From Pleurocapsa minor GSE-CHR-MK 17-07R (lineage in GTDB: Bacteria; Chloroflexota; Anaerolineae; Aggregatilineales; Phototrophicaceae), in the NCBI GenBank assembly GCA_019359125.1, contig JAHHHY010000001.1:124001-188000 (forward strand): a DNA stretch of 64,000 nt, written 5' to 3'. The stretch's first letter is position 1, and every line of letters begins with the position of its first letter. The notes under the pieces were generated by a model. The model had not been told where the DNA came from. It searched no databases and saw nothing but the letters and a program-made list of their open reading frames with translations. Positions 1 through 64,000 of this stretch are shown piece after piece. The translations under genes and the position numbers were made by a program.

Positions 1-41
1 TGCCTGCAAAAGAAATGGATCATCTGGCCAATGTGTCACCG

Positions 42-1055
42 CTAGAGCAAGGTGGCCTCGGCCTGCTGCAGGCGGCGGCGAGAGTCAGGATCGTGCGTGG
101 GCAGATACACGGTCGGTTGTTCGCGCACGAGCGTTTGCAGGGTCTGAATGCTGGCCCGCGCCATGCCGACATCGGCCACGATGCCACCAATCACGACATT
201 CCTGAGCTGGACATCGTCAAATGTGGCATCTCCTGCGAAGACATAATTGCGCGTCCCATCGCGCAGCAGCACCGACTGATGTCCCATCGAGTGGCCCGGC
301 GTCGGGATGATAAACAGGTCACCGTCGGACATCAGGGCATGTGCCTGCGCAAAGCCAGGGATATCGCTGCTCGTGAACTGTGCAAAGCGCGGCGTGAAAC
401 GTGTCGGGAAGTGGCACGAGAGCACGCCCATGCCTGCCGGATAATCTGCCTCTGGCACGAAAAATTCTGCGCCGGGAAACGCGCTCAACCCGCCCATATG
501 GTCGGAATGCAGATGCGTCTGCACGACGGTCCCCACCGAGGTCGGGTCAATGTCCAGCGCGCGCAGCTGCGCGTCAATCTGGTCCTGCGGGGTGACCGCA
601 AAACGCAGGTTGTTCCGGTAAACCAGGCCGGTGACCGGATCACAGTCGACATAGCCGGGCGAATTGATCTGGCTGGTCTCGCCTGTATCGACCACGATGA
701 TGCCCTGCGGATGCTCGATCACCCAGGTATTGATCGGCATCCAGTCCGTCCAGCGCGTATCCGCTGCGATCGAGAGCAGGCGGGCGGCCTCCAGCCCGAC
801 AAGCTGACGATGCGCCTGCTTGACCGCGACGAAGCCCGTCTGGATGGCATGGATTTTTACGCCGGATGCCAGGTCAACGGTGACTGGTGGGACCTGCACG
901 ATATTGGGCACGGGGGCTTTCGGTGCGTTAGACTGGGTTTGCGCAGCCTGGCTGGTGACGAAACCGCCGCCGACCGCGCCCAGGGACGCCCCGGCAATAA
1001 GCGACAAAAAGCTGCGGCGCGATGGCTGGCTGGGTGATTGCGTATCCTGAGACAT
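42..1055 (-). CDS. Tat-exported metallo-beta-lactamase-fold hydrolase (lactonase-like)
   Basis: Predicted zinc-dependent hydrolase outside the cytoplasm. The N-terminus has a twin-arginine signal (RRSFLS, residues 13-18) followed by a hydrophobic Ala/Gly-rich stretch. The MBL metal motif HLHSDHMGG lies mid-protein, with a further His in TPGHSMGHQ and an Asp in GDATFDD. This arrangement resembles the AHL-lactonase branch of the superfamily; the substrate cannot be read from sequence. The start chosen is the ATG at 1055, preceded by GGAG about ten bases upstream; an in-frame ATG at 1094 lies closer to the operator and lacks the Tat-like spacing. It is divergent from a TetR-family gene with a palindrome in the shared promoter region, so TetR control is likely. 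Confidence 0.85.
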   Translation of the reverse strand: MSQDTQSPSQPSRRSFLSLIAGASLGAVGGGFVTSQAAQTQSNAPKAPVPNIVQVPPVTVDLASGVKIHAIQTGFVAVKQAHRQLVGLEAARLLSIAADTRWTDWMPINTWVIEHPQGIIVVDTGETSQINSPGYVDCDPVTGLVYRNNLRFAVTPQDQIDAQLRALDIDPTSVGTVVQTHLHSDHMGGLSAFPGAEFFVPEADYPAGMGVLSCHFPTRFTPRFAQFTSSDIPGFAQAHALMSDGDLFIIPTPGHSMGHQSVLLRDGTRNYVFAGDATFDDVQLRNVVIGGIVADVGMARASIQTLQTLVREQPTVYLPTHDPDSRRRLQQAEATLL

Positions 1056-1097
1056 TATTGGGGATCTCCATTGCAAGAAATAACGTTGATACAAAAT

Positions 1098-1112
1098 AAT
1101 AACAGTGTTATT
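1098..1112. promoter_or_regulatory. Candidate TetR operator palindrome
   Basis: AATAACA-G-TGTTATT is a perfect inverted repeat with 7-bp arms and a 1-bp centre. It lies in the 86-bp AT-rich gap between the divergent MBL-fold gene and the TetR-family gene. Size and placement are typical of an autoregulatory TetR operator that also controls the divergent neighbour. No binding data can be inferred beyond this. Confidence 0.6.
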
Positions 1113-1141
1113 TTCACGTGTGATGAGAATTGGTTGAGAAG

Positions 1142-1759
1142 ATGAAGCCTATGCATTCCAATGAGGAGAATCCGTATCAGGCAGCCCGGTCACTAGGGCA
1201 GCAGCTTTTGTGGGATGCTGTGCTGAAACTGGCCAGTGACTTGCTGGTGACTGGCGGGGTGGAGGCGCTGTCGATGCGCACGCTGGCGAAGTCGGTCGGG
1301 TGCTCAACAACCGTGCTATACAACCTGTTTGGCTCGAAGGCGGGCATCGTTGATGCTTTAATCGCTGAGGGATTCGCGCGAATTCGTGAAGCACAGCAGG
1401 CCGTGCTGGCGCAGGGCGGGACAGCCACAGAACGATTACTCGCGCTGTGCCTGGCCTATCGCCGGGTGGCACTGGCCAATCAGACCCATTACCAGATCAT
1501 GTTTGGGCGGATATCGAGCGACGAGATGTCCGACCAGAGCAAGCACGTTGCGCTGGATGCCTTATCGCCGCTGGTGGCGATGGTGGAGGAAGCGTGCCGG
1601 GATGACGGGCTGAAGGTCGACGACCCGACCGACTTCGCGATGGCCTTGTGGGCCACCGCGCACGGGTTCGTGACCATAGAAATAGCGGGGATGACGCTGG
1701 ACCCGGAGCGCGCTGAGGCTGTGTTTGTGGCGGCCATTCGGCGCCTGCTGGGGCTGTAG
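1142..1759 (+). CDS. TetR/AcrR-family transcriptional regulator
   Basis: DNA-binding repressor of the TetR family. The N-terminal helix-turn-helix is clear: the region around GVEALSMRTLAKSVGCSTTV is followed by LYNLFGSKAGIVDALI, the usual recognition helix and helix-4 signature. The C-terminal all-helical ligand domain ends in a typical ALWATAHGFVTIE segment. Length (about 205 aa) is normal. The start is uncertain among TTG 1130, ATG 1142 and ATG 1151; 1142 was chosen. It probably represses itself and the divergent MBL-fold hydrolase through the palindrome at 1098-1112. The ligand is unknown. It converges with prfB with only 5 bases between stop codons. Confidence 0.9.
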   Translation: MKPMHSNEENPYQAARSLGQQLLWDAVLKLASDLLVTGGVEALSMRTLAKSVGCSTTVLYNLFGSKAGIVDALIAEGFARIREAQQAVLAQGGTATERLLALCLAYRRVALANQTHYQIMFGRISSDEMSDQSKHVALDALSPLVAMVEEACRDDGLKVDDPTDFAMALWATAHGFVTIEIAGMTLDPERAEAVFVAAIRRLLGL

Positions 1760-1764
1760 GGCGT

Positions 1765-2886
1765 TTACAGCTCTGGCAGCTCGGCGCTGGGGTCCGCCAG
1801 TGTGTGATCGACCTTGGCGCGCAGATAGGACTCCATAAACGGGTTCAGCCGCCCGTCCAGCACGGCCGACGTGTTGCCATCTTCCGCGCCAGTGCGATGG
1901 TCCTTCACCAGATGATACGGATGCAGCACGTATGAGCGAATCTGATTGCCCCATTCGGCATTCACATTCTCGCCCTTCAGCACGGCCATCTGTGCTTCGC
2001 GCTTCTTGCGCTCCATCTCAAACAGGCGCGACTTCAGGATTTGCATGGCGCGCTCACGGTTCTGCCCCTGGGAGCGCTGGTTCTGGCAGCTCACGACGAG
2101 GCCGGTGGGGATGTGGGTCAGGCGCACGGCCGTGTCGTTTTTCTGCACGTTCTGCCCGCCCGCGCCGCTGGAGCGATAGGTCTCGATTTTCAGGTCTTTT
2201 TCGCTGATTTCAATCTCGATATTGCCCTGAATATCCGGCCACAGCTCGACCTTCGAGAACGAGGTGTGGCGACGGCGCGCCGCGTCAAACGGGCTGATGC
2301 GCACCAGGCGATGTACGCCCTGTTCGCTTTGCAGATAGCCATAGGCATAGTCGCCCTTGACCGAAAAGGTCACGCTTTTCAGGCCAGCTTCTTCGCCTTC
2401 GCTGCGGTCGATGATCTCGACTTTGTAACCATTCTGCTCGGTCCAGCGCAGGTACATCCGCTCCAACATCAGCGCCCAGTCCTGCGAGTCGGTGCCGCCT
2501 GCGCCCGCGTGAATGGCCAGAATCGCATTCTCGTTGTCATATTCGCCGCCCAGCAGCGTTTGCAGCGATAAATGCTCGACCAGCTCGCGCAGTGCATTGA
2601 CCTCGGCGGTCAGGTCGTCCTGTAACGATTCTTCCTCCAGGGCGGCCAGCTCCAGGGCGTCATCGATGCGCATGCTGACAGCGCGCCACTGTTCTACTTC
2701 GGCCTTCAGGCGCGAGATTTCCTGCATGGTGCGCTGGGCGATGTCCGGGCTGGACCAGAATTCAGGCGCGGCGGACTGGGCCTCAAGCTGTTCGGCGCGG
2801 CGGGTCTTGCCTGCCAGGTCGATGCGCTCGGCCAGCTGCGCGATTTGTGCTTTCATACCCTCCAGGGGCGTAATCAGGTTGTCCAT
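1765..2886 (-). CDS. prfB: Peptide chain release factor 2
   Basis: Cytoplasmic class I release factor that recognises UGA/UAA and triggers peptidyl-tRNA hydrolysis. The GGQ catalytic loop (SSGAGGQNVQKNDTA) is present, and the SPF stop-recognition tripeptide appears in RISPFDAARRRHTSF, which identifies RF2 rather than RF1. Length of 373 aa is normal. Start ATG 2886 opens with MDNLITPLEG. The reading frame is continuous from that start through the region where many prfB genes have a UGA-dependent +1 frameshift, so that autoregulation is absent here. It lies 19 bases downstream of ftsY and is probably co-transcribed with it. Confidence 0.97.
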   Translation of the reverse strand: MDNLITPLEGMKAQIAQLAERIDLAGKTRRAEQLEAQSAAPEFWSSPDIAQRTMQEISRLKAEVEQWRAVSMRIDDALELAALEEESLQDDLTAEVNALRELVEHLSLQTLLGGEYDNENAILAIHAGAGGTDSQDWALMLERMYLRWTEQNGYKVEIIDRSEGEEAGLKSVTFSVKGDYAYGYLQSEQGVHRLVRISPFDAARRRHTSFSKVELWPDIQGNIEIEISEKDLKIETYRSSGAGGQNVQKNDTAVRLTHIPTGLVVSCQNQRSQGQNRERAMQILKSRLFEMERKKREAQMAVLKGENVNAEWGNQIRSYVLHPYHLVKDHRTGAEDGNTSAVLDGRLNPFMESYLRAKVDHTLADPSAELPEL

Positions 2887-2905
2887 TCGGGGAGTTTCTG
2901 GTGCC

Positions 2906-3817
2906 TCACTCTGAGTCGTCGAACAGGCTGTCGACGAAGTAATCCGGGTTGAAAAAGACAAGGTCGGTCATTTTCTCGCCCAGGCCCACATAGTGAATGG
3001 GCAGGCCGAGATCATGGTTGATGGCGAAGATCATGCCGCCTTTGGCGGTGCTGTCCAGCTTGGTCACGATCACGCCGGTCACGTCGACCATCTCGCGGAA
3101 TTTTTCCGCCTGCGTGAGCGCATTCTGGCCGGTTGTGCCATCCAGCACGAGCAGCACTTCATGCGGCGCGTCGGGAATGACTTTCTGCGAGACGGCCTTG
3201 ATTTTGGCCAGCTCTTCCATCAGGTTGGCATTGGTATGCAGGCGGCCGGCAGTGTCGATCAGCAGGATATCGCGCCCGCGGGCATTGGCGGCCGCTGCCG
3301 CATCAAAGACGACGGCTGCGGGGTCACTGCCCGGCTTGTTGGCGATGACGGGCACGCCAGTGCGCTCGCCCCACATCTGCAATTGGTCGATGGCCGCTGC
3401 ACGAAAGGTGTCGCCCGCCGCCAGCATGACTTTGCGGTTGTTGATGTTGTTCAGGCGGTGCGCCAGCTTGCCGATGGTGGTCGTCTTGCCAGAGCCATTG
3501 ACGCCCACGATCAGCACGATGCTGAGCGGGCGTCCGCTGATATTCATGACGGGCGGGTCTTTCAACAGGGCGCGCAGGGCCTGCTTCAGCACCGGCTGCA
3601 CCTGCTCGGCCTTGCGGATATTCTGCTTGCGCACGCGGGTTTGCAGGTCCTGCATGACGGCCTGCGTGGTGGGCACGCCCATATCTGCCTGGATGAGCAG
3701 CGATTCGATATCGTCCCAGGTCTCGTCGTCAATCTCCGCGCCACCGCCCAGCATCTGGCCGATGCGGCCGAAAAATGACTGGCGGGTTTTGGACATGCCT
3801 GACCGGAATATGCTCAA
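2906..3817 (-). CDS. ftsY: Signal recognition particle receptor FtsY
   Basis: SRP-receptor GTPase that docks ribosome-SRP complexes at the membrane. The SRP-type NG domain shows a short helical N region, G1 GVNGSGKTT, the insertion-box motif AAGDTFRAAAIDQL, G3 DTAGR and G4 TKLDSTAKGG. It lacks the long acidic A domain of enterobacterial FtsY, as is common in small FtsY proteins (303 aa). The TTG start at 3817 is preferred because GGAG lies 8 bases upstream; the next Met, 7 codons in, has no comparable ribosome-binding site. It is followed by prfB in the same direction. Confidence 0.96.
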   Translation of the reverse strand: MSIFRSGMSKTRQSFFGRIGQMLGGGAEIDDETWDDIESLLIQADMGVPTTQAVMQDLQTRVRKQNIRKAEQVQPVLKQALRALLKDPPVMNISGRPLSIVLIVGVNGSGKTTTIGKLAHRLNNINNRKVMLAAGDTFRAAAIDQLQMWGERTGVPVIANKPGSDPAAVVFDAAAAANARGRDILLIDTAGRLHTNANLMEELAKIKAVSQKVIPDAPHEVLLVLDGTTGQNALTQAEKFREMVDVTGVIVTKLDSTAKGGMIFAINHDLGLPIHYVGLGEKMTDLVFFNPDYFVDSLFDDSE

Positions 3818-3948
3818 CGGGATGTCTCCAGTAAATGGCGGTTGGGGCTGAATGCGTGAAAATCCATGCGCCAGTATACACGTTTGGGCGACGCGGATTC
3901 AAGCCAGAGCGGGCATAGGGTATACTGAAAGGCCTATATACGAGGGGT

Positions 3949-4440
3949 ATGATGAGCGAAAACACACTGACACATCTGGATGCGGCGGGCCGCGCGCAAA
4001 TGGTGGATGTGGGCGATAAACCTGACAGCGAACGCTTCGCTGCAGCTGGCGGCAGGGTAAGGATGCGTCCTGAGACCCTTTCTCTGATTCAGGCGGGCGC
4101 CCTGAAAAAGGGCGATGTGCTGACGATTGCGCGCATCGCGGGCATTATGGCGGCCAAGCGCACCAGCGAGCTGATTCCGCTGTGCCACCCGGTCCCGCTG
4201 ACGCATCTGGAAGTGGCGCTGACGCTGGACGAGGCTGGGTCGGCCGTGGTCATCGAGGCGACAGCGCGCACGCGCGGCAAGACGGGCGTCGAGATGGAGG
4301 CGCTCACGGCTGTGTCTGCCGCCGCGCTCACCATCTACGACATGGCCAAGGCCGTCGACCGAGAGATGCAGATTACCGATATCCGCCTGCTGGAAAAGCG
4401 AGGTGGCGTGCATGGGGATTATGTGGCGGAGGGCCGATGA
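3949..4440 (+). CDS. moaC: Cyclic pyranopterin monophosphate synthase MoaC
   Basis: Molybdenum cofactor biosynthesis enzyme that, with MoaA, converts GTP to cyclic pyranopterin monophosphate. Family signatures [23 protein letters not shown] and IYDMAKAVD are all present, and the length (about 163 aa) is normal. Two adjacent ATG codons (3949, 3952) follow GAGGGG; the second has the better spacing. A TATACT -10-like hexamer lies at 3921-3926. Its stop overlaps the ATG of the MoaD-MoaE fusion (ATGA at 4437-4440), which indicates translational coupling. No moaA is present in the window. Confidence 0.96.
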
Positions 4441-5165
4441 AACTGCGCGTGATGTTGTTTGCCACGCTGAAACATGCTGCGGGCACCAGTGTCATCGAGG
4501 TGACTGCCGATGATGCGCCGCTCACGATTGCCCGACTGCGCATGCTTATCAGCGAACAGTATCCGGCGCTGGCGGCGCATGTGGGCACGGCGATTGCGGC
4601 GCGCAACCGCGAATTTGCCGAGCCGGACGAACGGATTGAAGCAGGCGACGAGCTTGCGTTCTTCCCGCCAGTCAGCGGCGGGCAGGGCTGGGCCGAGATC
4701 GCCCGGCTGGCCGACGCACCGTTCTCGACGGACGAGCTGGTGAACGCGATTACCACCCCGGCGACTGGCGCCGTGTGCCTGTTCAGCGGCTTTGTGCGCG
4801 GCGAGACCGCCCGCGACCAGGCCACGCAGCACACCGAGTGGCTGGAATATGAGGCCTATGAGGCGATGGCCGTCGACAAGATGCGCCAGGTGATCGCCGA
4901 GATTCGCGCGCAGTGGCCGCTGGTGCAGGGCATCGCCGTCGTGCAGCGCGTGGGGCGGCTGGAAGTGGGCCAGAACACGATCGTGATCGCGTGCGCCAGC
5001 GGCCATCGTGACCAGGGCTGCTTTGAGGCGGCGCGCTATGGCATCGACCGGCTGAAAGAAATCGTGCCGGTATGGAAAAAAGAAGTTGGCCGCGATGGCG
5101 ATGCGTGGGTGGAAGGCAAGTATATGCCCGACGCAGGGGACGCTCATCAGGCAGGCCGAAAGTAG
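4437..5165 (+). CDS. MoaD-MoaE fusion, molybdopterin synthase
   Basis: Single polypeptide carrying both subunits of molybdopterin synthase, which adds the dithiolene sulfurs to cyclic pyranopterin monophosphate. Residues 1-82 are a MoaD ubiquitin-like domain ending in PPVSGG, with the Gly pair at 81-82. Residues about 85-235 are MoaE, with the Lys-rich active-site segment VPVWKKE and the [16 protein letters not shown] region. MoaD normally needs a free C-terminal Gly for thiocarboxylation, so the internal GG implies processing after residue 82, as reported for the mycobacterial fusion MoaX. The start is the ATG overlapping moaC's stop. Its 3' end overlaps a convergent small gene by 19 bases. 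Confidence 0.93.
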
Positions 5166-5560
5166 GTGTGCTGCTGGCCATCGGCACCGCCCCAGACATG
5201 TGAAAAGCGCCATCCGTCCGCCAGCAGTGCAGCTTTGATTGCAGTCGATGATAGTCCCAGAAGGGTGGATTCTTGTTGGACATGGCCGTCACGCATGACC
5301 TGCATACATACGTTGGCCGGGCTGCTGAATGTTATGATCATCACTTCGCGGTTTGGTAACCAGGTCCAGCGCTCCTGACGGCGGTTGGTGCTGGCATCCC
5401 AGGATTCAGACTCGCGGTGCCAGCCGCTGTCGCGCAGCATCAGGGTGATCGCGACATAGTCCCGGCCTTCAGCACGCTTCCGGAAGTTGTCATCGTTCGT
5501 TTCAAGCTGTTCGACTGTGTGGCCGACTGAAATGAAGGTGACGGTTTGCACGGATGCCAT
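5147..5560 (-). CDS. Hypothetical protein, 137 aa
   Basis: Not recognised. A soluble, Trp- and polar-rich protein with no signal peptide or membrane segment. Two halves look loosely similar in pattern (DSGWHRESESW and DGWRFSHVWGG), which may reflect a small duplicated alpha/beta unit; this is only suggestive. The start ATG 5560 is preceded by AAAGGC. It is convergent with the MoaD-MoaE gene and overlaps its last 19 bases, and it is divergent from fabF. Function unknown. Confidence 0.6.
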   Translation of the reverse strand: MASVQTVTFISVGHTVEQLETNDDNFRKRAEGRDYVAITLMLRDSGWHRESESWDASTNRRQERWTWLPNREVMIITFSSPANVCMQVMRDGHVQQESTLLGLSSTAIKAALLADGWRFSHVWGGADGQQHTYFRPA

Positions 5561-5657
5561 AGTTTTGCCTTTCGGTCCCGGATGAACCGATTATAATGGC
5601 GGGCAAAGTTCAGGAAAATCATTTTTTGCGACTTCTTAAAGCATAAGGACTGAAAAT

Positions 5658-6899
5658 ATGACGCGGCGCGTAGTCATCACCGGCATGGGCATGGTCTCTG
5701 GGACAGGGAATACCGTCGCCGAAAACTGGGACAATATCGTCAATGGGCGCACCGGCATCGCGCCGATCACGCGCTTTGACGTGAGCAATTTTGGCGTAAA
5801 GCTGGCGGCCGAGGTCAAAGGCTTCAACCCAGAGCTTTATATGTCGGCGAAGGAAGTGCGCCGCCGCGACCTGTATCAGCAGTATATTGTGGCTGCCGCG
5901 CATCAGGCGATTGAGCAGTCTGGCTTTGTGGTGCACGAGCACGAGCGCCGCCGTGCCAGCGTGATGATTGGCTCTGGCGTGGGCGGCGTGGCCAGCTATA
6001 ACGACGAGTGCAGCGCAGCTATTCTGACCGGCGAATGGCGCCGTATCACGCCGATGGCCATCCCCATGCTGATGGTCAATGGCGGCAGCGACTACGTGGG
6101 CATTGATGTGGGCGCGCGCGGTCCGGGCTATGTGCCCACCTCTGCCTGTGCCACCGGCGGCGACTGCATCGGCACGATTTTCCATCTGATCCGCTCCGGC
6201 ATGATTGATCAGGGGCTGGCGGGCAGCGGCGACGCCACGATTTTCAATGTCGGTCTGGCCGCCTTCGACCGCACGGGCGCGTGCTCTCGCGAGACGGATG
6301 TCTCGGTGGCCTGCCAGCCGTTTGCAAAAGACCGGCCCGGCCTGGTGTTTGGCGAGGGTGCTGCCGTGCTGGCGATCGAGTCGCTGGAGCACGCACAGGC
6401 CCGCGGCGCAACTATTCTCGCGGAGATTCGCGGCTATGGTACCACGGCCGATTCGTACCATATCACCGCGCCGGAGCCGCAGGGACTGGGCGCCAGTGAG
6501 GCGCTGGAAGTCGCGCTGGAGGATGCCGGCCTGAATGTGACCGACATCCATTACATCAACGCGCACGGGACCGGCACCACGCTGAATGACGCGATGGAGA
6601 CCAAAGCGGTCAAGCGCACTTTTGGCCCGCATGCGTACAATGTGCCGATGAGCAGCACCAAGAGCATGACCGGACACGCGATGGGCGCGACGGCCAGCAT
6701 GGAGGCGATCTTCTGCGTGCTGGCGATTCGCGACCAGGTGGCCCCGCCGACGATTGCGCTGAACGAGAAAGACCCGGAATGCGACCTGGACTATGTGCCG
6801 CACACGGCCCGTCAGACCAAGATCAAGCACACAATGAGCAATTCCTTCGGCTTTGGCGGTCACAACGTCTCGCTCGTGATTTCGGCATTTGAAGGCTGA
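5658..6899 (+). CDS. fabF: 3-oxoacyl-[ACP] synthase II
   Basis: Elongating condensing enzyme of type II fatty acid synthesis. The Cys-His-His triad is visible: Cys164 in TSACATGGD, His in INAHGTGTTLND, His in MTGHAMGAT. The N-terminus RRVVITGMGMVS and the C-terminal FGFGGHNVS are family hallmarks, and 413 aa is the expected length. AAGGA lies 8 bases before the ATG. rnc follows after 2 bases, the common fabF-rnc pairing. The usual partner acpP is not immediately upstream; a small convergent/divergent gene sits there instead. Confidence 0.97.
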   Translation: MTRRVVITGMGMVSGTGNTVAENWDNIVNGRTGIAPITRFDVSNFGVKLAAEVKGFNPELYMSAKEVRRRDLYQQYIVAAAHQAIEQSGFVVHEHERRRASVMIGSGVGGVASYNDECSAAILTGEWRRITPMAIPMLMVNGGSDYVGIDVGARGPGYVPTSACATGGDCIGTIFHLIRSGMIDQGLAGSGDATIFNVGLAAFDRTGACSRETDVSVACQPFAKDRPGLVFGEGAAVLAIESLEHAQARGATILAEIRGYGTTADSYHITAPEPQGLGASEALEVALEDAGLNVTDIHYINAHGTGTTLNDAMETKAVKRTFGPHAYNVPMSSTKSMTGHAMGATASMEAIFCVLAIRDQVAPPTIALNEKDPECDLDYVPHTARQTKIKHTMSNSFGFGGHNVSLVISAFEG

Positions 6900-6901
6900 G
6901 C

Positions 6902-7615
6902 ATGGCGCTGACCCTGGAGGACTTCCTCTCGCTCAATGGTCTCGACTTCCACGATCAGGGGCTGATTCAGCGTGCGCTGACGCATCGTTCCTACCTGAAC
7001 GAGATTCCTGATGATGTCGTCGCTGAAGACTATGAGCGGCTGGAATTCCTGGGGGATGCCATCCTGCAATTTGTGTGCGGAGACTATCTGTTTCGTCAGT
7101 TTCCCGACGAGCAGGAAGGCTATCTGACGCGCACCCGCGCCGCACTCGTGAATACCGAGGCCTGCGCGGCGTATGCGCGAGCAATGCAGGTGGGTGATGC
7201 CTTGCGGCTGGGCAAAGGCGATGAACGCACGGGTGGCCGCAACCGGCAGAATGTGCTGGCCGATGCCTTCGAGGCGATTGTGGGCGCGCTCTATCTGGAT
7301 CAGGGGCTGGAGGCTGCGCGGGCGTTCCTGGTGGCCCGATTTGAGGAGCGCCTGAAACTGGTGCTGTCCAGCGGCGAGGATGCGCGTGTGCGCCTGCAGG
7401 AATTGTCGCAGATGATATTTGGCATCACGCCCAGCTATCAGCATCTGGGCGAGGCGGGGCCGTCGCATTCCCCGACGATGAGCGCAGATGTGCTGATTGG
7501 CGAGAGCGTTGTCGGGCACGGGCAGGGTCGCAGCAAGCAGCTGGCCGCCCGCGCTGCCGCAGCCGATGCGCTGGCGCGCTGGGACGATATTGTGTCGGGA
7601 ATGCAGACGCGCTGA
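6902..7615 (+). CDS. rnc: Ribonuclease III
   Basis: Double-stranded-RNA endonuclease that processes rRNA precursors and structured mRNAs. The RNase III signature ERLEFLGDAIL is at about residues 45-55, and the second acidic cluster DAFEAIVGALYLDQG near 120. The C-terminal dsRNA-binding domain is present, with the Ala-rich end SKQLAARAAAADAL. Length of 237 aa is normal. It lies 2 bases after fabF and is almost certainly co-transcribed and coupled with it. Confidence 0.97.
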   Translation: MALTLEDFLSLNGLDFHDQGLIQRALTHRSYLNEIPDDVVAEDYERLEFLGDAILQFVCGDYLFRQFPDEQEGYLTRTRAALVNTEACAAYARAMQVGDALRLGKGDERTGGRNRQNVLADAFEAIVGALYLDQGLEAARAFLVARFEERLKLVLSSGEDARVRLQELSQMIFGITPSYQHLGEAGPSHSPTMSADVLIGESVVGHGQGRSKQLAARAAAADALARWDDIVSGMQTR

Positions 7616-7634
7616 ATCCCCGCCTTGTTATACG

Positions 7635-9710
7635 CTATTCCACCAGAATGCCGGCAACAGCCAGCCGATGGTCTGAGGCCGGATTGTCCAGCACCAGCAC
7701 ACCCTCAGCCGGGTTCAGATTGCGCAGCCACAGGTAATCCAGACGGGCACGCGCCACGCCAGAGCGCACCAGCGTCGCGCCCAGCTCTACCGGCATCCCC
7801 GCAAATGGATCGATGAATCCTACCTGACGCATGCGCTCGACCAGCGGCGAATCGGGCACGTTGTTGAAGGTGCCGCCGATGATGGTGCGGCCCAGCACCC
7901 CGTTCGGATGATGGCTCTCGATAATCTGAAAGATTTCGCCGAGCTGGCGCTGCTGATCCTGTTCCTGCGCCTCGATCGTAAGCCCCTCGGTGGGCTCCAG
8001 CAGATAGCCCAGCCAGGTGTTGTAGAGCGTGATGACGCTGTCGGGCGTCGGCTGAATCTGCACGCGCTGCAGGCCGGTGCGTTCGCCAATGGCCGAAAGC
8101 GGCGCGCCGTCGTCAAACGCGATTGGCAGGCTGGACAGCACGGCCAGTCCGCGCAGCCCTTCATTGGTGGGATAGAAACGCCGGTCCATGCCCAGGCCGA
8201 CATTGCGCGCAAGCCACAGCGCCTGATCGACGCCGAAGCTGGTCAGACGGCCAACTTCCACTTCCTGCAGCAGCACGACATTGGCGCCGCTGGTCTCGAT
8301 GGCCGTCGCGATTTCTTCCAGCGAGGGCTGGAAATACTCGTTGGTGCCGCCGTGGATGTTGTAAGTCGCCACGCGCATGACTTCCAGGCCAGCGGGCGCC
8401 TGGATGACCGGCGGACGCGCCAGCAGATACGCCCCCACGCTGGCCGCGGCGACCACCAGCAGCGCGAATATCGACATGAAGGTTGGCCCGCCCGCCAGCG
8501 GGATGCGCTGGCGAATCTGCGTCATCGGCAGGGCAGCCAGGAACACGCTAAGGATGATGACGGCGATGCCCAGCCCGCTGAAGCCGCGCAGCAGCGGCAC
8601 GATGATGTCATTCAGGAAGGCCAGGTCGCCGCTGAAACTACGCACGTACGCATATTCATAGGTGAACAGGTCGCAGGCCACCAGCAGCGCGAAGACCAGC
8701 ACGCCCAGCACCAGCCACAATCCGCTGAAAGAACGGTCTTTGGCCGTGCGGCGGCGCAGCATCCACCACCACAGCGTGGACACCAGAAACTGCGAAATCA
8801 CCAGCGCGATGGCGGCAATGAGGCCCGTCAGGCGGGTGCCGGCCACGATCAGCAGCACGATCACCAGCATCCACAGCCAGCCGCGCACGCTGCTGTCGAA
8901 GGTGCCGATGAAGGCCCCGACGCGTCCGCGCACCGCCGGGATGAGCGGCAGCAGTGTTGCGGCGGTGACCAGCGGCACAAGGATGGTATATTCATAGTCG
9001 GCACGGCCCGCGATGGCATTGGGCATGCCCAGCAGCGAGAGCTGCAAGAACAACAGCGCCCCCAGCCCGATGCCGCCCCAGAAGGGTATCAGCCCGTATT
9101 GCGGCGCGGGCAGGGGAGGCTGAGGCGTGGTCTCCGTCCAGATGACTGTGAACAGGGCCAGCAGCACGGCCAGGAACGACAGGCCAATCTGGATATTCTG
9201 GTAGGCGATGCTCCAGGACGGGTCAAGTGTGTTGCCGTAGGCGCGCAAAAGTTGATCCGCACCCAGCGCCAGCACGAACATATAAGGCAGCAGGTTGGCG
9301 CGGTAGCGGGCCAGATAGGCCACATACATCAGGCCGCCGCCGACAACCAGCGCCGCCGACGCCGTGGGCGTCAGCACAAGTTCCAGGCTCATGAAGGCGC
9401 GCCCGACAGCGGTAATCAGCACAGCCAGCATGATAAATGGCCGCACGCGACCAAAAATCAGCGTGATGACCGGCAGGCCCAGCATGAGCAGGCTGAAGGT
9501 GATATCTCTCGTGACGGCCGCCGGATCGGTCGGGTTTGGCGTCAGCAGCTCCATGCCGAGCTGCTGAATCGTCAGCGTGATAGATGCGCCGGCGGACTGG
9601 TTGTACAGCATGCCCACGAGGAAACGAAGCGCCTGTATGAAGAATAGTCCGATTAACCCCGCCTCCAGGAACATCAGGCTCTGGGGCGAAAGCTTCAGCC
9701 GTCGCAGCAT
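7635..9710 (-). CDS. Polytopic membrane protein with C-terminal endonuclease/exonuclease/phosphatase (EEP) domain
   Basis: Residues 1 to about 440 contain roughly ten or more hydrophobic segments. Residues about 450-691 form an EEP domain predicted to face outside or sit at the membrane surface. EEP motifs seen: MRVATYNIHGG, VVLLQEVE and the terminal NPASDHRLAV. The GDFN motif, which normally supplies a catalytic Asp, reads GGTFNNVPDS, with Thr614 at the Asp position, so activity as a nuclease or phosphodiesterase is doubtful. It is convergent with rnc (19-base gap). The substrate is unknown; membrane-anchored EEP proteins can act on phospholipids or nucleic acids. Confidence 0.8.
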   Translation of the reverse strand: MLRRLKLSPQSLMFLEAGLIGLFFIQALRFLVGMLYNQSAGASITLTIQQLGMELLTPNPTDPAAVTRDITFSLLMLGLPVITLIFGRVRPFIMLAVLITAVGRAFMSLELVLTPTASAALVVGGGLMYVAYLARYRANLLPYMFVLALGADQLLRAYGNTLDPSWSIAYQNIQIGLSFLAVLLALFTVIWTETTPQPPLPAPQYGLIPFWGGIGLGALLFLQLSLLGMPNAIAGRADYEYTILVPLVTAATLLPLIPAVRGRVGAFIGTFDSSVRGWLWMLVIVLLIVAGTRLTGLIAAIALVISQFLVSTLWWWMLRRRTAKDRSFSGLWLVLGVLVFALLVACDLFTYEYAYVRSFSGDLAFLNDIIVPLLRGFSGLGIAVIILSVFLAALPMTQIRQRIPLAGGPTFMSIFALLVVAAASVGAYLLARPPVIQAPAGLEVMRVATYNIHGGTNEYFQPSLEEIATAIETSGANVVLLQEVEVGRLTSFGVDQALWLARNVGLGMDRRFYPTNEGLRGLAVLSSLPIAFDDGAPLSAIGERTGLQRVQIQPTPDSVITLYNTWLGYLLEPTEGLTIEAQEQDQQRQLGEIFQIIESHHPNGVLGRTIIGGTFNNVPDSPLVERMRQVGFIDPFAGMPVELGATLVRSGVARARLDYLWLRNLNPAEGVLVLDNPASDHRLAVAGILVE

Positions 9711-9851
9711 GCGAAAATCTCTCTACTGTTGCCACACATGGTATTACGGTAAAAGTGTACAACGCTGATACAATTCCGCAAATGGCGCGGCGTCAAATGC
9801 GGGGAAATGTGCCTGCAATACAGACCGCCGCACGCAGAAAGGACTGCTGTT

Positions 9852-11822
9852 ATGGAAAAGATTGATACGCTGCTCACCGGCGGAACCGTCGTGACGATGA
9901 ACCGGGCGTTCGAGATATTCGCGCCCGGCGCGGTGGCGATTCGCGGCCAGAACATCGTCGCGGTGGGCAAGGCCGAGGCGCTTGCAGCTGCTTATCAGGC
10001 CGATACGGTGGTGGACTGCACCGGAAAAATCGTCATGCCCGGGCTGGTGAATGCCCACACGCACGTGCCGATGACGCTGCTGCGCGGCCTGGCCGATGAC
10101 CTGCGCCTGGATGTGTGGCTGCTGGCGTATGTCATGCCTACGGAACGCGAGTTTGTCACGCCGGAGTTTTGCCGCCTGGGCACGACGCTGGCGTGCGCCG
10201 AGATGATCCGCAGCGGCGTGACGGCCTTTGCCGACATGTACTATTTTGAGGAAGAAATTGCGGCGGCTACGGCCAAGGCCGGGATGCGCGGCGTGCTGGG
10301 CCAGACGGTCATCAAATTCCCGGTGCCGGATGCGGGTAGCTTTGAAGAGGGGCTTGGCCGAGCGCGCGCGTTCATCGAGCAGTGGCGCGGGCATGAACTG
10401 ATTACCCCGGCGGTCGCGCCGCACGCGCCTTACTCCAATACCGATGACATACTGAAGCAGTGCGTGGATACCGCCGTCGAATTTGACGTACCGCTGCTGA
10501 TTCACATCGCCGAGACGAAGTTTGAGCTGGACGAAAGCCTGGAACAGTTTGGCATGAGCGTGGTGCGCCGAGTGAAGAATATCGACCTGTTCCGCGCCAA
10601 AGTGCTGGCCGCCCACTGCGTGCATATCTCGCAGGGCGAAATGGACCTGCTGCGCGATGGCAAGGCGGGCGTTGCCCACTGCCCAACGAGCAATCTGAAG
10701 CTGGCCAGCGGCATCGCGCCGGTCACGCAGATGCTGAAAGCTGAAATCACAGTGGGCATCGGCACGGACGGCCCCGCCAGCAACAACGACCTGGATATGT
10801 TCGAGGAAATGCGCCTGGCGGCGATTCTGGCCAAGACGGATGCCAATGACCCGACGGTGCTGCCGGCGCGCACCGCGCTGCTGATGGCGACCCGCCAGGG
10901 GGCAGAGGCGCTGTTCATCGGTGACAAGACGGGCAGCCTGGAAGCTGGCAAGCGCGCAGACGTGATCGTGATGGATGCGCGCACGCTGCACAATATGCCG
11001 CAGTTCCAGCGCGACGAGCAGGCCATTTACTCGCAGATTGTATATGCGGGACATGCCAGCGATGTGCGCCATGTGTGGTGCGACGGCCAGTGGCTGATGC
11101 GCGACCGCGCCCTGCTGACAATCGACGAGGAAGCGGTGCTGAACGAAGCGGAAGTGTACGCCCGCCGCGTGGACCAGTTCATGTCGCAGCGCGAGGAAAG
11201 CGTGCTCAGCAAGCTGGTCGCCGTCAGCGACCTGGAGCAATCGGAGAGCTTCGAAGTGCAGGTGAAGCTGAAGCTGCACAATCGGGCCGCGCTGGATGCG
11301 CTGCTGGCCAGTGAAGACATTCAGATCGTGAAGGCGCATCATTATCGCCAGTACGACACTTACTTCCTGTTTGACGATCCGCAGCAGGGGCGTGTGCGCT
11401 ACCGCGAAGATGACTTTGTCGATGCGCACGGCCAGGTGACCAATGTGCGCACCCGCCTGACGCTGACGATGCCCACCAAGGAGCGCGAGTTCAATAACGC
11501 GGTGCTGCTCAGCTATTCGCGCTTTATCGCCGAGGCCAATCGTCCTCTGCGCTTTTACCGCGAGTATTTTCGGCCCAGCGCAGAACGCGAAGTGCAGAAG
11601 GACCGCCAGCGCTGGCATGTGCTGTATCGCGGCGTGCTGATCTACATCAATCTGGATACGTTTGTGCAGCCTGCCCTGGATGGGCTGTATCTGGAAATCA
11701 AGAGCCGCACGTGGTCGGCCATGGATGCCGAGTTCAAGGCCAAGCTGATCAATGACATGATGCTGGCGCTGGGCCGCGAGGCGGGCGAGATCATCGCCGA
11801 GGACTATCTTGAGCTGGGGTAG
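9852..11822 (+). CDS. Amidohydrolase (SAH/MTA-deaminase-like) fused to a CYTH-like domain
   Basis: Residues 1 to about 430 are a metal-dependent amidohydrolase of the adenosine/guanine/SAH-deaminase group. Motifs seen: VNAHTHVPMTLLRG (metal His pair), VAPHAPYSN, LLIHIAETKFE, AAHCVHI and GTDGPASNNDLDMF (catalytic Asp). Residues about 455-656 look like a CYTH (triphosphate-tunnel) domain: EVQVKLKL in place of the usual ExExK opening, alternating charged strands such as VRYREDD, and the closing strand LYLEIKSRTW. The start ATG 9852 has AAAGGA about ten bases upstream. The fusion suggests hydrolysis of a nucleoside-type substrate coupled to sensing or handling of a polyphosphate. The product of the reaction is not determinable. 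Confidence 0.85.
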   Translation: MEKIDTLLTGGTVVTMNRAFEIFAPGAVAIRGQNIVAVGKAEALAAAYQADTVVDCTGKIVMPGLVNAHTHVPMTLLRGLADDLRLDVWLLAYVMPTEREFVTPEFCRLGTTLACAEMIRSGVTAFADMYYFEEEIAAATAKAGMRGVLGQTVIKFPVPDAGSFEEGLGRARAFIEQWRGHELITPAVAPHAPYSNTDDILKQCVDTAVEFDVPLLIHIAETKFELDESLEQFGMSVVRRVKNIDLFRAKVLAAHCVHISQGEMDLLRDGKAGVAHCPTSNLKLASGIAPVTQMLKAEITVGIGTDGPASNNDLDMFEEMRLAAILAKTDANDPTVLPARTALLMATRQGAEALFIGDKTGSLEAGKRADVIVMDARTLHNMPQFQRDEQAIYSQIVYAGHASDVRHVWCDGQWLMRDRALLTIDEEAVLNEAEVYARRVDQFMSQREESVLSKLVAVSDLEQSESFEVQVKLKLHNRAALDALLASEDIQIVKAHHYRQYDTYFLFDDPQQGRVRYREDDFVDAHGQVTNVRTRLTLTMPTKEREFNNAVLLSYSRFIAEANRPLRFYREYFRPSAEREVQKDRQRWHVLYRGVLIYINLDTFVQPALDGLYLEIKSRTWSAMDAEFKAKLINDMMLALGREAGEIIAEDYLELG

Positions 11823-11865
11823 GACTTGCTGACAGCGGGTATTCAGCGTGCGCTGACCTGGCAAA

Positions 11866-11905
11866 CAAAAGCGGGGACACCCATCGGCGTCCCCGCTTTT
11901 GTTTT
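11866..11905. terminator. Bidirectional intrinsic terminator
   Basis: A 13-bp perfect stem, with left arm 11866-11878 (CAAAAGCGGGGAC) and right arm 11889-11901, and a 10-base loop. It is followed by a T-rich tail on the plus strand and has an A-rich flank that serves the minus strand. It sits between the convergent amidohydrolase gene and glnA and probably ends both. Confidence 0.85.
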
Positions 11906-11923
11906 CTTCAAGACTGAGGGATT

Positions 11924-13345
11924 CTAGAACATGCTCCACAGGGACTGATTGAAGACTTCGTGGTGGAACATGATTTCGGAAGCCTTGACCAGCGTGCCGA
12001 GCTTGCGCGGGCAGCGGTCTGCCGAGGCCTGCTTGAGCGCGGCGAACTTGTCGCGCACTTCGCTGGTCAGCAGCGATGACATGTAGTCGCTGGCAGCGAA
12101 GCTGTTGATCGCGTCGTAGATGTTGTCCGGCAGGATGGCATCGCGCGGCAGTTCAGCCTTGGGCAAGGCACCTTCCAGGCCGGTCTTGACCAGCGTGTAG
12201 AGCGTCATGTACGGGTTGGCATCCGGGGCGACCGAACGCACTTCCACGCGGGCAGACTTTTCGTTGCCGATCGGGATACGCACCATCGAGCCGCGGTCGA
12301 TCGGGGACGCCTTGATTTCGTTGGGCGCCTCGAAGTGCGGGTCCAGACGGCGGTAGCTGTTCACGCTGCTGTTCAGCACCAGGCAGATATCCAGCGCCGA
12401 ATTCAGGATGCGATTGATGAACTGCCAGCCCATGTCCGACAGTCCGTCCTGGCCGGTGGCGCTGTAGAACAGGTTGTCCTTGCCTTTGCTGATCGACAGG
12501 TTGGTGTGCATGCCGCTGCCGTTGATGCCCACGGCTGGCTTCGGCAGGAAGCTGGCGGTCAGGCCGAGGCGGTTGGCCACCTGGCGGCAGATCAGCTTGT
12601 ACAGCTGAATCTGGTCGGCAGCGATCGAGACTTCGGTGTAGCTGTAATTCATCTCGAACTGCGACGGGGCCACTTCCGGATGATCTTTTTCGTTGGCAAA
12701 GCCCATTGCACGCTGCACTTCTGCGGCGGTGTCGATAAAATTGCGGATCGGGTCGCCGGGCAGCGAGTGGTAGTAGCCGCTGGTGCTGATAAAGTCAAAG
12801 CCGCCGGTTTCGTGGTAACGCTGTTCAGCGTTGGCGCCTTTGAAGATGAAGCCTTCGATTTCATTGGCGGCGTTGGCCGTCAGGCCCTGGGTCTCATACA
12901 GCTTGGCGGCATAGGCCTTCAGCACTGAGCGCAGGTCGCCGGGATAGGGCGAGCCGTCTTTTTCCAGCACTTCGCCAAAGACGAATACCTTGCCGGGGCC
13001 AAACACATCGGACGGCAGCCAGTAGAAGGCAGACCAGTCCAGGCCGAGGCGCAGGTCAGACTCCACCTGGGCCGAGAAGCCGCGAATGGAAGAACCGTCG
13101 AAAGTCAGGTTATCGGCCGACTTGAGCAGGAACTTCTTGTCATAGTCCAGCATGTGCAGGCGGCCTTCGAGGTCGCTGAAGCACACGGTGACGGCCTTGA
13201 TACGCTTCTCGTCCGTCAGATACTTCATGCGTGCTTCCTGAATCTTGTCGATCGGCGTGCGTGACGCGCGCATCGACTTGGCTTCAAGGTTCTTTTCTTC
13301 CAGCTCGTCGTAGTGCAGTTCGAGGAAATCGCGTAATTCAGGCAT
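11924..13345 (-). CDS. glnA: Glutamine synthetase, type I
   Basis: ATP-dependent ligation of ammonia to glutamate in the cytoplasm. GSI signatures seen: NLTFDGSSIRGFS, EIEGFIF, the HPEVAPSQFEMNY metal-binding region, GINGSGMHTNLSI, and VNSYRRLDPHFEAP. Length of 473 aa is normal. ATG 13345 (MPELRDFLEL) was chosen because GGTGGG lies just upstream; the frame stays open for another 70 codons but without a plausible ribosome-binding site. The N-terminal segment before the beta-grasp strand VCFSDLEGRLH is longer and more charged than usual. It is monocistronic, with a shared terminator at 11866-11905 and a TATACT-like -10 hexamer on the minus strand at 13389-13394. Confidence 0.96.
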   Translation of the reverse strand: MPELRDFLELHYDELEEKNLEAKSMRASRTPIDKIQEARMKYLTDEKRIKAVTVCFSDLEGRLHMLDYDKKFLLKSADNLTFDGSSIRGFSAQVESDLRLGLDWSAFYWLPSDVFGPGKVFVFGEVLEKDGSPYPGDLRSVLKAYAAKLYETQGLTANAANEIEGFIFKGANAEQRYHETGGFDFISTSGYYHSLPGDPIRNFIDTAAEVQRAMGFANEKDHPEVAPSQFEMNYSYTEVSIAADQIQLYKLICRQVANRLGLTASFLPKPAVGINGSGMHTNLSISKGKDNLFYSATGQDGLSDMGWQFINRILNSALDICLVLNSSVNSYRRLDPHFEAPNEIKASPIDRGSMVRIPIGNEKSARVEVRSVAPDANPYMTLYTLVKTGLEGALPKAELPRDAILPDNIYDAINSFAASDYMSSLLTSEVRDKFAALKQASADRCPRKLGTLVKASEIMFHHEVFNQSLWSMF

Positions 13346-13771
13346 TTTCCCACCCATGAGGATATCGAAAGATAAACAACTAGGCGTCAGTATAGCGCCA
13401 AGCGTCGCATTGGCTTGTGCGTGAACTCTCCAATTTTTGAGACCTGTTGTTTGGTGAAATCTACCAAAAGAAAAAGCTGGAGTTATGAAAGCATCACAAC
13501 TTGGGCATTTTGGCACAATTGCACAGCGTGCCCTGAAGATGCCACTTGGGGCAGTCATACGGGGGGAATGACCGCGGCGGCTGAACGATTACCTCAGCGC
13601 AGTGGATGCTGGTCATGAAAACGTCTTCGTGCGCACCCGGATGCATTTCGTCTATTTCAGACAAAGGCCCTTGTGCATCGCCAGACTGTTCAGCATTTAC
13701 TGACTGAGACTTAAATGCATACGCCTCCCCGAAGGAAGGCGTAAACTCAGCATGCCAGCTTTTTTTGTTGC
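13346..13771. other. Long intergenic region upstream of glnA
   Basis: 426 bases between glnA and the FHA-winged-helix gene. It holds a -10-like TATACT on the minus strand about 44 bases before the glnA start, a hairpin with a UUCG loop (13721-13742), and a weak 93-codon frame on the minus strand. No tRNA, riboswitch or repeat was recognised. The rest shows no evident structure. Confidence 0.4.
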
Positions 13772-13775
13772 TCAC
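13494..13775 (-). CDS. Possible small protein coupled to the FHA-winged-helix gene
   Basis: A 93-codon frame beginning with GTG at 13775, overlapping the stop of the upstream gene as GTGA, an arrangement typical of translational coupling. The predicted protein is polar, without membrane segments, and has several Cys and His near the C-terminus (PPYDCPKWHL, TLCNCAKMP). Against it: no Shine-Dalgarno sequence, a strong hairpin at 13721-13742 inside the frame, and unusual composition. It may be a chance frame. Confidence 0.25.
   Translation of the reverse strand: MSNKKSWHAEFTPSFGEAYAFKSQSVNAEQSGDAQGPLSEIDEMHPGAHEDVFMTSIHCAEVIVQPPRSFPPYDCPKWHLQGTLCNCAKMPKL
13721..13742 (-). terminator. Hairpin with UUCG tetraloop downstream of FHA-winged-helix gene
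   Basis: Read on the minus strand: a 9-bp stem (one G-U) closed by C(UUCG)G, starting 30 bases after the stop codon at 13772. The tetraloop makes it very stable. There is no U-tract after it, so it is either a weak terminator or a 3'-end stabiliser. Confidence 0.35.
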
Positions 13776-14431
13776 GCGTTTTCCAGGCGGAAGCCATGCC
13801 CGCGCACGGTGATAATGTATTCCCAGTCGGGATCAAGGTCGCTCAGGCGGTCGCGCAGGCGGCGCACCAGCGCGTCGATGGCCTGTTCGCTGACGCCCTC
13901 GCCAAACACATCCGGCCACACGGTCTGCACGACTTCGTCGCGGGTGCACACGCGGCCGGCGTTCAGATAGAGCAGCTCCAGCAGGCGATACTGCGGCGGG
14001 CTGAGCGGCGGCTCGACTTCAGCGCCGTTGATGAATACGCGGCGGGCAGCGCGATCCAGCCGCAGGCGGCCGTCGGTGACGCTGGCGGGCACTTCAAATG
14101 GCAGTGGGGCCGTCGCGCCGGAGCCGACAAATTGCAGCTTGGCCACTGTGGCCAGCGTAATGATGTCGTTGTCATACAGCTTGCGCGGGGCATTGCGCAG
14201 CGGTTCATCATTGACCCATGAGCCATTGCGGCTTTCCAGGTCTTCGATGTAGAAGGCATCACCCTGGCGAAACAGCCGCACATGCTGCCGTGAAACATTC
14301 CGCTCTGGCACCACGATGTCACAGGTTTCATCGCGGCCCAGAATCAGTTCATCCTTTTGCAGCGTCCACTGCTGATTGGAGCCGTTATCGCCGCGAAAAA
14401 TCAGAATCGGACGCTCACTATTGTCAGGCAT
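13772..14431 (-). CDS. FHA-domain protein with OmpR-type winged-helix DNA-binding domain
   Basis: Putative phosphothreonine-responsive transcription factor. Residues about 20-100 are an FHA domain: ILGRDETCDIVV, NVSRQHVRL, and the SRNGSWVND loop with the conserved Ser-Arg and Asn needed for phosphopeptide binding. Residues about 120-219 are a Trans_Reg_C winged helix: LSPPQYRLLELLYLNAG, TRDEVVQTVWPD, IDALVRRLRDRL, ending in VRGHGFRLE. No receiver domain is present, so input is probably a Ser/Thr kinase rather than a histidine kinase. AAGGA lies 9 bases before the ATG at 14431. No kinase gene is nearby. Confidence 0.9.
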   Translation of the reverse strand: MPDNSERPILIFRGDNGSNQQWTLQKDELILGRDETCDIVVPERNVSRQHVRLFRQGDAFYIEDLESRNGSWVNDEPLRNAPRKLYDNDIITLATVAKLQFVGSGATAPLPFEVPASVTDGRLRLDRAARRVFINGAEVEPPLSPPQYRLLELLYLNAGRVCTRDEVVQTVWPDVFGEGVSEQAIDALVRRLRDRLSDLDPDWEYIITVRGHGFRLENA

Positions 14432-14503
14432 CGCCGGAAATCCTTCGAAACATGTCTCACACTATAAGATTAAATGACCCTATTGATGCCCATTATACCG
14501 CGA

Positions 14504-15202
14504 TTATGAAACCGGCTGTACACCTGCCGGGGGCAGGTAAACGTTGGCCGATTCCACGTAGCCCGTCCACAGGCCCTGGTCGCGGAAAATTGGTGTGGCG
14601 AATGTGCCTGTTTGCGGCACGGTGAAGCCGACGCTGTTATTGCGGTAAAACGCGCGCACCTGTGCGCCCCCGTTCATCAGGGTGGGATCAACCATCACGT
14701 TTCCCGCAGGAATGCGTACCTCATGCACGCAGCGCTGGCGCGGCGTCAGCAGGCGTAGCTGGGCGTCAGACTGCTGTGATTCAACACGGTTGGTGGTGAA
14801 CAACTGGTTTTGCGGGGTGAAGATGATGCCCAGGCCGCTGGTGCCGTTGTCGCCAATGATGACCTGATTCGGGTCATAAATGATGGGCACCGTGCCGATC
14901 GAGTCATTGATGACGGTGATGTAGACGATGAGCTGGCCATCGGCTGTGACCGGCACCGCAGACGTGCGCACCTCCAGTGCGATGGGAGAGGGATCCCCGC
15001 GGCCGAGCAGGCTCTGGTGAAAGGCGCGGTCATCCCCCTGGCGCAGGCTGGCGCACGGCACGCCATCGTAGACCAGCGGCACATAATCAGACAGCACGGT
15101 GAACAGGCGTCCGGGCGACAGCGCCATCGTGATCACAAACAGGATAATCACGGTGACGATGAAGTTATATGAGACGCGTTTGGTCCGGCGATCGTTAGTC
15201 AC
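14504..15202 (-). CDS. Membrane-anchored hypothetical protein
   Basis: Not recognised. One N-terminal transmembrane helix (residues about 13-30, FIVTVIILFVITMAL), followed by a beta-rich extracytoplasmic domain of about 190 residues containing VYITVINDSIGTVPIIYDP, which resembles the strand pattern of immunoglobulin-like or DUF4352-type domains. Two Cys are present. The GTG start at 15202 overlaps the end of miaA by 8 bases, so it is probably translated from the miaA message. Function unknown. Confidence 0.75.
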   Translation of the reverse strand: MTNDRRTKRVSYNFIVTVIILFVITMALSPGRLFTVLSDYVPLVYDGVPCASLRQGDDRAFHQSLLGRGDPSPIALEVRTSAVPVTADGQLIVYITVINDSIGTVPIIYDPNQVIIGDNGTSGLGIIFTPQNQLFTTNRVESQQSDAQLRLLTPRQRCVHEVRIPAGNVMVDPTLMNGGAQVRAFYRNNSVGFTVPQTGTFATPIFRDQGLWTGYVESANVYLPPAGVQPVS

Positions 15203-16151
15203 TTGTGCCTGTTCTCTCGTACAGCCATGTTTTGACGTTCAGGGCAATTGTAACATTGACCTCGGGTTCGGTGCTGTTATACCACATCGCCGCGTCTTTG
15301 TACCTGCGGAACCAGGTATCCTGCCGCCGGATGAACGCCCGCGTGCCGCGTTTTGTCTCGGCGATGGCTGTTTCCAGCGGAACGCTGTCAAGAAGATGCG
15401 CCGCAAGCTGGTCATATCCCAGCGCGGTCATGGCGGGCAGTTTGCGATCATACCCCATCGCCAGCAGGGCGCGCACTTCGTCAGCGAATCCGGCGCGCAT
15501 CATCGCATCAATGCGCTGGTCAGCGCGGATAAATAATGCCTCACGCGGCATCGTCAGCGCGACCATCCGAATGTCGTACGGTGGCGGCGTGCTCGTCGTG
15601 AGCTGGCTGAAACGACCACCCGTGACCAGGCACACTTCAAGAGCGCGCACCACACGGCGAATATTCGGCGCATCAATTTTGGCCGCCGCATCAGGATCCA
15701 GCGCAGTCAGGCGGTCGTGCAGGGCAGAGGGGCCGTTGGCCGCCGCAAACGCTTCCAGCTCGGCGCGCAGGGCAGGGTCAGGCGGGACGGCCGGGCTGTT
15801 CCAGCCTTCGACCACCGAGGTGACGTACTGGCCCGTGCCGCCGACCAGCATGGGCAGTCGGCCGCGCGCATAAACTGACTCAATGGTGTGTCTGGCCATC
15901 CGGGCATACTCGGCGGCGGTCAGCGTCTGGTCTGGCGTGACGATGCTGATCAGGTGATGCGGCGCGGCGGCCAGCTCGTCAGGGGAGGGCTTGGCGGTGC
16001 CGATATCCATATAGCGGTAAATCTGGCGGCTGTCCGCGCCGATGATATCCCCATCAAACTGCTGCGCCAGGTCGATCGCCAGCCTGGTTTTGCCCACTGC
16101 CGTGGGGCCGAAAATCACCAGCAGCGGAATCTTTTCACCAGTCGAGGGCAT
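15195..16151 (-). CDS. miaA: tRNA dimethylallyltransferase
   Basis: Transfers a dimethylallyl group to N6 of A37 in tRNAs reading UNN codons. The P-loop GPTAVGKT lies near the N-terminus, followed by IIGADSRQIYRYMDIGTAKP, the VGGTGQYV motif and the anticodon-stem-binding region with RTRAFIRRQDTWFRR-like residues. ATG 16151 gives 318 aa, the normal length, with GGAG about ten bases upstream; a longer in-frame start is possible. It overlaps the end of yraN by 17 bases. Its dimethylallyl-diphosphate substrate would be a product of an isoprenoid pathway such as the mevalonate operon at 18.9-23.1 kb. Confidence 0.96.
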   Translation of the reverse strand: MPSTGEKIPLLVIFGPTAVGKTRLAIDLAQQFDGDIIGADSRQIYRYMDIGTAKPSPDELAAAPHHLISIVTPDQTLTAAEYARMARHTIESVYARGRLPMLVGGTGQYVTSVVEGWNSPAVPPDPALRAELEAFAAANGPSALHDRLTALDPDAAAKIDAPNIRRVVRALEVCLVTGGRFSQLTTSTPPPYDIRMVALTMPREALFIRADQRIDAMMRAGFADEVRALLAMGYDRKLPAMTALGYDQLAAHLLDSVPLETAIAETKRGTRAFIRRQDTWFRRYKDAAMWYNSTEPEVNVTIALNVKTWLYERTGTSD

Positions 16152-16503
16152 CTTGTACATGCTCCACAATCGGCGCCCGGTTGCGCCCAAAGGCCACTGC
16201 GATAATGTCGATGCGCCACAGGCCGTTTGAATTAGCGGCGCGTTCACTCATATAGGTTTCAGCCAGCACGACCAGCACCGCCCGTTTGCGCGGGGTGATG
16301 CTTTGCCAGGCGGGCTCGGTGCTGTCTGAAGTGCGGGCACGCACCTCGGCAAATACCAGTGTGTTCCCATCGCGGGCGATGATATCCAGCTCCCCGGCTT
16401 TGCAGCGCCAGTTGCATTCGACAATGGTGTATCCCAGCGCACGAAGGTGCTCTTGTGCGATTTGTTCACCTTGCTTGCCCAGTGCCTGTCGTCGATTTAG
16501 CAT
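16135..16503 (-). CDS. yraN: YraN family (UPF0102) nuclease-fold protein
   Basis: Small restriction-endonuclease-fold protein of unsettled function, widespread in bacteria. The family pattern is clear: RQALGKQGEQIAQEHLRALGY, then GELDIIARDGNTLVFAEVRAR, where E, D and E-x-K/R form the PD-(D/E)xK-like core. Here the usual final Lys is Arg (FAEVRAR). 122 aa is typical. It is first in a yraN-miaA-membrane protein run with overlapping genes. Confidence 0.93.
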   Translation of the reverse strand: MLNRRQALGKQGEQIAQEHLRALGYTIVECNWRCKAGELDIIARDGNTLVFAEVRARTSDSTEPAWQSITPRKRAVLVVLAETYMSERAANSNGLWRIDIIAVAFGRNRAPIVEHVQDALDW

Positions 16504-16609
16504 GTTCGGCTGTTTTGTGCCTTCGCTTGGTGAAATTGACTAATTTTGGTGAAACCATCTAAAGATAGGGATAATGCTTCTATGCGAATAGTCTATCTGT
16601 GCCGTTGAG

Positions 16610-16642
16610 GCGCTCCGCTACTATCACGCTGGGACGGAGCGC
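16610..16642 (+). other. Inverted repeat in hppA leader
   Basis: GCGCTCCG at 16610-16617 pairs perfectly with CGGAGCGC at 16635-16642, leaving a 17-base loop. It lies 26 bases before the pyrophosphatase start, within the likely 5' untranslated region. It could affect translation or message stability; it matches no riboswitch I know. Confidence 0.3.
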
Positions 16643-16667
16643 TTCCCTTAAACTATGAGGATGCTTT

Positions 16668-18800
16668 ATGAACTCGATTATATCAACTGCAAATCTGGCG
16701 GGACTGATTGCCTCGATCATCGGCATTGGTTTTGCCATCTTCACGGTGCGCTGGCTGCTGGCCCAGGAAGTGGGCAATGCGCGCGTGCAGAAGATCGGCC
16801 TGGCGATTCAGAAGGGCGCGCGGGCATTTCTCAGCCGTGAGTACCGCTATGTGGCGGTGCTGGTCGCAATTGTGACGGTGCTGCTGCTGGTTCTGAGCGC
16901 GATTCCCGGTGTGGGGCTCAGCCCGCTGACGGCGCTGTGCTTCGTGGCGGGCGCGGGTGCCAGCGCGCTGGCCGGCTACATCGGTATGACCGTGGCCACG
17001 CGCTCGAACATGCGCACGACCACAGCCGCCGCGCAAAGCCTGAACAAAGGCCTGCGCGTCGCATTTTCCAGCGGCACGGTCATGGGCACGATGGTGGTGT
17101 CGCTGGCGCTGCTGGGCATTAGCATACTCTTTTTTATCCTCAACAATGTTTATCCTGACCAGCCGCTGATTGCGGCGTCGGCATTGGCCGGATTTGGCTT
17201 CGGCGGCACGTCGATCGCGATTTTCGCCCGTGTGGGCGGCGGCATCTTCACCAAAGCTGCCGACGTGGGCGCCGACCTGGTGGGCAAGACCGAAGCGGGT
17301 ATCCCCGAAGACGACCCGCGCAACCCGGCCGTCATCGCTGACAACGTGGGCGACAACGTCGGCGATGTGGCCGGCATGGGTTCTGACCTGTTTGAGAGCT
17401 ATGCCAGCTCGATCATCGCCGCGATTTCGATTGCCGCGCTGACGGGCGCTGCCGGTGCCGTGGCAGTGGCGGGTGATGGGCCGGACGCCGTCGCACGCAT
17501 GATCGCCTTTCCGATCCTCGTCGCTGCTGTCGGCCTGCTGATCGGCATCGGCGCGACATTCCTGGTGCGCACCGAAGAAGGTGCCACGCAGGAGGGCCTG
17601 CTGAACAGTCTGCGGCGCGGTGTGTATGCGGCGAGTGCAGGTGTGGCGCTGGCTGTGATCGTGATTGGTCTGCTGCTGGGCCTGCAAATCGGCGCGATTC
17701 TCGCCACGCTGAGCGGGCTGGCGGCGGGTGTGGCCATCGGCTACATCACCGAATACTTCACGTCAGACAACTATCGCCCGACGCGCTCGATTGCGGAAAG
17801 CACCGCGGGTGGCCCGGCCATCGTCATCATTCAGGGACTGGCCATTGGCATGCAGAGCACAATTGTGCCGACGGGTGTCGTGATTCTGGCCACGCTGATC
17901 GCCTATCAGGGCGGCGGCCTGTACGGCATTGCCATGGCTGCCGTGGGGATGCTGGCCACGCTGGGCATCACGCTGGCGACCGACGCTTACGGCCCGGTCG
18001 CTGATAATGCGGGTGGTATCGCAGAGATGGCAGAGCTGGGCCCGGAAGTGCGCGAACGCACTGACGCGCTCGACAGTCTGGGCAACACCACCGCCGCGAC
18101 TGGCAAGGGCTTCGCGATTGGCTCGGCGGCGATGACGGCACTGGCGCTGATTGCCACTTTTGTCTCGGCGGTTAATGTGGGCGGCGGCCTGCCGACGACA
18201 TTTGCGGCTGTGATTCTGGATCCGCGCCTGATTACCGGCCTGTTCCTGGGCGCGGTGCTGCCGTTCCTGTTCAGCGCGCAGACCATGCTGGCGGTGGGCC
18301 GTGCTGCCCAGCAGATCGTGGTCGAGGTGCGCCGTCAGTTCAAGGAGATTCCTGGCCTGATGGAAGGCACGGCTGATCCCGATTACGAGACGTGCGTGGC
18401 GATCAGCACCGAGAGCGCGATTAAGGAAATGCTCGCGCCGGGCATCATCGCCGTGTTGGTGCCTGTGGGAATTGCCGTCCTCACAGTGCTGGGACGCGGG
18501 AATGTGCTGGGCCAGATGGTGGGTGTCGAGACGCTGGTGGGTGTGCTGCTCGGTTCGCTGATTTCGGCCTTCATGCTGGCGGTGATGATGGCCAACGCGG
18601 GTGGCGCGTGGGATAATGCCAAGAAGTATATCGAGCGTGGCAATCTGGGTGGCAAGCGCAGTGACGCGCACAAGGCTGCTGTCGTCGGCGACACCATCGG
18701 CGACCCGTTCAAGGATACCTCTGGGCCCAGCCTGAATATCCTGCTCAAGCTGCTGGCGATTGTATCGGTGGTGATTGCGCCGCTGCTCGCGCTGAGCTAG
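16668..18800 (+). CDS. hppA: Membrane-bound proton/sodium-translocating pyrophosphatase
   Basis: Integral membrane enzyme coupling PPi hydrolysis to cation pumping. About 16 transmembrane helices over 710 aa, the usual size. The substrate loops are intact: [39 protein letters not shown] with [13 protein letters not shown], and near the C-terminus [20 protein letters not shown]. The segment [11 protein letters not shown] has Ala where K+-independent enzymes have Lys, placing it in the K+-dependent group. H+ versus Na+ specificity cannot be settled by eye. GAGGA precedes the ATG; a strong terminator follows. Confidence 0.97.
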
Positions 18801-18827
18801 TCATCTAGTCACAAAAGTCTGTAACAG

Positions 18828-18863
18828 AAAGGGGCTCTGCATTCGACGCAGAGCCCCTTTCTG
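18828..18863. terminator. Intrinsic terminator after hppA
   Basis: A 13-bp perfect stem (18828-18840 with 18848-18860; core GGGGCTCTGC), a 7-base loop and a short T run. It lies between hppA and the convergent end of the mevalonate operon and can serve both strands. Confidence 0.85.
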
Positions 18864-18905
18864 GCTTTGTTGAGGATTTTTTGTTTTGGGTGATGCGCTG
18901 CTGAA

Positions 18906-19226
18906 TCAGGCCCGCTGAAGCACTTTGCGGAACTTGTAGCCGTATACAATCATGCCGCGTTCGCCTTCGCTGGTCAGCTTGCGCGTGACCATCTCGACGC
19001 GGTCGCCAATGGCCAATGGCTGGTCATCCAGGTCGGTGATCTGGGCGGTCACCAGCGGGCCATCTTCCAGGCGGATCAGTCCAATCACATAGGGCGACTG
19101 GTCTTCATAGCCTGCGGGCGGCTCCTGCACAGTCGTGAAGCTGTAGACTTCACCACGACCACTGAAGGCAAACCGTTCGGCCTGCACTTCTACTTCTTTG
19201 CGCGTATTCGCCATAACGTCGTTCAT
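18906..19226 (-). CDS. DUF35-type OB-fold protein of the HMGS/thiolase cluster
   Basis: Resembles the OB-fold half of DUF35 proteins, which in archaea bridge acetoacetyl-CoA thiolase and HMG-CoA synthase and pass acetoacetyl-CoA between them. Seen here: the strand pattern EVYSFTTVQEPPAGYED, PYVIGLIRLEDGPLVTAQI and GDRVEMVTRKL. The rubredoxin-like zinc-ribbon half that normally precedes the OB fold is missing and appears to be encoded by the separate small gene just upstream (19259-19441). ATG 19226 or ATG 19214 could be the start; AGGA fits the second better. It is last in the HMGR-HMGS-thiolase operon. Confidence 0.8.
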   Translation of the reverse strand: MNDVMANTRKEVEVQAERFAFSGRGEVYSFTTVQEPPAGYEDQSPYVIGLIRLEDGPLVTAQITDLDDQPLAIGDRVEMVTRKLTSEGERGMIVYGYKFRKVLQRA

Positions 19227-19258
19227 CCTGTGAGCGCGAACGCTCTGTCTGGTTGGGC

Positions 19259-19441
19259 TTAGCGGGCTGCCGATGCGCTCATACGCACGGGCGTCGCTTC
19301 CTTATTCGTATTGACTTCGCGCAGTTCGGCGCGCTGCTCCACGACTGCGCGGGGATGCAGACGAGACTCGCCATTCTGGTGACGCACGCCTTCGAGGCGA
19401 TAGCGCAGCGCGTTCATTCTCCAGTGACGTGAAATTTGCAT
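19259..19441 (-). CDS. Cysteine-free remnant of DUF35 zinc-ribbon domain, 60 aa
   Basis: A 60-aa basic protein whose first 40 residues follow the N-terminal half of archaeal-type DUF35 proteins: SRHWRMNALRYRLEGV matches the xRxWRxxxxRYRLxG opening, and RLHPRAVV matches the FPPRxVC segment. The four Cys that would bind zinc are absent; Arg, Asn, Val or Arg occupy their places. GGAG lies 9 bases before the ATG, supporting a real gene. It lies 32 bases upstream of the OB-fold gene and downstream of the thiolase gene. The homology call rests on pattern only and should be tested by profile search. Confidence 0.65.
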   Translation of the reverse strand: MQISRHWRMNALRYRLEGVRHQNGESRLHPRAVVEQRAELREVNTNKEATPVRMSASAAR

Positions 19442-19577
19442 GGTGTTTGCTCCTGTGACGCTGACTCTAATCTGTCGGATGCCAGCTTGCTACTCGCTTG
19501 TTGATAGGCCTTAGCATAGGCGGTGTCGGCTCTCAAAAGCTATCAGCGCCGCTGTCAAAGCCTCTCATGAGAAGACG

Positions 19578-20732
19578 TTAACCTTTCAGCACGTGGGTAA
19601 TCACGGTGCTGCCCAGCCCGCCCATATTCTGGACGAGGGCAGTCTGTGCGTTCGCGACCTGATTGGCCCCGGCCGCGCCGCGCAGTTGCAGCACAGCCTC
19701 GACAGCCTGATACACACCCGTCGCGCCAACCGGATTGCCGCGGCTCTTCAGCCCGCCGAATGTGCTCAGCGGCACATCGCCCGCCAGCCCGATGCGATTG
19801 TCGCGCGCCAGCTGCCAGCCCGTTCCACGCTCGGCCAGGCCCATCGCCTCCAGCGCCAGCGCCGTCAGGATGGTGAAGGCATCGTGCAGCTCAAACACGT
19901 CGATATCCTGGACGGTCAGGCCGGCCTGTGCCAGCGCCCGGCTGGCGGAGAGTCCGGCCGCCGACAGCGACAGGATGTCCTCACGCTCGGCCAGACCCAG
20001 CGTATCGGATGCGCCCGCGCTGCCGGTGATATACACCGGGTGGGGCACTAGGTCGGCCGCATTCTGCCCGGCGGTAATGACGAGCGCCGCCGCGCCGTCG
20101 CCATCCGGCGCGCCGTCAAACAGCGTGACCGGGTCGGCGATCATGGGTGCGCGGGCAAAGCCGCCCGGCTTCAGCTTGTTGCGGTACATGGCATTGCTGT
20201 TCAGCGAGCCATTGGCATGCGCGTTAATGCTAAAGTTCTCAAAATTGCCCAGCTCTGCGCCAAACTCGTACATATAGCGGCGCATGATGAGCGCGGCCAG
20301 CGCGGGCAGGGTGGCGCCATGCACGGCCTCATAGTCGGCGTCCAGCGTGACATTGCGGGCGGCAACTTTGGCCGTGCCCACCATGTCGGTCGCTTTTTCC
20401 ACGCCGACGACTAGCGCCGTGTCAATCGCGCCGCTGGCGACTGCCAGGTAGGCCGCGCGCACGGCTGCCGCGCCTGAGGCCTCGCCTGCTTCCAGCGCAA
20501 AGGCTTCCGCCCCGCGCAGTCCGGCATAATCGGCCACCAGTGCGCCAAGCTGCGCCTGGCTGCTGATGCTGGCGCCGTAGGTATTGCCCACATAAACCGC
20601 CTGAGGCACGGCGGCATTGCCGCTGTCATCCAGGGCAGCGCGGGCGGCGTCTGCGGCCAGGGTGCGCAGGTCTGTGTCCCAATGTTCTCCAACGGGCGTC
20701 TGCCCGATTCCGATGATGGCAACATCACGCAT
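19578..20732 (-). CDS. Thiolase-fold protein of the mevalonate cluster, nucleophile replaced
   Basis: SCP2-type thiolase-family protein of 384 aa, in the position held by acetoacetyl-CoA thiolase in archaeal HMGS-thiolase-DUF35 operons. The fold signatures MRDVAIIGIGQTPVG, VASGAIDTALVVGVEKATD, ELHDAFTILTALALE and GGLKSRGNPVGATG are present. The expected nucleophile motif (A-C-x-S-G) reads AGEASGA, with Glu84 instead of Cys, and the GHP motif reads GNP (Asn333). His283 in ELHDAFT remains. Standard thiolase chemistry therefore seems impossible; a structural, decarboxylative or altered catalytic role is possible. It starts 5 bases after the HMGS stop. Confidence 0.9.
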   Translation of the reverse strand: MRDVAIIGIGQTPVGEHWDTDLRTLAADAARAALDDSGNAAVPQAVYVGNTYGASISSQAQLGALVADYAGLRGAEAFALEAGEASGAAAVRAAYLAVASGAIDTALVVGVEKATDMVGTAKVAARNVTLDADYEAVHGATLPALAALIMRRYMYEFGAELGNFENFSINAHANGSLNSNAMYRNKLKPGGFARAPMIADPVTLFDGAPDGDGAAALVITAGQNAADLVPHPVYITGSAGASDTLGLAEREDILSLSAAGLSASRALAQAGLTVQDIDVFELHDAFTILTALALEAMGLAERGTGWQLARDNRIGLAGDVPLSTFGGLKSRGNPVGATGVYQAVEAVLQLRGAAGANQVANAQTALVQNMGGLGSTVITHVLKG

Positions 20733-20737
20733 GTCGA

Positions 20738-21829
20738 TTAGTCCCTGAGTAGTTTGCGGTAGCGCACGTAGGTCGCATAGTCAATCTGGGTGCGGCGGGC
20801 GATATAGTCGGTCGTCTTTGGCGCGCGGCCCTGCACCTCGAGGATGCGGTCGGTCACGATCAGGTCAAACGAGTCGGACCCTGCGCCGCTGCCATAGCTC
20901 GTCATCAGGATGCGGTCGCCCGGCGCGGCGATATCCAGGATGGCGGTCAGGCCCAGCATGCACGAGCCAGAGTACACATTACCGATTTTGTCGCTCAGCA
21001 GGCCGGTCTCGATCTGCTCCGGCTTGAAGCCGAGCATCTGCGCCACGCGCTGCGGAAACTTGACATTCGGCTGGTGAAACACCGCGAACTTGTAGTCTTC
21101 CGGCGTGGTGCCCATCAGTTCCATCAGCTTGCTGGCGGCGCTGAACGAATGGTTGAAGTAAGCTGGTTCGCCGGTGAAGCGTTCGCCGTGGCTGGGATAG
21201 ATTTCGTCAGCACGGCGCCAGAAGTCCGGCGTATCGGTGACGAAGCTGTAGCTGCCCTGATATACGGCGACTGATTCTTCGGCCGCGCCGATGATGAAGG
21301 CTGCGCCACCGCTGGCTGCGGTGTATTCCAGCGCGTCACCGGGGCGGCTCTGGGCGGTGTCCATGCCGATGCTGAGCGTGTAGGCGCCCATGCCGCTGCC
21401 CACCATGCCGATGCTGGCCTGCACCGCTTCGGTGCCCGCTTTACAGGCAAATTCCCAGTCAGCTGCTTGGATGTTAGCCGACGCGCCGATGCTTTCCGCG
21501 ACGATCGTGCTGGTCGGCTTGACGGCGTACGGATGGCTTTCGCTGCCGATCCACACCGCGCGCAGGGCCTGCGGGTCGATGCCTGCACGTGCCAGTGCAT
21601 TGCGCGCCGCCTCGATCGACATGGTCGTCACATCTTCATCCGGGCCGGCGACGGCCTTTTCGGTCACAGGGCTGCCGCTGGGGCTGCCCGTCCATACACG
21701 TGCGACTTCAGAGCCGGGCAGGCGGAAGCGCGGCACATACGCGCCGTAGCCCACAATGCCCACTTTTCGGTCTGGGCGCATCAGCAGCATGCTGTCCGTT
21801 TTGGGAGACGTTCCATTTCCAGAATTCAT
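20738..21829 (-). CDS. Hydroxymethylglutaryl-CoA synthase (archaeal type)
   Basis: Condenses acetyl-CoA with acetoacetyl-CoA to HMG-CoA, the committed carbon-skeleton step of the mevalonate route. Active-site elements are intact: Glu in [15 protein letters not shown], Cys129 in [13 protein letters not shown], and His in [30 protein letters not shown] and [11 protein letters not shown] are typical of the archaeal-type family. 363 aa; ATG 21829 lies 4 bases after the HMGR stop, with AAAGGA inside the end of HMGR as ribosome-binding site, indicating tight coupling. Unlike the neighbouring thiolase, this enzyme looks fully functional. Confidence 0.94.
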
Positions 21830-21833
21830 AGGG

Positions 21834-23123
21834 TTACAGTCCTTTGAGCATGTCTACAATCGCCTTTGCTCGTTCGAGACGAATGTTCTTCTCGCTGATC
21901 ATTTGCTGCACGACCTGCGCGATCTGGCCATCTTCGGCGCCGGCCGCGACTGCAATCTGGCGGGCATGCATGCGCATGTGTCCGCTTTGGATGCCGTCGG
22001 TGGCCAGCGCGCGTATCGCGGCCATATTCTGCGCCAGGCCCACCGCCGCGCAGATTTCTGCCAGCTGGCGGGTGCTGCGAATGTCCATCAGTTTAAGCGC
22101 GACCTGTGCCGCGGGATGCACCCGCGTGGCCCCGCCGATGATGCCGACCGCGAGGGGCAGCTCGATGCTGCCGCGCAGGTCACCGGTCTCGTCCTTCCAC
22201 CAGCGCGTCAGGCTGGTGTAGCGGCCGTCGCGGGCGGCCCAGGCATGCGCCCCGGCTTCGATGGCGCGCCAGTCGTTGCCCGTGGCGATAATCACGGCAT
22301 CGATACCGTTCATGACGCCCTTGTTGTGCGTGGTAGCGCGGTACGGATCGACTTCAGCGAACACGGCCGCTTCGACGACGGCATCAACCACCTGCGGGCC
22401 AGTCAGCGATTCAGTTGCCAGTTCTGCGGCGGGCACGCGACATTCCGCACGCGCTTTGCGCTGGTCGGTCAGGTTTGACAGGATGCGCAGATTGACGCGT
22501 CCGCCGGTGATGGCCTCGACCTGCGGTGCGATCAGCTCCACCGCCGTATTAATGGCATTGGCGCCCATGGCATCGCGCGTGTCAAACAGCAGATGAATCA
22601 CCAGCATCGGGCCAATGGCCGTATCGGGGAAGGGCCGCACGACGATATCGCGCGCGCCGCCCCCCAGCCGGATGATGCTGCCGCCCACGCTGTCGGCCAG
22701 CGCCAGCAGCTCGCTTTTGTGCGCCAGAATCGCGCTGGCTGCGGCCTCAAGGTCGGTGACATCCAACACCTGAAGCTGGCCGATCATGACGGGCTCGTCG
22801 CTGGAGGTGGTGAATCCGCCGCCTGCGCGGGCCAGCTTCGCCGCGAAACTGCATGCCGCGATCACGCTGGGCTCTTCCACCACCATCGGCACCAGCACAT
22901 CCTGGCCATTGATGGTGAAGTTGGTGGCGATGCCCAGCGGCAGCGCATACACGCCGACCGCATTCTCGACCATATGGTCGGCCTGCTGAGAAGTCAGCCC
23001 GCCGTCGCCAGACAGCGCCTGCACCTGATCTTCAGACAGGCCAGCCCAGTCTGCGATGAAGGCTGCGCGCTCGTGCAGGGTGCGTTTGAAAAAGCCGGAA
23101 ATGCGGGAAGTTTTTGTCGTCAT
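21834..23123 (-). CDS. HMG-CoA reductase, class II
   Basis: Reduces HMG-CoA to mevalonate (or the reverse). Class II features: a short soluble enzyme without membrane anchor (429 aa), [14 protein letters not shown] with the catalytic Glu, [13 protein letters not shown] for nucleotide binding, [18 protein letters not shown] with the catalytic Lys, and GHMRMHAR near the C-terminus with the flap His. The start ATG 23123 follows GGGAGGC closely. It is the first gene of the operon HMGR-HMGS-thiolase-zinc-ribbon remnant-OB fold. Cofactor preference (NADH or NADPH) is not clear from sequence alone. Lower-pathway genes (kinases, decarboxylase) are not in the window. Confidence 0.95.
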
Positions 23124-23242
23124 GCCTCCCACTCTACTGGCTGGAGCCTTGCAAAAGCTATCAAGTGCGCCTGCAATGGGGTATTTTTCATGTGGCATTC
23201 AGCTAATTCGGATGCCGTTCTGACGAACAGACACAGGGTGTT

Positions 23243-24064
23243 ATGAAAAGGCAGATGATTTGGGTCTGGCTGTGTGCGTGCCTGCTGATGCTGTCGGGGC
23301 AGTCGTCGCTGCAAATGCAGGCTGCGACCGATCATGCAGGCTGGACGGCGCAGGCTCCGGCGTGGGATGGCACCCTGCGGCGCATTCGTGTCCCTATCCT
23401 GATGTATCACTATGTCAGCACGCCGCCCGATACTGCCGATACCCTGCGCGTGAACCTCAGCCTGGAGCCGGAAGATTTTCGGGCGCAAATGGAGTACCTG
23501 TTTTACGAGGGCTTCACGCCAGTCTCGTTGTATGCCCTGCACAACGCGCTTCAGACGGGTGCGCCGCTGCCCGCCAAGCCGGTTATTCTGACGTTCGACG
23601 ACGGCTATGCCGACCACTACACCAACGTCTTTCCGGTGCTGCGCGAGTTTGGCTTCACGGGGACCTTCTTCATCATTACGGGTACAGCGGATAACAATGT
23701 GGCTGGCTATCTGACATGGCCGCAGATTGCCGAGATGTCGGCCGCCGGCATGAGTATGGAATCGCACACGCGTGACCACCCGGACCTGCGCGGGCGCGAC
23801 TATCCTTATCTGGTGTATCAGCTGCTGGGCGCGCTGGAAAGCCTGGCCGCGTATACCAGCCAGTCGCCGGGATTTCTGGCCTATCCGGTGGGGCATTATG
23901 ATGACCTGGTGCTGACGGTGCTGCGCACAATGCCTGTGCGTGGGGCAGTGACGACCCAGCCGGGCGATCTGCATACGACTGGCCTGGAGCTGGAAATGCC
24001 GCGCGTGCGCATCAGCTATGGCATGGGGGCGGGGGCGCTGGCTGGCATCCTGGGCAACAGATAA
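23243..24064 (+). CDS. Secreted polysaccharide deacetylase (NodB/CE4 family)
   Basis: Predicted metal-dependent N- or O-deacetylase acting on cell-envelope or extracellular polysaccharide. A signal peptide covers residues 1 to about 28 (WVWLCACLLMLSGQSS). CE4 motifs: VILTFDDGYADHY (catalytic Asp and metal Asp), MESHTRDHPDL (metal His pair), and FLAYPVGHYDD as motif 3. 273 aa, a single NodB domain preceded by VPILMYHYVS, the usual lead-in of this subgroup. Divergent from HMGR with a 119-base gap. Confidence 0.93.
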   Translation: MKRQMIWVWLCACLLMLSGQSSLQMQAATDHAGWTAQAPAWDGTLRRIRVPILMYHYVSTPPDTADTLRVNLSLEPEDFRAQMEYLFYEGFTPVSLYALHNALQTGAPLPAKPVILTFDDGYADHYTNVFPVLREFGFTGTFFIITGTADNNVAGYLTWPQIAEMSAAGMSMESHTRDHPDLRGRDYPYLVYQLLGALESLAAYTSQSPGFLAYPVGHYDDLVLTVLRTMPVRGAVTTQPGDLHTTGLELEMPRVRISYGMGAGALAGILGNR

Positions 24065-24069
24065 CGAAA

Positions 24070-24095
24070 AAGGGTGCCGATTGACGGGCACCCTT
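24070..24095 (-). terminator. Intrinsic terminator for the small membrane protein gene
   Basis: A 9-bp stem AAGGGTGCC (24070-24078) with its complement at 24087-24095 and an 8-base loop. On the minus strand it is followed by TTTTTCGTTAT, a good U-tract, so it mainly serves the gene at 24126-24362; the plus-strand tail is poor. Confidence 0.75.
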
Positions 24096-24125
24096 CATCA
24101 TGTCACGGTGTACAGGTGAAGAAAT

Positions 24126-24362
24126 TTAGTCTGGCAGGATGCGCGTCTTGAGGAAGTGATCCAGCCACACCACGAACACCAGGCTGAGCGGCAGCGCCGT
24201 CCACAGGAAATACTGGTAGCCATACTTCTGAATGGAAATGGCAAAACCGTTGTGCGGGCCCATCCACGGCAGCACCAGCGTGACGAACAGCGCACTGATT
24301 ACCGTGCCCAGTCCGATGCTGACGCCCCACACGATGAGGCGACGAATAGCAAGTGAAGACAT
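24126..24362 (-). CDS. Small two-helix membrane protein, 78 aa
   Basis: Not recognised. Two predicted transmembrane helices: residues about 8-32 (LIVWGVSIGLGTVISALFVTL) and about 50-68 (FLWTALPLSLVFVVWL), with a short loop between them and a basic C-terminal tail. GGGAG lies 5 bases before the ATG at 24362, and a terminator follows, which supports a real monocistronic gene. Function unknown. Confidence 0.7.
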   Translation of the reverse strand: MSSLAIRRLIVWGVSIGLGTVISALFVTLVLPWMGPHNGFAISIQKYGYQYFLWTALPLSLVFVVWLDHFLKTRILPD

Positions 24363-24451
24363 GTTTTCTCCCGCGAATTGAACAATTTTTCACTGGTGCG
24401 TCTATTTTAACGGAAAGACCCCCCGAATTGCAACACGTTTGGCCTGAGAAA

Positions 24452-24481
24452 TGTGAACATCTTCACGATACACATTGTGTA
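24452..24481. promoter_or_regulatory. Adjacent palindromes upstream of the SPT-like gene
   Basis: Two inverted repeats lie side by side. 24452-24467 reads TGTGA-N6-TCACG, a near match to the CRP-family consensus TGTGA-N6-TCACA. 24469-24481 is TACACA-T-TGTGTA, a perfect 13-bp palindrome. Both lie 130-160 bases before the GTG start at 24611. They could bind one or two dimeric regulators; no HTH-containing CRP homologue is in the window. Confidence 0.4.
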
Positions 24482-24610
24482 AAAAGTGAAAGACAGTTAA
24501 AATTCAACAAATCTTGAACGCAGCGAACGTTGACCCGCAGTGTTGTTGCATTTGCATCAAACAGGCATCACGTTCACATAGCAGCAGTCGTGAGATAAAG
24601 GGGTTTCGCA

Positions 24611-25822
24611 GTGGGCGATTTATTTGACAAGGTACATGGATTCGACCGTGCTAAGGAAGCCATTGCGGCTGGCGTGTACCCCTACTTTCGTGCGTTAAGC
24701 GACACTGAAGGCGCAGTCGCGATGTTTGAAGGCAAGGAAGTCGTCATGATTGGCTCGAATAACTACCTCGGGCTGACGACCGATCCGCGCGTGCGCAAGG
24801 CCGCCATCGATGCCGTCGATCGCTACGGCACCAGCGTGACCGGCTCGCGCTTCCTGAATGGCACGCTTGAATTACATCTGGAGCTGGACCGCCGCCTCGC
24901 TGCGTACGTGGGCAAGGAAGCGGCGCTGGTGTTTTCGACCGGCTACCAGACCAACGTGGGCACGATCACGGCCATCCTGAGCAAGAGCGATTATGTCATC
25001 ATCGACAAAGACGACCATGCAAGCATCGTCGATGCCTGCATGATGAGCCGTGCCGAGATGAAGCGCTTCCTGCACAATGACATCAGCAGCCTGGAGCGTG
25101 TGCTGGCGGATCTGCCGCCGGAAGCGGGCAAGCTGGTGGTGGTGGACGGTGTGTACAGCATGGGCGGCGATATCGCCCCGCTGCCAGAAGTGGTCGAAAT
25201 CTGCAAGCGCTATGGCGCCCGCATCATGGTGGACGATGCCCATGGCATCGGCGTTACTGGCATGGGCCGTGGCACCGCGCATCATTTCGGCCTGACCGAC
25301 CAGGTCGACCTGATCATGGGCACGTTCAGCAAGAGCTTCGCCTCCATCGGCGGCTTCATTGCTGGCGACAAGGACGTGATTCACTACATCCAGCATAATG
25401 CGCGCTCGCTGATTTTCTCGGCAGCGCTGCCTGCCCCGGCTGCCGCCGCTGCGCTGGCCGCGCTGGATATCATGGAATCGGAACCGCAGCTCGTGCAGAC
25501 GATGTGGGACAATGCCGAATATATGCGCGCCGGCTTCAACCGCATCGGCTACAACACCGGCAAGAGTAATACGCCGATTATCCCGGTCATGATCGGGGAT
25601 GACTTCGGCACGGTGATGGCCTGGCACGCACTGATCGCTGAAGGCGTATACACCAACCCGGTCGTGCCGCCTGGCGTTCCCCCGAAGAAGAGCCTGTTGC
25701 GCACCAGCTACATGGCCACGCACACGCACGAGCATCTGGACCGCGCGCTGAAGGCCTTCGAAGTCGTGGGTGAGCGCCTGGACCTGCTGAGCAAGGGCCG
25801 CGAAAAAGTCGCCGCCATCTAG
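24611..25822 (+). CDS. Alpha-oxoamine synthase, serine-palmitoyltransferase-like
   Basis: PLP enzyme of fold type I that condenses an amino acid with an acyl-CoA. Seen: GSNNYLGLTTDPRV, GSRFLNGTLELHLELD, the His-bearing DKDDHASIVDA, VDDAHGIGVTG (PLP Asp/His) and GTFSKSFASIGG with the Schiff-base Lys241. GSRFLNGT and the N-terminal helix matching soluble bacterial SPT favour serine palmitoyltransferase (sphingoid-base synthesis), but glycine C-acetyltransferase or 7-keto-8-aminopelargonate synthase remain possible. GTG start with AAAGGGG 7 bases upstream; 403 aa. Monocistronic with its own terminator. The upstream 248-base gap carries two palindromes. Confidence 0.88.
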   Translation: MGDLFDKVHGFDRAKEAIAAGVYPYFRALSDTEGAVAMFEGKEVVMIGSNNYLGLTTDPRVRKAAIDAVDRYGTSVTGSRFLNGTLELHLELDRRLAAYVGKEAALVFSTGYQTNVGTITAILSKSDYVIIDKDDHASIVDACMMSRAEMKRFLHNDISSLERVLADLPPEAGKLVVVDGVYSMGGDIAPLPEVVEICKRYGARIMVDDAHGIGVTGMGRGTAHHFGLTDQVDLIMGTFSKSFASIGGFIAGDKDVIHYIQHNARSLIFSAALPAPAAAAALAALDIMESEPQLVQTMWDNAEYMRAGFNRIGYNTGKSNTPIIPVMIGDDFGTVMAWHALIAEGVYTNPVVPPGVPPKKSLLRTSYMATHTHEHLDRALKAFEVVGERLDLLSKGREKVAAI

Positions 25823-25842
25823 CAGGTTTTAACATTACGCAC

Positions 25843-25876
25843 AAAAAAGCGACTCCACTAAGGGTCGCTTTTTTTT
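25843..25876. terminator. Intrinsic terminator after the SPT-like gene
   Basis: AAAAAAGCGAC at 25843-25853 pairs with GTCGCTTTTTT at 25864-25874, with a 10-base loop and eight consecutive T's. Strong on the plus strand. Confidence 0.88.
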
Positions 25877-25896
25877 CAGAACAGACCTCCGCAAAC

Positions 25897-25926
25897 AAAA
25901 AGGCGACTCGTGCGTGAGCCGCCTTT
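25897..25926 (-). terminator. Intrinsic terminator after the RND gene
   Basis: On the minus strand an 11-bp stem (one G-U pair; arms 25916-25926 and 25899-25909) is followed by TTTTTG. It lies 27 bases beyond the stop of the RND-family gene. Confidence 0.8.
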
Positions 25927-25952
25927 CTGCGCTTTCAAGGGGGATACTGGTA

Positions 25953-28900
25953 CTACTTTTTGCCACCCACCAGACCGGCCAGACGTTTGTGCAGCGGGTG
26001 CAGCAGTGAGAATGCGACCGGCACCACCAGCAGCGTCAGCAGCGTGGAGCTGAACAGGCCGCCGATGACCACCGTGCCCAGCTCGCTGGCGATGATCGCG
26101 CCTTTCGACAGGCCGACGGCCAGCGGCATCAGCGCGCCAATGGTGGCCAGCGCGGTCATGATGATCGGGCGCAGACGGCGCTGTCCCGCTTCCAGCAGCG
26201 CGTCATATACATTCATATGGCGTTCGCGCATGTTGCTTTGCACGCGGTCGATCAGCACGACGGCATTGGTCACCACAATGCCGATCAGCATCAGCAGGCC
26301 GATGAGCGCCGAGATACCCAGCACGCGGTCTGTCAGGGTGAGCAGGATCGCCGCGCCCACCGGAGCCACGATAATGCTGAGGATGATATCCAGCCAGTGC
26401 ACCACCGACCGGAACGTCAGCATCAGCAGCGCGACCACGATGACGATGGCAATGCCCATCGCCACGAACAGGTTGGCGAAGCCCTGTGTCTGGAGCTGAG
26501 TTTCATAGCCTTCGCTGACGGTGATTGACGCCGGCAGGTCAGGGATGCCGAGCACAGCTTCCTTTGCCGCGGCGGTCACGCCCAGCGTATTCTGTGTTTC
26601 CAGTTCGGCTGTGTAGCGCAGGGCAGCCTGACCGTCAATGCGGATATAGGTCGGGGGTGCGTCGTCCCCGGCCGCACCGCCGAAGCCGGCCAGATTACTG
26701 CGCACGTTAGACAGGCCTTCCACTTCTTCCAGTGTGGCCACGACGGTGTCATTGGCGGCTACCAGATCCGCCTGTTCACCGGCCAGCACGAGCGCGAATC
26801 CGCCGAATCCCTGTTCAGACAGCGAGGCCGCCGAGACGGACACGTTGCCCACGCCGAAGATGTCTTCAGCCGCGGCACGCAGTTCGCCTGTCAGTGAGTC
26901 GAGCAGGCCCTGATCTTCAATCGCGATGGTGATCGAGGCGATATTTTCACTGACGCCGCCGCCGCCCGTCAGCAGGCTTTGCAAATTGAAACCGGCACTG
27001 CCGACGATCGTCTGCACGCGGCTGACTTCGCCTGCTGGCAGGTCTTCCGCAATGAAGGCTTCAAGCTGCTCCACCAGCGGGTTCAGCTCGGTGATTTTGG
27101 TGCCAGGGGGCATGCTCACTGCCACGCTGATCTGCGGCTCGCCGAAGCTGGGCAGGAAGGCTTGGGGACGACCGGCAAACAGCGCCCCGCCAACCACCAG
27201 CGACAGGAAGGCGAATACCAGCACGATCAGCTTGTGCGCTGGTTTGTCCAGCGCCCACTTCAGGGCCGGGCGATACAGGCGTTCGAGGGCGCCGTCGTGG
27301 GCCTCTTCGGCCATTTCTTCCTTGCTCAGCAGCAGATAGGCGACGACCGGCACAGCGGTGATGGCGACGACGAACGAAGCCAGCAGCGCATAAGTGACCG
27401 CCAGACCGAACGGCAGGAAGAACTCGCCGATGATGCCGCCGGTCAGGCCAAGCGGCAGGAACACGACCACGGTGATGACCGTCGCGGCGAAAATGGCCAC
27501 CGACACGTCACGCACGCCGGCGATGATGGCGGTACGCTTGTCTTCGCCTTCCTGAATCTGGCGGAAGATGTTTTCCAGCACCACGATCGAGTCGTCTACC
27601 ACGCGGCCAATCGCCACGGTGAGGCCGCTGAGCGTCATGATGTTGATGGTCAGGCTTTCCGGGAACAGCCGGATGAGGAAGGTCAGCAGGGCATTGCCTT
27701 CTGCGACCGGGGCCAGCACGCCATTGACGGCGGGCGGCAGCCAGCGCATCAGCGCCATCGCCATCAGCACGCTGAGCGGGATGCTCACGCCGGTGACGAT
27801 CGTGCTGCGCCAGGCCGGGCGCGGCAGGTTGCGCGGCCACAGGATGATGAACAGGCCGGCGCCGATGCCCAGAATCAGCATGGCGCGATAGAGCACGTCA
27901 GTCTGGTCCCACGCGGCGGTCAGGTCGCCGCCGGTTGTGGCTGCTGTCGAAGTGACGAGCAGCGCCAGCACCACCAGGAAGATCGCGACCAGAACCGCGC
28001 CCGTGATGCGGCGCGGGCTGAACGACCAGATGCCGCTGCTGAGGAAGATCAGGATGACGACGACGGCGAACACGGCGCCGAGGCCGCCTTCGCGGGCGAC
28101 GCCGCTGATCGATTCCTCGATGAAGCTGGCCTGCTCGAAGGACACGGCCAGCTCGATATTCGGATACTCGGCCAGGACTTCCTCAACGGCGTCTTCGGCC
28201 AGGTGATAAGCTTCGACGGTATTGGCGTCTCCATCCTTATAGACGGTGATGAACAGGCTGTTCTGGCCGTCCGTGCGCGTGACCGGATTGCTGGGCGAGA
28301 ACGGTGCCGCGCCGCTGACCGCGCGATCCTGCACGCTTTGCGGCAGGGCGGCCAGAGCTTCCGGCGTCATCAGTTGCAGGCCTTCGATGCGCACGCCGTC
28401 AAACAGCGCCGGGTCGCGCCCGATCATGTAGGTCACGGCTTCGGGCGTCAGTCCGCCGTACAGGTTGGGCGCAAAGGCCGCCCCGTTGGCAGTGTCGAAG
28501 AAGCTGTTCAGGAAGTTGGTTGGATCGGGGAAGAAGCGGAAGAAGTCATCCGCGCTGTTCAGCTCCACGCCGATGAAATCGCCCACGAACTGCCAGTCGT
28601 CCGTCAGCGCGGGGGCGTTCGGGTCGGCGGGCGGGGCATCGGTCGTGTACAGCTCGGCCAGGGCCGCTGCGGCTGAGGGCTGTTCACCGGAGATAATGGC
28701 GGCGATGCTGTCGCGCACATCCGCATCCAGCCCGGCGGTCACATCTTCGGGGATCAGGGCGAGCGCAGTGGGCGACAGCTTGCCAATCACCTGAGCATCA
28801 AGCTCAGCGTAGAAGTCGTCAGGCTGCTGGAGCGCGAAATAGCGCAGCGTGGCCGGCGTCAGGCTGTCGAACAGGCGCACTTCGTAGCCGCCGAAGCCTT

Positions 28901-30827
28901 CCGGCACGGTGGCATTGATGGTGTTCAGCACGCTCGATGCGCTGCCATCGCCCAGCGCGATGATGTCGGCGGCGGTGCGCAGCGGGCGCGCGGCAAACTG
29001 CGGCTGATTGGCCAGCGTATTCCACACGCCATCCAGCACGGGGGCCAGCTCGGGACGGCTGAGCACATCGTCGCTGAAGGCATTGAAGACATCCGGGGAA
29101 ATCGTAGTCAGGAAGGTTGGATCATTTTCCGCGATGAAGCTGATGGCGTCGGCGCTGATCGTGCTGATCAGATCGGCCGGATTGATCGGAATCTGCGGGG
29201 CTTCCACGCCTTCAGGCAGGGCAGAGGGATCGCTGAGCAGCAGCAGGAAATTGAGCAGTTGCGCGCCGCTCAGCTCTGATGCGCCAAACTGGGATGCCAG
29301 ATTTTCGGGAAGCTGCACCAGCACCAGGTCATCGGCGCTGTTCAGCTCGACGCCGATGAAGGTGCCCAGCAGTCCGAAGGTGAACGGCAGGGCGGGGCCT
29401 TCCGGCAGCGTCTGCGCGTCAGTCGTCTCGTTCTGCGCGACATCGTCCGTGCCAGACTCGCTGACGGGTGCCTCAGTCGGCGCGGTTTCCATGACGACTG
29501 CGCTGGTATCGGCGATGCTGAAGGTGGCCAGCGGCAGGTCATCGAAGCTGAAGGTAATCAGCGATGGCGGCGAAATGCGCCATGCAGCGGGCAGATCGAC
29601 CGGCGCGGGCGCGGCGTCTTCACCGGTGATGCTGGCGGCCAGTGCACGCGCGGCCAGCTCGTCACGGGTGAAGCCATCCAGGCCGGCAATGAAGTCGGCG
29701 GGCAGTGCGGCGAACACGTCAGCCGACATGGCCGCCAGATGCTCTGCCTTGAAGTATTCGACCATGGTGGGGTCGATGGCCAGCATCTGCGTGATCGTGT
29801 CGGGCGTCAGGTCGTCGGTCTGGCCCAGGGAGCCAGTGATGGTGCCCTGGGTGGCGAAGGTATTGAATACAGCGCCGATGGTACGCGTCAGCGAGCGCAT
29901 TTCGATCAGGTCGCTGGCCGTGCTGAAGTGATCGACCTGCCAGCTTTCCGGCAGCGCCGGGGCCGTTTCAGGCAGGGCGACTTCCAGCGCAAGGGCCTCA
30001 GCGGCGGCATCGTCCAGCGGGCCGGTGTAACCGACTTTGGCGGAGACGACGGCCCACACTTCAGGCGAAAGCTGGAGCATCACACTGCGCGGCTCGGTAT
30101 CTGACGGGGGTGCTGAGACGGGCATCATACCGTTTTCGTCGGGCAGGGCCTGGCCACCGCTGACGCTGGTGGTGCCGATCTGGGCCAGATTTTCCAGCGC
30201 GGGCACGATTTCCTGGTCTACCAGCTGGCGCAGCGCCGAGTCTGCGGTGCCGCCCTGCAGCGTGGACGCCATGTAGCCCAGCAGCGTCGTGACGGTGTCG
30301 TCGCTCAGTTTGCTCCACACGTCCGGCGACAGCTGGAACAGGAAGTTGGAGTCGCGCTCTTCAATATAGAGCAGCACGTCGGCAGGCAGGTCAACCAGAA
30401 GCTGATCGGCGAAGGCCTGCACATCTGCCCCGTCGGCTGGCGCGATGCGGCGCAGCGGCAGCCACACGGTGTCGATGGCGGCGACAATCGCATCCTGAAT
30501 CCGGTCCTGATTCTGGCCGAAGTCGTTGCGGGCGGTGATGACCGCCCCGAACGAGCCGGTTGTGGTGGATTCAAGATTGGCCACCTGCGGCACTTCATCG
30601 ATGGCAGCTTCCAGCCGCTCGGTGACGATGCTCAGGACCTGGTCGCTCGTCATGCCGCTGGCCTGGGCGAGGATGATGGTCTGCGGGAAAGAGACCGCAG
30701 GGATCAGTTCCTGGCGCAGCTGCGTGATAGCGACGATGCCCGCGATGGAGACGAGCGCAGATAAGATAAGCGTGATCCACTTAAATCTAAGCGATAACGC
30801 AGTGATGCGAGCGAAGAAGTTCTTCAT
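25953..30827 (-). CDS. RND-superfamily exporter with a greatly enlarged first extracytoplasmic domain
   Basis: Inner-membrane proton-driven transporter of the AcrB/MdtB type. TM1 is at residues about 14-34 (FKWITLILSALVSIAGIVAI). TM2-TM6 follow from about 910, including VAIGRVVDDSIVVLENIFRQ, with the Asp pair of the proton relay. The second periplasmic half and TM7-TM12 follow, ending in IGLLMLIGIVVTNAVVLID. Total length is 1624 aa against about 1030 for AcrB; nearly all the excess lies between TM1 and TM2. The insert contains recurring units (LSPDVWSKLSDD, LSPEVWAVVS, ISPDVFNAFSDD) and the exact string FIGVELNSADD twice, about 260 residues apart. No membrane-fusion or outer-membrane partner is adjacent. 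Confidence 0.9.
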   Translation of the reverse strand: MKNFFARITALSLRFKWITLILSALVSIAGIVAITQLRQELIPAVSFPQTIILAQASGMTSDQVLSIVTERLEAAIDEVPQVANLESTTTGSFGAVITARNDFGQNQDRIQDAIVAAIDTVWLPLRRIAPADGADVQAFADQLLVDLPADVLLYIEERDSNFLFQLSPDVWSKLSDDTVTTLLGYMASTLQGGTADSALRQLVDQEIVPALENLAQIGTTSVSGGQALPDENGMMPVSAPPSDTEPRSVMLQLSPEVWAVVSAKVGYTGPLDDAAAEALALEVALPETAPALPESWQVDHFSTASDLIEMRSLTRTIGAVFNTFATQGTITGSLGQTDDLTPDTITQMLAIDPTMVEYFKAEHLAAMSADVFAALPADFIAGLDGFTRDELAARALAASITGEDAAPAPVDLPAAWRISPPSLITFSFDDLPLATFSIADTSAVVMETAPTEAPVSESGTDDVAQNETTDAQTLPEGPALPFTFGLLGTFIGVELNSADDLVLVQLPENLASQFGASELSGAQLLNFLLLLSDPSALPEGVEAPQIPINPADLISTISADAISFIAENDPTFLTTISPDVFNAFSDDVLSRPELAPVLDGVWNTLANQPQFAARPLRTAADIIALGDGSASSVLNTINATVPEGFGGYEVRLFDSLTPATLRYFALQQPDDFYAELDAQVIGKLSPTALALIPEDVTAGLDADVRDSIAAIISGEQPSAAAALAELYTTDAPPADPNAPALTDDWQFVGDFIGVELNSADDFFRFFPDPTNFLNSFFDTANGAAFAPNLYGGLTPEAVTYMIGRDPALFDGVRIEGLQLMTPEALAALPQSVQDRAVSGAAPFSPSNPVTRTDGQNSLFITVYKDGDANTVEAYHLAEDAVEEVLAEYPNIELAVSFEQASFIEESISGVAREGGLGAVFAVVVILIFLSSGIWSFSPRRITGAVLVAIFLVVLALLVTSTAATTGGDLTAAWDQTDVLYRAMLILGIGAGLFIILWPRNLPRPAWRSTIVTGVSIPLSVLMAMALMRWLPPAVNGVLAPVAEGNALLTFLIRLFPESLTINIMTLSGLTVAIGRVVDDSIVVLENIFRQIQEGEDKRTAIIAGVRDVSVAIFAATVITVVVFLPLGLTGGIIGEFFLPFGLAVTYALLASFVVAITAVPVVAYLLLSKEEMAEEAHDGALERLYRPALKWALDKPAHKLIVLVFAFLSLVVGGALFAGRPQAFLPSFGEPQISVAVSMPPGTKITELNPLVEQLEAFIAEDLPAGEVSRVQTIVGSAGFNLQSLLTGGGGVSENIASITIAIEDQGLLDSLTGELRAAAEDIFGVGNVSVSAASLSEQGFGGFALVLAGEQADLVAANDTVVATLEEVEGLSNVRSNLAGFGGAAGDDAPPTYIRIDGQAALRYTAELETQNTLGVTAAAKEAVLGIPDLPASITVSEGYETQLQTQGFANLFVAMGIAIVIVVALLMLTFRSVVHWLDIILSIIVAPVGAAILLTLTDRVLGISALIGLLMLIGIVVTNAVVLIDRVQSNMRERHMNVYDALLEAGQRRLRPIIMTALATIGALMPLAVGLSKGAIIASELGTVVIGGLFSSTLLTLLVVPVAFSLLHPLHKRLAGLVGGKK

Positions 30828-30935
30828 AGGTTGGTGTGCCTGTTTGTGCAGTTTGGCGCAATCGGATTGATGCTACACGGTACAGCGGGTGCTGTCCAGC
30901 GGTTTATGCTTAATATATTAACCCGAATGTCATGT

Positions 30936-30964
30936 TTGGGAGCATTGGGAGTATGGCATATAAT
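30936..30964 (+). promoter_or_regulatory. Sigma-70-type promoter upstream of the signalling cluster
   Basis: TTGGGA at 30936-30941 and a perfect TATAAT at 30959-30964, separated by 17 bp. The predicted start point near 30971 leaves a leader of about 75 bases before the MinD-like gene, the first gene of the 31-39 kb plus-strand run. Confidence 0.55.
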
Positions 30965-31044
30965 GTCAGGAAGTGATTTTACAGACGCGGAAGCCTGACT
31001 GTCGCGTGGGCTTTACTGGGAATGTGGGAAGGCGCAGGGATTAG

Positions 31045-31818
31045 ATGGCTTCAATTATCTCGATTCATTCGTTTCGAGGCGGTACTGGCAAGTCGAATAT
31101 TGCGGCAAACCTGGCTTATGTGCTGGCCCAGCGCGGTCGGCGTGTCGGCATTATCGATACAGACGTGCAGTCACCTGGTGTCCATGCGATTTTTGGACTG
31201 CGCGGGGATTCATTCAGCCGTGCGCTGAACGATTATCTGCTGGGGCGTGCGCCCATCAGCGAGGCCGTCTATCCGCTGGGCGATGGCTCGCGCACGGGCC
31301 ATGAATACCTGGCAGGACTGCCGCTGTTTCTGATTCCCTCCAGCATCCATGCCAGCGAGATTGCGCAGGTGCTGCACGAGGGCTATGATGTCGGCCTGCT
31401 GAATGACGGGTTTTATACGCTGATCGACGCCCTGGCGCTGGATGTGCTGATTATCGACACGCATCCGGGGCTGAACGAGGAAACGCTGATGTCGATCGCA
31501 GTGAGTGATTCGCTGTGCGTGATTCTGCGCCCGGACGAGCAGGATTACCAGGGCACGGCGGTGACGGTCGATATCGCGCGCAAGCTGGATGTGCCGGGCA
31601 TGGTGCTGGTGGCCAACAAAGTGCCGTCGCGCGTGTCGAAGGATGAGCTGAGCGCCCAGCTTGAGAAGGAATTCACCGTGCCGGTGGCAGGGGTGCTGTA
31701 CCTGTCGGAAGACGTGGCCGAAAATGGAAGCCGCCACGTGTTCAGCGCGGTTTATCCGAATCATGCATTTACGCGGACGATAGAGGCACTCGCAGATCGC
31801 CTTACGGGAAAAACGTAA
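31045..31818 (+). CDS. MinD/ParA-like ATPase with variant Walker A
   Basis: SIMIBI-class ATPase related to MinD/ParA/FlhG. The N-terminus IISIHSFRGGTGKSN is a deviant Walker A in which the signature Lys (first position of KGGxGKS) is Arg. IDTDVQSPGVH (Walker A') and LIIDTHPGLNEETL (switch II/Walker B) are intact. The protein has no obvious C-terminal membrane-targeting amphipathic helix. It is a clear paralogue of the gene at 45148-45921: same length, and identical or near-identical segments such as EGYDVGLLNDGF and IDTHPGLNEETL. AGGGA lies 5 bases before the ATG. The role is unknown; the context suggests spatial organisation of, or signalling with, the downstream cyclase cluster. Confidence 0.85.
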   Translation: MASIISIHSFRGGTGKSNIAANLAYVLAQRGRRVGIIDTDVQSPGVHAIFGLRGDSFSRALNDYLLGRAPISEAVYPLGDGSRTGHEYLAGLPLFLIPSSIHASEIAQVLHEGYDVGLLNDGFYTLIDALALDVLIIDTHPGLNEETLMSIAVSDSLCVILRPDEQDYQGTAVTVDIARKLDVPGMVLVANKVPSRVSKDELSAQLEKEFTVPVAGVLYLSEDVAENGSRHVFSAVYPNHAFTRTIEALADRLTGKT

Positions 31819-31895
31819 AGGGTTCTGCGGCACCTTATTGCCTGTAAAATGGTGTTGCCTATACAATCAGTGTTACGTGGCGTTATGTACCGAAA

Positions 31896-32126
31896 GTGGC
31901 TAAGGGTATGGCGGGTGGATGTTGGACGTGTGACCGACCGGCAAATGCGAGCTGCAGGTTTTGCGGGCGCTTTGTCTGCAAGGATCACGCTTCGAAGATG
32001 CCGTTTATCCTGACAATTTACGTGGGCGCGAACAATACGCCCAAGGCCGTGATTGTCGCAGACGCAATCTGGTGCGGCATCTGCCGCCCACAGGGCGAAC
32101 CGATCGAAATGCCCGAGTTTTATTAA
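31896..32126 (+). CDS. Small zinc-finger protein, 76 aa
   Basis: Not recognised as a named family. It carries a dense set of metal ligands: CWTC, then CRFC eight residues later, CKDH, and CGIC near the C-terminus, a cross-brace arrangement like B-box or other treble-clef fingers. Start either GTG 31896 or ATG 31908 (AAGGGT just upstream of the latter). It lies between the MinD-like gene and a winged-helix-like gene in the same direction. Likely a protein-protein interaction module; function unknown. Confidence 0.65.
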   Translation: MAKGMAGGCWTCDRPANASCRFCGRFVCKDHASKMPFILTIYVGANNTPKAVIVADAIWCGICRPQGEPIEMPEFY

Positions 32127-32144
32127 CTAAAAGGTCGCTTTACT

Positions 32145-32507
32145 ATGCCCAGCCTATTCGACCACATCAACCGCGAGCTCAACGACGACGATTCGAAAGG
32201 CATCACGCCGCTGGAGCTGGCCGAGCTTCCTGCTGATCAGCGCCAGATTATGCTGGCCATGCTGCGCGACCAGGCTGGCCAGCAGGATGGCGTGGCGCGG
32301 GCGTTCCTGATCGACAAGTGGGTGGGCCGGGTGGCTGATGTGGATGGCACACTGAACCAGCTCGTCCATATGGGCCTGCTGATCATGATGGGTGAAACAC
32401 CCAATGAACGCTATCGGGTCAATCTGCGCCACAAGCGCGGCAGCAATGCAGGCTTCGGTCTGTGGAGCGTGCTTTCCGATCGGGTTCCTAAAGACCGCCT
32501 GACATAG
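32145..32507 (+). CDS. Small winged-helix-like protein, 120 aa
   Basis: Not recognised as a named family. The predicted helices ELAELPADQRQIMLAML, VARAFLIDKW and VDGTLNQLVHMGLLIMM, followed by a short beta-hairpin with ERYRVNLRHKRG, look like a degenerate winged helix in which a 'no. of lines to next step' domain predicts a strand-turn-strand wing. AAGG lies about 11 bases upstream of the ATG. It is 18 bases after the zinc-finger gene and 21 before the cyclase gene, so part of one transcription unit. A winged-helix-like small gene also lies beside the second MinD-like gene (46062-46568). Confidence 0.6.
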   Translation: MPSLFDHINRELNDDDSKGITPLELAELPADQRQIMLAMLRDQAGQQDGVARAFLIDKWVGRVADVDGTLNQLVHMGLLIMMGETPNERYRVNLRHKRGSNAGFGLWSVLSDRVPKDRLT

Positions 32508-32528
32508 TGGCAGCCCCGACAAATCCTC

Positions 32529-35500
32529 ATGACTGAAACTCTCACACAGCTCGAAACAGACCTGCAGCGGTTTTTGCCCGCCCAACTGCTTGAATCCCTC
32601 GATACCCCCGAAAGCCTGCGCGCCGCCCTTCAGCACCTGAACAGCCTGGAGCGCGCCGTCGTTTCTTTCCTGCCGTCGTATATCGCCGAGGACCGCACGC
32701 TGTTTGGCGAGTCTGCCGAGGCAGCCACGCGTGATGTGGGCATGCTGCGCGCCGGCATCTTCATGTTTGCCGATGTCAGCGGCTTCACCGCGCTGAGCGA
32801 AAAATTACAGCAGCGCAGCGGGGCTGTCGGCACTGAAGTGCTGACCGCCGTCATCAACCAGTACTTCGAAATCATGCTGGAAATTCTGGCGAAGTCTGAA
32901 GGGACGCTGCTGAAATTCGCTGGCGATGCGCTGCTGGCCTTCTTTCCGCAGGGGCGCAATCCTGAGAATATGACGCCGGCGCTGCAGGCGATTCGCTCTG
33001 GCCTGCGCATGCAGCGCGCCATGCGCGAGAAGTTTCAGCCGATTCGCCACGAACAGCTCACGGCACTGCTGGGCGATGACCACCAGTCTTCGCTGACAAT
33101 GTCGATCGGCATCGCGAAAGGGCGTCTGTTTGAGGCGCTGGTGGGCACGATGACGCAGCGCGACCATATTATCCAGGGCACGCTGCCCGGCGAAGCGATG
33201 GACGCCGAGGGCGTGGGCGAGCGTGATGAAGTGATTGTGCCGCCGGACATCGCAGATGCTTTCCGTGACCGCTTTCGCTTCAAGCCACTGGATGAAGGCT
33301 ATTTCCAGGTCATCGACGATGTGCAGGACCTGGACGATTTTGAGACCACGCTGTTGCAGGTGCGCCGTCGTCAGGGCGTTGCCGCTGGCCTGCTCGATCT
33401 GGAGCAGGAAAATCTGCATGAGAGCCTGCAAAAACAGATCGACAAAGTGCGCCGGGTCTCGCTGTTTGTGCCACCGAGCGTGCTGGGCGGGCTGATTCAC
33501 AGCGAAGACCTGCATCTGCCGCGTGAAAATCGGTATACCGTGACGATGTTCATCCACGCCACCGGCTTTGCCGAGCTGCTGCACGATTGGGGTGAAGACC
33601 AGCTACAGCGCATCACCAATCTGCTCGATCGCTATTACAGCCTGGTGCAGCGCGTCACCAGCCAGTATGGCGGCACCCTGACGCGCACGGACCCGTATAA
33701 GCTGGGCTTCAAGCTGCTGACGACCTACGGTGCGCCGATTCAGCATACGGACGACCCGTATCGCGCGGTGTCTGCCGCGCTGGAGATGAATCACGCCCTG
33801 GAACAGTTTAATCTGCGCGTGCATGAGGAACTTCCCGCTGAATTGCGCCGACCGGTTTACGTGGAGCAGCGCATCGGCATCACGGTGGGCGAGACGTTCT
33901 CCGGCGAGGCAGGCTGGAAACAGCGGCGCGAATACACCGTCATGGGTGATGATGTGAACCTGGCCGCCCGCCTGATGGCCTACGCGAAATTTGGCCAGAT
34001 TCTGGTCAGTTCGCGCATCTACAAGCAGGTGAGCAGCTTTTTCAAGGCAGAGGCGCAGGCGCCCATTTCGCTGAAAGGCAAGAAGGCGCCGATTGATACG
34101 TATCTGGTCAGCGACACGCTGGAATCTGCCGGGATGCTGGAAGCGCAGGGCGAAATGCCCTTCATCGGGCATGAATTATTCATGCTCAAGCTGGACCTGC
34201 TGCTGCAACAGGCCCGATTTGGCAAGGTGAAAGCGCTGGCCCTGGTGGGCGATGCGGGCATCGGCAAGACGCGGATTGCGCGCCAGTTTGCCGAGATGGC
34301 CCGGGCGGCGAAGTTCCGTGTGGCGTGGGTGACCTGCCAGGCCCGCAGTCGTCGGGCGCTGTGGGCGACGCTGGCGGCGCAACTGCTGGATGTTGACCTG
34401 AATGGCCCGCCCGATGAGGCGCGCCGACAGTTTGAGGCGGCTGTCAGCGATGCGAAATTTGCCGATGTGCGCCGCCCGCTGAGCAACCTGTTGTTTGGCT
34501 TCACACCTGCCGAGACGAAATCTTCACCGCCGCCGTCGGCACCTGCCGCGCCCGCGGAACGACCGAAGCTGAACGATATGTTCGCGATGGTGCAGGCTAT
34601 GAGCAAGGATGAGATGAAAAAAAGCGGCATGTTTGGCCTGATGCGCCGCACGCTGGAGTCATCGGCTGCCGAAGACACATCTGCCAGCAAGAGCGGGTTT
34701 TATGCCTCGGCGGACAAGGCGACCAGTTTTGAATATGCCATCATGCGTCTGGTTATGCTGGCCTGTGCCGCCCAGCCGACGCTGCTGGTGCTGGATGACC
34801 TGCAGAATGCCACGGACGACTCGGTCAATATCCTGCGCCGCGCACTCAAGGAAATGACACGCGGCCAGCTCGTCGTGCTGATGACTTACGAGCCGATGAG
34901 CGTGTCGCTGGATGTGAAGTCCGAAGTGGTGCCAGACCTGGGCGAAGACGAGACCCTGCGCGTGGCGATGGCGAATCTGCATGCCTCTGACCTGGGCCCC
35001 CGCCTGCGCACGCTGTTATGGCAGCGCACCAGTGGCCGCCCGCTGTATATCGAGTCCTTGATTCGTACCCTGCAGGACAATCAGTTCATCGAGATGAGCA
35101 GCGGCGTGGCAGAGCTGACGCCCGGCGCCGATGTGGACGCCTTGCCGGACGATGTGCGCCAGATGGTCGTCAGCCGCGTGGACCGGCTTAGCCCGGATGC
35201 GCAGTCACTGGTGCGAGTTGCCGCCGTGCTCGGGTTTGAGATTACACGTCACGCTCTGGAGACGATCGGGGAGTACACCGATGCTGACCAGTTCGCGCGG
35301 CTGATGGATGAGCTGATCCAGTCGCAGATTATCGAATCGGACGGGTCAGACCAGTACGAGTTTCGTCATGGCATGACAGGCTCGGTGATTTATGGCACGT
35401 TGTCACGCGCCCAGCGGGCCAAGCTGCACCGCACCGCCGCCGAATATTATCGCCAGCGCGCGCAGGAGTCGGCCGGGATGGCCGTGGCTGCCGGGTATCA

Positions 35501-35687
35501 CCTGTCCAAGTGCGGGCTGCTGCCACGCGCGATTGAACTGCTTCAGCAGGTGGCCGATGAGGCGGAAGCCGGTGGGAAGCTGGCGATGGCGCACGATATC
35601 ATCCGCTATGCAGTCTCGCTGATGCCCGATGACCACACCCTGAATGCGCGCCTTCAGACACTCGATAAGTCCGCATCTGGCCTGTAG
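32529..35687 (+). CDS. Class III nucleotide cyclase, two complementary catalytic domains plus STAND-type ATPase
   Basis: Predicted cytoplasmic adenylyl cyclase resembling mammalian soluble AC in layout. Domain C1 (about 70-255) has the metal-binding motif MFADVSGFTALSEKL and LLKFAGDALLAFF, but lacks the Asn/Arg transition-state motif. Domain C2 (about 330-510) has lost the metal Asp (MFIHATGFAEL) but retains REYTVMGDDVNLAARLM with Asn and Arg. One composite active site from C1 and C2 is therefore expected. An AAA/STAND-like ATPase follows: Walker A VGDAGIGKT near 575, Walker B LLVLDDLQNA near 753, then a winged-helix and TPR-like end. Cyclic-nucleotide-binding proteins encoded at 36.9-39.4 kb are likely receptors. 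cAMP rather than cGMP is inferred from the Lys in LLKFAGD. Confidence 0.88.
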   Translation: MTETLTQLETDLQRFLPAQLLESLDTPESLRAALQHLNSLERAVVSFLPSYIAEDRTLFGESAEAATRDVGMLRAGIFMFADVSGFTALSEKLQQRSGAVGTEVLTAVINQYFEIMLEILAKSEGTLLKFAGDALLAFFPQGRNPENMTPALQAIRSGLRMQRAMREKFQPIRHEQLTALLGDDHQSSLTMSIGIAKGRLFEALVGTMTQRDHIIQGTLPGEAMDAEGVGERDEVIVPPDIADAFRDRFRFKPLDEGYFQVIDDVQDLDDFETTLLQVRRRQGVAAGLLDLEQENLHESLQKQIDKVRRVSLFVPPSVLGGLIHSEDLHLPRENRYTVTMFIHATGFAELLHDWGEDQLQRITNLLDRYYSLVQRVTSQYGGTLTRTDPYKLGFKLLTTYGAPIQHTDDPYRAVSAALEMNHALEQFNLRVHEELPAELRRPVYVEQRIGITVGETFSGEAGWKQRREYTVMGDDVNLAARLMAYAKFGQILVSSRIYKQVSSFFKAEAQAPISLKGKKAPIDTYLVSDTLESAGMLEAQGEMPFIGHELFMLKLDLLLQQARFGKVKALALVGDAGIGKTRIARQFAEMARAAKFRVAWVTCQARSRRALWATLAAQLLDVDLNGPPDEARRQFEAAVSDAKFADVRRPLSNLLFGFTPAETKSSPPPSAPAAPAERPKLNDMFAMVQAMSKDEMKKSGMFGLMRRTLESSAAEDTSASKSGFYASADKATSFEYAIMRLVMLACAAQPTLLVLDDLQNATDDSVNILRRALKEMTRGQLVVLMTYEPMSVSLDVKSEVVPDLGEDETLRVAMANLHASDLGPRLRTLLWQRTSGRPLYIESLIRTLQDNQFIEMSSGVAELTPGADVDALPDDVRQMVVSRVDRLSPDAQSLVRVAAVLGFEITRHALETIGEYTDADQFARLMDELIQSQIIESDGSDQYEFRHGMTGSVIYGTLSRAQRAKLHRTAAEYYRQRAQESAGMAVAAGYHLSKCGLLPRAIELLQQVADEAEAGGKLAMAHDIIRYAVSLMPDDHTLNARLQTLDKSASGL

Positions 35688-35781
35688 CTGTCGCAATCGG
35701 GTCCCTTAAAGAGTATATTTTCAGCATAAACGGCACTTTTTGCCCAGCCAGCGCGACACATACTGCGTAAGGACGATATGG

Positions 35782-36321
35782 ATGTTTCTGAACGCCAGCG
35801 ATGAACACCTGGCAAGGAAGGCGCAAGTGGGCGACCGCGAGGCCTTTTTCGCGCTCTACAACCGCTATTTGCAGCGCGTATACAATCGTGTGAGGAGCAA
35901 GATCCCGCCACAGGACGTGGATGATGTGACGCAGGAAGTATTTCTGGCAGTCGTGCGTTCGCTGGAAGGGTATGAGCATCGCTCGCGCTTCAATACATGG
36001 TTGTACACGATCGTCAACCGGCAGATCGCTGATTTCTATCGTCGGCGCAGCCGCACCGATCGTACGCAGAATGTGGAGCTGGATGACGAGCTGGAAGATG
36101 TGGCAGGTGGCGCGCAGGTGGATGCTGCGGATCAGCGGATGGTTATTCAGCGCGCGCTGAATGCCATTCCCGAGCATTATCAGGAAATCATCCTGATGCG
36201 CTTTTCTGATGGCCTGACTTTTGCCGAGATCGCCGAGCAGAGGGGACAAAGCCTGGAAGCCGTAAAGTCTCTGTATCGTCGCGCAATTCAGGCCGTACGC
36301 GATCACATGGGTGAAGGTTAA
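35782..36321 (+). CDS. ECF-family RNA polymerase sigma factor
   Basis: Sigma factor with only regions 2 and 4. Region 2 spans HLARKAQVGDREAFFALYNR to DVDDVTQEVFLAV and FNTWLYTIVNRQIADFYRR. Region 4 spans ALNAIPEHYQEIILMRFSDG and TFAEIAEQRGQSLEAVKSL, a typical helix-turn-helix. ATG 35782 was chosen because AAGGA lies 8 bases upstream; this gives 179 aa. The next gene starts immediately after its stop and encodes a membrane protein with the layout of an anti-sigma factor. The cyclase gene ends 94 bases upstream. Confidence 0.93.
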   Translation: MFLNASDEHLARKAQVGDREAFFALYNRYLQRVYNRVRSKIPPQDVDDVTQEVFLAVVRSLEGYEHRSRFNTWLYTIVNRQIADFYRRRSRTDRTQNVELDDELEDVAGGAQVDAADQRMVIQRALNAIPEHYQEIILMRFSDGLTFAEIAEQRGQSLEAVKSLYRRAIQAVRDHMGEG

Positions 36322-36774
36322 ATGATGGACAACGATCGCAATCTCGATGAAAAGCTGGCGCGCCTGACGGATGCTGTGCTGAACGACCAGTCGGTGTCCG
36401 CCGAAGACGACGAGGAAGGCCTGGCGGATGTGGTGCGCGCTGTGTCGCGCGTGGCCGGCAAACAGGCTGGGCCGCCGCCTGCGCTGGATACACGCCTGCG
36501 GGCTGCTCTGACGACTGAGTTCGACGCGCTGCAAAAACACCGCCGTCCGGTGACGCGTTTCCCGCTGCCGATGCTGGCTGCCGCCGCCGCGTTCGTCCTG
36601 GTGGCTGTGGTCGTGCTCTCGTCTGTGACCCAGGGGACCCCGATTAACCTGGCTGGCACGGCGGTAGGGGCAGGCGATGGCAGTACGACTGAGCCGGGTA
36701 CGGTTCTGTTTGCGTTGCTGCTGCTGGGTGCTGTGGGAGCCGGTCTGTACTGGGTCGTGCGCCGCCGAAAATAG
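36322..36774 (+). CDS. Putative membrane anti-sigma factor
   Basis: 150-aa protein starting directly after the ECF sigma stop codon, the usual position of the cognate anti-sigma factor. A cytoplasmic acidic helical domain (1-80) precedes TM1 (about 82-102, MLAAAAAFVLVAVVVLSSV), a short extracytoplasmic Gly/Thr loop (about 103-125), and TM2 (about 126-146) with a basic tail RRRK. No HxxxCxxC zinc anti-sigma motif is present. Assignment rests on position and topology. The small extracytoplasmic loop would be a plausible site for PrsW-type cleavage by the next gene product. Confidence 0.7.
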   Translation: MMDNDRNLDEKLARLTDAVLNDQSVSAEDDEEGLADVVRAVSRVAGKQAGPPPALDTRLRAALTTEFDALQKHRRPVTRFPLPMLAAAAAFVLVAVVVLSSVTQGTPINLAGTAVGAGDGSTTEPGTVLFALLLLGAVGAGLYWVVRRRK

Positions 36775-36811
36775 CGATGTTTCCGCGTGTATGCGGCTGC
36801 AAAATGCCAAT

Positions 36812-36840
36812 TTGCTTGCACATCGCGTCGTTTCCATAAT
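36812..36840 (+). promoter_or_regulatory. Candidate promoter upstream of PrsW-CNB gene
   Basis: TTGCTT at 36812-36817 and CATAAT at 36835-36840 with a 17-bp spacer, in the AT-rich 117-base gap after the anti-sigma gene. It would allow the protease genes to be transcribed apart from the sigma/anti-sigma pair. Confidence 0.4.
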
Positions 36841-36891
36841 AATTAACTGCTAATCATCATTCTCCACCATCGCGAGACGGATCATAGACGT

Positions 36892-38706
36892 ATGTCCATC
36901 AGCATCCTCATCGGCGTCGGTATTTCTCTGGCTGTGCCGCTGTTTGCCCTCTACCTCATCAACACGTTTGACACTTTCCAGACCGCCAAACGCAGTAGTC
37001 TGCTGGCAAATCTGGTGTGGGGCATCGTCGCCTTTGGCCTGGCCTATGTGATCAACACGGCTGTGCGCAATGTGCTGATCAGCGGCGCAGACCTGAGCAC
37101 AGCAGATGCGCTGGACATCATCCGGCGGGTGTCTGCGCCCATTGTGGAAGAAGTCCTCAAAGGGCTGTTCTTATTGTGGCTGATTACGCGCCCCAGCTTT
37201 CGCTATCTGGTGGACGGGGCCGTGTATGGTCTGGCGGCCGGATTCGGCTTCGCTATCATCGAGAACATCTTCTACCTGTCCAATAATCCTGGTGTGGCGC
37301 TGACGCTGGCGGCCACGCGCGCGCTGAGTACCTCGATGATGCATGGCGTGGCCACGGCCATCGTCGGCATATCGCTGGGCATGCTGCGCCGTTCCAGCAG
37401 CCGCCTGCCTGTCACCGCGATTGTGGGCATTCTGGTGGCCATGATCGTGCATATCGTGTTCAACAATGTGGTGAACACGCTGACCGGCACGGTGCTGCTG
37501 CTGGTGGCGATTGGCCTGGGGCTGGGTGGTGCTGCCTTTATCGGCGTGCAGGTGCAGCAGAATATCCGGCTGGAAAAACAGCGCATGGGCGATGCCCTCC
37601 TGAACGAGCAATCTGGCGTTTCGCGCGGCGAGGTGATGGCGATCCAGCGGCTGGGCGAAGGCTCGACCGGCCTGATGGAATCGCTGGTGAAAGAGCTGGG
37701 CGACGAGTATCTGGATCAGGTGCGTCGGTTGCTGGTGACGCAGGCGAATATCGGCATCCTGAAGAACAATCTGGCGATGGGGAACGTGTCTGCCCGCCTG
37801 CGCAAGGCGTGGGAGGATGAGATCGAGACGCTGGAAACCGAATTCCAGTCGATCCGCCAGTCGCTGAACACCGGCGTGGCGTCATTTCTGGATAAGGCCT
37901 TTCCGTCGAATGACCCGGATATGTCGAAGTGGTTACACGACAGCCTGGCCAAAGACGATCCGACCTTGCTGAACACGTTCGACCTGTTCATGTTCCAGTC
38001 TGGCCTGGCCGCCGAGTTCACGCCGGAACAGCTGGTCGCGCGGGCCGAGCGCCTGCAGCGCGTCGAGATTTTCAGCGGTGTGGACGTGGTCAATCTGGAA
38101 AACCTGGGCCGCTCGATTGAAATCGAGACGATTGATCCCGGCAAAATCCTGTTTGACCAGGGCGATGATGGTGATGCGATGTACCTGGTCGAATCCGGCA
38201 GCATCGACATTTTCTCGGTGGAAAATGGCGAACAGAAATTCCTCCGCAAGTTCGTGGCCGGGCAGGTGGTGGGCGACTTTGCGGTGCTGGACGGCCTGCC
38301 CAGGTCAGCACGTGCCCGCGCTGGCACAGAGTCCCCGCTGGTCGCGCTGATCCTGAAACGCGACAATTTCCGCCGCTTCGTGCAAAGCCGCCCGCAGGTG
38401 ATTCTGCCGATTCTGCGCGTACTGGGCGAAAAGGCGCGTTTTACGACAGCCACGGTGGAAACCACCGTGAATTCGCTTCATAGTCTCGCCGTGGGCGACT
38501 TCGCCGCAATAACGCCAGCGCCAGCGGCCCCACGCGCCACCGCTGTGACAACTGCGGAGATGGTCGCCGCTATGCCCATCGCGGATGCGGATGCGGAAGT
38601 GGATTCGGAACTGTCGTTCGGGGTAGGCAGTACACTGGCGGATACATTTGCACGGCTGGCATCCACCTTGCAGGCCAGCGCACCAGTCGCTGATACGGGC
38701 AAGTGA
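36892..38706 (+). CDS. PrsW-type intramembrane protease fused to a cyclic-nucleotide-binding domain
   Basis: Residues 1 to about 225 form a polytopic PrsW/CAAX-like metalloprotease: SAPIVEEVLKGLFLLWL (EExxK), YGLAAGFGFAIIENIFY (GxxFxxxEN) and MMHGVATAIVGI with HIVFNNV (metal His). PrsW is known in Bacillus subtilis as the site-1 protease of anti-sigma RsiW. A helical linker (about 230-390) leads to a CNB domain (about 385-520) with PGKILFDQGDDGDAMYLV and the phosphate-binding cassette GDFAVLDGLPRSARA, retaining the Arg and Ser that contact cyclic phosphate, with Asp replacing the usual Glu. A Pro/Ala-rich low-complexity tail follows. It lies next to an ECF sigma/anti-sigma pair and a nucleotide cyclase. 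Confidence 0.87.
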   Translation: MSISILIGVGISLAVPLFALYLINTFDTFQTAKRSSLLANLVWGIVAFGLAYVINTAVRNVLISGADLSTADALDIIRRVSAPIVEEVLKGLFLLWLITRPSFRYLVDGAVYGLAAGFGFAIIENIFYLSNNPGVALTLAATRALSTSMMHGVATAIVGISLGMLRRSSSRLPVTAIVGILVAMIVHIVFNNVVNTLTGTVLLLVAIGLGLGGAAFIGVQVQQNIRLEKQRMGDALLNEQSGVSRGEVMAIQRLGEGSTGLMESLVKELGDEYLDQVRRLLVTQANIGILKNNLAMGNVSARLRKAWEDEIETLETEFQSIRQSLNTGVASFLDKAFPSNDPDMSKWLHDSLAKDDPTLLNTFDLFMFQSGLAAEFTPEQLVARAERLQRVEIFSGVDVVNLENLGRSIEIETIDPGKILFDQGDDGDAMYLVESGSIDIFSVENGEQKFLRKFVAGQVVGDFAVLDGLPRSARARAGTESPLVALILKRDNFRRFVQSRPQVILPILRVLGEKARFTTATVETTVNSLHSLAVGDFAAITPAPAAPRATAVTTAEMVAAMPIADADAEVDSELSFGVGSTLADTFARLASTLQASAPVADTGK

Positions 38707-38717
38707 GGCAAAATACG

Positions 38718-39359
38718 ATGACGACAGCCATAGCGCATGCACAGGTTGAGGAACTGCAAAAATTCGCCCTGTTCAGGTCCGTCTCTCCTCAAGCACTGGA
38801 GGACCTGATAAAAGTCTTGCAGGAACGGCATTACCCGGCAGGGCATGTGCTCTTTCGGCGTGGCGACCCGGGCGATAGTATGTATCTGGTGCGCAGCGGC
38901 CGTGTTGCCATCTTTCTGAGCGGGGATAATGGCTCGGATATTGTGTTTCGGCATTATGGCGCCGGCCAGGTGGTGGGCGAGTTTGCGCTGCTGGACGACA
39001 AGGAACGCAGCGCCTCGGCCCGCGTGGATGATCCGTGCGACGCCTGGGTGCTGAGCAAGGCGGACTTTCTGCGCCTGGTGAACGAACGCCCGATTTTCGG
39101 CGTGGAGCTGATGCGCGGCCTGAGCGAGCGCGTGCGCTATACCACTGATTATCTGCGCCGTCTGAACGGTGCTGTGGAACTGCTGATTAACAACGATTAT
39201 GAGCGTGCGCTGTCTGAAATGACTGCCTCTGCCGCCGACGACGAGATTCAGGGCCTGATTACGGCGTTTGTCGAGGTCGTGCGATCGATGCAGCGCCGCC
39301 AGAAAGACTTCCGTTCCGCCAGTGCGCGCCCGCGCATGGAACTGGACCAGGGTGACTGA
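38718..39359 (+). CDS. Stand-alone cyclic-nucleotide-binding protein (no HTH)
   Basis: CNB domain at residues about 15-130: AGHVLFRRGDPGDSMYLVRSG, then the cassette GEFALLDDKERSASARV, whose Glu, Arg and Ser match the cAMP-contacting residues of CRP (E72, R82, S83 in E. coli). The C-terminal 80 residues are helical and charged, with no helix-turn-helix, so it is not a CRP-type transcription factor. ATG 38718 has GAGG ten bases upstream; a GTG at 38703 overlapping the previous stop is an alternative. It follows the PrsW-CNB gene directly and shares the sequence pattern of its CNB domain (both have VAGQVVG/GAGQVVG before the cassette). Confidence 0.88.
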   Translation: MTTAIAHAQVEELQKFALFRSVSPQALEDLIKVLQERHYPAGHVLFRRGDPGDSMYLVRSGRVAIFLSGDNGSDIVFRHYGAGQVVGEFALLDDKERSASARVDDPCDAWVLSKADFLRLVNERPIFGVELMRGLSERVRYTTDYLRRLNGAVELLINNDYERALSEMTASAADDEIQGLITAFVEVVRSMQRRQKDFRSASARPRMELDQGD

Positions 39360-39481
39360 TTTCCTCGAAATTGTGTGAATATGGTAAATTTTTTGAGGAT
39401 TATCGAACCAATCTGGTCGAATAAGACGACAGAATAGCTGTAATGTGTTTAACTGTATAGCAGAGGGAAGGGGTAATCGCA

Positions 39482-40087
39482 ATGAAGAGGCGCGACATTG
39501 CCTTTTTGGCGTTTGGTGGTGTCCTGGGATTGGTGGTTGCACTTGTGCTGCTGACCAGCCCGGATATTCAACGCGCCTTGTCTGGCACGGCCATGGGCAT
39601 TGATGCAGAGCCAGCTTACCTGATCGTGGATAACGAGCAGGCGCAGCAGTGGCTGCTTTCGGTCTATCCCGATGATGAAGAGGCCATCCTTTCGGCATTC
39701 GCCAATGCGGGTCGCCTGGCCACGACGACCACCTTTCCTGAAACATTCCGCGAAGTGGAAGCCGATATCAATCAGTTATCAGACCGTGCTTTTGCGGCAC
39801 TGACCGGACGTCTGCCCGATGCAGATGCTGAGCCGTCGTTTGCGCTGCCGGATGCGCTGCTGACGGATACGGCGGCTGGAGACATCGTGTCGTGCGTGGG
39901 GCTGGATGAAAACCCGTACAACTTTGATGGCTACAGCGTTGAGCTTTATATGGAGATTCCGTCCACACAGCTGGTGAATCTGCCGTCTGAGTGGGCGACA
40001 CATGACGATCCAATGAGTCGGAGTCTTTTCTGGCAGCGGCTGGCATGCCACGCGCTGACAGGGGACATGGGGGAGAGGAGTCGGTAG
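39482..40087 (+). CDS. Hypothetical single-pass exported protein
   Basis: Not recognised. An N-terminal hydrophobic helix (residues about 7-25, FLAFGGVLGLVVALVLLTS) acts as signal anchor; the remaining 175 residues are acidic and include two Cys (VSCVGLD and LACHALTGD). GGGAAGGGG lies about nine bases before the ATG. It precedes the giant repeat protein gene by 66 bases in the same direction and may be part of the same unit. Function unknown. Confidence 0.7.
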   Translation: MKRRDIAFLAFGGVLGLVVALVLLTSPDIQRALSGTAMGIDAEPAYLIVDNEQAQQWLLSVYPDDEEAILSAFANAGRLATTTTFPETFREVEADINQLSDRAFAALTGRLPDADAEPSFALPDALLTDTAAGDIVSCVGLDENPYNFDGYSVELYMEIPSTQLVNLPSEWATHDDPMSRSLFWQRLACHALTGDMGERSR

Positions 40088-40153
40088 CCTATGGAATGAT
40101 GCGACAGGTTATGCATCGACCGTACTGGTTTCAATCGTTAGGAGTTTGAGTAT

Positions 40154-44920
<4,767 letters not shown>

Positions 44921-45031
44921 GGCGTGAGGCAGGGAGGGCGCAGCGCAAGCTGCTCCCTCTCAGCGAGACGCAACTGTATTTTCAACATCGACGCACTTGC
45001 GGCGCGAGCCAGCAGGGGCAGGCGATGGAAC

Positions 45032-45074
45032 AACAGAAGAGGCATCCCGATAACCGGGGTGTCTCTTCTGTTTT
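45032..45074 (+). terminator. Strong terminator after the giant gene
   Basis: A 17-bp stem with two G-U pairs (45032-45048 with 45056-45072), a 7-base loop, ending in TTTTG. It lies 112 bases after the stop codon. Confidence 0.85.
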
Positions 45075-45087
45075 GTGGTACAGACGC

Positions 45088-45116
45088 AAAAAAAGAGACG
45101 GGTGTGTGCCCGTCTC
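45088..45116 (-). terminator. Terminator for the second MinD-like gene
   Basis: GAGACGGG at 45095-45102 pairs with CCCGTCTC at 45109-45116, with a 6-base loop; on the minus strand the stem is followed by seven T's. It lies 31 bases beyond the stop of the gene at 45148-45921. Confidence 0.88.
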
Positions 45117-45147
45117 TCAATCAGATCATTGTGTGGAACTGGTGATG

Positions 45148-45921
45148 CTATTCAATCAGGCGCAGGGCCACGCGGCGCAGGGCCTGGGTGATCGGGTGAT
45201 CAGGGAAGCGCAGCACGAACACGCCCGCGCTGGCCAGTGTCATCATCTCATCGGAGTGCGGCAGCACCGCGCCCACTTCGCAGTTATAGGTCGCCTGCAC
45301 GCTGGCACGCACTTCCTCAAAATTGAAAGTCGGCGGGGTCTTGTTGACGATCAGCACCATGCGCGGCACGTCCAGCTTGCGCGCCACTTCCACCGTGACA
45401 CCCGTCCCCTGATAGTCCTGCTGATCCGGGCGCATGATGATCGCCAGCGCGTCCGAAATGGCGATCGAGAGCAGCGTCTCTTCATTCAGACCTGGGTGCG
45501 TATCGATCAGCAGGATGTCCAGATCGAGGCCACTGACCAGGTTCTGAAAGCCGTCGTTGAGCAGACCGACATCATAGCCTTCGCGAAGCACGCGGGCGAT
45601 TTCGCCCACCTTGATGCTGGAGGGAATCAGGTAAATCTGGCCGCCTGGCGGGATGACAGTCGTGGTCGTCTTGCGAACCGCGTTGGTGACGTCAATCGCT
45701 GCTTTTTCGATCTCGCATTTTCCCCACAGATAGTCGTTCAGGGAATACTTGATATCTTCTTCTTCCAGGCCATACAGCACGTGAATGCCTGGCGACTGAA
45801 TGTCCGTGTCGATCACACCCACGCGCTTGCCCATGCTCGCGAACAGAGCAGACAGGTTGGCGGTCGTGTTGCTTTTGCCCGTGCCGCCGCGAAATGAGTG
45901 TATCGAAATAATCTTGGACAT
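45148..45921 (-). CDS. Second MinD/ParA-like ATPase with variant Walker A
   Basis: Paralogue of the ATPase at 31045-31818 (both 257 aa). It opens with IISIHSFRGGTGKSNTTANL, again with Arg for the signature Lys, followed by GVIDTDIQSPGIHVLYGL and LLIDTHPGLNEETLLSIA. A coupled divergence is seen in the middle (KTTTTVIPPGGQIYL here). GGAG lies 7 bases before ATG 45921. It is monocistronic, with a small winged-helix-like gene 140 bases upstream on the same strand, so both ATPases have a small winged-helix-like neighbour. Function unknown. Confidence 0.85.
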   Translation of the reverse strand: MSKIISIHSFRGGTGKSNTTANLSALFASMGKRVGVIDTDIQSPGIHVLYGLEEEDIKYSLNDYLWGKCEIEKAAIDVTNAVRKTTTTVIPPGGQIYLIPSSIKVGEIARVLREGYDVGLLNDGFQNLVSGLDLDILLIDTHPGLNEETLLSIAISDALAIIMRPDQQDYQGTGVTVEVARKLDVPRMVLIVNKTPPTFNFEEVRASVQATYNCEVGAVLPHSDEMMTLASAGVFVLRFPDHPITQALRRVALRLIE

Positions 45922-46061
45922 CGGTTGCTCCTCTGCTCAATGCACCGCTGATTATAGGATAACATTACCCGTCTTGTACTGGAATAGCAAACGTGCATGC
46001 TAATACCGCAAACCATTGAGACTTTCGCTGCAAATGCCTGTCGTGGGGCATCCGGAGAGGG

Positions 46062-46568
46062 TCATTCCAGGGCATCAAACAGATTGTCGCGCAGGCGGCC
46101 GGTTCGCGGCTTGCCGTCTGGTGAAGTCCCGTCTTTGTCCGCAGCGCCTTTGTCTTCCAGGCGATTCCAGATCGCGTCGGGCAGGGTGCGGCGTCCATTG
46201 CTGCGCGGGGTGGCCTCTGATGCTGGTGATTCGGTAGTGCTTCCCTGCCTGTCGGCCTGTTCCTGTTCAGGGGCGATGCCTGCCTTATCCCACAGCTCGC
46301 TGCCTTTGTCTTTAGCCGCAGTCTGTGGCATACGCACTTCATACGAGAAGGGCAGATGCGGCACTCGGTACAGGATATCGCGCTCCACCAGCGATTTGAT
46401 GGCTGCCCTGACGATATCGCGCGTCAGTTCGCCCGATGTATCCGAAGATTTCAGTTCTGCGAGGATGGCATCGATGCTTTGCGGCTGTTTTCGCAGCAAA
46501 ATGCGGACGATGCGCTGTGGCAACGGCGGCAAATCTATCAGATCGAGCAGGCTTGATGCGTTACTCAT
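46062..46568 (-). CDS. Small winged-helix-like protein with disordered tail
   Basis: Residues about 5-85 look like a winged helix: LPPLPQRIVRILLRKQ, SIDAILAELKS, TRDIVRAAIKSLVERD (recognition-helix position) and ILYRVPHLPFSYEVRM as the wing. The rest is a charged low-complexity linker with a short C-terminal helix (GRLRDNLFDALE). AGGGG lies 7 bases before the ATG. It sits between the response regulator-GAF gene (35 bases upstream) and the second MinD-like gene. Possibly DNA binding or a partner of the ATPase; no family was recognised. Confidence 0.68.
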   Translation of the reverse strand: MSNASSLLDLIDLPPLPQRIVRILLRKQPQSIDAILAELKSSDTSGELTRDIVRAAIKSLVERDILYRVPHLPFSYEVRMPQTAAKDKGSELWDKAGIAPEQEQADRQGSTTESPASEATPRSNGRRTLPDAIWNRLEDKGAADKDGTSPDGKPRTGRLRDNLFDALE

Positions 46569-46603
46569 AAGAAAGCCCCTCTGAATCGTGACTGCATCGA
46601 CGA

Positions 46604-47773
46604 TTACCCTTGTGGCCCGGAAACTGCGGATGGGGTGACCCGGTCACGCAGGCGGCGAATGTTGGCGTGCAGACGCTGAAAATACTCACTTTCGGCAATC
46701 TGCGCGACCTGCGCTTCACGCGCATTCTGGTCGATATGCACCTCGACCCGGCTGGGGCGGCTCATCTGCATGCTGGCTTCCGTGCGGATATAGCCCAGCA
46801 GGGCGGCCGCTGCAAATCTTCCGAGCGCCTCCAGCAGACGGGTGGTATGTGCCCCAAATGGGGTAATGACTCCGTCTGCGCTGCGTGCATTGGTGTACTG
46901 CATCACGCCAATCGGCTTGCGTTCGTGGTCACGCAGCGGCAGGCAAATCTGGGTCAGTGTGCGCTGGTTATTGGTCTGATCAGCCTGGTAAAACGGGTCT
47001 TCACAGCCTGTTTCATCAGATGCACAGGCGACAATCCGCTGGTTATTGAAGGCATCCACGACCGGCCAGTCCATGTGCGAACTCAGATTCAGCACGCCAA
47101 ACTGGGCCGGTTTTGGGTCAGACGCGGTCACCATTGTGCCCAGCATTGCGTTCAGGATGACGATTGGCTCCAGCGTGACATAGTCCGTGCGCAGGTACAG
47201 GATGCCGCCATCTGCGCTGGAGACCAGCCGACCACTTTCCACAATCTTGTGCAGCAGGCGAGAGAAGTCATGTTCTTCGGCCAGGTCTGCGCCAATCGGC
47301 ACGATTAAGTCGAGAAAGTCATTGACCTGCTGCTTCTCAGCTTCAATCTGGCGGATGTACTCACGTTCCTGGTCGCGCAGGCGTTTCCGCTCAAGGCAGG
47401 CGCGCACGCGGGCCTTCAGCACGATCGGGTCGAATGGCTTGGGCAGGAAGTCTTCCGCGCCCAGCTCAATACAGCGGGCAACGCTGGTCATCTCGCCGAC
47501 CGCCGAAATCACAATCACGGGAATGTCGCGCAGGGCGGGGTCGGCTTTCATCTGGCGCAGCGTCTCGAAACCGTCCATCTGCGGCATCATGATATCCAGC
47601 AGCACCAGATCAGTCGGGTGCTGGCGCAGGTAAGCCAGTGCCTGCACGCCGTTGGCGGCTGTCGCGCAGGTACACCCCAGCCGTTCCAGCCGGTTGACCA
47701 GCACTTCGCGGTTCATCTCGATATCATCGGTGATGAGTACATGCCCGCTCAGGCGTTCATTCAGATCACTCAT
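46604..47773 (-). CDS. Response regulator with REC and GAF domains
   Basis: N-terminal receiver (about 12-128): acidic pair ITDD, phospho-acceptor Asp in DLVLLDIMMPQMDGFE, Thr/Ser in VIVISAVGE, Lys in LPKPFDP. A coiled-coil linker (about 130-155) leads to a GAF domain (about 165-325) with RTLTQICLPLRDHERKPIGV. The C-terminal 40 residues carry VHIDQNAR...QIAESEYFQRL and end in RRLRDR; a matching tail ends the GAF protein at 54771-55655. There is no DNA-binding or enzymatic output domain, so it likely works by protein contact. No histidine kinase is adjacent. The Argonaute gene lies 80 bases upstream on the same strand. Confidence 0.88.
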   Translation of the reverse strand: MSDLNERLSGHVLITDDIEMNREVLVNRLERLGCTCATAANGVQALAYLRQHPTDLVLLDIMMPQMDGFETLRQMKADPALRDIPVIVISAVGEMTSVARCIELGAEDFLPKPFDPIVLKARVRACLERKRLRDQEREYIRQIEAEKQQVNDFLDLIVPIGADLAEEHDFSRLLHKIVESGRLVSSADGGILYLRTDYVTLEPIVILNAMLGTMVTASDPKPAQFGVLNLSSHMDWPVVDAFNNQRIVACASDETGCEDPFYQADQTNNQRTLTQICLPLRDHERKPIGVMQYTNARSADGVITPFGAHTTRLLEALGRFAAAALLGYIRTEASMQMSRPSRVEVHIDQNAREAQVAQIAESEYFQRLHANIRRLRDRVTPSAVSGPQG

Positions 47774-47853
47774 GAGCCAGGATCATCCCATCTTTCTCAG
47801 TTGCATCCATGCCACCATTGTAAGGTTTTTTGTTACCGACGCCAAAATAGAAT

Positions 47854-49977
47854 TTATAACCAGAAGGGCGTGCTGACATCCTCCAGCGCAGGCAGCACAC
47901 CACGCAGCACCGACGCGCTGATAATTTCCGCGTGGTGCAGCGTGACAGGCAGGCGCGGACGATTGAGCGTCGTGTAGTGAAAATACATGAAGGACATCAC
48001 CGAATGCACAGCGTCTTCAATCGAGAATCCCGGTTCTGACACCACGAGCAGGGGCATCGGGCCTGTTTCAGCATAGGCGGTGCCGGTGACCAGCAGCGCC
48101 TGTTCCTCGTTCATGCGGAAGCGCGTGCCCCATATGGGCTGTTCGATAGTGCGCGACCCCAGAGCATACATGCGCGGCACGTCCATCGTGCTGACCTCGA
48201 CTATGTGCAGCGTGGCATCGCAGGCGGCTTCCCAGCTTCCCAGCGCACGCAGCAGGTCGCGCGGGATGCGCCCTTCATGGTGCAGCACGATTTCTTTGCC
48301 TTCTAACCATTCGGCAGGCAGGGCAGCGTCAAAAAGGCTGTCGGGCAGGGCGTCGTCTGGCTTCAGCGATACGGTGTGCATTTTCAGGCCCATCAGGCGG
48401 CCGTCCGCTTCATAGATGCGCGCAATGGCCGAAATCTCCGTGCTGTCTTTGCGCTGATTGCGCACGACAGACAATCCAACTATCCGGTCAGCATAGGAAA
48501 CCGGCGATTCCAGCACATAAGGCACCGCGCCCGCGCGCGCAAACAGGCCCATGACGATATCGGTCATCAGCTCTGGATGGTGCATCTGGCTGGCATGCAC
48601 GATGCAGCACGCCTGTCCGCGCCCTATTGTCTGGGCTTTGGTGAACACATCGCTGACGGCTTCTTCCCCGCCCGCACCAGCGCCATCGGGCAGAAACACC
48701 AGCATCAGGTCGCTGCTTTCGCGTGAGAGCAGGCGCACGGCGCTTTCCAGATTGGCCTGCGAGGCGACCCGAAGGCGGCGCTCGCGCACAATCTCCAGCG
48801 TGGTGTCAAACTGCTTGTCCATCATGCGGCGCATCGCCTCAATGAAGTCATCCACGTCTTCTGGAAGCGCGTTGATGAGCGAGACGCGCAGCTCACGTTC
48901 GCCGTCCCCGGCGGCCTCCGGCCACGCATACATGCCCGCGTCGGCAAACTGGGTCGTCAGCTTGTCCAGCGCGCCGTCGCGCGACTTGCTGCCGAAGCGC
49001 AGGCGGTCATAGGGCACGGCGCTGCCGAACAGATGCGGCGCGTTGCTGCTGCTGAAGGCGTCGCCAATGAGCTGGTGACTTTTCAGGATATCCGACACCA
49101 GCTTGACCATCTGCGCGCGCTGCGACAGCTTCACATGCAGGGCGCGCTCGGCCAGCGCCGGATCCACGCCGAACCTGTGCGCGTCGTCCAGCCGGATAAT
49201 CAGGCACAGCGCGCTGGCGACGTAATCGTATTCGTTGCTGCCGCTGAGCACGCGAAAAACCCAGGTGTCGTCCGGCGCGTCCACGATTAACTGCGCCATT
49301 TCGTCGCGCTGGGTCAGGGCCAGCAGGCGGTCGCGATGTTCACTCACCTGGCCGATGACCTTGAGGATTTCCCCCTGCATGCTGGACGTGATGTCGATCA
49401 CGCCATAGCCCACCAGGTCGGTGACGCGGTCGAGTGACGCGGCATATTCCGCCAGGTCGCGGTCATCGATCAGGCGCGAGGTGACCGACAGCGAGACAGC
49501 CGGTTGATTATCCACCACCCAGCCGCGTGCCCTGAATTCGCGCACGATGTGAGCATTGGGAATCGCGACACCTGCCGCGTGCAGCGCCTCCATGATCGTG
49601 TTTTCCAGCGCATTGATCGGCCCGCGCACGGCGTAATCGGCCAGCACTTCGGCTGATGGCGCCCAGGCAAAGTCTTCTTCCAGCGCATGTATCGGCGCGA
49701 ACAATGGATTGGCGGTGCGCGCATCATCCAGCGCGGCGGCCAGCTTGAACGGATTGGCCGGCTTGTTTGTCAAAATGCGCCCGCCTGCCCACACCCATGA
49801 CCCGTCCAGCAGGCCATTCAGCCGGTAAGCCAGCTTGCCACCCAGTCGGCGCTCCAGTGATGCAGAGCCGCCTGGTGATGTCTCTTCCAGCAGAAGGCGA
49901 TAAGCAGTCAGCGCGCCAAGTGCCTCGCTTCGAAGGGGGAATATTTCGCTAAAGACGCGTGGATCGACGTCTGCCAC
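47854..49977 (-). CDS. Prokaryotic Argonaute (long form), catalytically inactive PIWI predicted
   Basis: A 707-aa protein with the profile of long pAgos. Middle region: NQPAVSLSVTSRLIDDRDL and DITSSMQGEILKVIGQVSEHR. MID segment: IGRGQACCIVHASQM, then TDIVMGLFARAGAVPYVLES, which corresponds to the conserved N(I)ALGLYAKLGGxPW motif with Arg for the 5'-end-binding Lys. PIWI: DRIVGLSVVRNQRK (Ser about 501 where catalytic Asp is expected), IVLHHEGRIPRDLL (Glu about 567 for Asp in HRDGR), and LPVTLHHAEII near 681 (Glu for Asp). Three changed catalytic positions predict guide-directed binding without slicing. GTG 49977 has AGGA 8 bases upstream. It lies 14 bases after the rhodanese gene and probably forms an operon with it. 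Confidence 0.85.
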   Translation of the reverse strand: MADVDPRVFSEIFPLRSEALGALTAYRLLLEETSPGGSASLERRLGGKLAYRLNGLLDGSWVWAGGRILTNKPANPFKLAAALDDARTANPLFAPIHALEEDFAWAPSAEVLADYAVRGPINALENTIMEALHAAGVAIPNAHIVREFRARGWVVDNQPAVSLSVTSRLIDDRDLAEYAASLDRVTDLVGYGVIDITSSMQGEILKVIGQVSEHRDRLLALTQRDEMAQLIVDAPDDTWVFRVLSGSNEYDYVASALCLIIRLDDAHRFGVDPALAERALHVKLSQRAQMVKLVSDILKSHQLIGDAFSSSNAPHLFGSAVPYDRLRFGSKSRDGALDKLTTQFADAGMYAWPEAAGDGERELRVSLINALPEDVDDFIEAMRRMMDKQFDTTLEIVRERRLRVASQANLESAVRLLSRESSDLMLVFLPDGAGAGGEEAVSDVFTKAQTIGRGQACCIVHASQMHHPELMTDIVMGLFARAGAVPYVLESPVSYADRIVGLSVVRNQRKDSTEISAIARIYEADGRLMGLKMHTVSLKPDDALPDSLFDAALPAEWLEGKEIVLHHEGRIPRDLLRALGSWEAACDATLHIVEVSTMDVPRMYALGSRTIEQPIWGTRFRMNEEQALLVTGTAYAETGPMPLLVVSEPGFSIEDAVHSVMSFMYFHYTTLNRPRLPVTLHHAEIISASVLRGVLPALEDVSTPFWL

Positions 49978-49991
49978 CGGGTGTTTCCTTT

Positions 49992-50876
49992 CTAGCGAGC
50001 GTCTGATTGAGCGTCGGGGCCGATGACGGGCCGGTTGATGACATCGTCGGCATTGCCCCAGTCTTTCCACGAGCCGTCATACACGGCGCCGCCGGTGTTG
50101 CCAGCCATGCGCCAGGCCAGCAGGCCATAGCTGGCCGATACGCCACCATTGCAGTAGAAGACAACGTCGTCCGCCGGAGTGTCCAGACTGATGGCCGGGG
50201 CGAATAAAACCTTCAACGTATCTGCGTCTGGCATGGTGCCATCGGATGCGACCAGTTTCCCGCGCCCGATATTCACCGCTGTGGGAATATGCCCGCGCCG
50301 CGCAGCCCGCGACGAGCGCCCGGTAAATTCATCCGGCGTGCGCACATCGATCAGCGCCTGATTGTCTCCCAGCGCATGAGCCACCTGCTCGCCCGTGCGG
50401 TAAATGGCTGGGTTGGGGCGCGGTACGAAGGGCGCCGGAAGTATCTCCGGCACGCTGTCGGTGACAGGTCGGCCTTCGGCGGTCCATTTCTTCCAGCCGC
50501 CGTCCAGCACCGAGACGCGCGTATGGCCATAGTAGTTGAGCGACCACCACAGACGCGCTGCAAACATCGAATCGGCGTCGTCATAGGCGATGACGTGCGT
50601 ATCCGGGCCGATGCCCAGCCGTGACATCACCGCTGCATAGCGCTCCGGCGGCGCGATCTGCGCGTGGCGCGGGTCGGCCGGGTCGGTGATTTCATGCACC
50701 CAGTCGACGAATACTGCGCCGGGAATATGCGACTGGATATAGTCGGCACGATGGCTGAAATAGTGGGGCAGGGGCTCGCTGGCCGCGATAACGTGCCCGC
50801 GAATATCCACGATGCGCAGGTTGTCGTCGGCAAGGTGTTCTTGCAGCCAATCGGTCGTCACCAGCAGTTGATCCAC
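49992..50876 (-). CDS. Tandem-rhodanese sulfurtransferase
   Basis: Thiosulfate/3-mercaptopyruvate sulfurtransferase family: two rhodanese domains, with the catalytic one C-terminal. Domain 1 includes LRIVDIRGH and YIQSHIPGAVFVDW. Domain 2 includes NQALIDVRTPDEFTG, RGHIPTAVNI and the loop FYCNGGVSASYGLLAW with the persulfide-forming Cys. The CNGGVS loop differs from typical CGSGVTA, so the donor is uncertain. GTG 50876 has GGAG 6 bases upstream (294 aa); the frame is open further upstream but overlaps the divergent gene's promoter. Directly followed by the Argonaute gene. Confidence 0.92.
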   Translation of the reverse strand: MDQLLVTTDWLQEHLADDNLRIVDIRGHVIAASEPLPHYFSHRADYIQSHIPGAVFVDWVHEITDPADPRHAQIAPPERYAAVMSRLGIGPDTHVIAYDDADSMFAARLWWSLNYYGHTRVSVLDGGWKKWTAEGRPVTDSVPEILPAPFVPRPNPAIYRTGEQVAHALGDNQALIDVRTPDEFTGRSSRAARRGHIPTAVNIGRGKLVASDGTMPDADTLKVLFAPAISLDTPADDVVFYCNGGVSASYGLLAWRMAGNTGGAVYDGSWKDWGNADDVINRPVIGPDAQSDAR

Positions 50877-51009
50877 ACAATGCTCCTCAGGGAGATTACG
50901 CCAGCGCGCATGTGTCGTAGGGCAAGCGGGCCTCGAACATGCACGACTGTACAGGTACACTATTAGAACAATTGTAGCGTGTAGTATGCCAGTTTGGGTG
51001 AGGTAAGGT

Positions 51010-52173
51010 GTGAGAAAACTTGTGGGCGTGGTCGCCTTGCTGCTGCTGACGGGGCTGATGTTTCCGGCTGGCGCGCAGGAACGCCCGGAACTGCCCTGCT
51101 TCTGGCGCCCGACCAGCCTGACGGAGCCGTGGCTGTCGGCTGACGTGCCGTGCATGGAGCAGGTGGCCTGGCCGCCGGAACTGGACGCAGGCGCGTTTAC
51201 CTCGCTGGCGATGTCGCCGGATCACGTGCTCTATGCGGCCTCTCCCTTGACCGGCGAGGTCGTGCGCTTCACCGACGAGGATGGCGACGGGCTGCCTGAG
51301 TCGCCGGATGCCTGGCTGTCCGGGCTGGTGCGCCCGATGGCGCTGGCGTGGTGGGACGATGCGCTCTACATCTATGGCGGAGATACGATTAGCCGCCATA
51401 CTGACGATGGATTGTCCGTGATCGTGCCCGATGTGCCCGGCGACGCAGTCCACGCGGGCGGTATGGCAATTGGCAGGCTGGCCGGAGAGCCGGAAGCACG
51501 CCTCTATATTGGCGTGAATGCTGCCTGCCCGTCCTGCGAGACCGGCCTGGATACTGGCGGCGTCATCCTCAGCTATGCGCTGGAGGGTGGAGAGCCGGTT
51601 CTCGTAGCAAACGGCCTGTATCGCCCGACTGAGCTGGCGTTCTGGCGCGGTGAGCTGTATGCGGTAGACACTGCGCCCGCGGCGCAAAATGCGGCTGATC
51701 CGTCGGCATTGGGCGCGGACGAACTGAACCAGATTCAGCCCGGCGGGTTTTATGGGTTTCCCGAATGTGCGGCCGGTTCGTCGTGCGAAGGCAGCATCGG
51801 GCCGGTCTACACGCTGCCCTACGGGACGCGTCCGACGGGCTTAGCTGGCTATGATGGCGCCGACATGCCTGCGCTGACGGGGAATCTGCTGCTCACACTG
51901 GGCGGTATCGACATGGGGCTGGACGTGGCTGGCTATCAGCTCGCCGCCCTTGATCTGGAGACTGGCCTGCTGCGCACGCTGTCGCCATCGCCTAATCTGC
52001 CCGGCGATCCGCGCTATGAAGCATTGCCGACCAATGAACTGAACTGGCGCGGCGTTGGCCTGTATCCGCTGCGCCCGCTGGATATCATCGTTGATGACCG
52101 GGGATGGGCGTTTATCGCGCTGGGCAGCGGGCGGATTCTTGCCTTCCGGCCACAGTCTGAAGTTGTGTATTAG
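51010..52173 (+). CDS. Secreted sorbosone-dehydrogenase-like beta-propeller protein
   Basis: Signal peptide at residues 1-22 (LVGVVALLLLTGLMFPAGA). The mature protein has propeller features of the glucose/sorbosone dehydrogenase family: FTSLAMSPDHVLYAAS, RFTDEDGDGLPE, LVRPMALAWWDDALYIYG, DELNQIQPGGFYGFPEC and PLDIIVDDRGWAFIALGSG. Four or more Cys may form disulfides (AACPSCETG, ECAAGSSCEG). The classical PQQ-binding residues were not traced, so catalysis is unproven. GTG start with GAGG upstream. The glycosyltransferase gene begins 31 bases downstream. Confidence 0.8.
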   Translation: MRKLVGVVALLLLTGLMFPAGAQERPELPCFWRPTSLTEPWLSADVPCMEQVAWPPELDAGAFTSLAMSPDHVLYAASPLTGEVVRFTDEDGDGLPESPDAWLSGLVRPMALAWWDDALYIYGGDTISRHTDDGLSVIVPDVPGDAVHAGGMAIGRLAGEPEARLYIGVNAACPSCETGLDTGGVILSYALEGGEPVLVANGLYRPTELAFWRGELYAVDTAPAAQNAADPSALGADELNQIQPGGFYGFPECAAGSSCEGSIGPVYTLPYGTRPTGLAGYDGADMPALTGNLLLTLGGIDMGLDVAGYQLAALDLETGLLRTLSPSPNLPGDPRYEALPTNELNWRGVGLYPLRPLDIIVDDRGWAFIALGSGRILAFRPQSEVVY

Positions 52174-52204
52174 CCGATGCTGCCAAGGATGACCGCATAA
52201 CGGT

Positions 52205-54661
52205 ATGGACTACTGGATTGCAGAAACACTCGCCGCGACGCCCGCGTTTATTGCCATTTACGCCTTGCTGGGCGGCGTTGCTGCCTGGGCGCTGCTGCCC
52301 CGGCGCGACTGGCGTGACTGGGGAAGCGTGGCTGCCGTCGCGATTTTTGCGGGCGCCGGCCTGCTGACGACGTGGATGTTCGTGCTGGGCGTGCTGGGCG
52401 CGCTCACTGGTCAGCCGCTGCTGGCCTCTCCGGGGCTGGTCAGCGGGGGTGTGATGGCGCTGGCAGCCGTGTGTTTCGTCATTGTGTGGATGCGCCGTGG
52501 TCGCGTACAGGCGCGCACGTCCCCGGGCTGGGGCGTGGACGAGCGGCTGCTGGTCGGCCTGGTCGTGGCGTCGCTGATCGTGCGCTGGGTGGTCATCGCC
52601 TATTGGCCCTTCACCGCGTACGACACGCTGTGGGTGTATGGCTATCTGGGCAAGCTGTTCCTGCTGGAAGGCAGTATCCCCAACACGATTGGCTACTATC
52701 CGCAGTTTCTGCCGCTGCAATACACCTATGGCCAGCTCGCGTTTGGGGCCATCAGTGACCACGCCGCGCGCGCCGGGCTGATTTTCCTGCACGCGGGCAC
52801 GATTCTGGCTGCGTATGCGCTGGCCAGTCGGCTGTTTGGCCGCCGGACGGGCATTTATGCGGCGGCGATCTGGGCGCTTTATCCGCACGTAGGCGAATGG
52901 TCGCGTGCAGGGGACCTGGAAATTGTGCTGACCGGCTTGTTTACACTGGCCGCGGCCTATTTTCTGAGCGCGTGGTTGTCGCGCGAACAGGGCCTGCGCG
53001 ACGCGTGTGTCGCCGGGGTCTTCCTCGGCATTGGCCTGTGGACCAAGCCGACGATGGGCGCGTTTGTGTGGGGGGTGCTGGTGCTGTGCGCCGTTGAAGT
53101 GGCGCTGGTGCGGCGCTTTGATCTGCGTGCCGCGTGGCCCCGCCTGCGGTTGGCCGGCCTGATGCTGCTGGTGGCGGCTCCGCTGGGGGGTGCCTGGTAT
53201 ATCCGCAACCTGCTGCTGGGGCTAGACCCGATTGTGCTGCCGTCCGGCTTCTGGCTGTCAATTGCCGCGCGCAGTGGCGCTGAACTGGGATGGCCGCTGC
53301 TGGCGCTAGTGACTTATGTGCTGTACGCCTGCCTGATGCTGCGCCATGTGCGCATGAACTATCGCCTGCTGCTGCCGGGCCTGCTGCTGATCGCGCTGGC
53401 TGTAGTGCCTTCAATCGTTTCGCCGCGCCGCCTGGACCTGCCGGACTGGGCGCTGCTGGTGGCTGGACTGACGCTGACGCTGCTTGCACTCGTGCGCCAT
53501 GCGCGCGCTGCATGGACGCCTGATATGCGTGAAGCCGCCGTGAAACTGGGCTGGTCCGCAGGGCTGGCACTGCCCTTTTTCGTGACCTGGTTTTACTCCT
53601 ACAGCTACCACTACAGGCTGTCCTTCCCGATTGTGCCGCTGATGATTCTGCCGACCGCGTGGCTGCTGGCGCGCTGGACACAGCCTTCATTTGCACAGCG
53701 CGTACGGGCACGATTTACATGGGCCGCTGCCGGGATTGTGCTGGCAGTTCCGGGCATCATCAGCGCGGTGCCAGACCCGTTCGCAGGATCAGATTATCTG
53801 TGGTCGGGCGCGCTGCCCGATGACCATGCGCGCTATCGCAGCGGTAACGCTGCACTCATGACTGTGGTCGATGGCCTGCACGTGTGGCTGGATGAGCATC
53901 CCGGTGAAACGCTGACGGTGGCTGCCCCGGGTGTGCTGCGCCTGCCGTTTTTCTTCCCGGGGCAGGATATTCGCGTGGATGGGATCCCCCCGATGCTGGA
54001 TGACCTGGCGGGTGTCTCGTACGTGGTCGCTGGCGTGCCGGAAAGCGGCAGCATTCTGGCCGGGCTGGCGGGGCCGGAACAGCCGTTCCCGCAACTGCCG
54101 TCCGCGCTGGGGCGAACGGATATCTTCCGGCGGGCATGGGGCGACGACGACGGCAATTTTCGCTACGACGTGTATGAGGCGAATCTGGACGGGCGTTTCA
54201 CCGAGCCGTTCATCAATGCGCCCGCAGAAGGCGAAATTGTCTTCGGCGGGCAGATTCGCTATCTGGGTCACGACCTGGGCGGACTGGAGTTGTGGCCGGG
54301 TCGCCGCCTGATCGGCCACTTTTTCTGGCAGCCGCTGGAGGCGCCAGAGCGCGATTACACCGTGCTGGTCCATCTGCTGGATGCGGAAGGCAATCTGGTG
54401 ACGCCGTGGGATGGCAAGGTGGCCCTGTCTGCATTTGGCTATTACGACACACGTGCGTGGCAGCCGGGCGAGGTGATCAGCGATGAGCGCGTGCTGATGC
54501 TGCCGGATGACGTTGTGCAGGACGGGCAGGGGTATCAGCTTGCTATTGGTTTCTATGACGCGCAAACGGGCGAGCGCCTGATGTTCACCCGCGACGGCGT
54601 GGAAGCGGGCGATGTGCTGGTGATCGAAGACCGTATCGCCCTGCTTTCCAGCCAACCTTAA
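52205..54661 (+). CDS. GT-C-fold membrane glycosyltransferase with C-terminal beta-sandwich
   Basis: Polytopic protein (about 12 TM helices in residues 1-530) of the dolichyl-phosphate-mannose/ArnT-like (GT39/GT83) type. The first large loop carries WPFTAYDTLWVYGY, with the acidic Asp expected for catalysis, and YYPQFLPLQYTYGQ. Residues about 555-640 form a soluble region, and residues about 670-815 a beta-sandwich (RYLGHDLGGLELWPG, DYTVLVHLLDAEGNLV) typical of such enzymes in Chloroflexota. Likely transfers a lipid-linked sugar to extracellular polymers or proteins. The Thr-rich giant protein is an imaginable acceptor, but nothing in the sequence shows it. Confidence 0.85.
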   Translation: MDYWIAETLAATPAFIAIYALLGGVAAWALLPRRDWRDWGSVAAVAIFAGAGLLTTWMFVLGVLGALTGQPLLASPGLVSGGVMALAAVCFVIVWMRRGRVQARTSPGWGVDERLLVGLVVASLIVRWVVIAYWPFTAYDTLWVYGYLGKLFLLEGSIPNTIGYYPQFLPLQYTYGQLAFGAISDHAARAGLIFLHAGTILAAYALASRLFGRRTGIYAAAIWALYPHVGEWSRAGDLEIVLTGLFTLAAAYFLSAWLSREQGLRDACVAGVFLGIGLWTKPTMGAFVWGVLVLCAVEVALVRRFDLRAAWPRLRLAGLMLLVAAPLGGAWYIRNLLLGLDPIVLPSGFWLSIAARSGAELGWPLLALVTYVLYACLMLRHVRMNYRLLLPGLLLIALAVVPSIVSPRRLDLPDWALLVAGLTLTLLALVRHARAAWTPDMREAAVKLGWSAGLALPFFVTWFYSYSYHYRLSFPIVPLMILPTAWLLARWTQPSFAQRVRARFTWAAAGIVLAVPGIISAVPDPFAGSDYLWSGALPDDHARYRSGNAALMTVVDGLHVWLDEHPGETLTVAAPGVLRLPFFFPGQDIRVDGIPPMLDDLAGVSYVVAGVPESGSILAGLAGPEQPFPQLPSALGRTDIFRRAWGDDDGNFRYDVYEANLDGRFTEPFINAPAEGEIVFGGQIRYLGHDLGGLELWPGRRLIGHFFWQPLEAPERDYTVLVHLLDAEGNLVTPWDGKVALSAFGYYDTRAWQPGEVISDERVLMLPDDVVQDGQGYQLAIGFYDAQTGERLMFTRDGVEAGDVLVIEDRIALLSSQP

Positions 54662-54695
54662 GTGAAATTGGTGGTGTGAGAATCATACGGGCGGG

Positions 54696-54701
54696 TATAA
54701 T
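54696..54701 (+). promoter_or_regulatory. -10 element upstream of the GAF-protein gene
   Basis: A perfect TATAAT 70 bases before the start at 54771. No convincing -35 hexamer at the right distance was found, so an activator or an extended -10 contact may be needed. Confidence 0.4.
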
Positions 54702-54770
54702 AGAAACGTTGCAGTGAAGATTTCCGCAGCACAGCCAGTATCAGTTCTTGATCGTGATGGAACACACACT

Positions 54771-55655
54771 ATGACCGATATTAATGCCGTTGCCACAGAG
54801 CTGAACGCGCAGATTGTCCAGTCGAGCACAGAGCTGAAACAGCTGGAGACGATCATCACGCGCCTGATGCAGGTGATGACCGAAAATGGCTTTCAGATTG
54901 CAGTCGATGTGGCTGGCCTGACGCGGGCCGTGCATCAGCGGCTGGACGCCGCATCCAAGAATGGCAAGCTGGTGCAGAGCCAGCTTGGCCAGATGACCGG
55001 CCTGCTGCGCACCTTCAGCATGATTTCATCGTCACTGGAACTGGCCAATGTGCTGAATGAAGTGATGGATACGGTCATCACGCTGACAGGTGCTGAACGC
55101 GCCTATCTGGTGCTGCGCGACAAACATACCGATCAGCTCGATATCGCGGTAGCGCGAAACTGGGACCGTGAATCGCTGACGGAAGCCGAAGCGGGTTTCA
55201 GCCGCAGTGTGGTGACTGAGGCGATCAGGCAGGGCCAGGCGATTATCACGACCAACGCCGCCACCGATGATCGCTTCCAGAATGTCCAGAGCATCGTAAG
55301 CAATCAGCTGCGCAGCATCCTGTGCATCCCGCTGATTGTGCGCGGGGAGGCCCAGGGCGTGCTGTATGCGGACAACCGTATTTCGCAAAATGTTTTCCGC
55401 CAGGATGAGATTCCCCTGCTGACGGCCTTTGGCACGCAGGCAGCGATTGCCATCGAGAACGCCCGCCAGTATGGGCAGGTGAAAGAAGACCTCACCCGGG
55501 CGCTGAATGAACTTCAGAGCCTGCAGATTGAAATCGACCGCAGCAAGCTGGAGCGCGCAGTCAGCCAGATTACCGAAACGGATTACTTCCAGCGCATCTC
55601 CTCGTCGGCGCGTTCAATGCGCGGAAGATATAAAAAATCTACGCCCGATGAGTAG
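54771..55655 (+). CDS. GAF-domain sensor protein with coiled-coil N-terminus
   Basis: Residues 1-90 form long amphipathic helices (ELKQLETIITRLMQVM). Residues about 100-245 are a GAF domain: MDTVITLTGAERAYLVLRD, FSRSVVTEAIRQGQAIIT, QLRSILCIPLIVRGEAQGVLYADNR, TAFGTQAAIAIENA. The C-terminal tail (IEIDRSKLERAVSQITETDY, then FQR and RSMRGR) matches the tail of the response regulator-GAF protein at 46604-47773. No output domain. ATG 54771 is preferred over an upstream frame extension. Followed by the TIR-NACHT-HEAT gene after a 181-base gap with its own -10 element. Ligand unknown. Confidence 0.87.
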   Translation: MTDINAVATELNAQIVQSSTELKQLETIITRLMQVMTENGFQIAVDVAGLTRAVHQRLDAASKNGKLVQSQLGQMTGLLRTFSMISSSLELANVLNEVMDTVITLTGAERAYLVLRDKHTDQLDIAVARNWDRESLTEAEAGFSRSVVTEAIRQGQAIITTNAATDDRFQNVQSIVSNQLRSILCIPLIVRGEAQGVLYADNRISQNVFRQDEIPLLTAFGTQAAIAIENARQYGQVKEDLTRALNELQSLQIEIDRSKLERAVSQITETDYFQRISSSARSMRGRYKKSTPDE

Positions 55656-55801
55656 GTATTAAGCTTTATTTAATTGCCTGTGAGCGTAATAAACGCTATC
55701 CTTTCCTCGTGCTTTATCACCTCGTTTGTGAAATTCGTGTGAATTTCTGCAAAGTTTAAGATTTTGGGCATTTGCTTGTTTCGATTATCGCGAATACAAA
55801 C

Positions 55802-55807
55802 TATAAT
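55802..55807 (+). promoter_or_regulatory. -10 element upstream of the TIR-NACHT-HEAT gene
   Basis: A perfect TATAAT in an AT-rich 181-base gap, 30 bases before the likely ATG, predicting a leader of about 23 bases. The candidate -35 (TTTCGA at 55779-55784, 17-bp spacer) is weak. Confidence 0.4.
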
Positions 55808-55836
55808 TCATTCTGAATGAAACCATTCTCATACGA

Positions 55837-58800
55837 ATGGCTTGCGCATCCCGGCTGAAGAAGCAGGTCGCTGACGTGTCATCGCGCGCTACTTATTATC
55901 AAACCTACAGCTTATTCGATACAGAAATCGCACTCAAGCTGGCGACTGATCTTGTGAATGCCGGCATTGATACGTGGAATGACCGCTTACAACTGCCGGA
56001 AATGAGCGATCGCGTCGGGGCTATTGGTCAGGCACTGAACCGTGCCCGCACGGTACTCGGGCTGGTTTCTCCCACGTTTATTAACGCCCGCTACGCGGCT
56101 CACGAATGGAATCACGCAAAGCGCAAGGGAAAAACAACCCTGTCGCTGCGGGTAGCGCCCATCTCCAGAACCGCTATTTCCCCTGTAAATGATGTGGCAG
56201 CATATATGCGCGAAAACGTGCGTCTCAGCCGCGCGCTTGATTTTGACCGCTGGCGCGACGAGAACGCCTATCGCCGCGAGCTGGCGCGCCTGATCGCCAT
56301 GTTCGGCGAAATTCCTGCCGATAGCATGCCGGATGCCAGGACGCAGTACGTGAATCACCTGCTGCGTCAGGCAGCCACCAGCCAGTTCTATGCGGAAATA
56401 CTGGGCGTTCCGTCTGATCTGGAAGGCCCGACTCTGGGCGCAAAAGTGCGCGAGGGCAGCCGCATAGAAGAAATCTGGGGCAGGCTGGGCCGGGTGGCCG
56501 CTTCCCAGGATGGCCGTACCTATGAGCTGTCGCTGGCGTCGGTGCGCGCCACCGCGACGCGCTTTGCCCTGCACGGTGCTTCCGGCAGCGGGAAAACCAC
56601 TGCGCTCCAGCGCCTGATTATGGATGCAGCGCGCGACTATCTGGCTGACCGCGAGCGCAATCAGATGCCCATCTACGTCGATGCATCCACCTGGCAGGTA
56701 GGCGAACCGTTTGAAGATACGATTCGCCGCGCGGTGCCTTTTGAAATGGATACCTGGCGCGCGCTGGCGCGTGGCCAGGCGGTCCTGTTTGTCGACGGGA
56801 TTTCCGGGCTGGGCGAGCACAGCACGGCGTGTGTCGCGGCCATGAAGACATTTTTCGAGTGGAAAGGCGCGAGCACCTATGTGGTGGTCGTTTTGCCGTT
56901 GCGCTCGGACGGTTCGTTGATGGATATCGGGCTGCCGGGCTACACGCTGAAGGCATGGAACAGTGACGAGATCAGGGCCTACCTGAAGGCGCAGATGGGC
57001 CCCCGCAGCAGCACCTTCCTGAACCTGATGGCCGAGAGCGATGTGGGCGCCCAGGCGATGCAGTCGACACCTGCGCTGCTGCACGGGCTGCTGTCCCTGC
57101 ATGTCATCAACCCGCACAGCTCCTTGCCCAGCTCTGTACATGGTCTGATTGACCGTTTGCTGCCCGCACAGTGGGTGTTCTGGTCTGGCACAGGCGCGCT
57201 GATGCCGCTGACCTACTCGGCGCATCTGAAGCCCGCGCTGCAGGATATTGCGCTGCACATGGTCGATCACGAGCTGGACTCGGTGTCCGCTGTTGACCTG
57301 TCACTCAAACTGCGTGACGCGTCGCTGGAGGCCGTGCAAACGGCCCGCGCCATGCACATCATGCGCTTCGAGAACGGCCGCGTCAGCTTCACCAGCAGCC
57401 TGATCCGCGATTATTTTGCGGCCGCGGGTATGTCGCTGATGGAACTGCGGATGCGCCTGCGGGCCCCACAGTTTGACGGGCGGGGAAGGCGCATGTTCAC
57501 GCACTGGGACAGCGTGCTGCAGTTCGCGGTTGCGCTGTACAGCAATCCAGAGGAGATGCTGCGCAACATCGCTGAGATTGACCCATACCTGGCGGCCGAG
57601 TGCATCGATGAGGTGCGCGACATTTCCGAAAACGCGCTGGGCACTGTGCTGGACCCGCTGTTGATGGATTACGACCTGCCGGAGAGGCACCCGGCCCTGC
57701 GGACGGCGCTGCGCAAGATGAGCGCTGATCGTATCATTCCGATTCTGCTGGACAGAGTGACTCAGGATGGCGCTGTGGCTACCGAAGCTGTTGCATGGGC
57801 AATGAAGGAGTTTGATGTGTCGCTGCCGCTGACGATTCTGCAACAGCTGGAGCATTGGGATTGGCGACCCAATCCTGAAGTTTCGGCCCTGCTGCGCGCT
57901 TTTCCAGACCGCGAACACATTGTCTCGTGGCTGGCAGACATCCTTGATGATTCGGATCCGCGCAGGCGTTCCGGCGCGGCCTGGAGCCTGGGCGAGCTAC
58001 GTGACCAGTACGGCCTGATGCACCTGCGCAAGGCGGCGCGACAGGAAGGCAACGCGTCCGTGCGCGAAGCCATTCAGGAAGCCATTAACGCGATTATTTC
58101 CAGCCAGGAGACGATCGCTGCGCCGCCCACTAAGGACGAGTATTTTGTCACTGCCTCTGTAAAACGGGCATCCGCGGAGCCCGCGCGCCAGCAGAAACAG
58201 TCAGCGCAGCCCGCTGATCCGGTCGCGGCGCTGTTTGACGCGTTGCAGAGCGATGAACCAGATGCGCGCGAGCGTGCGATGACGGCGCTGGGCAAAGCGC
58301 CGGTCTCCAGCTATCTGATGCGTGCAGCCAGCCTGCTGGAGCGCATGGCGGCCACCAAAGACTCAGTCCGCATGGCGCTGGTTCGCCTGCTGGGCCAGTC
58401 TGGCGATGCGGCCGTGCTGGAACCGCTGCTGAAGGTGGTGCGCCACGACCCCGAAGTGCGCATTCGCCATGCCGCGCTGGAAGAACTGGTCAAAAACGAA
58501 GGGCAGTTTTCCCCCGGTCTGGTCACGCTGATGCAGGATGCATCACTCAGCCCAGGGACGCTGGAGACGGTGATCCGGGCAGTCGGCCAGTCGCAGTCAG
58601 ACGAGGTGCTCAACCAACTGGTGCGCCTGCTGGATGATGATCGTGACCTGCCCACGGGCGAAAAAGTGCGCGAGGTCGCTTTCCTGGCACTTCAGCATTC
58701 AGCCCGGCCGGTGGATATCCATGCGCGCCGCCAGTATCAGCTGGCACATCAGAATACCGCGCCGGTGGACCAGATTGATGATGAAGACCTGGTGATGGCC

Positions 58801-59583
58801 CCGGATGAAGCTGCTGCTGCCGGAGAGTCCACGTCGGAGAAGATGGCGCGCCTGGTGGCGGACCTTCAGGCAGCAGCAGGCAAAACACACGCGTTTGCGG
58901 CTGCCGCGACGGCCCTGACACGCTATGCGCGCGAGCTGAGCAAGGACTCGGACGAGACAGTGCTGCCGGTGCTGGCTGCCGCCATGCTTGATTCGCAGCA
59001 CCTGGTGCGCTGGGCCGTCATCGAGGCGACTGGTTTCCTGCGCCCCGATGATGCGCTGCCGCAGTTGAACGAGGCACTGCATGATGCGCACTACACGGTG
59101 CGCCTGGCCGCGATCAATGCCATGCTGGAAATTGGCAATCAGCTGAGCGATGTCGCGCTGCTGGCGCGCATGGAGGATCAGCATCATGAGGTGCGCGCCA
59201 AGGCCGCTGAAGCATTGGGCGAGCTGGGCACGCGCGAAACGGCGCTGCGCCTGGTGCAGTACAGCCGACACCCGGAACTGCTGACGCGCAGCGCCGTCAT
59301 TGCCGCGCTGGGCAAGCTGGGCCATCCGGATACATTCCCCGCGATTATTCAGGCGCTGCACGACAGTGAAGTGCTGGTGGTGGCGACGGCCATCAAAGCC
59401 CTGGGCATGATCAGGAACCCGGATGCGGTGCCGCATCTGGTGGAGCTGCTGGAGGATGAGCGCCAGACCAGCTCGGAGCACAAGTCGATCGGTGGGCTGG
59501 CGATCGACGCCCTGCACAGTATCGGGTCCCAGGAGGCGCTGGCGCAAATCCATCGTTTCCGGGCAAGGCGTTCCAGGCGTTAG
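55837..59583 (+). CDS. TIR-NACHT-HEAT-repeat STAND NTPase
   Basis: Large signalling or defence-type protein. Residues about 18-150 are a TIR domain: YYQTYSLFDTEIALKLATDL, GIDTWNDRL, VLGLVSPTFINARYAAHEWN, with Glu at the position of the NADase glutamate. Residues about 235-560 form a NACHT-like ATPase: Walker A HGASGSGKTTALQRL near 247, Walker B AVLFVDGISGL near 318. Residues about 600-1245 are HEAT repeats (RRRSGAAWSLGELRDQYG, VRAKAAEALGELGTRETALR, LLTRSAVIAALGKLGHPDTF). By analogy with known TIR-STAND proteins, the repeats would sense a trigger and the TIR domain would hydrolyse NAD+ or make a nucleotide signal. The ATG at 55837 lacks a clear ribosome-binding site. A TIR-FGE gene follows after 45 bases. 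Confidence 0.87.
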   Translation: MACASRLKKQVADVSSRATYYQTYSLFDTEIALKLATDLVNAGIDTWNDRLQLPEMSDRVGAIGQALNRARTVLGLVSPTFINARYAAHEWNHAKRKGKTTLSLRVAPISRTAISPVNDVAAYMRENVRLSRALDFDRWRDENAYRRELARLIAMFGEIPADSMPDARTQYVNHLLRQAATSQFYAEILGVPSDLEGPTLGAKVREGSRIEEIWGRLGRVAASQDGRTYELSLASVRATATRFALHGASGSGKTTALQRLIMDAARDYLADRERNQMPIYVDASTWQVGEPFEDTIRRAVPFEMDTWRALARGQAVLFVDGISGLGEHSTACVAAMKTFFEWKGASTYVVVVLPLRSDGSLMDIGLPGYTLKAWNSDEIRAYLKAQMGPRSSTFLNLMAESDVGAQAMQSTPALLHGLLSLHVINPHSSLPSSVHGLIDRLLPAQWVFWSGTGALMPLTYSAHLKPALQDIALHMVDHELDSVSAVDLSLKLRDASLEAVQTARAMHIMRFENGRVSFTSSLIRDYFAAAGMSLMELRMRLRAPQFDGRGRRMFTHWDSVLQFAVALYSNPEEMLRNIAEIDPYLAAECIDEVRDISENALGTVLDPLLMDYDLPERHPALRTALRKMSADRIIPILLDRVTQDGAVATEAVAWAMKEFDVSLPLTILQQLEHWDWRPNPEVSALLRAFPDREHIVSWLADILDDSDPRRRSGAAWSLGELRDQYGLMHLRKAARQEGNASVREAIQEAINAIISSQETIAAPPTKDEYFVTASVKRASAEPARQQKQSAQPADPVAALFDALQSDEPDARERAMTALGKAPVSSYLMRAASLLERMAATKDSVRMALVRLLGQSGDAAVLEPLLKVVRHDPEVRIRHAALEELVKNEGQFSPGLVTLMQDASLSPGTLETVIRAVGQSQSDEVLNQLVRLLDDDRDLPTGEKVREVAFLALQHSARPVDIHARRQYQLAHQNTAPVDQIDDEDLVMAPDEAAAAGESTSEKMARLVADLQAAAGKTHAFAAAATALTRYARELSKDSDETVLPVLAAAMLDSQHLVRWAVIEATGFLRPDDALPQLNEALHDAHYTVRLAAINAMLEIGNQLSDVALLARMEDQHHEVRAKAAEALGELGTRETALRLVQYSRHPELLTRSAVIAALGKLGHPDTFPAIIQALHDSEVLVVATAIKALGMIRNPDAVPHLVELLEDERQTSSEHKSIGGLAIDALHSIGSQEALAQIHRFRARRSRR

Positions 59584-59628
59584 TCACGTGCATCCGCAAG
59601 CAGGCTTTGTCACAGGCCAGGGGGTAAA

Positions 59629-61257
59629 ATGCGTCTGTTTATTAGTTATCTGAGGGAAGAAAAAGCCTACTGTGTGCAGGTGGCAGAGCTGCTGGGCAGC
59701 GCGCATGAAATCTGGTACGACTCGCGCCTGCATGCCGGCCAGCAGTGGTGGGAAGAAATCGTGCGCAGCCTGGAGTGGTGCGAGGGTTTTATTTACCTGA
59801 TTTCAAAGGAATCGGTGAAGTCGCCCAACTGTATCAATGAGCTGGCACTGGCGCTGGAACAGGACAAGCATATCTTCCCGGTTCTGATTACTGAAGATGC
59901 CGAAATCCCCGCCACGATCGCGCATCTGCACTGCGCCGATATGCGTGAAGGCATCACGCCGGGCGGGATTGCCCAGCTGCTGAATGATATTCATACGGCC
60001 GAAATTGCTGATCTGACCCGCGTTGTGCCTGCGGTCTCGCGCACTCCCTCCGCTGCGGCGAATGCCCGGCAAATGAAGAACGCGACGCATGAGGTGGATG
60101 CCCTGACGCTGGACCCGGGTGAACCTGTTGATGCGCATAACATCGATGCGATCGTCGAACGGGCGACCAGTGCGCTGCGTGCAGAGAACTTTGATGAGGC
60201 CCATGACCTGATTCAGCGGACGATTGAATCGGGCCTGAACCCGCGCTATATCGACCTGGAGCAGCTGCTGTCCGAAGCCAAAGCCGGACGCGAGGAGAAT
60301 GCCCGTCGGGCGAATGTCACCCGTGAATACGCGGCCATCGCGCATCTGGTGAAGCTGGGGCGCACGCATGCGTATGGCTGCACGGCCTATGCCAGCTTTG
60401 TGGCCGATAACCCGAATTTCCCCGACGAACAACACCTGCGCAGTCTGTGCGGCATCGATCCGCTGCCGTCAGCGCAGGTGGTGACGGCCCAGGCAGCCTC
60501 CGCACCAGCGCCTGATGTTTCGCTCACTACCGCAGCGGAACCGTTCTCACTGCCGCTGCTGGCCTGGTGTGAAATTCCTGCTGGCGGGCTGCCCGTCATT
60601 GTAGAGCGTAATGGCAAGCCAGACCGTGATGTGCTGTCGGTGCCGGCCTTCAAAATCAGCAAATATCCGGTGACACAAGCCCAGTTTGCGGCTTTCATTA
60701 TCGATCCGGACGGGTACAGTAATCCGGACTGGTGGGACTTCAGCGACGCGGCACGGGCCAGCCGCCGTGCCAAAACGCGCCCCAAGGCGGTGCGTTTTGA
60801 GGGTGACGATCATCCGCGCGAGAACGTGGACTGGTTTGAGGCGATGGCCTTCTGCCGCTGGTTATCCGCCCGCACGGGCAAGCAAATAACGCTGCCGCTG
60901 CGCCAGCAGTGGATTCGCGCTGCGCGTGGTGATGATGACCGGCTGTATCCGTGGGGGAAAGAATTCTCGGCTGAGTTTGCCAACACCGATGACAGCCGCA
61001 TCATGCGCACCACGCCAGTCACCAGATATGAGGACGGCTCCAGCCCGTTCGGCGTGGTCGATATGGCGGGCAACTGCTGGGAGTACTGTCTGAATCTGCA
61101 ATTTGAGAATACGAGTATCGCCAGCGACGGCATGCGTGCGCTTCAGGGCGGGTCTTATCTCAGCCGCTCGGTGCAGGCCCAGATCGGCGTGTTTATCTCG
61201 CTGGCCCCGCACACCGCGCACCATAACATCGGCTTTCGCCTGGTCATGCTCGACTGA
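59629..61257 (+). CDS. TIR-domain protein with C-terminal FGE-sulfatase (C-type-lectin-like) domain
   Basis: Residues 1 to about 125 are a TIR domain (MRLFISYLREEKAYCVQVAE, EIWYDSRLHAGQQWWEEI, LISKESVKSPNCINELALAL; Glu in the NADase position is retained). A helical TPR-like linker (about 165-290) precedes an FGE-sulfatase domain (about 315-540): FKISKYPVTQAQFAAFI, ENVDWFEAMAFCRWLS, PLRQQWIRAARG, DMAGNCWEYC and the closing ALQGGSYLSR...IGFRLVML. AGGGGG lies 4 bases before the ATG. It is probably co-transcribed with the TIR-NACHT-HEAT gene 45 bases upstream. The FGE-like domain may bind a ligand rather than oxidise formylglycine. Confidence 0.87.
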   Translation: MRLFISYLREEKAYCVQVAELLGSAHEIWYDSRLHAGQQWWEEIVRSLEWCEGFIYLISKESVKSPNCINELALALEQDKHIFPVLITEDAEIPATIAHLHCADMREGITPGGIAQLLNDIHTAEIADLTRVVPAVSRTPSAAANARQMKNATHEVDALTLDPGEPVDAHNIDAIVERATSALRAENFDEAHDLIQRTIESGLNPRYIDLEQLLSEAKAGREENARRANVTREYAAIAHLVKLGRTHAYGCTAYASFVADNPNFPDEQHLRSLCGIDPLPSAQVVTAQAASAPAPDVSLTTAAEPFSLPLLAWCEIPAGGLPVIVERNGKPDRDVLSVPAFKISKYPVTQAQFAAFIIDPDGYSNPDWWDFSDAARASRRAKTRPKAVRFEGDDHPRENVDWFEAMAFCRWLSARTGKQITLPLRQQWIRAARGDDDRLYPWGKEFSAEFANTDDSRIMRTTPVTRYEDGSSPFGVVDMAGNCWEYCLNLQFENTSIASDGMRALQGGSYLSRSVQAQIGVFISLAPHTAHHNIGFRLVMLD

Positions 61258-61278
61258 TACCGTGCCCTGCACTAATAG

Positions 61279-61313
61279 AAAAGACGCCAGTCCGTTTCCG
61301 GGTGGCGTCTTTT
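61279..61313. terminator. Bidirectional terminator between TIR-FGE and OsmC-type genes
   Basis: An 11-bp perfect stem AAAAGACGCCA / TGGCGTCTTTT (61279-61289 with 61303-61313) and a 13-base loop. Poly-A on the left arm and poly-T on the right make it usable on both strands. Confidence 0.82.
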
Positions 61314-61340
61314 AGTTTGCGTGATGCGTTTTGACCGAGG

Positions 61341-61766
61341 CTAGACGAGCTTGGCTTCCACGGTCATGGGCACGCTGGCCAGCGCGCGCGAAATGATGCA
61401 GGTGTCCTTGGTGGCTTCTGCGTGGGCCACAAAGTCGGCTTCGCTGAGGCCGGGCACTTCGCCTTCGGTCTTCAGGTGAATGTGCGTGATCGACAGGCCG
61501 GATTCCAGCTTCTCCAGCTTTACGTCGGCGACGGTGTGAATGCGGACCGGCGCCAGGCCAGCACCGAACAGACGGTTGTTCAGCGCCATCGTGAAGCAGC
61601 CTGCGTGGGCAGCGCCCAGCAGTTCTTCAGGGTTAGTGCCGCTGCCATCTTCAAAACGAGAGCTGAAGCTGAACGGGCCATCGTAGGCGCCGCTGCCGGT
61701 CTTGATATTGCCTGCGCCTTCCTTGAGCGTGCCTTGCCAGGTGGCCTGTGCGCTGCGAACGGGCAT
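61341..61766 (-). CDS. OsmC-family peroxidase
   Basis: Thiol-dependent organic-hydroperoxide reductase family (OsmC/Ohr/YhfA). Both redox Cys are present: EELLGAAHAGCFTMAL (first Cys, about 57) and CIISRAL after ATKDT (second, about 122). The opening ATWQGTLKEGAGNI and SSRFEDGSGTNPEELL favour the OsmC subgroup. 141 aa, normal. Ends at a bidirectional terminator. Likely protects against lipid or organic peroxides in the cytoplasm. Confidence 0.94.
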   Translation of the reverse strand: MPVRSAQATWQGTLKEGAGNIKTGSGAYDGPFSFSSRFEDGSGTNPEELLGAAHAGCFTMALNNRLFGAGLAPVRIHTVADVKLEKLESGLSITHIHLKTEGEVPGLSEADFVAHAEATKDTCIISRALASVPMTVEAKLV

Positions 61767-61824
61767 GAATTCTTCTCCTGATAGTGTGCTTACAAGTAAA
61801 CTGACTCAAGCATAGCGAAAATCG

Positions 61825-62652
61825 CTAATTCCACCAACCCCACATGCTGTAGACATCGTCATCCGGGCGTTCGGTTTCGTCATCGTCATACCCGACCGAC
61901 AGCCACAGCACTGCTTTCAGGCCCGCCTTGCGAATCTCCGGGTCTTTATCCAGCAGGGCTTCGATCACGTACTGCATGGACGCCTCGCCCATGGCCCACA
62001 TCGATTCTGCTGCGGCGTGCCACACGTGTGTATTGCTGGTATTCAGTGATGCGATCAGCGACGGCATGCAGCTGGCATCGCCAATCTGACCCAGCGCGAC
62101 CGCCGACGAAAACCGGACAAATTCGCTGTCGTCCGTCAGCAGGGCATACTCCAGCCCATCGAGCGCCGCCGCCGAGCGAATCAATCCCAGCGACTCGGCC
62201 GCCGCATAACGCACATAGCTGTTTTCGTCGGCCGACAGCGCCTCCAGCAGCTCCGGGATAGCCTGTTCGCTGCCGAGGGTGCCCAGGGCCTTGGCCGCCT
62301 CCCAGCGCACATAGCTGTTCTCGTCGCCCACCAGCACGGCGACTACGGGCGCAACCACTGGCTCCGTGCCGATGGCGGCAAGTGCGCGAACCGCCATGCG
62401 GCGCACATGCCTGCTGGTATCGCTCAGCGTCTGAGCAATCGGCTGAATTGCCCAGGTGTTGCCAGACTTGCCAATATGCGTGATGACGGTCGCACGAATT
62501 TCATTGTCGCTGTGGTGCAGGGCTTCAATCAGGCCCGCGCGTGCGCGCTCGTCGGACAGTGATGCCAGCCGATACGCCGCGTGGCGTGCCTTGCTGCGGT
62601 CAGTGCCATGCAGATCTACCAGAAGCTGATTGATCAGGGCGCCATCTGCCAT
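61825..62652 (-). CDS. HEAT-repeat (PBS-lyase-type) protein
   Basis: 275-aa protein made almost wholly of short HEAT/EZ repeats of about 31 residues: SRHVRRMAVRALAAIGTEPV, NSYVRWEAAKALGTLGSEQA, NSYVRYAAAESLGLIRSAAA, SEFVRFSSAVALGQIGDASC. The C-terminus is acidic and ends in a Trp-rich peptide (YSMWGWWN). No enzymatic domain; expected to be a protein-interaction scaffold. ATG 62652 has GGAGG 4 bases upstream. The repeats resemble those at the C-terminus of the TIR-NACHT protein. It is divergent from the MarR gene, sharing its promoter region. Confidence 0.88.
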   Translation of the reverse strand: MADGALINQLLVDLHGTDRSKARHAAYRLASLSDERARAGLIEALHHSDNEIRATVITHIGKSGNTWAIQPIAQTLSDTSRHVRRMAVRALAAIGTEPVVAPVVAVLVGDENSYVRWEAAKALGTLGSEQAIPELLEALSADENSYVRYAAAESLGLIRSAAALDGLEYALLTDDSEFVRFSSAVALGQIGDASCMPSLIASLNTSNTHVWHAAAESMWAMGEASMQYVIEALLDKDPEIRKAGLKAVLWLSVGYDDDETERPDDDVYSMWGWWN

Positions 62653-62709
62653 AGTGCCTCCATTCAACTATCCTCACCCTTTGTGCAGGTGATTCGCGCA
62701 TCAACTCTG

Positions 62710-62772
62710 TTGACAAGTATAGCATGAGAGGTGTATCGTTGAAACGCAAATGATTTGTTGGCAAATGATTTG
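62710..62772 (+). promoter_or_regulatory. MarR promoter with twin palindromic operators
   Basis: TTGACA (perfect -35) at 62710-62715 and TATCGT at 62734-62739 (18-bp spacer) are followed by two copies of GCAAATGATTTG at 62746-62757 and 62761-62772. Each contains the perfect palindrome CAAAT-G-ATTTG, and the copies repeat with a 15-bp period. They cover the predicted start of transcription, just before the MarR start codon at 62779, which fits autorepression. Confidence 0.65.
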
Positions 62773-62778
62773 GATCCA

Positions 62779-63309
62779 ATGAATAACGACAGCATCACAG
62801 CACTGACGGCCGAGATACGCATCATGATTATGCTGCTGTCAAAGTCGCTCGTGCGCATGACGCAGGACAATCTGCGCGAAAAGGGCGTCTCGATCAGCAT
62901 GATGCAGGTTGGGCTGGTGCGCGCTATCAGCCGCCACAACTTCACCATCAGTGAGCTGAGCAAGCTGTTTGTGCTTGATCCGTCCACGCTGGTGCCGCTG
63001 GTGGATGACCTGGAGCGCAAAGGTCTGATCACACGCACGAAAGACCCGAACGATCGCCGGCGTACGCCGCTGGTGGTGACGCCAGCTGGTTCTGACCTGC
63101 TTCGTGAGGCGGATGTGGCGCATGAAACCCCGGAGATGCTGACTGCCATCGAGTCGATGGGCGTGGACCAGGCGCGGCGGCTGGCTGGCCTGCTGGGCGA
63201 GCTGATGCAGCATATCCCGGAAGCCCACGAGGCCATGTGTGCCGCGCACGAGCATCTGCGCACGAGCCTGAGCACGCAAAACCCTTCATCTGAAAATAAC
63301 CCTTCATAA
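62779..63309 (+). CDS. MarR-family transcriptional regulator
   Basis: Winged-helix regulator. DNA-binding core: FTISELSKLFVLDPSTLVPL (recognition helix) and VDDLERKGLITRTKDPNDRR, where the DPNDRR wing is the MarR hallmark. The dimerisation helices at each end are present. ATG 62779 was chosen; a TTG at 62755 is in frame but lies inside the palindromes. Located upstream of a truncated ABC exporter gene on the same strand (61-base gap), a common arrangement in which the drug-sensing repressor controls its own exporter. Confidence 0.93.
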   Translation: MNNDSITALTAEIRIMIMLLSKSLVRMTQDNLREKGVSISMMQVGLVRAISRHNFTISELSKLFVLDPSTLVPLVDDLERKGLITRTKDPNDRRRTPLVVTPAGSDLLREADVAHETPEMLTAIESMGVDQARRLAGLLGELMQHIPEAHEAMCAAHEHLRTSLSTQNPSSENNPS

Positions 63310-63370
63310 ACATGTGTTCGACAGCCATATAGCAGCAGCGCGCAGATGGTGCGCGCCCAGGGGGTGACAC

Positions 63371-64000
63371 TTGCAAGCACAGGCAGCAAGTCCAGTTTCA
63401 GGAAGGCGAGGCCGCGGGGCAGCGCCGAAAGCGGGTCCGGGGGGATTGGCGCGTTCAATCCGCTACCTCGGCAAGCAGCGCAATTATGCCATTGTGGCGT
63501 ATATCGCGCTGATTATCGCGTCGCTGGCACAGCTTGCCGTGCCGCGTCTGACCCAGATGATGATTACGGCCGTTACGGAAGGCTTCATCGCCAGCCTGCC
63601 GCCGATCCAGCGCACGTTTGCGGCTGCCCAGCAGGGCTATACCGCCGAGCAGCTCGCCAGCTTCGAGGCCAATTCGCAGAACGCGCTGATTCTGGCGTCG
63701 CTGATTATCGTCGGCTTCGCGATTATCCGCGGCATCTTCTCGTTCGTGCAGGCCTTTTACTCCGAGAAGATGAGCCAGGGCATCGCCTTTGACATGCGCA
63801 ACGAGCTATTTACCAAGCTCCAGCGCCTGTCGTTTAGCTACTACGACCGCAATCAGACCGGTCAGCTGATGATTCGCGCCACGGACGACGTGGAAAAGGT
63901 TCGTTTATTCCTGGCGCAGGGCCTGGTTCTGGCGTTGCAGGCGCTGGTGCTGCTGGTGGCGACGTTGCTCATCCTGTTCCTGACAAACTGGCAGTTGACG
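63371..64000 (+). CDS. ABC exporter, transmembrane domain (truncated by the window edge)
   Basis: An open frame from TTG 63371 (GGGGG six bases upstream) to the end of the window, with no stop. It encodes an ABC-transporter type 1 membrane domain: RSIRYLGKQRNYAIVAYIAL (TM1), SQNALILASLIIVGFAIIRG (TM2), then SEKMSQGIAFDMRNELFTKL and SFSYYDRNQTGQLMIRATDD, the classical intracellular-loop coupling motifs of half-transporters such as MsbA/LmrA. The ATP-binding domain would lie beyond base 64000. Probably regulated by the upstream MarR protein. A different frame open at 63346-63792 is an overlapping artefact. Confidence 0.88.
   Translation, partial: MQAQAASPVSGRRGRGAAPKAGPGGLARSIRYLGKQRNYAIVAYIALIIASLAQLAVPRLTQMMITAVTEGFIASLPPIQRTFAAAQQGYTAEQLASFEANSQNALILASLIIVGFAIIRGIFSFVQAFYSEKMSQGIAFDMRNELFTKLQRLSFSYYDRNQTGQLMIRATDDVEKVRLFLAQGLVLALQALVLLVATLLILFLTNWQLT

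Follow-up and report, generated by a model that had tools for sequence, protein, structure and literature searches.

PrsW is a founding site-1 protease, and to our knowledge the signal that activates it in Bacillus is not settled. In the SigW/RsiW/PrsW system of B. subtilis, an ECF sigma factor and a membrane anti-sigma factor are accompanied by a site-1 PrsW with the motifs EE..K, F...E, H and H...N, after which a site-2 protease acts. A passage published in 2012 (PMC3482391) describes PrsW fused to cyclic nucleotide binding (CNB) domains and to others (PilZ, FHA and Zn-ribbon), and regards the protein as more likely a signalling peptidase, one that would respond to its fused domain. Leptospira LIC_20173 is a PrsW-PilZ protein for which anti-sigma cleavage has been proposed (PMC12943098, 2026). 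According to the relevant passages of PMC9042235, SpoIVFB, with its cytoplasmic CBS domain, is also an intramembrane protease in a sigma pathway, although it belongs to the site-2 metalloprotease family and cuts pro-sigma K itself rather than an anti-sigma factor.

Here we describe a locus in a 64,000-nt stretch of DNA (JAHHHY010000001.1, 124,001-188,000; "the window", whose own numbering is used throughout) that we read as a variant form of proteolysis of the SigW/RsiW/PrsW type, its input being predicted to be cytoplasmic. The cluster suggests that a messenger inside the cell, for instance cAMP, turns on genes for cell-surface proteins through the cutting of an inhibitor. Unlike in B. subtilis, PrsW here carries or adjoins a CNB domain and has a middle domain, the candidate anti-sigma factor has two transmembrane (TM) segments, a short outer loop and no Cys, and a ParA-type ATPase, two small proteins (zn72 and s120) and a nucleotide cyclase accompany the protease. 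The domain pair is that of the 2012 fusions, and as in LIC_20173 PrsW is joined to a cytoplasmic domain for a nucleotide messenger, although in LIC_20173 that domain is a PilZ described as non-canonical. However, the section on fusions in PMC3482391 contains no linked ECF gene, cyclase, cluster or substrate motif, and the passages on LIC_20173 name no linked ECF locus. The preliminary description knew of no described system in which a cyclic nucleotide gates PrsW; this was too strong for the architecture, the PrsW-CNB fusion having been in print since 2012, whereas the ECF circuit is indeed absent from those passages.

Gene order and co-conservation

Profile searches recovered all five parts named in the preliminary description, on the plus strand and in the order it gave: cyclase, ECF sigma factor, abutting two-TM protein, PrsW with its own CNB domain and a second CNB protein. 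Its inventory had passed over five further plus-strand genes. Three lie upstream: a ParA/MinD-type ATPase of 257 residues (31045-31818; PF01656, 1.4e-17; PF13614, 3e-15); zn72, a 72-residue Cys/His-rich, zinc-finger-like protein read from its open reading frame (31908-32126), with a weak match to C5HCH (0.0009, under the cut-off); and s120, a conserved 120-residue protein (32145-32507), for which a Pfam search gave no match. The Walker A region of the ATPase reads FRGGTGKS, with Arg in place of the signature Lys usual in ParA/MinD-type ATPases. By eye only, s120 looks winged-helix-like. The other two genes, s201 and a beta-propeller gene (39482-44920), lie downstream and belong with the module.

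The class III cyclase (1052 residues, 32529-35687) matches PF00211 in two stretches (7.7e-24) and AAA_16 (1.5e-16). Soluble-AC-like class III cyclases carry their metal-binding Asp residues in C1 and an Asn and an Arg in C2, followed by an NTPase domain. The window enzyme has this layout, with FADVSGF and KFAGD in C1, EYTVMGDDVNLAAR in C2 and AAA_16 following, and has one complete composite active site. Both metal Asp residues occur in 42 of 44 cyclase rows, which are all the rows that have C1, and Asn and Arg in 43. Its predicted product is a cyclic nucleotide, probably cAMP.

At the sequence level, the cluster is conserved in Anaerolineae. Our survey set comprised 108 loci (near-copies included) encoding PrsW with the middle domain, 35 fused to CNB and 73 unfused. 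A same-strand ECF gene lay within 8 kb of PrsW in 49, and the gene right after it encoded a two-TM protein in 46 of these 49. The pair stood upstream of PrsW in 46/46, PrsW was the very next gene in 26, and CNB was fused to PrsW or adjoining in 36. The gene-neighbourhood search proposed in the preliminary description thus found the parts co-conserved. The window's genome (4.85 Mb) contains 14 matches to its ECF sigma factor (itself included), 9 to CNB, 2 to PrsW and 8 to the cyclase domain, two of the last being in the cyclase gene of the locus. By our own arithmetic from the ECF and PrsW counts and genome size, chance would place about 0.05 ECF genes within 8 kb of a PrsW, so that their co-location (same-strand in 49 of 108 relatives) is more than chance. 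A cyclase lay within 8 kb in 43 of the 108 loci; none was found in the examined flanks of four g15 clusters (L037, L040, L043 and L046). Judged from the protein sequences, the CNB-PrsW fusion arose or changed repeatedly: the fusion label requires at least four changes on the tree, three of them forced by starred branches. Other joinings are CNB to ParA (L060) and, with our own s120 profile, PrsW to s120 (L118 and L143).

In 47 of the 108 loci, the search out to 8 kb found neither an ECF gene nor a two-TM protein; when only loci flanked by 5 kb on either side are counted, this is true of 11 of the 21 fused and 13 of the 39 unfused ones. ParA, s120 and zn72 were present within 8 kb in 59, 56 and 49 of the 73 unfused loci (10, 11 and 8 of the 35 fused), and were there commoner partners than ECF or the two-TM protein (43 of 73; 18 of 35 fused); a beta-propeller gene was present in 31 and 14, respectively. 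These counts speak for an alternative in which PrsW, ParA, zn72, s120 and CNB form the core, processing or releasing surface proteins in response to a cyclic nucleotide, and the ECF/anti-sigma pair is a lineage-specific addition that supplies surface proteins, its sigma factor not being gated by PrsW. Three loci (L059, L072 and L076) have no called ECF gene yet keep PrsW, ParA, s120, cyclase and CNB, and in nine of the 47 loci lacking the pair the same-strand upstream neighbor has a TM segment, five of the nine (three being near-copies) carrying the juxtamembrane motif described below. Against this, the ECF gene, where present, is strikingly fixed in its position before the two-TM gene and upstream of PrsW, ECF or the two-TM protein is commoner than ParA in fused loci (18 versus 10 of 35), and the anti-sigma loop and the exported proteins carry one common motif. 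We regard this alternative as doubtful.

Sigma factor, candidate anti-sigma factor and PrsW

The ECF reading frame (35740-36321) matches PF04542 (9.4e-16), PF08281 (5.1e-12) and, over the cut-off, TIGR02937; comparison with relatives places the likely start at the ATG at 35782, giving 179 residues (35782-36321). The profile matches comprise regions 2 and 4 only, and the modelled fold matches sigmaE, CnrH and SigW. The two-TM protein (36322-36774) follows with a gap of 0 bp, and consists of a cytoplasmic N domain, TM1, a short extracytoplasmic loop, TM2 and a C-terminal RRRK, with no sizeable outer domain found. It gave no anti-sigma match in a Pfam search and 18.4 bits against NF052375 (cut-off 100), and with 0 Cys in its sequence the zinc signature Hx3Cx2C is absent; ECF anti-sigma groups without a zinc domain do exist, according to passages in PMC7406223.

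The sigma factor and two-TM protein were modelled as one read-through chain (pLDDT 86.6, pTM 0.74), an arrangement in which tethering may favor contact between them. Anti-sigma residues 11-70 (chain 191-250) had pLDDT values of 87-97 per block, the N domain being predicted to be ordered, helical and beside the sigma factor. In its sigma2-sigma4 arrangement the modelled sigma part is similar to CnrH in complex with CnrY and to SigW in complex with RsiW (PDB 4cxf, 5wuq and 5wur), whereas the anti-sigma sequence is not recognizably related to theirs and has no zinc motif; the whole-length fit to sigmaE/RseA or AlgU/MucA was poor (rmsd 10.9-12.4). By its position and this model, the two-TM protein is a candidate anti-sigma factor, as proposed in the preliminary description, that would bind and hold the neighboring ECF sigma factor.

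PrsW (604 residues, 36892-38706) comprises the protease (PF13367, 4.3e-28; 98.6 bits, cut-off 23.5), a helical middle domain and a C-terminal CNB domain. Residues E86, E87, K90, E124, H151, H187 and N191 are invariant in an alignment of 22 sequences, and all four motifs by which passages in PMC12943098 define PrsW are present; against the B. subtilis-type equivalog NF033739 the score is 49.5 bits, under the cut-off of 225. Hydropathy gives seven TM segments, a provisional count beside the eight that a passage in PMC3482391 ascribes to most PrsW proteins. Our own reading of hydropathy and charge is N-out/C-in, which would place the CNB domain inside the cell and EE/H near the outer face.

The fused CNB domain (PF00027, 1.3e-15; 57.6 bits, cut-off 27.5) has D462 and R471 in its cassette; CRP and PKA carry Glu where it has Asp. 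In the model of the whole protein (pLDDT 85.9), the predicted CNB fold is like that of CRP and GlxR, with an rmsd of about 2 across some 144 columns. The stand-alone CNB protein (38703-39359; 3.8e-25, 88.1 bits against the same cut-off), overlapping the PrsW frame by 4 bp, has the cassette GEFALLDDKERSASA with both E and R. No HTH family was found in either CNB protein (Pfam, E up to 0.1), so that by this measure neither belongs with the CRP/FNR transcription factors, in which an HTH DNA-binding domain follows the CNB. We infer that the fused or neighboring CNB binds a cyclic nucleotide and that this binding changes PrsW activity, presumably towards cleavage. Alternatively, CNB could be a structural or dimerization module that binds no nucleotide, with PrsW, as in Bacillus, answering a signal from the membrane or envelope. 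The Asp for Glu of the window lineage would suit this, as would an orphan subclade in which the cassette Arg is missing from 10/10 CNB rows; but an acidic residue and Arg are kept in 18/18 fused ECF-linked proteins, the anti-sigma candidate offers no sizeable outer domain, and the cyclase is a neighbor in 43 of 108 loci, so that we consider this alternative unlikely.

Promoter and juxtamembrane motifs

The promoter motif rACCCTTTTT-N12-CGACTAA, derived from ECF upstream regions including the window's own, had an LLR of 289 versus 112.5-126.9 in six shuffles, and is common to genes for exported proteins. In a scan of the window, the candidate site before the ECF gene was GGCACTTTTT-N12-CGACACA (35732-35760, plus strand, 16.6 bits). 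Across the window's own genome the pattern showed no enrichment, with 7 matches versus 17 for a reversed control. A weak candidate site for the same sigma factor, GAACC...CGAC (39405-39433, plus strand, 5.5 bits), precedes s201, an exported single-TM protein (39482-40087), and has the same spacing as that before the L088 homologue (7.6 bits). Relatives of s201 have sites of 24.7 (L089), 19.0 (L208) and 14.5 bits (L099), and none was found before the L209 and L207 copies; s201 is a probable regulon member. Next comes an exported, TM-anchored protein (40154-44920) with a Pro/Thr-rich stalk and a PD40 beta-propeller (1.2e-39) in its C-terminal 359 residues.

A juxtamembrane motif, G[TSAG][AG][GVS], is common to the anti-sigma loop and the exported proteins that have the ECF promoter motif. 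In the window it occurs as GTAV in the loop (residues 112-115, codons 36655-36666), SGTAM after the TM segment of s201 and LSGSGV after that of the propeller protein; it is a candidate protease site, at which, we infer, PrsW cuts the anti-sigma candidate. That type I signal peptidase makes this cut, as passages in PMC8844934 report for RsiP and RsiV, with PrsW-CNB acting elsewhere, would fit the small residues at -3 and -1 of G-T-A before G or V, but is improbable, because by our reading the motif follows the lipobox Cys of two out-of-cluster regulon lipoproteins, where signal peptidase I is unneeded, and PrsW lies in the same cluster, often directly after the two-TM gene.

A proposed cytoplasmic input to an ECF sigma factor

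We propose a regulated-proteolysis circuit in which a cytoplasmic second messenger acts on an ECF sigma factor, an explanation that, taken whole, we give about an even chance. The two-TM anti-sigma factor would hold the sigma factor at the membrane. Hardly any of it projects to the outside, so that the signal is probably sensed from within the cell. A cyclic nucleotide made by the C1-C2 cyclase, most likely cAMP, would be bound by the CNB domain on PrsW, or by the adjoining CNB protein in unfused clusters, and this binding would switch PrsW through the helical middle domain. PrsW would then make the site-1 cut at G-T-A-V in the short loop, and a site-2 protease (the genome has three M50 matches, candidates for this role) and soluble proteases would finish the process and free the sigma factor. 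This would transcribe its own operon from the promoter motif, together with genes whose exported products, anchored in the membrane or by lipid (s201 and beta-propellers), bear the juxtamembrane motif.

A broader joint reading, which we offer only tentatively, is that a PrsW switched by a cyclic nucleotide has two kinds of substrate with one juxtamembrane motif in common, about L-x-G-[TSAG]-[AG]-[GV]. Cutting the anti-sigma factor would free the sigma factor, while cut surface proteins would leave the membrane or their lipid anchor; uncut surface protein, competing with the anti-sigma factor, could feed back on the system, and the role of ParA, zn72 and s120 would be to position the machine or to assemble it.

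The fused CNB itself names a candidate ligand for PrsW, so that the question of how PrsW is switched becomes directly testable with purified parts. The shared motif supplies a specific cleavage-site hypothesis that can be probed by mutation, and offers a route to predicting the regulon and the substrates in a class for which genetic tools are scarce. If the circuit is correct, a second messenger of cytoplasmic origin would be linked to an ECF sigma factor by way of a membrane protease, the reverse of the outside-in logic usual for ECF systems; if the two-substrate reading also holds, one protease would set both the making and the shedding of the surface proteome.

Gene cluster and its relatives

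The cluster lies on the plus strand of the window, in a genome of 4.85 Mb. A ParA/MinD-type ATPase (31045-31818) is followed by zn72, a 72-residue Cys/His-rich protein (from 31908), s120, a 120-residue protein (from 32145), and a 1052-residue C1-C2 cyclase with an AAA_16 domain (from 32529). An ECF sigma factor, probably starting at ATG 35782, is abutted by a protein with two transmembrane segments (TMs), the candidate anti-sigma factor, whose gene starts at 36322, 0 bp past the sigma stop. PrsW, which carries a middle domain and a cyclic-nucleotide-binding domain (CNB), starts at 36892, a 218-residue CNB protein at 38703 (overlapping the PrsW gene by 4 bp), s201, an exported protein, at 39482, and a 1588-residue exported protein with a PD40 propeller at 40154. 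The preliminary description of a plus-strand run of cyclase, ECF, abutting membrane protein, PrsW-CNB and CNB protein was thus right, and all five genes were located. A reading of both CNB proteins as CRP-like transcription factors was rejected because neither had an HTH match, as was a PEP-CTERM sorting signal in the two-TM protein, which scored 16.7 bits against a cut-off of 20.7.

In the cluster ParA proteins that were read, the one in the window (31045-31818) included, the Walker A region is FRGGTGKS, with Arg at the place of the signature Lys that is usual in ParA/MinD proteins. The divergent neighbour of ParA in the window (25953-30827) reads as a 1624-residue RND-type transporter, with a homologue (66% identity) in the same place in locus L036 and apparently also in L088 and L089. 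The same genome carries a second s201-propeller operon on contig C13 (221475-229663; 10976-19164 of locus L207), with an s201 that is 92% identical, a propeller ORF of 2505 residues and a different CNB protein upstream.

Among 396 genomes of the class, 42 had a match to the query protein (E ≤ 1e-20), two of them to the CNB part alone. The 55 neighbourhoods taken from these matches were combined with 80 named loci from a GTDB species scan (124 pattern matches, 108 confirmed, 80 kept), which used a single pattern and can miss distant relatives. After removal of rows identical over 200 PrsW residues, 108 loci with PrsW and middle domain remained, 35 with a fused CNB and 73 without; since they are at least one residue apart over that stretch, near-copies are still in the set, and flanks are unequal, reaching 5 kb or more on both sides in 60 of the 108. 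Our own longest-ORF gene calling, with a bonus for profile matches, missed some ECF genes. An early CNB profile picked up the C-terminal tails of other proteins as well, and later counts refer to the CNB domain only.

A same-strand ECF gene lay within 8 kb in 49 of the 108 loci; by arithmetic from the 14 matches to the window's ECF in its own genome, about 0.05 per 8-kb neighbourhood would be expected by chance. The two-TM protein was the next gene in 46 of these 49, the pair stood upstream of PrsW in all 46 (with no intervening gene in 26 and one in 17), and in 36 of the 46 the CNB was fused to PrsW or encoded by the next gene. The gene-neighbourhood search proposed in the preliminary description therefore found the parts co-conserved. 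In the usual unfused cluster the gene order is ECF, two-TM protein, propeller lipoprotein, PrsW, CNB, ParA, zn72 and s120, with the cyclase on the opposite strand.

Because unfused loci have ParA nearby more often than ECF or candidate anti-sigma (59 of 73 versus 43 of 73), it is a fair rival reading that PrsW, ParA, zn72, s120 and CNB form the core and the sigma factor is an add-on; in fused loci, however, ParA is the rarer (10 of 35 versus 18 of 35). When only loci with flanks of 5 kb or longer on each side are taken, 21 fused and 39 unfused, ECF or anti-sigma lay within 8 kb in 10 and 26 of them and ParA in 6 and 34, respectively.

The middle domain occurred in 17 of 400 sampled genomes of the phylum, every one the window's own or of the same class, the share of other classes in the 400 not being given. 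The named relatives were labelled Chloroflexota, save one record given as Actinomycetota, and an Aggregatilineales MAG was among the nearest. None of 252 PLSDB plasmid records covered 80% of the query; the 20 that were listed match residues 309-533, on the CNB side.

Fusions, conserved residues and structure models

On a tree of the 108 PrsW and middle-domain sequences, the fused state changed at least four times, three of the changes being forced by well-supported branches, and 0 of 500 shuffles gave a count as low. The main fused clade has 31 rows, the window included; loci L105, L050 and L108/L109 were placed among unfused relatives. The fused proteins of L050, L108 and L109 have the same C-terminal tail as the stand-alone CNBs of their relatives, so gene fusion is a natural reading of their origin, although the tree cannot separate gain from loss. 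The CNB of L060 is fused to ParA, and in L118 (6352-7830) and L143, from MAGs labelled Anaerolinea thermophila, PrsW is apparently fused to s120 by our own profile. These fusions tie the cluster products together physically, independently of gene order.

The tail, approximately EIDxxxRxxQVxEITxTDYFxxLxxKARxLR, is found at the end of 29 of the 52 stand-alone CNBs in the clusters. It is likewise the end of 16 other proteins of those loci, which read as HAMP/GAF-like sensors (L053, 15947-16894 and 16946-18043; L059, 8506-10515), and in the L060 fusion it stands directly before ParA. The tail might serve to dock proteins onto the ParA ATPase.

All 18 fused CNBs with an ECF or anti-sigma gene nearby have the acidic residue (5 Asp, the window included, and 13 Glu) and the Arg of the ligand-contact cassette. 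In the window protein this Arg is R471, within a CNB of about residues 380-540. Of the 17 without such a gene nearby, 10 form one clade in which Arg is missing from every member (L034, L035, L039, L042, L045, L048, L049, L114, L122 and L163), and the remaining 7 keep it, L100 being gapped at the acidic place. The Arg-less clade offers a built-in control for ligand binding. Among 43 stand-alone CNBs lying within 200 bp of PrsW, 42 have the Arg, the exception being cut by a contig end, and one has Gln at the acidic place.

Among the 44 cluster cyclase rows, the 42 that include C1 all have its two metal Asps, and 43 have the Asn and Arg of C2, which points to one composite active site. Soluble and transmembrane adenylyl cyclases likewise have one composite site. 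In PrsW, E86, E87, K90, E124, H151, H187 and N191 were invariant among 22 aligned sequences. Hydropathy gave seven TMs for the window protein; according to PMC3482391, eight is the number in most PrsW proteins. On our own reading of the loop charges, the N terminus would lie outside and the CNB inside, with the Glu pair and H187 near the outer face.

Since the anti-sigma gene is in frame with the ECF gene, a single chain read through the stop was folded, using a 60-row alignment with 7 paired rows; the chains are tethered, and there was no control fold. The model had pLDDT 86.6 and pTM 0.74, and in the anti-sigma part chain residues 191-250 reached pLDDT 87-97 per block, with 81 and 76 in the flanking blocks and values partly below 50 in the outer loop. 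The sigma part resembled CnrH in its complex with CnrY (TM-score by target 0.68) and SigW in its complex with RsiW (0.61-0.63), whereas it aligned with sigmaE with RseA or AlgU with MucA at rmsd 10.9-12.4 and with polymerase-bound sigmas at rmsd above 20. The VIA fold search gave Z scores of 12.8 for CnrH and 12.6-12.8 for SigW, tied with sigma-2-only rows of up to 13.8; its rows mostly cover residues 2-180 and are uninformative on the anti-sigma part. The model lends support to the pairing but is not proof of it. In the PrsW-CNB model (pLDDT 85.9, pTM 0.60) the CNB resembles that of CRP and that of GlxR, at an rmsd of about 2 over 144 columns; CNB ion channels top the list.

Candidate promoter and shared juxtamembrane motif

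Initial dyad counts upstream of genes were dominated by near-copies and were dropped in favour of an EM motif built on 53 of 59 de-duplicated ECF upstream regions. This was rACCCTTTTT-N12-CGACTAA, with a log-likelihood ratio of 289 (40 starts plus refinement) versus 112.5-126.9 for six single-base shuffles (12 EM starts, shorter runs). At 12 bits or more it preceded 29 of 53 ECF genes, the training set, 10 of 55 propellers and 16 of 558 other genes, and 0-1 members of each set of ParA (100), zn72 (52), s120 (69), cyclase (44), anti-sigma (54), PrsW (95) and CNB (80) genes. In the window it lies at 35732-35760 (16.6 bits), with a second match on the minus strand at 55169-55197 (13.5 bits). In 1.73 Mb the motif had 86 matches scoring at least 15 bits: 36 before a called ECF gene, 9 before a propeller, 14 before another gene, 2 before a cyclase or anti-sigma gene and 25 before no called gene.

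Ten of the 42 genomes were scanned whole with a strict form of the motif, which gave 8 matches in 5 of them, versus 0 for the reversed control: 3 before ECF genes, 3 before an FAD-type oxidoreductase gene that lies no more than about 8 kb from the cluster and 2 elsewhere. In loci L058, L063 and L066 a site of 21-23 bits stands before a gene, close to the cluster, that resembles FAD-dependent oxidoreductases. The idea of a large regulon in the genome of the window was rejected, a looser lineage pattern giving 7 matches versus 17 in the reversed control; among the downstream genes read by eye, the ECF gene alone was judged to fit. The s201 site in the window is weak (5.5 bits; homologue sites 24.7, 19.0, 14.5 and 7.6 bits), and no site was found before the second s201-propeller copy (C13, L207) or the L209 homologue. 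Checks outside the training set comprised only two out-of-cluster sites and an operon in genome G212.

Many proteins encoded behind the promoter motif have a short motif of the type LSGAGG, LFGTAG or LQGAAG after a TM or lipobox Cys, and the anti-sigma loop has a like motif (LSGTAV in L040, GTAV at residues 112-115 in the window). It was defined after the proteins had been seen, widened once and tried in three forms, and Fisher values are descriptive. The first, narrower form, [GN][TS]A[GVAM], occurred in 8 of 23 promoter-motif TM proteins, 19 of 57 anti-sigmas and 2 of 40 propellers, and in 8 of 240 others. After de-duplication, G[TSAG][AG][GVS] within 24 residues of a TM end was found in 15 of 20, 25 of 53 and 26 of 38, respectively, and in 10 of 207 other TM proteins of the same loci. 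For G[TSA][AG][GV] the counts were 15/20, 17/53 and 19/38 versus 7/207, and for the loosest form 16/20, 39/53 and 27/38 versus 32/207. The two out-of-cluster promoter matches, found later, both precede lipoproteins with the motif (LLPGAGGV and FLSGTGGG); the second gene starts 254 bp downstream, past the 250-bp limit, and was found by looking further.

Where the same-strand upstream neighbour of PrsW has a TM, the motif was present in 30 of 49 cases among the 61 loci with ECF or anti-sigma nearby and in 5 of 9 among the 47 without, and it was present in 0 of 8 downstream neighbours. We infer that it is the site that PrsW recognises; a signal-peptidase-like site is the rival reading.

A possible route from cyclic nucleotide to sigma factor

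The anti-sigma protein has almost no extracytoplasmic part able to sense. Because of this, and because the soluble part of PrsW is predicted to lie inside and a cyclase is often in the cluster, the signal for sigma release would be read inside the cell, with a cyclic nucleotide as the input to PrsW. For the whole chain, in which the nucleotide binds the CNB, PrsW cuts the anti-sigma factor and the sigma factor is freed, we consider the chances evenly balanced; ligand gating is its weakest link.

In PMC3482391 (2012), PrsW is described as fused to PilZ, cyclic-nucleotide-binding, FHA and Zn-ribbon domains and as more likely a signalling peptidase, and PMC12943098 (2026) deals with PrsW-PilZ in Leptospira. 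The fusion architecture and the general idea are thus already in print. The literature searched, from which unhyphenated mentions and subscription papers may escape, held no description of the ECF/anti-sigma/CNB/cyclase/ParA cluster, its promoter or the shared motif.
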